From: Gemmatimonadota bacterium
GTDB taxonomy: Bacteria; GCA-2686955
DNA: 24,605 bases
Assembly (NCBI GenBank): GCA_002686955.1
Contig: NYZA01000029.1
Coordinates: 1 to 24,605 of the forward strand
Direction of reading: 5' to 3'
Shown here: positions 1 to 24,605 of the stretch, piece after piece
How the letters are laid out: each line of letters begins with the position of its first letter
How positions within the stretch are numbered: position 1 is the first letter of the stretch
Position numbers and translations under genes: made by a program
The notes under the pieces: generated by a model
Seen by the model: the letters and a program-made list of their open reading frames with translations, nothing else
The model's database searches: none
What the model was told of the DNA's origin: nothing

Positions 1-148
1 CCTGCGGGTCGCCTGCGGCGGTCACCTCCGCCATCCATGGCTTCGGTTTGCCAAGTCCTTGAAAGGCAACCAGCCTTCCCGCGAACTCGGCTCCTTGATC
101 TCGAAACGAACTCGAATACCGGGCTCGAAAGTCTATGCGCAACAGGCT
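1..148. other. Left edge; no confident gene, possible continuation of the methyltransferase frame
   Basis: No gene can be assigned with confidence. On the minus strand two frames look usable. The frame that would continue the methyltransferase if the 149-334 element were removed has no stop for 49 codons and runs off the left edge. A second frame, offset from it, gives about 35 plausible codons and then a TGA near position 20. ATG codons on the minus strand at 38 and 34 could also start a new gene that leaves the window. Third-position GC is about 60-65% in both frames, so it does not decide between them. Confidence 0.3.
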
Positions 149-175
149 ACTAGCCCGCATTTCTCACCAACTTTC
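149..175 (+). repeat. Left terminal inverted repeat of the 186-bp element
   Basis: Pairs with 308-334 in inverted orientation at 26 of 27 positions. Read on the minus strand it holds the TGA (164-166) that terminates the methyltransferase reading frame. Confidence 0.75.
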
Positions 176-1333
176 GTCACGAGGCGGAGCAGGTTCGTGC
201 CCTGGCGGTGCTTCGCACCGTTTCGCGCGGAGGCGCGCTGGTTGCACGTCGCACAAAGCGAAACGTGGGGAAGTGCCGGCAGGGTGCGGAGATGCGCCGC
301 CACACCAGAAGGTTGGTGAGAAATGCGGGCTAGTGCCGAGCTGTTGCCGGCGTCGCTCCGATCGACGAACCCGCCACAGGCTGCCGTGAGCGAGGGCGCG
401 CATCGCTCTCGTGCGTCCCCAGCGTCGGATCGGTCCCGAAAGCGCGGAAGCCGCGGCCTCGCGCAGCGCCGGATCGGCCTCCTCCAGCAATGCCACCGGC
501 ACGAGCATCGTCGCGCGGTGCTCGATGATATCGAGGCCCGCCCCTTGCAGTGTGCTGCGCCAAGCCGCGGCGCGACAGGAAGTGAGCTCGTGCCACCAGC
601 CCCGATAGACGCCGTGGGGCGGCACCGCCGGAAAGCGGGGATAGTGGTGGCGGAAGCGGCCCAGCAGATGCGAAATGCGACCGAATCGAGATTCACTTGC
701 GTCGAGCGCGGGCAACGTGCTTCGCGACGGTGCGGCCGGACCGTCAGGAAGGGTCGTTTCTCCGACGTTGCGACAATAGGCACGGAAGGATCGAAAGATC
801 TCTCGCGCGGTGTGCAGGTAGTACCAAATCGGCGCCCAGATCCTCTCCGCCGCTCCTGGCAGAAAGAGCAACGCTTCGCCGTCGTCGGAAAGCACTCGGG
901 CGATCTCTCGGCACGCCAGTTCTCGCTCGGCGACGTGCTCCAGGACATAGGCGCTCAAGACTAGGTCGGCGGCGCCGTCGGCCAATGGCAGTCGGGCCGC
1001 GTCGGCCGCGATCAGGTCGTGTCGGAGGGAGAGGCGATCACGGAGCCGCTGGGCGCGTACCAGCCCCAGAGCATGTGTCGCTGCATCGGCCTCCGGCAGA
1101 TCGAGAGCCACGACTCGTTCAGCGATACAGGCCAGCAATCCCGCGCCGAATCCGATCCCACAGCCGACTTCGACGGCGCAACCCACCCGCTCTCCGCTCC
1201 CGCCGCCGGCCTCGAATGCGAGGGCCAGCTCGCGCGCACGAAAGCGGTAGTAGCGGGGCCAGGGTGCAAGATCCCCGGCGATCTCCTCGGCGCGGCGCGC
1301 AAGGGCATCCCATCTCCAGGATCCGAGATTCAC
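164..1333 (-). CDS. SAM-dependent class I methyltransferase, C-terminus replaced by repeat-element sequence
   Basis: A 389-residue protein when started at GTG 1333, whose GTGA overlaps the stop of the upstream gene. The Rossmann methyltransferase core is clear: motif I VEVGCGIGFG at residues 54-63, an acidic end of strand 2 (ALDLPE, about 76-81), then LPLADGAADLVLSAYVLEHV (115-134), typical of methyltransferase family 11/23 proteins. The substrate is unknown; last place in a glycosyltransferase operon suggests a glycan or polyprenyl-linked sugar, by inference. Residues 334-389 are encoded by the inverted-repeat element, and the TGA lies inside its left arm, so the native C-terminus was probably lost or replaced. 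The catalytic core of about 330 residues looks intact, so activity may be retained. The longer frame upstream to 1558 overlaps the preceding gene and is not supported. Confidence 0.78.
   Translation of the reverse strand: MNLGSWRWDALARRAEEIAGDLAPWPRYYRFRARELALAFEAGGGSGERVGCAVEVGCGIGFGAGLLACIAERVVALDLPEADAATHALGLVRAQRLRDRLSLRHDLIAADAARLPLADGAADLVLSAYVLEHVAERELACREIARVLSDDGEALLFLPGAAERIWAPIWYYLHTAREIFRSFRAYCRNVGETTLPDGPAAPSRSTLPALDASESRFGRISHLLGRFRHHYPRFPAVPPHGVYRGWWHELTSCRAAAWRSTLQGAGLDIIEHRATMLVPVALLEEADPALREAAASALSGPIRRWGRTRAMRALAHGSLWRVRRSERRRQQLGTSPHFSPTFWCGGASPHPAGTSPRFALCDVQPARLRAKRCEAPPGHEPAPPRDESW
308..334 (-). repeat. Right terminal inverted repeat of the 186-bp element
   Basis: Inverted copy of 149-175. 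Read in the methyltransferase frame on the minus strand it encodes the first element-derived residues (TSPHFSPTF), beginning exactly at codon 334 of that protein. Confidence 0.75.
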
Positions 1334-4014
1334 GAGCCCGCTCCCGGCGTGTTGGACCGGAACGCCACGGCGCCGGGCGATTCCAGTCTGAGAATCGTGA
1401 TCAGCGGCCCGGCGCGGCGCCAGGGGAGCGCTTCGAATTGGGCCACGCGTTCGCCTTTCGACCAGATGTCCGCATAGAGGCGCGCCACCGCCGGCGCCTG
1501 CCGCCAGGCATCTGCGCCGCGGTAGCTGTCGGCGATCCGGCTCGAGAGCAGCACCCACCGAATGCCGCCGTGCCGGTGCTTCGCGAGGGTCATTTCGCCG
1601 TCGAAGGGATCCAGATACACCGGTTGGTAGGCTGGTCCCGGCCGAACGCGGGCCGCGGGGATCGCGAAATCGGTCAGGAATTTCGCTTTCCCTGGGTCGC
1701 TCGCTTCGTATGCAGCCGCCTGTCGAGCCAGATGCCCCTCCGCCACCGGGATCGGAACGGTTTGCGCCGCGGGAAAGGTCTGGTTCCCTTCGAGCAAGAG
1801 ACTCGCTCCGGACGGGACGTTTTTCAGCACCCAGCGCAACGCCTCGCTACGTGTATCGCCGCCGCGCACCTCCGCGGTCCAGCGAAGGGTGCGATACATG
1901 GGCTCGGCGAGCGCGACACACGCCAGCGCAACGAGGGCGACCGCGCGGCGAGGCAGCGGTGCGATCAGGCCCACCATCGCGCGTGCCGCGAGCAGCGCCA
2001 ATGGCGCCAAGAGCGGCACGATATAGCGATGCACAGCGACCGTCCGCGATCCGGCGATCACGAGCAGATAGGGGAGCAGAAAGGCCAGAATGAGCCGGTC
2101 GGAGCCCCGCCCTCGCAGCAGCGCCCAGGCCACGCCCGCGACCGCCGCCACCGCGCCGATCGATCCGAAGGAGAGCCGGAGCGCCTCGAAATAGAAGAGC
2201 GGGCCGCTCCGCCCCCCGAGCATCGCCACTTGGAAGAGGGCCGGAGCTTCTTCCCCCGTGAAGCTCCCGAAGGCGAAGGCCAGGATTCCGCGGGCGTGGA
2301 TCCAGATGCCCGGATTGCCGATCCCATACACGGTTGCGGCGATGGCGAGCCCCTCGGCTCCCCGCCTCCAGCGCGCACGGCGCGAGTGCGCCAACAGATA
2401 GGGCAGGAGCAACGCGCCCCCGGTGATCTTGATCATGGCGGCCGCTCCGAGCAGTCCACCAGCGACCCAGCTTCGCTTGCGGCCTCCGTCCCCATCTTCA
2501 TCCCGTCTCCCGTCCCCCGAAGCGCGGAGAATGGCGAGCGTCGCCATTGCGAGGAACCCGAGAGGGATCTCGAGCCCGACGAGCTGGCTCTCCTTGACGT
2601 GCAGAAAAGAGACCGCTAGCAGAGCGGCCGCGAGGGCACCGACCGCACGCCTCCCGCTCCAGCGCCACACCAACACCACCGTCGCGGCGCCGAAGCACGC
2701 CACCGTCGCCCGCCCAAGGAGCCAGAGAACGCTCGGATCGGCCGCCACCATCCGTCCCAGGTCGGAAGGGCCATCGAAACGCCCCGTGACCAGACCAACC
2801 GCAAGGAGCGCGGCGTACTCCACGAAGAGCAGGTAGAAGAGTCCACCCTTCAAGGCCCGGTTCAGATCGAGGTCGAGCTCGCCCGTCCCCAGGCGCAGAG
2901 CTCGGAAGACCTCATGAGCTTCGTCGGCATGGAAGAGGTGAGGAAGGCCGTAGTCGATGCCGGCGATGCGCAGCGCGAGGGCTCCGATCAGCAACGTGGG
3001 TAGCGCCCAACTTTGGGCCCCTCGGCACGGAGAGGGCCACGTCCGGCCGCCCCTCCAGCCCGGGCCGGTCCCAAGCGCACCGAGAATCAGCGCAACGCCC
3101 AGATAGAGCGCGTGGAGCGTGAGCGCGATCCCGGTTGCCTGTGCCACATCGATTCCCGCCGCACGCAGCGGGATGACCCAGGCTAGCTCGAAAGTCCCGA
3201 CGCCGGCTGGGCCGCCGATCGGCAGCGCGGCGATCAGGAAGAACCCGCTGGTGGCTCCGAGCGCCCGCGCCGGAGAGAGCTCGGGGGTGATCGCCAAGAG
3301 GATCGCGGCCAGCGAAATCAGCCGAAGGGCCGCGAGACCGCAGGTCTCGATCGCGGCCGACGAGAGCGTCTTCCCCGACACCCGCCCCACACCCGCGAGC
3401 GCACCCGATACGAAGCGCCGAAGCAGCCCCTCAGATGCGGCATTCCGGCCCGCTCCCCAACGCGAAGCGCACACCCTCAGCCCCCCGGCCGCCGCCAGCC
3501 CAAGAGCGACGGCCCCGCCGAGCCCCCCGATCGACGAGCGAGTCGCCAGCCCCGCCACCGCCAACCCGATCCCGATTACCACCGGGAAGAGCACAAGATC
3601 GAGTGCTCTGCCCACGGCCAGCACTCCGGTTGCCCGCGCCGCGGTAATGCCGAGAGCCCGCCGGACCAACAACGGAAAGGCCGCCTCACCGGTGCGGGCG
3701 GGCAGCAGATTCTGAAGGGCGTTGTGAATCAGCGCGATTCGCAACACCTCGCGCCATCGTACCCGCGACTCGCCATCCCCGTCCTCCGAGCTTGCGCGAA
3801 GAAGGCGCGTCCAGCGGGAGCAGACGAGTGCTTGAGATAAGAGGTAGAGCCCGAACCCCGCCGCGAGCAGGGGCGAGGTCCACGGCACATGCGAGAGCGA
3901 GAACGCCCCACCGAAGCGACGAATCAACCCCACCGCCGCGATGGAGCAGATGACCCCCACGATCCAGCCACTCCACGAGCGGTATCGAGACCAGCCGATC
4001 GGCTCCCCCGTCAC
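1330..4014 (-). CDS. Fusion of flippase-like (LPG synthase TM/UPF0104) domain and GT-C glycosyltransferase
   Basis: An 894-residue multi-pass membrane protein. Residues about 1-320 match the lysylphosphatidylglycerol-synthase transmembrane/UPF0104 fold, with NALQNLLPARTGE (98-110) and PIGGPAGVGTFE (265-276). In other bacteria this fold is found in lipid flippase-like proteins. Residues about 335-894 look like a GT-C (PMT/ArnT-like) glycosyltransferase: hydrophobic helices, an acidic pair in the first periplasmic loop (HADE, 362-365, the usual catalytic position) and a soluble C-terminal domain from about residue 690. GT-C enzymes use polyprenyl-phosphate sugars as donors on the periplasmic face. 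GTG 4014 was chosen because it forms a GTGA overlap with the stop of the upstream GT2, which probably makes such a donor. The frame stays open to 4437, but that part lies inside the GT2 gene and is not protein-like. Confidence 0.8.
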   Translation of the reverse strand: MTGEPIGWSRYRSWSGWIVGVICSIAAVGLIRRFGGAFSLSHVPWTSPLLAAGFGLYLLSQALVCSRWTRLLRASSEDGDGESRVRWREVLRIALIHNALQNLLPARTGEAAFPLLVRRALGITAARATGVLAVGRALDLVLFPVVIGIGLAVAGLATRSSIGGLGGAVALGLAAAGGLRVCASRWGAGRNAASEGLLRRFVSGALAGVGRVSGKTLSSAAIETCGLAALRLISLAAILLAITPELSPARALGATSGFFLIAALPIGGPAGVGTFELAWVIPLRAAGIDVAQATGIALTLHALYLGVALILGALGTGPGWRGGRTWPSPCRGAQSWALPTLLIGALALRIAGIDYGLPHLFHADEAHEVFRALRLGTGELDLDLNRALKGGLFYLLFVEYAALLAVGLVTGRFDGPSDLGRMVAADPSVLWLLGRATVACFGAATVVLVWRWSGRRAVGALAAALLAVSFLHVKESQLVGLEIPLGFLAMATLAILRASGDGRRDEDGDGGRKRSWVAGGLLGAAAMIKITGGALLLPYLLAHSRRARWRRGAEGLAIAATVYGIGNPGIWIHARGILAFAFGSFTGEEAPALFQVAMLGGRSGPLFYFEALRLSFGSIGAVAAVAGVAWALLRGRGSDRLILAFLLPYLLVIAGSRTVAVHRYIVPLLAPLALLAARAMVGLIAPLPRRAVALVALACVALAEPMYRTLRWTAEVRGGDTRSEALRWVLKNVPSGASLLLEGNQTFPAAQTVPIPVAEGHLARQAAAYEASDPGKAKFLTDFAIPAARVRPGPAYQPVYLDPFDGEMTLAKHRHGGIRWVLLSSRIADSYRGADAWRQAPAVARLYADIWSKGERVAQFEALPWRRAGPLITILRLESPGAVAFRSNTPGAGS

Positions 4015-5042
4015 GGCGGGCTCATCTGAAGAGAAGGCGTCGCCGACTCGACTGGGCCGACCGTCTTCGTGGCGCCGGCCGGAACGCGCCGCAGCGAATA
4101 GACCGCCCCCGCACGGCTCGAATGGTAGATTCGCACGACCATCTCTCCGAGCAGGCCGAGCGTCAAGAACTGTGTTCCGACAACCAGAAGCAAGACGCCC
4201 AGAAGAAAGAGCGGGGCACGATGCTCGAGAAGCCCCAATCCGGCTACATATTTCAGGCAGACCAGCCAGGTTTCGATCGCAATGCCGGCCCCGACGAGCG
4301 TGAATCCGAGCGTGCCGAAAAACTGTAGCGGCCTGCTCAGATAGCGCGTCAGGAAGAAGAGTCGAATCAGATCGAAGAAGACCGTGATAGTTCGCCCGAT
4401 TCCGTAGTTCGAGTTTCCGGCGACGCGAGGTCCGCAACGGATCGGGATCTCCGCTATGGCCGCCCCTTTTTCTCGCGCCAAAACTGGGATGAAGCGGTGG
4501 AACTCACCATAAAGATGTAGCTCTTTCAGAACATCTCGCCGGTACGCCTTGTAGGTCGTCCCGAAATCCCGCAGAGGCACGCCGGAGAGGTAGCGCATGG
4601 CCAGATTGGCGCATTTCGAGGGGAAACGCCGGCTGAACCAGGGTTCGGGGCGCCGTTCTCGCCACCCACTGACCACATCGAAACCCTCGTCGATCTTGGC
4701 CAAGAAGCGGGGGATGTCTTCGGGGGCATGCTGCAGATCCCCATCCATCGCGATCACGGTCTCGCCCTTGGCATGATCGAAGCCGGCCTGCAGCGCGGGC
4801 GTCTGGCCGAAATTGCCGCGCAAGGGGATCGGACGCACCCGCGGGTCGGACATTGCGATCTCGCGCATGCGTGAGTAGGAGCCGTCTTCGCTCCCGTCGT
4901 CGACGAGCACGATCTCCCAGGTGCGTTCGGTTCCATCGAGGGTGACCTGAAGCCGAACGTAGAGCGTGCGGAGGGTCTCGACCTCGTTGTAGCAGGGCAC
5001 CACGACCGAAACCTCCGGTCGCGCCGCGATCGCGTTGGGCAT
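4011..5042 (-). CDS. Family 2 glycosyltransferase, polyprenyl-phosphate sugar synthase type (DPM1/ArnC-like)
   Basis: A 343-residue protein. The GT2 GT-A fold is visible: VSVVVPCYNE (11-20), LVDDGS (46-51), the metal/nucleotide DGD at 100-102 followed by LQHAPEDIPRF, and a GTTYKAYRRDVL segment (161-172). Two C-terminal membrane helices (about 240-262 and 278-300) are typical of the family that transfers a sugar from NDP-sugar to undecaprenyl phosphate (ArnC, GtrB, DPM1 relatives). A good ribosome site (GAGGA) precedes ATG 5042. The gene overlaps the downstream GT-C fusion by four bases, suggesting a two-step pathway: this enzyme makes the lipid-linked sugar in the cytoplasm, the fusion translocates and/or uses it outside. 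The sugar cannot be told from sequence. Confidence 0.88.
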   Translation of the reverse strand: MPNAIAARPEVSVVVPCYNEVETLRTLYVRLQVTLDGTERTWEIVLVDDGSEDGSYSRMREIAMSDPRVRPIPLRGNFGQTPALQAGFDHAKGETVIAMDGDLQHAPEDIPRFLAKIDEGFDVVSGWRERRPEPWFSRRFPSKCANLAMRYLSGVPLRDFGTTYKAYRRDVLKELHLYGEFHRFIPVLAREKGAAIAEIPIRCGPRVAGNSNYGIGRTITVFFDLIRLFFLTRYLSRPLQFFGTLGFTLVGAGIAIETWLVCLKYVAGLGLLEHRAPLFLLGVLLLVVGTQFLTLGLLGEMVVRIYHSSRAGAVYSLRRVPAGATKTVGPVESATPSLQMSPP

Positions 5043-5125
5043 GGCTGTTCCTCACCGGTGTCGCGCCGGCCAACTGTTCGCCGACACATCGGGTAGATCG
5101 GCGAGTCGGTGGGGAACTGGAGCAG

Positions 5126-5482
5126 TCAGGTGCCCGCGTCAAGGGCTCCCGCGGCGGCTCTCAGCGCCTTGTCTTTTGTCCACAGAGGGCACTTCGTCAC
5201 GAGTGCCGACGCCAGCAGATGGACGTCGATCCATCCGAGCCCTTTCCCCGCGAGAACCCGATCATCCACCAACCGGAGCACCTCGGCGTGGCTCGCCGTC
5301 GATGCGGTCGGCAGAGCAGATAGCAGCCCGAGGATCTCAGCCCGATTCCGGAGATTCCCACAAGCGAGCTCCCCAATCACGAAGGGATGAGAGAGCACCC
5401 TTCCCTCGCCCAAGAGCCGCTCGAGCTCCTCCTCGCCCAGTCGTAGGTGATCGATCCAGACGGATGTGTCGACGAGGATCAC
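5126..5482 (-). CDS. vapC: VapC-type PIN-domain ribonuclease toxin
   Basis: A 118-residue PIN domain starting at GTG 5482, inside the stop of the antitoxin gene (GTGA overlap). It carries the four acidic positions expected of the nuclease: Asp5 in VDTSVWIDHL, Glu38 in FVIGELACG, Asp86 in GWIDVHLLASAL and Asp104 in LWTKDKAL. VapC toxins are Mg2+-dependent endoribonucleases that cut tRNA or rRNA and are held inactive by the cognate VapB. Length is normal for the family and nothing looks broken. The pair sits between GT9 and GT2 genes on the same strand as the glycan operon, so it is either a later insertion or travels with that operon. Confidence 0.93.
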   Translation of the reverse strand: MILVDTSVWIDHLRLGEEELERLLGEGRVLSHPFVIGELACGNLRNRAEILGLLSALPTASTASHAEVLRLVDDRVLAGKGLGWIDVHLLASALVTKCPLWTKDKALRAAAGALDAGT

Positions 5483-5676
5483 GCCGCATCCGTGCGGTGC
5501 CTGCGAATCGGCTCGAGCCCCTTCTCGCTCCCTCCGAGCGAGGCCAATCGACGAGCGCTTTCGAGGGCGATCAGCGCTTCGAGTCCGCGGCGGACGAGCG
5601 CGGTCTTCTCACTCACGCCGGTCAATCGCGCAGCCTCGCTGAGAAGCTGATCGTCGATGTTCAGAGTCGTTCTCAT
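5479..5676 (-). CDS. vapB: VapB-type ribbon-helix-helix antitoxin
   Basis: A 65-residue protein. The N-terminus (MRTTLNIDDQLLSEAARLTG) has the strand-helix pattern of ribbon-helix-helix antitoxins of the VapB/DUF2191 type, with a C-terminal tail (GLEPIRRHRTDAA) expected to wrap the toxin. It lies immediately before the PIN toxin with a four-base overlap, the standard antitoxin-first order. VapB, alone or with VapC, represses its own promoter by binding an inverted repeat. A suitable one lies 9-29 bases upstream of the ATG. Confidence 0.9.
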   Translation of the reverse strand: MRTTLNIDDQLLSEAARLTGVSEKTALVRRGLEALIALESARRLASLGGSEKGLEPIRRHRTDAA

Positions 5677-5684
5677 ATGTATGA

Positions 5685-5705
5685 ATATGCATCATTTGTG
5701 CATAT
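5685..5705. promoter_or_regulatory. Putative VapBC operator
   Basis: A perfect 7-bp inverted repeat (ATATGCA at 5685-5691, TGCATAT at 5699-5705) with a 7-bp spacer, in an AT-rich patch of otherwise GC-rich DNA. It occupies most of the 32 bases between the GT9 stop and the vapB start. Position and symmetry fit the autoregulatory site of a ribbon-helix-helix antitoxin, and its AT-richness suggests an overlapping promoter. Confidence 0.6.
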
Positions 5706-5708
5706 CAG

Positions 5709-6797
5709 TCAACTCCCACTCCCACACACAGCCACCACCGCGTCGGCCAACAGGTCGGGCGAGATCGCCATGCAGTCGACCGGAGCGCCTCGGCAGCGAT
5801 CGAACATGTCGTTGTGGCAGGGAGCCCGCTCGCAGAGATCTCGCCGAAACACGGCACGAACATCGGCTCGGCCGAGGTCGGTGATGCGCAGGGCCGGATC
5901 GGTGGGGCCGAAGATCGCGACCCGCGGTCGGGCGAATGCCCCGGCTGCGTGTAGGTAGAAGGTGTCGGTGGTGACGACGGCGGCCGCCGCGGCGAGGATC
6001 GAGCAGATTCGGCGAATGCCCAGCGCGCCGCTTTGCAGGCGCACGGCCGGCACCGCGGCGGCCACCCTTTCGGCTTCGTGTCGATCCTCGACGCCGTGGA
6101 CGATAACGATCTCGCGATTCGGCAGGCGCTCCCCCAGCTGCCGCACGAGGGCGATCCAGGAGGGAAAGCGCCGATTCCAGTCAGCGCCGCCGATAGCGAC
6201 GACGAGCGCACCCTCCCCTTCCCCGTCGGTCGCGTCGGGCGTGAGCTCGATGATCGGCCGCAGCGAATCAGCAGATCCCGGCGGCCGTCCGACCACTGCC
6301 TCGAAGAAGAGATGGGGGATGCTCTCCGCGGTCGTGAGCAGAGCTCTATCACCCCCATCCACCCGTCGCGCTCGTCCGAGCAGCGCAAGGCCGTGCTCCC
6401 GCGCCTCGGCACGCCCCAGATGGACCACGCGATCCCAGCCGGAGCCGATCGCCGCCCTCCAGGGAGCGCTCCCCTCCGCCAGCACCCTTCGAATCGGATC
6501 GAATCCTCGAGCGAGCTCGCGAATCGACTCCGCCACCCCGGGATCGACCAGAAGATCGACCTGAAGCCCGGATTCGTCTCGAGCGAGCGCGCCGATCGCC
6601 GGCGTGAGCATCAGGTAGTCGCCCAAACGATAGGGAAAGGTGATCAAAACGCTTCGCGCACAAGCGTTTTCCGGCTTGGTGGTACGCAGCCGCACGAGCC
6701 TCCGGAGTGCAATTCGCGGCCCCTCTCTCAGCGGTGCCGAGAAAAAAAGGAGCGCCAACGTCGGATTATTGCCCAGGCCGCTCATGCCATGCGCCAC
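5709..6797 (-). CDS. Family 9 glycosyltransferase (heptosyltransferase-like)
   Basis: A 362-residue GT9/GT-B protein. The N-terminal Rossmann half begins at SVLITFPYRLGDYLMLTPAI (49-68), equivalent to the start of ADP-heptose:LPS heptosyltransferases. The C-terminal half has the nucleotide-binding signature TTDTFYLHAAGA (276-287) followed by VAIFGPTDP (293-301), and a late Cys-containing segment common in the family. GT9 enzymes add heptose or related sugars to lipid A-core or similar acceptors in the cytoplasm. The first 48 residues are an unusual extension; GTG 6695 (residue 35) is an alternative start closer to the family norm. It ends just before vapB and probably belongs to the same transcript as the other glycan genes. 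Confidence 0.88.
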   Translation of the reverse strand: MAHGMSGLGNNPTLALLFFSAPLREGPRIALRRLVRLRTTKPENACARSVLITFPYRLGDYLMLTPAIGALARDESGLQVDLLVDPGVAESIRELARGFDPIRRVLAEGSAPWRAAIGSGWDRVVHLGRAEAREHGLALLGRARRVDGGDRALLTTAESIPHLFFEAVVGRPPGSADSLRPIIELTPDATDGEGEGALVVAIGGADWNRRFPSWIALVRQLGERLPNREIVIVHGVEDRHEAERVAAAVPAVRLQSGALGIRRICSILAAAAAVVTTDTFYLHAAGAFARPRVAIFGPTDPALRITDLGRADVRAVFRRDLCERAPCHNDMFDRCRGAPVDCMAISPDLLADAVVAVCGSGS

Positions 6798-6872
6798 CGG
6801 AGTCGATCCTTATGGATAGGATGGCTGAAAGGGGCGGGCGCCCGAAGCCCCGCCCGTCGAAAAGGCCCAATT

Positions 6873-7256
6873 ATGTTCGAGTTCATGGCCGCGGTCACAA
6901 CCCTGATCACCGTTTGGATCGTCGTTATCGGAGGGATCAAGCTGGTCGAAAAGGTCCTCATTCCGAAGCTCAAGGAGACGCGCGAAACTCAGGCCGCCCA
7001 ACAGGCCGCCGCGAGCACGATTCACGAGCGCAAGGAGCAGCTCGAGGATCTGACCCGCAGCGCGCTCTTGACCGCGCAAACCTCGATTAAACCAGAGCTT
7101 CGCCAGCAGATCGAAGTCTTGGCCAAATCGAAGCGTATCAATCTCAGCGAGATCGAGCGCATGATCGAGCAGAACTACGGCATTCCGCTCGCCCAGCTCG
7201 ACGACGAAGATGCCGAAGAGGTGATCGCGGGCCTCGAGTCGTCCAAGCGCAGGTAG
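6873..7256 (+). CDS. Small single-pass membrane protein with coiled-coil tail, unknown function
   Basis: A 127-residue protein on the plus strand inside a minus-strand block. Residues about 5-30 form one membrane helix (TTLITVWIVVIGGIKLVEKV), followed by a charged, Ala/Gln/Glu-rich stretch (about 35-75) likely to be helical or coiled coil, and an acidic end (LDDEDAEEVIAGL). No family is recognised; the architecture loosely recalls PspB-like or phage-shock-type small proteins, but without a diagnostic motif. ATG 6873 follows a purine-rich stretch; ATG 6885 is an alternative. The frame is open upstream to 6033, but that part overlaps GT9 and has an unlikely Arg/Pro-rich composition. It converges with the next gene, only five bases separating the two stops. 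Confidence 0.68.
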   Translation: MFEFMAAVTTLITVWIVVIGGIKLVEKVLIPKLKETRETQAAQQAAASTIHERKEQLEDLTRSALLTAQTSIKPELRQQIEVLAKSKRINLSEIERMIEQNYGIPLAQLDDEDAEEVIAGLESSKRR

Positions 7257-7261
7257 TCGCC

Positions 7262-8200
7262 CTACCCGCGATCTCGGTACCAGCTCACGAAACGCTTGAG
7301 CCCCTCATCGATACCGATCTTCGGGCTGTACCCGAGGACGGCGGCGCTACGGCCGAGATCAGCGCAGGTTCGATCGACGTCGCCCGGCTGGGCATCGGCC
7401 CTCTTGATCCGCGCCTTCTTGCCGAGAGCCCTTTCGATCCTCGATATCAGCTCATCCAGCTCCACCATCGCGGAGTTGCCGAGGTTCAGGATCTCGTACC
7501 CCTCCGGGCGCTCCATCGCCGCCTCGACGCCGTCCACGATGTCTTCGACGTAGGTGTAGTCCCGCCGAGAGCCATGGCCGAAGAGAACGATCTCGCTGCC
7601 AGCTTCGATGGCGCGAACAAACTTATGGATCGCCATCTCGGGCCGCTGGCGCGGGCCGTAGGCCGTGAAGAATCGCAGGTTGACGATCTCCATCCCGTAG
7701 AGATGGTGATAGGTGTAGGCCAACTGCTCACAAGCCAGCTTGGACGCCGCATAGGGAGAGATCGGATGTTGGAGGTGAAGATCCTCGCGGAATGGGATCT
7801 CCGGGTAGTTGCCATAAACCGATGAGGAGCTGGCGACCACGACACGCCGCACACCTTCCGCCTTCGCGGTCTCGAAGAGCCCCAACGAGCCGCGGACGTT
7901 GACGTCGAAGTAGAGGGCCGGATTTTCGATTGAGGGGCGCACACCCGCCCGCGCGGCCAAGTGCACGATCAGATCGATTCCGCGGCAGAGGCGGCGCAAC
8001 AGCGGCTCGTCGCGAATGTCGCCCTCGATCAGCTCGAATCCAGAATGGCGCGACGCGTCGACCAAGTTCGACCGCTTGACCGCGGTGGGGTAGAAACCAT
8101 CGAAATTGTCGACGGCGGTTACCCGCTCCCCCCTCGCCAGGAGTCGATCCACGACGTGCGAGCCGATGAATCCCGCGCCGCCCGTGACCAGAACGTGCAT
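7262..8200 (-). CDS. NAD-dependent epimerase, UDP-glucuronate 4-epimerase-like
   Basis: A 312-residue extended short-chain dehydrogenase/reductase. It has the Rossmann motif TGGAGFIGSH (6-15), the catalytic Ser region SSSSVYG (124-130) and YAASK (Tyr150, Lys154). The segment ARAGVRPSIENPALYFDVNV (83-102) resembles UDP-glucuronate/galacturonate 4-epimerases, where an Arg near this position contacts the uronate carboxyl. The reaction would be UDP-glucuronate to UDP-galacturonate or a related C4 inversion, but SDR substrate calls from sequence are soft. Start ATG 8200 overlaps the upstream stop (ATGA). The open frame continues to 9274 but covers the neighbouring gene in a different frame. Confidence 0.85.
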   Translation of the reverse strand: MHVLVTGGAGFIGSHVVDRLLARGERVTAVDNFDGFYPTAVKRSNLVDASRHSGFELIEGDIRDEPLLRRLCRGIDLIVHLAARAGVRPSIENPALYFDVNVRGSLGLFETAKAEGVRRVVVASSSSVYGNYPEIPFREDLHLQHPISPYAASKLACEQLAYTYHHLYGMEIVNLRFFTAYGPRQRPEMAIHKFVRAIEAGSEIVLFGHGSRRDYTYVEDIVDGVEAAMERPEGYEILNLGNSAMVELDELISRIERALGKKARIKRADAQPGDVDRTCADLGRSAAVLGYSPKIGIDEGLKRFVSWYRDRG

Positions 8201-9153
8201 CAGGCTCCGGCCCCGCCTTCGACGCTCCGCCAGAACTCGAGAAGATCTCTGAGCGTGTCGTCGAAGGGGATCTCCGGCTGCCAGCCGGTGGCTCTTCGTA
8301 ACGCGGAGGCGTCCCCGGCCATGACCGGCATGTCGATCGGGCGCATGCGATCGGGATCGGTTTCTACGCGGATCTCTGCGCTCGAGAGCGCGAGCAAGGA
8401 GTCCAGAACCGACTGGATCGAGATCGGGCGCTCCGAGGCGACGTTGTAGATCGATCCGGCGGATCCGTGCTTGGCGACCATTCGGTACGCCCGAACGACG
8501 TCGCGCACATCGGTGAAATCGCGCTCCGCGCTCAGATTGCCGACCCGGATCACGGGCTCTTGTCGCTCCGCCTCGATGGCCGCCACCTGAGACGCGAAAT
8601 CGGAGCAGACGAACGAGGGGCCCTGCCCGGGCCCGGTGTGGTTGAACGAGCGGAGCACGATCCACTCGGGCGCGCCGGGCACCCCGGCGCAACCCCGCAG
8701 TGCGAGCTCGGTGGCCACCTTCGATGCGGCGTAGGGAGTGCGCGGGTCGACCGGTTGCTCCTCGGAAACCGGCACCTCGTGTGGGCGGACCAATCCGTAG
8801 ACCTCGCCGGTCGATACGAAGACCATCCGGCTCGGTCGCCGAAGGCGGGTGAGCGCCTCGAAGACGTGAACGGTTCCGAGAGTGTTCACCGCGAAGGCCG
8901 CCGAGGGATCCTTCATCGTTTCCGGAACGAAAGAGATAGCGGCCAGGTGATAGACGACATCGGGCGCGACGTCGTGCACCAGCTCTCGCACGGCGTCGCG
9001 GTCCTTGACGTCTAGAGGGAGCAGAGGGTCGCCCTCGCCCGAGCTGATCAGGCAGGTTCCCACGATATCGTCGCCGCACTCGCTCAGATGCCGGCGAAGA
9101 TGCCCCCCGACGAACCCTTCCGCCCCGATGACCAGCGCACGCATGGCGCTCAT
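8200..9153 (-). CDS. GDP-4-keto-6-deoxymannose reductase-like SDR (Rmd/Gmd family)
   Basis: A 317-residue extended SDR from ATG 9153, which overlaps the upstream stop (ATGA). It has the Rossmann motif VIGAEGFVGGHL, the active-site segment STGEVYGLV and YAASK. The C-terminal half carries RSFNHTGPGQGPSFVCSDF and the DPDRMRPIDMPVMAGD block found in GDP-6-deoxy-D-lyxo-4-hexulose reductases (Rmd). Rmd converts GDP-4-keto-6-deoxymannose to GDP-D-rhamnose. It is clearly paralogous to the upstream, stop-containing gene over its whole length, pointing to tandem duplication. If the upstream gene was the dehydratase partner, the substrate may now come from elsewhere. Confidence 0.83.
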   Translation of the reverse strand: MSAMRALVIGAEGFVGGHLRRHLSECGDDIVGTCLISSGEGDPLLPLDVKDRDAVRELVHDVAPDVVYHLAAISFVPETMKDPSAAFAVNTLGTVHVFEALTRLRRPSRMVFVSTGEVYGLVRPHEVPVSEEQPVDPRTPYAASKVATELALRGCAGVPGAPEWIVLRSFNHTGPGQGPSFVCSDFASQVAAIEAERQEPVIRVGNLSAERDFTDVRDVVRAYRMVAKHGSAGSIYNVASERPISIQSVLDSLLALSSAEIRVETDPDRMRPIDMPVMAGDASALRRATGWQPEIPFDDTLRDLLEFWRSVEGGAGA

Positions 9154-10118
9154 GGAATGCCCGCCGCTCGCCAGTACTCGAGAATGTCGTGAAGTGTGGT
9201 GTCGAAATCGATTTGGTGACGCCAACCCGTGCGCTCCTGGAAGGGGGTGGGGTCGCCGAGCAGGAGCGGCACATCGGACGGCCGCAAACGCCGCGGGTCG
9301 GTCCTCACCTCGATCTCGACCGTGCTCATGGCTCTGAGCTTGTCGAGAACCTCACGAATCGAATAGCCCTTGCCGGAGCAAAGGTTGTAGACCGAACCGG
9401 GCGCGCAGTGTTCGAGGGCGCACCAGTAGGCCCGAACCATGTCTCGCACGTCGGTGAAGTCGCGGACGGCGTCGAGATTGCCGACGTTCATCACCGGTTC
9501 GCGTTTCCCCTTTTCGATCTCGGCGACCTGCCTCGCGAAGTCGGAGCATACGAACACCGGCCCCCGCCGGGGCCCGGTGTGGTTGAAGCCGCGCGTGCGC
9601 ACGACATCGAGGCCGTAACTCTGATAGTATTGGAAGCCCAGTAGATCCTGGCCGACCTTGCTGACGGCGTAGGGCGAAAGTGGGCGAAGCGGGTTCGACT
9701 CCTTGATCGGAGTCTCGTCGGGATGGACGAGGCCGTATTCCTCGGACGAACAGGCGATCTAGATCCTCGGCTCGATGCCGACACGTCGCACCGCTTCGAA
9801 AAGGTTGAGCTGCCCGGTCAGATTGGTTTCTATCGATTCGGTCGGCGCGGTGAAGCTGGTGGGCACGAAGCTCTGCGCGGCCAAATGGAAGATCCAGTCG
9901 GGTCGAGCCGCGTCGATCAGATCGCGTGTGCTCGATGCATCGCGCAGGTCGCATTCGACCAGATCGATCCGATCGGCGAAGTGGCCGATGTTCTCGGTGC
10001 GGGAACGCCAGCGCTGGATCCCCGTGATCTCGACACCGGGGTGCTCGGCGAGGATGTAGTCCACCAGATGGCTGCCGGCGAAGCCGGTCACGCCCGTGAT
10101 CAATACGCTCTTGCTCAT
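9150..10118 (-). pseudogene. GDP-mannose 4,6-dehydratase/reductase-like SDR interrupted by an in-frame TAG
   Basis: The reading frame is continuous from ATG 10118 to TGA at 9150 except for one TAG at 9759-9761 (codon 120 of 323). Before it: GVTGFAGSHLVDYILAEHPG, FHLAAQSFVP and GIEPRI. After it, with no shift: IACSSEEYGLVHPDE, SPYAVSKVGQD (the catalytic Tyr and Lys) and GFNHTGPRRGPVFVCSDF. The missing residue lies in the strand before the catalytic Ser and is commonly Gln in relatives, so one CAG to TAG change explains it. The first half lacks Tyr/Lys and no ATG, GTG or TTG restarts translation before them, so without read-through it should be dead. The rest looks well conserved, implying a recent lesion, a sequencing error or suppression. 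It overlaps the next gene by four bases. Confidence 0.83.
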
Positions 10119-10167
10119 TTCAACCGTTCGAATGGCGCCGCCGCTGGGTGGGCGGACGCCAGCTGTT

Positions 10168-11106
10168 TTAGGGAGTCAGCGCGCCGAAGAACTCGGCCGT
10201 GAGCTCCAGGCCTTCGCGAAGGGACACTTTCGGCTCGTAGCCCAAAACCTCACGGGCGCGGGTGATGTCGGCGAGTGAAAAGCGAACATCTCCCTTTCGC
10301 GGGGCGGAATGAACAGGCTCGCCCTTGGCCCCGATAATCTCCTTGATCGTGCGTGCGAGATCGACCAGCGAGATCATCTCGCCGCAAGCGATGTTGAAGG
10401 CGTGTCCTGATGCATCCTCGGCGGTGCTGGCCAGTAGATTCGCGTCCACGACATTGTCGATGTAAGTGAAATCCCTCGCCTGGAGTCCGTCACCGTAGAT
10501 GGTCGGCACGCGCCCCTGGAGGTAGGCGGTCACGAAGAGCGGGATCACCGCGGAGTACTCCGATGTCGGATCTTGATAGGGCCCGAAGACATTGAAATAG
10601 CGGAGCGTGACCGCTTCGAGCCCGTACAGGGCGGGGAATATGCGGCAGTAGTATTCGGAGCTGATCTTGTTGATGGCGTATCCCGAGATCGGATTCGGGA
10701 CCATCGTTTCGACCTTCGGCAAGGTCTCGCTGTCGCCGTATACCGAGGACGAGCCGGCATAGACCACTCTTCGCACGCCGGCGTCACGAGCGGCGATGAG
10801 CAGATCGAGCGTGCCGGTGGAGTTGACGAGATGCGAGCCCATGGGATTTTCGACCGAGCGTTGAACCGAAGGGACGGCGGCCTGATGGAAAACGTAGTCG
10901 ATCCCCTCGACCGCTCGACGGAGTGCATCGGAATCGCGTAGATCTCCCTGGGCGAAATCGAGGTCATTGCGGATGTCGTCGAGGTTCGACAGGCGCCCCG
11001 TCGACAGGTTATCGAAGACACGAACCTCTTGCTGATCGGCAAGCAGCCGGCGGGCGATGTTAGATCCGATGAAACCGGCCCCACCGGTGATCAGATAGCG
11101 TGACAT
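10168..11106 (-). CDS. NAD-dependent sugar-nucleotide epimerase (UDP-GlcNAc/UDP-glucose 4-epimerase type)
   Basis: A 312-residue extended SDR: Rossmann motif TGGAGFIGSN (7-16), acidic strand 2 end FDNLSTG (31-37), catalytic SSSVYGD (119-125) and YAINK (Tyr143, Lys147). The pattern AAVPSVQRSVENPMGSH (76-92) and YFNVFGPYQDP resemble the WbpP/GalE-like branch that interconverts UDP-GlcNAc and UDP-GalNAc, or their uronic acids. It probably supplies a hexosamine precursor for the polysaccharide. It lies between the Wzc-type kinase (66-base gap) and the interrupted SDR (49-base gap). Confidence 0.86.
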   Translation of the reverse strand: MSRYLITGGAGFIGSNIARRLLADQQEVRVFDNLSTGRLSNLDDIRNDLDFAQGDLRDSDALRRAVEGIDYVFHQAAVPSVQRSVENPMGSHLVNSTGTLDLLIAARDAGVRRVVYAGSSSVYGDSETLPKVETMVPNPISGYAINKISSEYYCRIFPALYGLEAVTLRYFNVFGPYQDPTSEYSAVIPLFVTAYLQGRVPTIYGDGLQARDFTYIDNVVDANLLASTAEDASGHAFNIACGEMISLVDLARTIKEIIGAKGEPVHSAPRKGDVRFSLADITRAREVLGYEPKVSLREGLELTAEFFGALTP

Positions 11107-11172
11107 GAGCGGTGTCCTCAGGAGAGATCAGCGAGACCGCGCCTTCCCGTGCCCGGCGCGGAAAACGGGATC

Positions 11173-13518
11173 CTAGCGACCGACCACGCCTTCCTCAAGT
11201 CCAGCGATCCGCCCGTCCTCCGTGTTCGGCACCATGCGGCTTTCCACAGTGTCCGCTTCGGCCAGGGTCGGTCTGCGTTGATGCCACATCGCCGCGGCGA
11301 TCGCGAAGAAGGTGGCGACGATCGCCACGCCCCGCGCGGCCCTCCAGATAGAGGTGGCGCGGGAGTTGGTCTTATTGTCCGCGTCTTCGTGGTAGTGATA
11401 GTGGTAGTGGTAGCCGCCGTATCGGCCGTAGCCGCCACCGACGTCGACGTTGTTGAGGACGACGCCCAGGCATCTGCGTGCCGCCGTTTCGACCAGGGTC
11501 TTGGTCCGTTTGGCCACTTGCTCCAGGGTCTCTCCTGCCTCGACGATGATGATGACGCCGTCGAGAAGGGCGGAGAGCAACAGCGCGTCGGTCACCGCCA
11601 TGACAGGAGGTGTGTCGACGATGATCTGATCGAATTCGCGGCCCACCTCTTCGATGAAGCGGGCCATGGCGTCCGATCCCAGCAGCTCCGAAGGGTTCGG
11701 TGGAAGCGACCCGCTGGTGATGACGTGGAGGCCTTCGATCTCGGTCTTCTGTATCACTTCTTCCAGCGTCGCATTGCCGGCGAGGTGGTCGGTCACGCCT
11801 TTCTGGCGCTTGAGAGAGAAGAGCTTGTGGAGCACCGGCCGGCGCAGGTCGGCGTCGAGCAGCAAGGTGCGCTTGCCGCTCTGGGCGATCGTGATGGCCA
11901 GATTCGAGGCGGTGGTCGATTTGCCTTCTTGCGGCCCCGATGAGGTGATCGCGATGGAGCGCAATGGTGCACCGACCGCGGCGAATCCGACGTTGGTGCG
12001 AATCGTCCGATACGCCTCCGCCATCGGTGATTGGGGCTCGTGGAGGGTGACCAGGCGTGCGCTCTCATCCTCCGCCTCCGCCGCCTCCTCGAGCGCGGCC
12101 ACCGCCCCGAGGACCACCGTATCGAGCTTCTGCTCGACCTCATCGATCGTGCGCAAAGAGGTGTCCAAGTACTCGAAAAAGAAGGCCAGCGACAGGGCCA
12201 GGCCGAGCCCGACGACCAAACCGAGCAGGGCGTTCATCCGGCGATTCGGTCGCACCGGGTCCAGGAAGGGGAGGGCGGCATCGATGATCCGCACGTTCCC
12301 GATCTCTCCCGCCTCGGAGATCCGCACCTCTTCGTACTTCTCCTTCATCATCAGGTAGGTGTTTTCGTTGACGGTGTATTCGCGAGTCTTGCGGGCGAGT
12401 GCGAGCTCCTTGTCGGGGAGGGAGTGGAGTTTCGTCGCGTAGTCGGCCACGAATCGGTTGAGCTCCGCGGCGCGGGAACGGGCGGTTTCGAGCTCGGTGC
12501 GTAGTTCGAGCACCTTTTCCACCAAGCCTTGGCTGTAGAGAAGGGGGTCTCCGGGCAGCAGATCGCGATCGACTATCTTCTGGGTTTCAGCCGCCAGTCT
12601 CGTCTTGGCCTGCTTCACCTTCGATTCCAGATCGATGATCTGGGGGGAATCTTCCGATGCGCCCCGCACCAGGAGAGAGGTGTGCTCGATCTGCAGGGCG
12701 ACGAGCTGCTCGCGCAACTGAATGACGAGAGGACTCGCGGCGGCGTCATCCAGATCCTCGACCAGGCCGGCGCGCGCTCTCTCTAGCTCACCTTCGAGGT
12801 GCTCCAGACGTCGTTCCAGCGATTTCTGATCGGTGATCGCCGCGTTCTCCGCACTCTCGAACTCCGCGAGCTGCCGAACCAGCCATTCCACCTCGTCGGA
12901 GAGCGATACCAGCCCCGATTTGGTCTTGAAGCTGCGCAGCTCCTCCTCCGAGATGGCAAGCCGTGTCTCTACCTGATGCAGCTGTTCCTCCAGGAATTGC
13001 CGCACACCGGAGAGCTCTCCGCGATTCTGACTGATATTTTGGTTTCGGTACTCCTCGGCGAAGAGGTTCGCGAAATATGCTGCTTCGTCGGGATCCCCGG
13101 CGGTCATCTTAATCGTGATGACATCGGCGTCTTTGAGGGGACTGACCGAAAGCCTGCTTCGCAATGCCTCGACCCAATCGGCCATCGGATCGGATTCCGG
13201 CGGTGGCGTCCAACCCTCCCGCATTGCCCGATCGAGCACCTGTTGAGCCAGAGAGCGGCTGCGCAAGAGCTCGCATTCGTTGTTGATGAGGATCTTCTGC
13301 TTCATGAACCCGGTCGGATCGAAGATCGACAGGGCCCCGGCATCTTGCGGTTCGATCAGAAGCGTGGTCTGTGACTCGTAGACCGGCTGCATCCGCAAGG
13401 TGAAGAAGATGGTGAACGCCAGCACGGCGGTCGCAACGAGGCCGACCATCCATTTGCGGGACCAAATGATGCGAACATAGTCCGCCAGAGTGACGCCATG
13501 AGCTTGGTGTTCGTCCAT
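11173..13518 (-). CDS. Wzc-like polysaccharide co-polymerase and bacterial tyrosine kinase
   Basis: A 781-residue inner-membrane protein. It has an N-terminal Wzz domain with a first helix (about 25-41), a long periplasmic coiled coil (about 170-380), a PxxP-type segment and second helix (about 420-450), then a cytoplasmic BY-kinase: Walker A SSGPQEGKST (526-535), Walker A' LLLDADLRRP (552-561) and Walker B IIVDTPPV (632-639). Such proteins set chain length and drive export of capsule or exopolysaccharide through cycles of tyrosine autophosphorylation. The Tyr cluster is unusual: Tyr697, 700, 703, 705, 707 and 709, the last four alternating with His. It is also not terminal: a third hydrophobic helix (about 728-746) and a 35-residue tail follow. 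Its gene follows the SLBB export gene by nine bases, the usual Wza-Wzc order. Confidence 0.92.
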   Translation of the reverse strand: MDEHQAHGVTLADYVRIIWSRKWMVGLVATAVLAFTIFFTLRMQPVYESQTTLLIEPQDAGALSIFDPTGFMKQKILINNECELLRSRSLAQQVLDRAMREGWTPPPESDPMADWVEALRSRLSVSPLKDADVITIKMTAGDPDEAAYFANLFAEEYRNQNISQNRGELSGVRQFLEEQLHQVETRLAISEEELRSFKTKSGLVSLSDEVEWLVRQLAEFESAENAAITDQKSLERRLEHLEGELERARAGLVEDLDDAAASPLVIQLREQLVALQIEHTSLLVRGASEDSPQIIDLESKVKQAKTRLAAETQKIVDRDLLPGDPLLYSQGLVEKVLELRTELETARSRAAELNRFVADYATKLHSLPDKELALARKTREYTVNENTYLMMKEKYEEVRISEAGEIGNVRIIDAALPFLDPVRPNRRMNALLGLVVGLGLALSLAFFFEYLDTSLRTIDEVEQKLDTVVLGAVAALEEAAEAEDESARLVTLHEPQSPMAEAYRTIRTNVGFAAVGAPLRSIAITSSGPQEGKSTTASNLAITIAQSGKRTLLLDADLRRPVLHKLFSLKRQKGVTDHLAGNATLEEVIQKTEIEGLHVITSGSLPPNPSELLGSDAMARFIEEVGREFDQIIVDTPPVMAVTDALLLSALLDGVIIIVEAGETLEQVAKRTKTLVETAARRCLGVVLNNVDVGGGYGRYGGYHYHYHYHEDADNKTNSRATSIWRAARGVAIVATFFAIAAAMWHQRRPTLAEADTVESRMVPNTEDGRIAGLEEGVVGR

Positions 13519-13527
13519 CGGGCGGTC

Positions 13528-14019
13528 CTACTCGGAGAAGAAGATGAGGTTGGCCGTGGAAGCAACGATTGCTACCTGGGTCATGAAACCGAAGAAGCGT
13601 CCGACGGCGTACCAGACACTTCCTGGGACGACGACCGTGTCGCCGGGTCTCAGCATGAGGGTCGCATTCGGATTGCCGTGGGCGATGTAATCCTTCACAT
13701 CGATCTCGTCCACCTGATCCGCATGATCAGCCGTGCGGACCAGCTTCACGGACGACACTCGGGCGTTTTTTGTAGGGCCGCCGGCGTACGACAAGAGGGT
13801 GACGAGATCGGTATTGTCGGGCACGACATAGAGCCCTGGCTTGTGCACCTCTCCCCAGACATGAACGGTGATTTGCAGTCGCGACTCGTGCCCAGGGCTG
13901 ATGTAGTAGGCGGGGCTTGCGCCCTGTATCGCGGAGGCTCCCTCCGCGGCGGCGATCGGCGCCACGAGCCAGATCAGCAGAAGGGCCAAGAGATCGAGTT
14001 TGTGCGTTCGGCTCTTCAT
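13528..14019 (-). CDS. Short SLBB-domain polysaccharide export-like protein
   Basis: A 163-residue exported protein. The signal peptide is residues about 1-25 (LLALLLIWLVAPIAAAEG). One SLBB-like beta-grasp unit follows (VHVWGEVHKPGLYVVPDN, then LVTLLSYAGGPTKNA), ending in LRPGDTVVVPGS (122-133), a standard SLBB closing motif. Residues about 138-160 are hydrophobic and may form a membrane helix. Wza/OtnA-type outer-membrane exporters are usually 350 residues or more, with a Poly_export domain before SLBB; that domain is absent, so this is either a minimal periplasmic connector for the kinase next door or a partner of an exporter elsewhere. A GGAG ribosome site lies five bases before ATG 14019. 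Confidence 0.82.
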   Translation of the reverse strand: MKSRTHKLDLLALLLIWLVAPIAAAEGASAIQGASPAYYISPGHESRLQITVHVWGEVHKPGLYVVPDNTDLVTLLSYAGGPTKNARVSSVKLVRTADHADQVDEIDVKDYIAHGNPNATLMLRPGDTVVVPGSVWYAVGRFFGFMTQVAIVASTANLIFFSE

Positions 14020-14134
14020 CGGTGCTCCAGTTCGCTCACGGCGTGAGAGGTCGACGGGTGGGACGGACTCCGTCCCGCATCGATCGAGTACTTATGTGCT
14101 GATCGACCCGATGATCGGGTGCTTGAGCCGCCGC
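14020..14134 (-). promoter_or_regulatory. Leader between lipoprotein and SLBB genes with three hairpins
   Basis: This 115-base gap holds three perfect inverted repeats: 14106-14120 (6-bp stem, 3-nt loop), 14060-14076 (7-bp stem GGGACGG/CCGTCCC, 3-nt loop) and 14035-14047 (5-bp stem, 3-nt loop). None is followed by a T-run on the minus strand, so they are weak as intrinsic terminators. They may mark a partial transcription boundary or an RNA leader ahead of the polysaccharide genes. No clear promoter boxes were seen. Confidence 0.4.
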
Positions 14135-14854
14135 TCACGAGGAAACCTCGAAGGCGATCCACAGCGATTCCGAGCCCCGATAGGGATCCGAGGGGTCGAC
14201 CGCATCGACCCTCCATCGGTAGCTCCCTGGCAGGAGATCCGGGGGCTCGAGCTCAGGGCCGTACTCGGTCTCGATCGTTTCGGCACCCTCGAAGAACTCC
14301 ATCAGCGGCGAGATCCAGTTCGAGCCGTTGTCGAGCGCTTCTACCCTGACGACGAAGCGAGGCAGTGTTCCCGCCTCCGGCCAGCTCCATTGAAAGACCG
14401 GGGACGGGCCCGAGGAGGATTGGGGCGCGGGTGAGATCGGATCGGCCTTGCGGATCAGCGTGACCGCCACGGTGTCGGTCGATGCACTCACGCGGTTCTC
14501 GGAATCATGTACTTCGAGTGCGTAGCTCCACGTTCCGAGATTGGGGACGAAGTCGATCATCGCCGTGTCGCTCGGTGCGAGGCCGGCGAGCAAGGCGAAT
14601 GCACTCCCGCCCTCCGCCCGATAAAGCGACACATCGGTGACCGCTTCCGAGGGTCGATGCCACTCGACGTGGATTCCGAGCTCGGCGCTGGCTTCGGCGT
14701 CTACTCCGCGCTCCTCGGATGCAGTGGGCGTAGATGGAGAAACGAAACTCGGAGCGACCAGAGGCGCGAGCGCGGGGCCGTTGGGTGGCTCAACGCAGCT
14801 CGAGAGCGCAAGCATGCACAAGAACACTGATATTGATCTTGCTTGACGATCCAT
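14135..14854 (-). CDS. Lipoprotein with beta-sandwich (fibronectin III-like) repeats
   Basis: A 239-residue protein with a lipoprotein signal: MDRQARSISVFLCMLALSSC, where LSSC is the lipobox and Cys20 the lipidated residue. The mature part suggests two beta-sandwich modules of fibronectin-III type: about 55-135 (IHVEWHRPSEAVTDVSLYRA, then WSYALEVHDSENRVSAS) and about 145-239 (VFQWSWPEAG, then GSYRWRVDAVDPSDPYRGSE). No enzyme motif is seen. ATG 14854 lies two bases after the upstream stop; ATG 14866 would overlap that gene and add four residues. As third gene of the PorU/PorV-like operon it could be an accessory subunit of the outer-membrane attachment complex, by inference. Confidence 0.8.
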   Translation of the reverse strand: MDRQARSISVFLCMLALSSCVEPPNGPALAPLVAPSFVSPSTPTASEERGVDAEASAELGIHVEWHRPSEAVTDVSLYRAEGGSAFALLAGLAPSDTAMIDFVPNLGTWSYALEVHDSENRVSASTDTVAVTLIRKADPISPAPQSSSGPSPVFQWSWPEAGTLPRFVVRVEALDNGSNWISPLMEFFEGAETIETEYGPELEPPDLLPGSYRWRVDAVDPSDPYRGSESLWIAFEVSS

Positions 14855-14856
14855 GA

Positions 14857-15891
14857 TCAATCCCATGGGTAGAAGGTGAGGTCGATTCGGTGGTTCTCGA
14901 GGGCCTCCGCGGAAAGAAATGCGTAGTCTACTTCGACCTTCCACGCGCGGAATCCGGCGCCGGCGGTGAGATCGCCCCGGTGCTCTCCCACTCTGAGTGC
15001 CACCATGTTCTTGAAGCTCCACTCAGCACCCATTCCCTTGTCGTTTCTTCCCCCATCTTGCAGATCCCACACCTCTCCCCAGGTGAGATTCAGTTCGCTC
15101 GAGAAGGCCGGAAAGGGCTGCGAATAACCTAGATCGAGCCGCACCCGCATCGGCAACGACGCTTTGCTTCGACTCGCCGTGTCCCAGGTGATCTGGGTGC
15201 CGGCGATGTCGATCAACGCTACGCCGAGGGCGGCATCGCCGAGTGCATCGAATCCGATCATCTCGGCCGCCCCGATACGCACATGCGCCCCCAGATCACC
15301 GCCGAGTCCGACGGCGATGTTGTCGTCCAGGGATTGGCTGATGTACTTGATCGACCCTCCGAATCCCGTGGCGAGGGGGAAGGGACTGTACAGCCAGCCG
15401 AAATCGACGATCCGCTCGCTCCTGCGCGCAAGAGAGAGGCGGAACCCGAGGTCTTGGGCGTCGAAGTAGCCGGAGGGATCCCCGGAGGGACGTGCGGATA
15501 CGTTGCTTTCTCGTTCGGCGCGACCCTTCGGATCGAGCGACTGATCGTAACGAGGGATTGCATCGACCGCGAAGCGCAGCACCGAGACCGACACGATCAT
15601 CGCTCCACCGAGCGGACGTGCGTAGCCAGCGTAGTCCAGGCTGGCGAGTCCCCCGCCGTAGAAGGTGTGATGCAGTCCGATCTCGTCGCCTCGCACCGAC
15701 GAGAGCCGCGAGGCGTTCCACCAGTCGGCGCTTCCTCCCCTCGCCAGGGCCGCGGTGCTGCCCATCGCGAGCTCTCGAACTCCTACACCGAGATCCATAA
15801 AGTCGGCGGCGTAGCGCAACTCCCGAGCAGTCGCTGTGGCCTGTCCCAACACTCCGCAGATTCCGGCCAAATACAAGCAACGATGTTTCAT
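14857..15891 (-). CDS. porV: PorV/UPF0164-like outer-membrane beta-barrel protein
   Basis: A 344-residue exported protein with a signal peptide (about 1-23) and then the N-terminal pattern of PorV/PorQ/UPF0164 proteins: LGVGVRELAMGSTAALARGG (34-53), DWWNASRL (56-63; WNP-type motif) and an alternating pattern of beta strands with Gly and aromatic residues to the end. In Bacteroidota PorV (LptO) is a FadL-like barrel that shuttles T9SS cargo from the translocon to the PorU sortase. ATG 15891 overlaps the stop of the PorU-like gene (ATGA), so the two are translationally coupled, which strengthens the family call. Without the partner the call would only be a FadL-like barrel; a direct PorV role is inference. 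Confidence 0.78.
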   Translation of the reverse strand: MKHRCLYLAGICGVLGQATATARELRYAADFMDLGVGVRELAMGSTAALARGGSADWWNASRLSSVRGDEIGLHHTFYGGGLASLDYAGYARPLGGAMIVSVSVLRFAVDAIPRYDQSLDPKGRAERESNVSARPSGDPSGYFDAQDLGFRLSLARRSERIVDFGWLYSPFPLATGFGGSIKYISQSLDDNIAVGLGGDLGAHVRIGAAEMIGFDALGDAALGVALIDIAGTQITWDTASRSKASLPMRVRLDLGYSQPFPAFSSELNLTWGEVWDLQDGGRNDKGMGAEWSFKNMVALRVGEHRGDLTAGAGFRAWKVEVDYAFLSAEALENHRIDLTFYPWD

Positions 15892-18800
15892 CGCAGAACC
15901 GCCAACTTCTTGGTAGACGAGATCTTCTGACCCTTCTTCGAGCCGATCGCTTGAACGCGATAGAAGTAGACGCCATTCGCGACGGGGTATCCCCAGGCGT
16001 CGCGCAAGTCCCAGGGCACTTCGGAGTAGTCGACCGTGCGGATTAGATCTCGTTTGGAGCTGAAGGAGCGGATCATGCGCCCCGAGGGCGTGTAGATACG
16101 AATGGTGACCTCTTTGACCGAGTCCCAATCGGTTTCGAGCGTGAAAGCGATGGTTGTTCCCGCGGCGGACGCCGGATTCGGATAGTTGGCGAGATCCCTG
16201 ATCCGTGTCGACTCCCCGATCAGGAACGATGTCGAGCTACCGCGGAGGTTCCCGTTGACGTCTTGAACCTGGAGCTCGGCCTCGTGACCACCGCGCCCCA
16301 TCTCGGTGGGCACACTGATCGAAACGAGGTTCGGGTGCTGCGGATTCGGCGAAACGGAGTAGCTCGAAGCATCGAGCGTCTCGCCGTCGAGCATGACGAT
16401 GATCCGTTCCGGCTCGACATCGACACCGTTGGCATCTTGGACCAAGAAGTCGAGAACCGGGCGAGGAGCGACGAATCCTCCTTCGGCAATGACACGCCCT
16501 TGGCTCTGAAGCTCGATCTCCGGAGGGGTTTGGTCCCGGTTGTCGAGTACCGTATAGGTGCCGGGCGGGAGATCTTCACTCCTCACATCTCCACCCGATT
16601 CGCTCGACCTGGGATCGCGAACCCACTTGCCTCGGTCCGGATCCCAACGATAGAGGGCGGGATCGACGAGGGTGCCGCCGCCCAGATGGAAGGTGGCTTC
16701 GATGCCGCTGACTTCGATCGTCGAATCGGCGAATCCGAAGCGATAGGCAACCCCGGCACTTCCATCGAGGAAGATCGGAGCTTCGTAGTCGGGCTGCGCC
16801 GTGGGCTCCATCATCGACACACGCTCCACGATTAACACCGCGGGTGTCGGGACGGCTCCCGGCTGCACTTCAATGTGCAGATTCCCGTCTACAGACGGTC
16901 TCGACCCCTCCGAGCCCTCGCTGGGAGTAACGGCATATCGATCGGCCGAAACCTTGAGCACTCGCAGGTTGTTCACCTCGGAGCTTTCTTCGAACTCCGC
17001 ATCGGAGTCGATCTCGACTCGAACCAAGTACGATCCTGAAGGCAGATCCCATGGGATTTCGGTACGAGCGGGAGCTTTTCCCGCAACATCGATCTCGGTG
17101 CGAGTGACACTATCGAAATCGTTCCATTCCTCTTCCCGCGGAGTGTAGATCGTGTCATCCTGTACGACTACGGGATGCCATGCGAACGTGACACTCACAT
17201 CTTGAGCGTCGACCTGGCCCGCGTTGAAGATGTCTACTCCGAAAGTGACGCTGCTTGTTCCGCCGAAAACTCCTTGGCGGCCGTTGGCGAAGGTTAGATC
17301 TTCGCGCCGGAGCACCTTGTAGCTCTCGGGGGCGCCGACCCAGCGATCGACGGTCTCTCCTTCAGCCACCACTTTCATGAAGATCTCTCGACCGCCGGGT
17401 TGAGATGGAATCGTGTCTTCGGTAACGTACTCGTCGCCGGGGCCATCAGGAGTCAGCTCGAGTGTATCGGCGGGACCGAAAGAGGAGTTGGTAGCCCAGA
17501 CCAGTCGGAACCGGTCGTGTCCACCACCAGAGGCCATTGTGGTTCGAACAAGGGCCGGAACTCCGTCTCGCACCGGGTCAGGGCTTGTGGTCAGCGGTGC
17601 TACCACCGGTACACTTACGCCGATCGGCGCACCGCCGAAACGCTCACCGGATCGCGCCCTCAGAGTCCACGCGCCTTGCGGTGCATCGACCGGAATGTCG
17701 ACGCTCGTCTCGAAGGAACCAGATGCATTGGCGGTCACGGTGGTCTCGACGTGGACCACTTCATCGGCATCACTGAGCGCGATCGTAACGGCGCCGCCAG
17801 CAGGTGCTCCACTTCCACTGAGAGCGACCGAGCCGCCCAAGGCGGTGGCCGCGGGCTCCGCGTTCAGCTTGATATCCGCCCGCGGAAGCCCGGGCACCAG
17901 CGAGGGGTCTCCGAGCAGGTTGTATGCCCGTACGATATCCCGCGGAATCAAGCCGTCGTTCGTCAGATAGAAGGTCCCTTTCGCCAGCAAGATCGATTCG
18001 CCTAATGAGCGATCGCCGCGGGAAGGATCGAATACCGCATCGATAAGATGTCGATTGAGCCCATGTCCCTGGAGCGAATAGGAGAAACCGGAAGAGCCGA
18101 GAAAGCCGACCGCGCCTTTATCGGCCTCGGTCAAGAACACCTCACCGATCGCCGCGGGTCCCGGATCGGCGAACGAGCCCGTATAGCAGGTCATGGAGAA
18201 GACGATCGGAAGTTTGTCTCCGTTGCGCAGGAGCGGAACATCTTCAATGTCGAGCAGATCGGCATCGGACCAGATCCCCCCGCCTCCATGCCCCTGGAAG
18301 TTGGCTAGAGCCACACCTGCGTCGAGATCTCTGGTCAACTCGGGCCCTCCGCGAAAATGTGGATCGTCTTCGCGGGTCTCGTCTTCGGTGGTGAACACCC
18401 GTTGCGGCTTGATATGCGGCGGAACGCCTTCGCGAATCAGCTGCTCCGAGCGATCACGGAATTCCAGTCCATTCCCGCCGATCATTTCAACGATTCCTCG
18501 CCACTCTCCCGTGGCCGGATAGGCCATCGTCTTGTCGATCACAACTTGGAGCTCCTCCACGTTGTGTACGGTCCAGCGCCCGATAGAGAGCGCAGGCAGA
18601 ATCGAATCGTCGCTTGGCAGTCCGTACCAGCCGTCCGACGAGGTTTGGCCCCAGTTGACGTTGTAGTCCAGACCGGCGGGCACGCGGTTCTCCAGAGCGT
18701 CGCCGCCCTGGATATTCCGAAAATCCCAGGTGCCGTCGCCAGCTAAGAGCAGGTTTTCCAGCGCGGGAGAAGCCCATCCGCCCATGGCCAGACGGATGAA

Positions 18801-20780
18801 GGCCCGTATCGCCTCAGGGCTGGGACGCCCCCCACCGAATTGATGCACGATGTCTTCGAGTACGACGAGCGTCGTAGCGACACCTTGGGTCTCTTTCCAA
18901 TCCACGAAAGGAAGCAGAGTACCTTCGAACTCCCTGGGAGCGATGATGAGTAGCTCAGCGGCCAGGGAGAGATCACGAAGATCAGGACCGTCGGGAACTA
19001 CTTCCACCGCTGTAGGATGCTCGAAACGCCCTTCTTCCAAGGCGACATAGCGAACGTCGGACGTGACGAGATGGTCTTGGATCTTAATCTCGTATTTTCC
19101 GTTTCCGCGGCCCGGCCGGATCGTGCCGTTGACCATCTCACCCACACCGAGCTTGAATACTCGAATCGCCTCGGACCTGAAGCCGGAAAGTCGAAACTGG
19201 TACAGACCCGAGCCGCCATCGACCGGTGATGCGAAATCCAGAACCCCATTTTCGGCTTCGTACAGTCGGTCGTACGAGACCTCGACCCAGTCCAGATATA
19301 CCTCGTCGAGGTTTTCGGCGGGAGTGTCACCCGGCGCAACCAAGCTGATTTCGTTTTCAGAGTCGCGAAGTCTCGCCATCGGAACATTGTCGGCATTGTG
19401 GACAATGGCGGTCTGTCCATCGAATGTGACGTCGTCCAGCGATTGGCTGTTGATATAGATTTCGAGATGATGATCCGGGTACTGGGGTGGATATGTCGCT
19501 CCCTGGAGCCGAAGTTCGACACTTGCGGCGCTACCTAGGAGATCGGGTGAAGGAAGGTGGATCGGTACGACGCAGAGCGTTGGTGCACGGATCGATCGCC
19601 AGAACCAGTGATCGAGACCGGGGGTGCCGTCTTGTCCGAGGCGGGAGAAGATCGAGTCGCGTTCGACGTGAACGGTCCACCGGAAGGCTCCCGGTTCGAC
19701 ATAGCGACTGGGGTTCCCCTCCGCGGGAGCGGCATCTTCTCGAATCAGGCGCGCGCCTGGAGTGTCGCCCCAGGTGAGGAAGTACGCGTTTTCGATGGTA
19801 TAGGGATCGAAGTATTGGCTCTCACCGCGTGGCGCACGTCCATAGAAGAGAATACGGTCCCCACGATCGAGCTCGCCGTCGCCGCCATCTTCAACCAGAA
19901 TCGGCTCGGGCGCCTCGCCCTCGGTCAAGGCAAGTGTCGCCACGTCGATCTGCGAGAGACGAACCCCCGCGGCGGCGATTTGGGCGCCCGTAATGGCCAT
20001 CATGCCGTCACGGTCAACGGCGATTCGAAGCACCGGCGCGCCCGAGCCGCTCATCGGTGCTCGGGGAGCGGAGAGGGATGTTTCGGTGGTTTTGGACCCG
20101 AATCGGGTGGGTTTTCGGCGCCATCGGCGGGCGGTGCGTGGATTCAGCAGGATCGACTCCAATGCGGAATCGAGTGGGCCGGAGGCGATCGATCGCGGAT
20201 CGGGATGGGCATCGCCGGGCGCGATCTCGATGCGAAGATCGACCAAGCGCCTGAGCACACCTTCTCCGGTGGCGGGGCGCACCGAGACCGGATAGAAGGA
20301 GATTCGGGCCAGGTGAAGGCCGCGAAAACCGATCCTCTCGATGTTGAAAGGGCTTGCGGGCAGCAGACGGGTGTCGGAGGAGGGGAGGAGAGCGCTGTCG
20401 CCGCCGGGAGCACCCAGAGCGGGGTCGGCGCCCGCGTCCGCGCGCAACACCGGCAGGGGCCCGAAATCGATCGCCTCCCGCTCGACCGAGGCCAGGCGCA
20501 CCCGGACGGGAGTATCGGGGAAGGGGAGGGCAACGACCCTCGATACCACCGGGAGCACGACTTCACCGGGCTCTGTTCGCAATCCCGCACCCGCCAGATA
20601 CAGATTCGATATCTCCCCGGTCCGCGATCTTTGGAGCTCGGGCTCATCGCATGTGATACGCAGCCCGATCTCGGTATCGGAGAATCGAGTGACGTGGAGG
20701 TCGACGGCGGCCGGCCATGCCTCTGAAACGCCTACCCCGCACAGGCAAAGAGCGAGCAATGTGCTTTTGGATATACTCAT
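15888..20780 (-). CDS. porU: Giant C25-family cysteine peptidase, PorU-like T9SS sortase
   Basis: A 1630-residue exported protein; ATG 20780 starts a good signal peptide (SKSTLLALCLCGVGVSEAWP), while ATG 20810 adds ten residues. Residues about 25-600 are beta-rich pro-region and linker modules. The C25 (gingipain-type) peptidase spans about 610-960: GDGTWDFRN, then the catalytic His831 in NFQGHGGGGIW and Cys865 in SMTCYTGSF, followed by AIGEVFL and LNLLGDPS-like segments. Residues about 970-1520 hold Ig/CARDB-like units (FEESSEVNNLRVLKV is typical CARDB). The last 98 residues from YPNPAS to KKLAVLR are a FlgD-like type-A sorting domain. PorU removes C-terminal sorting domains and links cargo to surface glycolipid. 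Bacteroidota PorU is nearer 1100-1200 residues, so this is long; a secreted gingipain-like protease is the alternative, but coupling to a PorV gene favours PorU. Confidence 0.85.
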   Translation of the reverse strand: MSISKSTLLALCLCGVGVSEAWPAAVDLHVTRFSDTEIGLRITCDEPELQRSRTGEISNLYLAGAGLRTEPGEVVLPVVSRVVALPFPDTPVRVRLASVEREAIDFGPLPVLRADAGADPALGAPGGDSALLPSSDTRLLPASPFNIERIGFRGLHLARISFYPVSVRPATGEGVLRRLVDLRIEIAPGDAHPDPRSIASGPLDSALESILLNPRTARRWRRKPTRFGSKTTETSLSAPRAPMSGSGAPVLRIAVDRDGMMAITGAQIAAAGVRLSQIDVATLALTEGEAPEPILVEDGGDGELDRGDRILFYGRAPRGESQYFDPYTIENAYFLTWGDTPGARLIREDAAPAEGNPSRYVEPGAFRWTVHVERDSIFSRLGQDGTPGLDHWFWRSIRAPTLCVVPIHLPSPDLLGSAASVELRLQGATYPPQYPDHHLEIYINSQSLDDVTFDGQTAIVHNADNVPMARLRDSENEISLVAPGDTPAENLDEVYLDWVEVSYDRLYEAENGVLDFASPVDGGSGLYQFRLSGFRSEAIRVFKLGVGEMVNGTIRPGRGNGKYEIKIQDHLVTSDVRYVALEEGRFEHPTAVEVVPDGPDLRDLSLAAELLIIAPREFEGTLLPFVDWKETQGVATTLVVLEDIVHQFGGGRPSPEAIRAFIRLAMGGWASPALENLLLAGDGTWDFRNIQGGDALENRVPAGLDYNVNWGQTSSDGWYGLPSDDSILPALSIGRWTVHNVEELQVVIDKTMAYPATGEWRGIVEMIGGNGLEFRDRSEQLIREGVPPHIKPQRVFTTEDETREDDPHFRGGPELTRDLDAGVALANFQGHGGGGIWSDADLLDIEDVPLLRNGDKLPIVFSMTCYTGSFADPGPAAIGEVFLTEADKGAVGFLGSSGFSYSLQGHGLNRHLIDAVFDPSRGDRSLGESILLAKGTFYLTNDGLIPRDIVRAYNLLGDPSLVPGLPRADIKLNAEPAATALGGSVALSGSGAPAGGAVTIALSDADEVVHVETTVTANASGSFETSVDIPVDAPQGAWTLRARSGERFGGAPIGVSVPVVAPLTTSPDPVRDGVPALVRTTMASGGGHDRFRLVWATNSSFGPADTLELTPDGPGDEYVTEDTIPSQPGGREIFMKVVAEGETVDRWVGAPESYKVLRREDLTFANGRQGVFGGTSSVTFGVDIFNAGQVDAQDVSVTFAWHPVVVQDDTIYTPREEEWNDFDSVTRTEIDVAGKAPARTEIPWDLPSGSYLVRVEIDSDAEFEESSEVNNLRVLKVSADRYAVTPSEGSEGSRPSVDGNLHIEVQPGAVPTPAVLIVERVSMMEPTAQPDYEAPIFLDGSAGVAYRFGFADSTIEVSGIEATFHLGGGTLVDPALYRWDPDRGKWVRDPRSSESGGDVRSEDLPPGTYTVLDNRDQTPPEIELQSQGRVIAEGGFVAPRPVLDFLVQDANGVDVEPERIIVMLDGETLDASSYSVSPNPQHPNLVSISVPTEMGRGGHEAELQVQDVNGNLRGSSTSFLIGESTRIRDLANYPNPASAAGTTIAFTLETDWDSVKEVTIRIYTPSGRMIRSFSSKRDLIRTVDYSEVPWDLRDAWGYPVANGVYFYRVQAIGSKKGQKISSTKKLAVLR

Positions 20781-20896
20781 TGGGGACTTGTTCGATTGCG
20801 ACCCGTGCAAGGAGTCGATTCGAGTTCCATGGAAGGAGAGCGCCTTCCTGCGATCGACCGCGTGGCGAATTCCTCTAGCTCGTAGAGATCAACCCC
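20781..20896. promoter_or_regulatory. Divergent intergenic region between porU-like and GH31 genes
   Basis: These 116 bases separate two divergently oriented genes, so promoters for both are expected here. I see no convincing -35/-10 pair. Two small symmetries are present: the palindrome TTCCATGGAA at 20825-20834 and a 6-bp hairpin, GGAAGG at 20831-20836 with CCTTCC at 20843-20848. Their function is unknown. Confidence 0.35.
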
Positions 20897-22573
20897 ATGA
20901 GACTTGCGCGAACCCCAAGAACGACATATCTGACAGCCCTGGCAATCGCTGGATCCGCCCATGCGGTGGGCGATCGTATGGAACTCCCTCTCGATCCGGT
21001 CCCATGGCCCGAATGGGTTCACCACCACTGGGTTTGGGAGAACGAAGGCACGCGGGAGTCGGCGACCGCGTTGGTGCGGGACTACCTCGACCGAGGGGTG
21101 CCGGTGGGCGCCCTGATCATCGATTCGCCCTGGGAGACCGGCTACAACTCATTCGAGTTCGACGAGGAGCTCTATCCAAACCCGAGAGAGATGGTGGACG
21201 AAATCCACGGCCTCGATGTGCGCGTGCTCCTATGGATCACTTCGATGATCAATATCGATTCCCCGAACTACCAGTACGCCTTCGATCAGGGCTACTTCCT
21301 CAACGAGGGGGCGACCGTGGAATGGTGGAAGGGGGAGGGCAGCTTCATCGACTACACGAATCCCGAGGCGCTCGATTACTGGCACGGCCTGATGGACGGC
21401 GTCCTCGATCTAGGAATCGATGGCTGGAAGACCGACGGCGCCGAGTTCTACACCATTCTCTTGGGCGTGCCGCGGGGGTATGGCGGCGTGCTCAGGCCGC
21501 GGCAGTACGCCGATCTCTACTACCGCGACTTTTTCTACCACACCCGCCAAAAGCTCGGACGAGATCGCGTCATTATGTCTCGACCGGTCGATTCGGTCGA
21601 CGGGGTCTTGCACTGGTCGTTCAGCCCGCACGATGTGCTGATGGCCGGTTGGGTCGGCGACCAGGACCCGACCTTCAAGGGACTTCGTGTGGCGCTCGGA
21701 AACCTCTTCCATTCCGCCTGGCGCAACTATGTAAACATCGGCTCCGATATCGGCGGTTTTCGAACGGATAATAGCGAGCTGGGTCGCACCAAAGAGCTGT
21801 TGATCCGGTGGGCGCAGATGGGTGCGCTGATGCCCCTTATGGAAAACGGGGGAGGCGGCGAGCATCGCCCCTGGATCTTCGACCAGGAGACCCTCGATAT
21901 CTACCGCGACTATGTATTGCTGCACCACTCCCTCGTTCCCTATCTGATGACGGAGGGGGCACGAGCATGGGAGAAGGGCGACGGTGTCGTCGAACCCTTG
22001 ATCGGCACGTGGGACTACCGCCTCGGCAAGGACCTTTTCGTCGCACCGATCGTGATGAAGGGCTCACAACGGTGGATCCGCTTCCCCCTCCTGGGCCACT
22101 GGATCGACTGGTGGACGGGAGAGCGGCACAAAGGGGGGGCGCTGATTCGTCGCGAGGTTCCTCTCGAAGAGATCCCTCTATATCAAAGGGAAGGGTCGAT
22201 CATTCCCCTGCAAGCAGTATCGAGACTTCCCGGACTCGGGACGATTCCCGCCCCCGAAGGTGCCGATGTCTTCCTGGTTGCGCGTCCGGGAGAGTCGGGC
22301 ATCGCGCGGATCCGGGAGTTCGAGGGCCCGGGCCGGATCGGCCGCTACGAGGCGACGGAGGATGGCTGGGTCTTCAGGGCCGCTCCGCACGACCAACCGG
22401 CGGTGTGGGCGTTGCGCGGGCTGAAACGAGACGCGTTGGTCCTACGCGACGCAAACGCCGAGCGCGGGCCGCGGGTTGCGTGGCGATGGGTCGGCGAGAC
22501 GCTATGGATCGACGCCCCCCCGGGAAGGGATGTTCGGATCCGCGGCGAGGTGAAGAAAGGGCAAAAAGGCTGA
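20897..22573 (+). CDS. Secreted GH31-family glycoside hydrolase
   Basis: A 558-residue protein with an N-terminal signal-like segment (YLTALAIAGSAHAVGD, 11-26). The GH31 (beta/alpha)8 barrel is clear: the substrate-lining ALIIDSPWETGYN (72-84), the nucleophile Asp180 in GIDGWKTDGAEF and the acid/base Asp255 in AGWVGDQDPTF. GSDIGGFR (282-289) and MPLMENGGGGEHRPW are further family motifs, followed by a beta-sandwich C-terminal domain. Members are retaining alpha-glucosidases, alpha-xylosidases or sulfoquinovosidases; the specificity here cannot be told. It lacks the roughly 200-residue N-terminal beta-sandwich that usually precedes the barrel, starting almost directly at it. It is transcribed away from the porU-like gene; export suggests use on external or surface glycans. 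Confidence 0.9.
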   Translation: MRLARTPRTTYLTALAIAGSAHAVGDRMELPLDPVPWPEWVHHHWVWENEGTRESATALVRDYLDRGVPVGALIIDSPWETGYNSFEFDEELYPNPREMVDEIHGLDVRVLLWITSMINIDSPNYQYAFDQGYFLNEGATVEWWKGEGSFIDYTNPEALDYWHGLMDGVLDLGIDGWKTDGAEFYTILLGVPRGYGGVLRPRQYADLYYRDFFYHTRQKLGRDRVIMSRPVDSVDGVLHWSFSPHDVLMAGWVGDQDPTFKGLRVALGNLFHSAWRNYVNIGSDIGGFRTDNSELGRTKELLIRWAQMGALMPLMENGGGGEHRPWIFDQETLDIYRDYVLLHHSLVPYLMTEGARAWEKGDGVVEPLIGTWDYRLGKDLFVAPIVMKGSQRWIRFPLLGHWIDWWTGERHKGGALIRREVPLEEIPLYQREGSIIPLQAVSRLPGLGTIPAPEGADVFLVARPGESGIARIREFEGPGRIGRYEATEDGWVFRAAPHDQPAVWALRGLKRDALVLRDANAERGPRVAWRWVGETLWIDAPPGRDVRIRGEVKKGQKG

Positions 22574-22688
22574 GATCGGTGCCAAACGGGGCTATGGTCG
22601 AGATGCGGTAGTTCTTACTCGGGGGCACGGGCCTCGCGCATGCGGCCAATCTGAGATGACAGCAAATACTGCATTTGGAGAAAAAACG

Positions 22689-23657
22689 ATGAGAAAAGCG
22701 CGCATCATCGGCATGGTGACGCTCATGAGCACAACCCTCGCCGCGGCGAATACCGTCGCCGTAACCGAGTTCCTCAACAACGCCGAGGGCGACGACACGG
22801 GCCGCGAGTTCGTGGAGCTCTACAACTACGGCGGTTCCGACGTGGATCTGACGGGGTGGATGCTGAACGACGAGGACTCCGATTCGTACACGCTCGACGC
22901 CACCATCGACGCGGGGGATTTCCTAATCCTCGTCGGTGGCGACAACAGCATCACCGGAGCAGCGAAAAAGGCCCTCTTCGAAACCGAGTGGCTGAGCGGC
23001 GTGCCCGACGCCCGCGTGATCGGAATGGACCAATCCTGGGCTTTCGGCAACAGCAGTGACGAGATCGTGCTCTCCGATGCCGATTCAGCGGTTGTCTGGA
23101 ATCTGGCCTACGACAATGACGAGACCACCGGCCGGGCGACCTTCTTGACCGTCGATGACTATGCCGTGACCGATTTCGGCACGAAGGCGGCACCCGGCAT
23201 CGTTCGCGAGGGTTTCGACAACGGATCCCTCGACTTCTTGGGCTATGAGAGCAACGATTCGGCTCTCGCCGAGGATCCCAACGCCTATGAATCGACCGAG
23301 TTGAACTGGGGCAGTCCCTTCTTCATAGTCGATGACACTCCGCCGGCGGATCTGACCCTGGCCATCACGGGCTCCTGCCCCGGCGCCATGACGGTCGACG
23401 TGACGAACGCCACGCCGAACAGCACGATCGCGGTCATCTATGCCCTGAGCACCGGCAGTCTGCTCGTTCCGGCCGGCAATCCCTGCGTCGGCACTGAGCT
23501 TGGTCTCAACAACACGGCCCAGTTGTACTCGACCGAGACCACCGACGGCGACGGCGCCTTCTCCATCGAGGTGACCATTCCCGGGCCGGGCTGTGGCCTC
23601 TATGTGCAGATCCTGGACTTGGCGAGTTGCGACACGAGCAACGTCGAACAACTCTAG
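22689..23657 (+). CDS. Secreted lamin-tail-domain protein
   Basis: A 322-residue protein. ATG 22689 was chosen for its GGAG ribosome site eight bases upstream and the signal peptide it gives (RKARIIGMVTLMSTTLAAAN). Residues about 22-150 form a lamin-tail domain (LTD): VAVTEFLNNAEGDD, GREFVELYNYGGSDVDLTGW (about 38-57), then DAGDFLILVGG and SSDEIVLSDADSAVVWNLAY. Bacterial LTD proteins are exported and often cell-surface or nuclease-associated; no nuclease motif is present here. Residues about 225-322 are a second beta-rich domain with several Cys (ITGSCPGAMTVDVTNATPNS), of a type that often caps surface proteins. The mature protein is very acidic. An earlier in-frame ATG at 22656 has no ribosome site. 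Confidence 0.82.
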   Translation: MRKARIIGMVTLMSTTLAAANTVAVTEFLNNAEGDDTGREFVELYNYGGSDVDLTGWMLNDEDSDSYTLDATIDAGDFLILVGGDNSITGAAKKALFETEWLSGVPDARVIGMDQSWAFGNSSDEIVLSDADSAVVWNLAYDNDETTGRATFLTVDDYAVTDFGTKAAPGIVREGFDNGSLDFLGYESNDSALAEDPNAYESTELNWGSPFFIVDDTPPADLTLAITGSCPGAMTVDVTNATPNSTIAVIYALSTGSLLVPAGNPCVGTELGLNNTAQLYSTETTDGDGAFSIEVTIPGPGCGLYVQILDLASCDTSNVEQL

Positions 23658-23679
23658 GAACGCAGCACTCGGGGAATCG

Positions 23680-23719
23680 GCGGCCGCCACTCGTGCGCGA
23701 TGCGACGAGCGGCGGCCGC
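23680..23719 (+). terminator. Strong hairpin terminator between convergent genes
   Basis: A 15-bp stem (23680-23694 with 23705-23719, one mismatch) around a 10-nt loop, very GC-rich and followed on the plus strand by the pyrimidine tract TTCTCTCTTCTC. It begins 22 bases after the stop of the lamin-tail gene and ends 17 bases before the stop of the convergent OmpA gene, so it may serve both transcripts. Confidence 0.75.
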
Positions 23720-23736
23720 TTCTCTCTTCTCGTGAG

Positions 23737-24605
23737 CTACTGCGTCAACACGCCGCGGTTCAACACCTTGAACTCGACACGGCGATTGCGTGCGCGTCCT
23801 TCCTTGGTGCCGTTGTCCGCGATCGGCTTGGCTTCTCCGTAGCCGGCGGCCTTGAGCTGCTTTGCGTCGATCCCCGCGAAACTCTTGGTGAGATAGTCCC
23901 GCACGGCATCGGCCCGGCTCCTCGAGAGCTTCTCGTTGAAGGCCGCTCCCCCCTGTGAATCGGTGTAGCCTCCGATCTCGATGCGGAGCGCGGGCCATTT
24001 TTCGAGCACCTTGCCGACCTCGTCGAGGCTCGGGAACGACTCCGGCTTCAGGATCGCCTTGCCGCTCTCGAAGAAGATCGAGTCGAGACGGATCATGCCG
24101 GTGTCTAGCATCTCCCGCTCCACTTCGGTTACCTCGCAGCCCTTCGAATCGATCTCGACGCCGCGCTTGGTGCGCGGGCAGCGATCGATACCGTCATGAA
24201 CGCCGTCGCCGTCGGTGTCCTTGGTGCAGCCCCTGGCGTCGACAGGAACACCGGCCGGTGTGTTGTTGCAGCGATCGAGACCGTCGTAGACGCCGTCGCC
24301 ATCGCTATCGGTCGGGCAGCCTCTTGCATCGATCTTCGCTCTGGGCGGCGAGCCGGGGCAACGGTCGAGTCCGTCGTAGACGCCGTCGCCGTCGGTGTCG
24401 CTCGGGCAGCCTCGGGAATCGACGATCGCACCCAGAGGAGTTCCGGCGCACTCATCGTTTTTGTCGACGACCCCGTCACCGTCGGTGTCCTTGTCGCTGG
24501 CACGGAAGCTGAGCTGCAGCCCCGCGGTGAGGAGCAGGTTCCCGTGAGTCTCGTCTTCGACCGCGGTATCGACCAGGAATCGATCGAGGGTCGCGAGCAT
24601 GTCGC
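23737..24605 (-). CDS. OmpA-family outer-membrane protein with TSP3 calcium-binding repeats (5' partial)
   Basis: The 3' part of a larger gene, open to the right edge. The first visible residues (LLLTAGLQLSFRA) look like the last strand of an N-terminal beta-barrel lying outside the window, so the ATG at 24600 is probably not the start. Residue numbers here count from that ATG. Four thrombospondin type-3 repeats follow (36-155), each with a DTDGDG-type calcium loop and two Cys, then an OmpA C-terminal peptidoglycan-binding domain (about 170-282). That domain has the diaminopimelate-contacting Asp214 (GGYTDSQGG) and Arg229 (LSRSRADAVRDYL), and GYGEAKPIADN. Such proteins tie the outer membrane to peptidoglycan. 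The gene is convergent with the lamin-tail gene and shares its terminator. Confidence 0.93.
   Translation of the reverse strand, partial: DMLATLDRFLVDTAVEDETHGNLLLTAGLQLSFRASDKDTDGDGVVDKNDECAGTPLGAIVDSRGCPSDTDGDGVYDGLDRCPGSPPRAKIDARGCPTDSDGDGVYDGLDRCNNTPAGVPVDARGCTKDTDGDGVHDGIDRCPRTKRGVEIDSKGCEVTEVEREMLDTGMIRLDSIFFESGKAILKPESFPSLDEVGKVLEKWPALRIEIGGYTDSQGGAAFNEKLSRSRADAVRDYLTKSFAGIDAKQLKAAGYGEAKPIADNGTKEGRARNRRVEFKVLNRGVLTQ
24136..24495 (-). repeat. Four tandem 90-bp units encoding TSP3 repeats
   Basis: The coding sequence repeats with an exact 30-residue period. The Cys pairs fall at 51/65, 81/95, 111/125 and 141/155 and the Asp loops at 38-46, 68-76, 98-106 and 128-136 (counting from ATG 24600). 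Units 2 and 3 share GDGVYDGLDRC exactly. The regular spacing marks recent or homogenised internal duplication inside the OmpA gene. Confidence 0.85.

Follow-up and report, generated by a model that had tools for sequence, protein, structure and literature searches.

Knowledge of T9SS biology is based on the Bacteroidota, in which the attachment complex is formed by PorU and PorV together with PorQ and PorZ, and in which PorU, too, has a C-terminal domain (CTD) of its own. In Porphyromonas gingivalis, PorU joins cargo to anionic lipopolysaccharide (A-LPS) that is delivered by PorZ (PMC8545088), with attachment proceeding via a Wbp/Vim linking sugar (PMC7468200). A review has already put forward that the T9SS occurs in other FCB phyla (PMC11285876), so that a T9SS outside the Bacteroidota is not in itself new. 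Separately, proteins that have a CTD but no known route of secretion have been reported in Poribacteria (PMC3909097), and the C25 enzymes of Latescibacteria have been counted as nutritional proteases (PMC4454575). NCBIfam additionally holds two families designated PorU2 (NF052324) and PorV2 (NF052325), but in the open-licence literature we found nothing that names either in the sense of a T9SS sortase or shuttle.

We analyzed a window of 24,605 nucleotides from a member of the Gemmatimonadota (contig NYZA01000029.1, positions 1–24,605), in which a co-directional, minus-strand run of genes (4011–20780) leads from a PorU-like C25 peptidase through a PorV-like barrel, a lipoprotein (LP) and an SLBB-domain protein to Wzc and sugar genes (Table 1). 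The genes are tightly packed: the stop codon of the C25 gene and the start codon of the PorV-like gene share an ATGA (a 4-base overlap), only two bases (tc) separate the TGA of the PorV-like gene from the ATG of the LP gene, and the gap between the SLBB and Wzc genes is 9 bp. An earlier note, made from the DNA letters alone, had described the first three genes as a coupled operon, and its coordinates for this trio, the overlap and 2-base gap, the catalytic residues His831 and Cys865, the type-A CTD and the two beta-sandwich modules of the LP were all borne out. The SLBB gene, directly behind the trio and beyond the limits drawn in that note, is part of the conserved set. Downstream, the epimerase/dehydratase genes, one of which (9150–10118) contains an in-frame stop, and the GT9 and GT2 genes are best treated as associated context of the module. 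A GH31 gene in divergent orientation starts at 20897.

Table 1. Features of the minus-strand gene run in the window
Feature	Coordinates	Strand	Description
PorU-like C25 peptidase	15888..20780	-	1630 aa with signal peptide; Pfam PF01364, TIGR04183
PorV-family outer-membrane barrel	14857..15891	-	344 aa; NCBIfam PorV2, PorV/PorQ family
LP (lipoprotein)	14135..14854	-	239 aa; lipobox LSSC, Cys20; two fibronectin-III-like domains
Single-SLBB-domain protein, predicted secreted	13528..14019	-	163 aa; PF10531; C-terminal hydrophobic helix
Wzc, polysaccharide copolymerase / tyrosine autokinase	11173..13518	-	TIGR01007
Four NAD-dependent sugar epimerase/dehydratase genes	7262-8260, 8200-9225, 9150-10118, 10168-11106	-	Pfam Epimerase / GDP_Man_Dehyd
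GT9 glycosyltransferase	5709-6797	-	Pfam
GT2 glycosyltransferase	4011-5042	-	Pfam

A scan of the contigs of the species genomes gave no matches when the query was the C25 protein alone, but succeeded with a C25 alignment as the query, and the best 80 loci were kept. Among these, a PorV-type gene lies behind the C25 gene in 51, of which 49 are on contigs long enough to be judged; the LP gene comes next in 31 of the 49 and is absent from the other 18, and the SLBB gene then follows the LP gene in 21 of the 31. Going by their labels, a few of which look mis-binned, the loci with this cassette belong to Calditrichota, KSB1, Latescibacterota, Neomarinimicrobiota/Fidelibacterota, WOR-3, Kryptonia, LCP-89 and others; one is in a MAG (L141) named after Caldithrix abyssi, a cultured member of the Calditrichota. 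In the converse search, an LP profile run against 145 genomes recovered 10 full-length LP genes (open frames of 244–300 aa), every one of which is the third gene directly behind a C25-PorV pair; matches of 80–100 residues within large proteins proved to be generic fibronectin type III (FnIII) domains and were excluded from the counts. The C25-PorV-LP order is thus conserved far beyond chance. The three-gene arrangement that the earlier note proposed to look for in relatives is therefore widespread, rather than the C25 and LP genes being unlinked throughout, whereas the suggestion that the LP is a lineage-specific subunit does not hold, given that the order spans many phyla. Poribacterial C25 proteins were also considered as members of the cassette, but they lack a neighboring PorV or LP gene and form their own clade in the tree of C25 domains, and were therefore set aside.

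The window peptidase is a clear member of its family (PF01364, E=4.8e-71 against Pfam), with His831 located within GHGGGG and Cys865 within SMTCYTG, and the catalytic His and Cys are retained in 109 of 109 aligned C25 domains and in all 40 LP-type enzymes. Its type-A CTD scores above the TIGR04183 cut-off (27.4 bits; cut-off 23). When the C25 profile was compared with solved structures, PorU (6za2; 247 bits) was the best match of the window C25, over a long stretch and well above the gingipains (RgpB at 108 bits, Kgp at 75 bits). Against the PorU model NF033707, the window C25 reaches 283 bits and the other cassette C25 proteins reach 264–375 bits, all below the cut-off of 420; against PorU2, the window C25 reaches 136 bits (cut-off 450), and in the other cassette enzymes as well the PorU score exceeds the PorU2 score, with both below their cut-offs. 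The barrel behaves similarly: its best NCBIfam match is PorV2 (80.6 bits, E=1e-22; cut-off 325), followed by the PorV/PorQ family NF033709 (57.9 bits, E=1e-15; cut-off 90) and PorV NF033710 (18.7 bits; cut-off 250), although some cassette orthologues do exceed the NF033709 cut-off. The pair therefore resembles PorU2/PorV2 in the best match of the barrel, but differs in that both window proteins fall far short of the respective cut-offs and the peptidase is closer to PorU than to PorU2.

The genome from which the window comes encodes further T9SS components. SprA is present, with a score over the frame of 522.7 bits against a cut-off of 200, and there are 28 TIGR04183 matches to type-A CTDs, 26 of them above cut-off, so that the two T9SS hallmarks whose absence would have counted against the proposal are both in place. 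Across the 145 genomes, SprA scores above cut-off in 35, including 10 of the 10 with a full-length LP (hypergeometric P=2e-7, a value to be taken as a guide only because the genomes share ancestry); nearly all of the genomes, however, come from different families, and the LP profile was seeded from C25 neighbors, SprA having had no part in the selection. Each of 20 selected cassette genomes likewise has SprA, and in genome G046 it is encoded just upstream of the cassette. The PorL/GldL model yielded no matches in 29 genomes, nor in any control, whether or not SprA was present, and its silence even in the controls deprives this result of any weight as a negative.

In an unrooted tree of the 109 C25 catalytic domains, several rows of which are long, all 40 LP-type enzymes fall in one 54-row clade (SH-aLRT 95), separate from the group identified by NCBIfam as canonical PorU. 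Moreover, canonical PorU and the cassette occur together in at least four genomes, as judged by profile score in G008, G055 and G052 and by the position in the tree of locus L059 in G046. The cassette therefore need not be the general sortase. Only one C25 protein was detected in the window genome, but this assembly is 84.5% complete and in a relative (G001) an additional fragment resembling C25 lies at the edge of a contig, so the assembly may lack a canonical PorU that the genome possesses. Judging from this combination of a separate clade and coexistence with canonical PorU, the window C25 may not be the PorU of its genome but an additional sortase, or even a protease that is itself cargo. 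The PorU-like identity put forward in the earlier note hence stands with respect to the closest solved structure and the intact catalytic residues, but not as equivalence to canonical PorU, and the module is best read as a paralogue-level variant of PorU-PorV. With the Bacteroidota pair it shares a CTD-bearing C25 protein beside a PorV-family barrel, in a genome with SprA and CTD proteins; it is set apart by the separate C25 clade, by sub-cut-off PorU and PorV scores, and by the conserved LP and SLBB genes.

The window LP has no named family match in Pfam or NCBIfam, and a minority of its relatives give weak matches to fn3-type models. An AlphaFold2 model built on 32 orthologues (mean pLDDT 88.5) predicts two beta-sandwich domains, both of which match tandem FnIII domain pairs, and the first is recognized as FnIII by sequence profile as well. 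What distinguishes the LP from such pairs is its lipobox, the Cys of which is conserved in the 32-member family alignment, the conserved motifs E-x-G-I-D-A and, at the C terminus, YRWRVD...GSES-x-W, and its fixed place behind PorV. In a VIA-align comparison, the second domain superposed on the C-terminal domain of PorU (6za2) with Z 10.3 and rmsd 2.4 over 96 residues, a likeness between a predicted and a solved fold that we treat as a structural lead only. We considered whether this domain is itself a CTD and rejected the idea, as a profile comparison with 86 CTDs returned a probability of 0.5% and tandem FnIII pairs match equally well.

The fourth protein matches only SLBB models in Pfam (PF10531, E=4e-10), and no polysaccharide-export (PES) domain was found in it by Pfam; its family alignment comprises 21 members from several phyla, and its matches among solved structures include Wza and other polysaccharide export proteins. 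It resembles the SLBB proteins of the OPX/Wza type in having one SLBB domain and a predicted secreted location, and in being followed by Wzc in three genomes, but it differs from them in the missing PES domain, in its C-terminal hydrophobic helix, and in that its gene is tied to C25-PorV-LP, not to a Wza locus. The three genomes with Wzc behind the SLBB gene are that of the window (TIGR01007, 209 bits, above cut-off), the relative G001 and the distant genome G154. In a Latescibacterota locus (L065), the SLBB gene is followed by Wzi and then by an RmlA-like nucleotidyltransferase gene, and in five related KSB1-type loci, RmlA lies directly behind it. In Calditrichota and others, however, no sugar gene follows the cassette; in Calditrichota, the SLBB gene is instead followed by a gene for a protein of about 390 aa, the model of which is a barrel of 12 strands with a long helix at the C terminus. 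This barrel is conserved behind the SLBB gene in phyla other than that of the window, but a search of the window genome did not find it, and we therefore leave it out of the module of the window. The linkage to polysaccharide genes that the earlier note proposed is thus seen in several lineages but is missing from many loci, and we regard the association, which was noticed after the fact, as suggestive.

We propose that the operon is a T9SS surface-sorting module outside the Bacteroidota, with the LP and SLBB proteins as previously undescribed conserved partners and with attachment to a glycan as its inferred outcome, a composite reading to which we give an even chance of being correct. CTD-bearing cargo would exit through SprA, after which the PorV-like barrel would retain it at the surface. 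The peptidase, bearing its own CTD, would cut the CTD of the cargo through a thioester at Cys865 and transfer the newly formed C terminus to an amine group of a surface glycan, in the way that PorU uses A-LPS. The LP, tethered by lipid to the outer membrane, would keep the peptidase in place or orient it, and the SLBB protein would link this site to the glycan that the products of the neighboring genes make or present. We infer these steps, namely, action on other CTD proteins, a glycan amine as the acceptor, the LP as a subunit and SLBB as the bridge, and think that the module probably joins cargo to a glycan. A bolder form, in which a second, PorU-paralogous sortase widespread outside the Bacteroidota ligates cargo to a Wzc/Wzi/RmlA-linked exopolysaccharide or capsule glycan instead of A-LPS, is conceivable, but we lean against it at present.

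In the strongest rival, the C25 protein would be secreted as gingipain-like cargo and act as a protease at the surface, the PorV-like barrel would be devoted to shuttling it, and the LP and SLBB proteins would help to display or anchor the enzyme, with no processing of other proteins. The type-A CTD of the peptidase fits such a role, as does the coexistence of the cassette with canonical PorU in other genomes. In the window genome, moreover, which encodes about ten members of the PorV/PorQ family, four other PorV paralogues adjoin CTD genes (contigs C82, C159, C257 and C91), so that pairing of PorV and CTD genes is habitual there, and in Flavobacterium, type B cargo pairs with cognate shuttles, albeit of another family (PMC12618676). 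Yet PorU has a CTD as well and is far closer to the window C25 over a long stretch than the gingipains are, the 84.5% complete assembly offers no other detected C25 protein to serve its CTD proteins, and a protease would leave the conserved SLBB protein and the recurring Wzc, Wzi and RmlA neighbors unexplained. On balance, the SLBB protein, the sugar genes and the likeness to PorU tilt the evidence toward a sorting module, though not decisively, and we consider the protease unlikely. That the divergent PorU-PorV pair of these phyla removes CTDs without transfer to a glycan, the cargo being either set free or retained by PorV, with the LP and SLBB proteins serving envelope assembly unrelated to sorting, would suit a PorU-PorV-like pair accompanied by SprA and CTD cargo and the many loci without a sugar gene behind the cassette, but it is improbable given that full-length LP genes in the 145-genome sample occur only behind PorV in this operon, that separate lineages repeatedly have SLBB, Wzc, Wzi and RmlA genes next to the cassette, and that the C25 clade is distinct from the canonical PorU with which the cassette coexists.

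In the open-licence literature, we found the operon undescribed, no described role of the LP or SLBB protein in secretion, and nothing that joins SLBB with the T9SS; the cassette with its LP and SLBB partners thus appears to be new. The operon represents a conserved, compact PorU/PorV-like unit in many phyla outside the Bacteroidota. If the sorting module that we favor does ligate proteins to glycans, T9SS-dependent attachment of proteins to glycans would be older and broader than ligation to A-LPS, and the LP and SLBB proteins would be concrete candidates for assay.

Several loci (L036, L039, L065 and L094) carry folate and FtsH genes together with a diadenylate-cyclase-like (CdaA) gene upstream of the C25 peptidase, and this order ahead of the cassette is kept across several distant phyla. 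Behind the SLBB gene, one or two proteins of ~390 aa are encoded in many phyla (L098, L106, L109, L124, L132, L135, L141, L172 and other loci), for which neither Pfam nor NCBIfam offers a name. Structure modeling predicts a 12-stranded outer-membrane barrel with a C-terminal helix of ~55 residues, the nearest solved folds being FapF and a COG4313 channel.

KSB1-type loci (for example, L038, L075, L083, L093 and L102) harbor a second C25-PorV pair, without the lipoprotein and SLBB protein, that comprises a clade of its own. This pair, the lipoprotein type and canonical PorU occur together in one genome, G046.

Within the window, a single in-frame stop codon near 9759 interrupts a sugar-nucleotide gene, reflecting either a sequencing error or a decaying gene copy.

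Positions of window genes discussed here
Gene	Position	Strand	Location
GDP-mannose-dehydratase-like, interrupted	9150-10118	-	
GH31 alpha-glucosidase/xylosidase-type	within 20897-24600		outside operon
Lamin-tail-domain protein, secreted	within 20897-24600		outside operon
OmpA protein with thrombospondin type-3 repeats	within 20897-24600		outside operon

Elsewhere in the genome that contains the window, four further PorV-family genes (contigs C82, C159, C257 and C91; loci L175-L178) adjoin genes for proteins with the type-A sorting domain (CTD), two of them being flanked by such genes on both sides. This gene neighborhood looks as if the type-A-like cargo of this bacterium had dedicated PorV shuttles.
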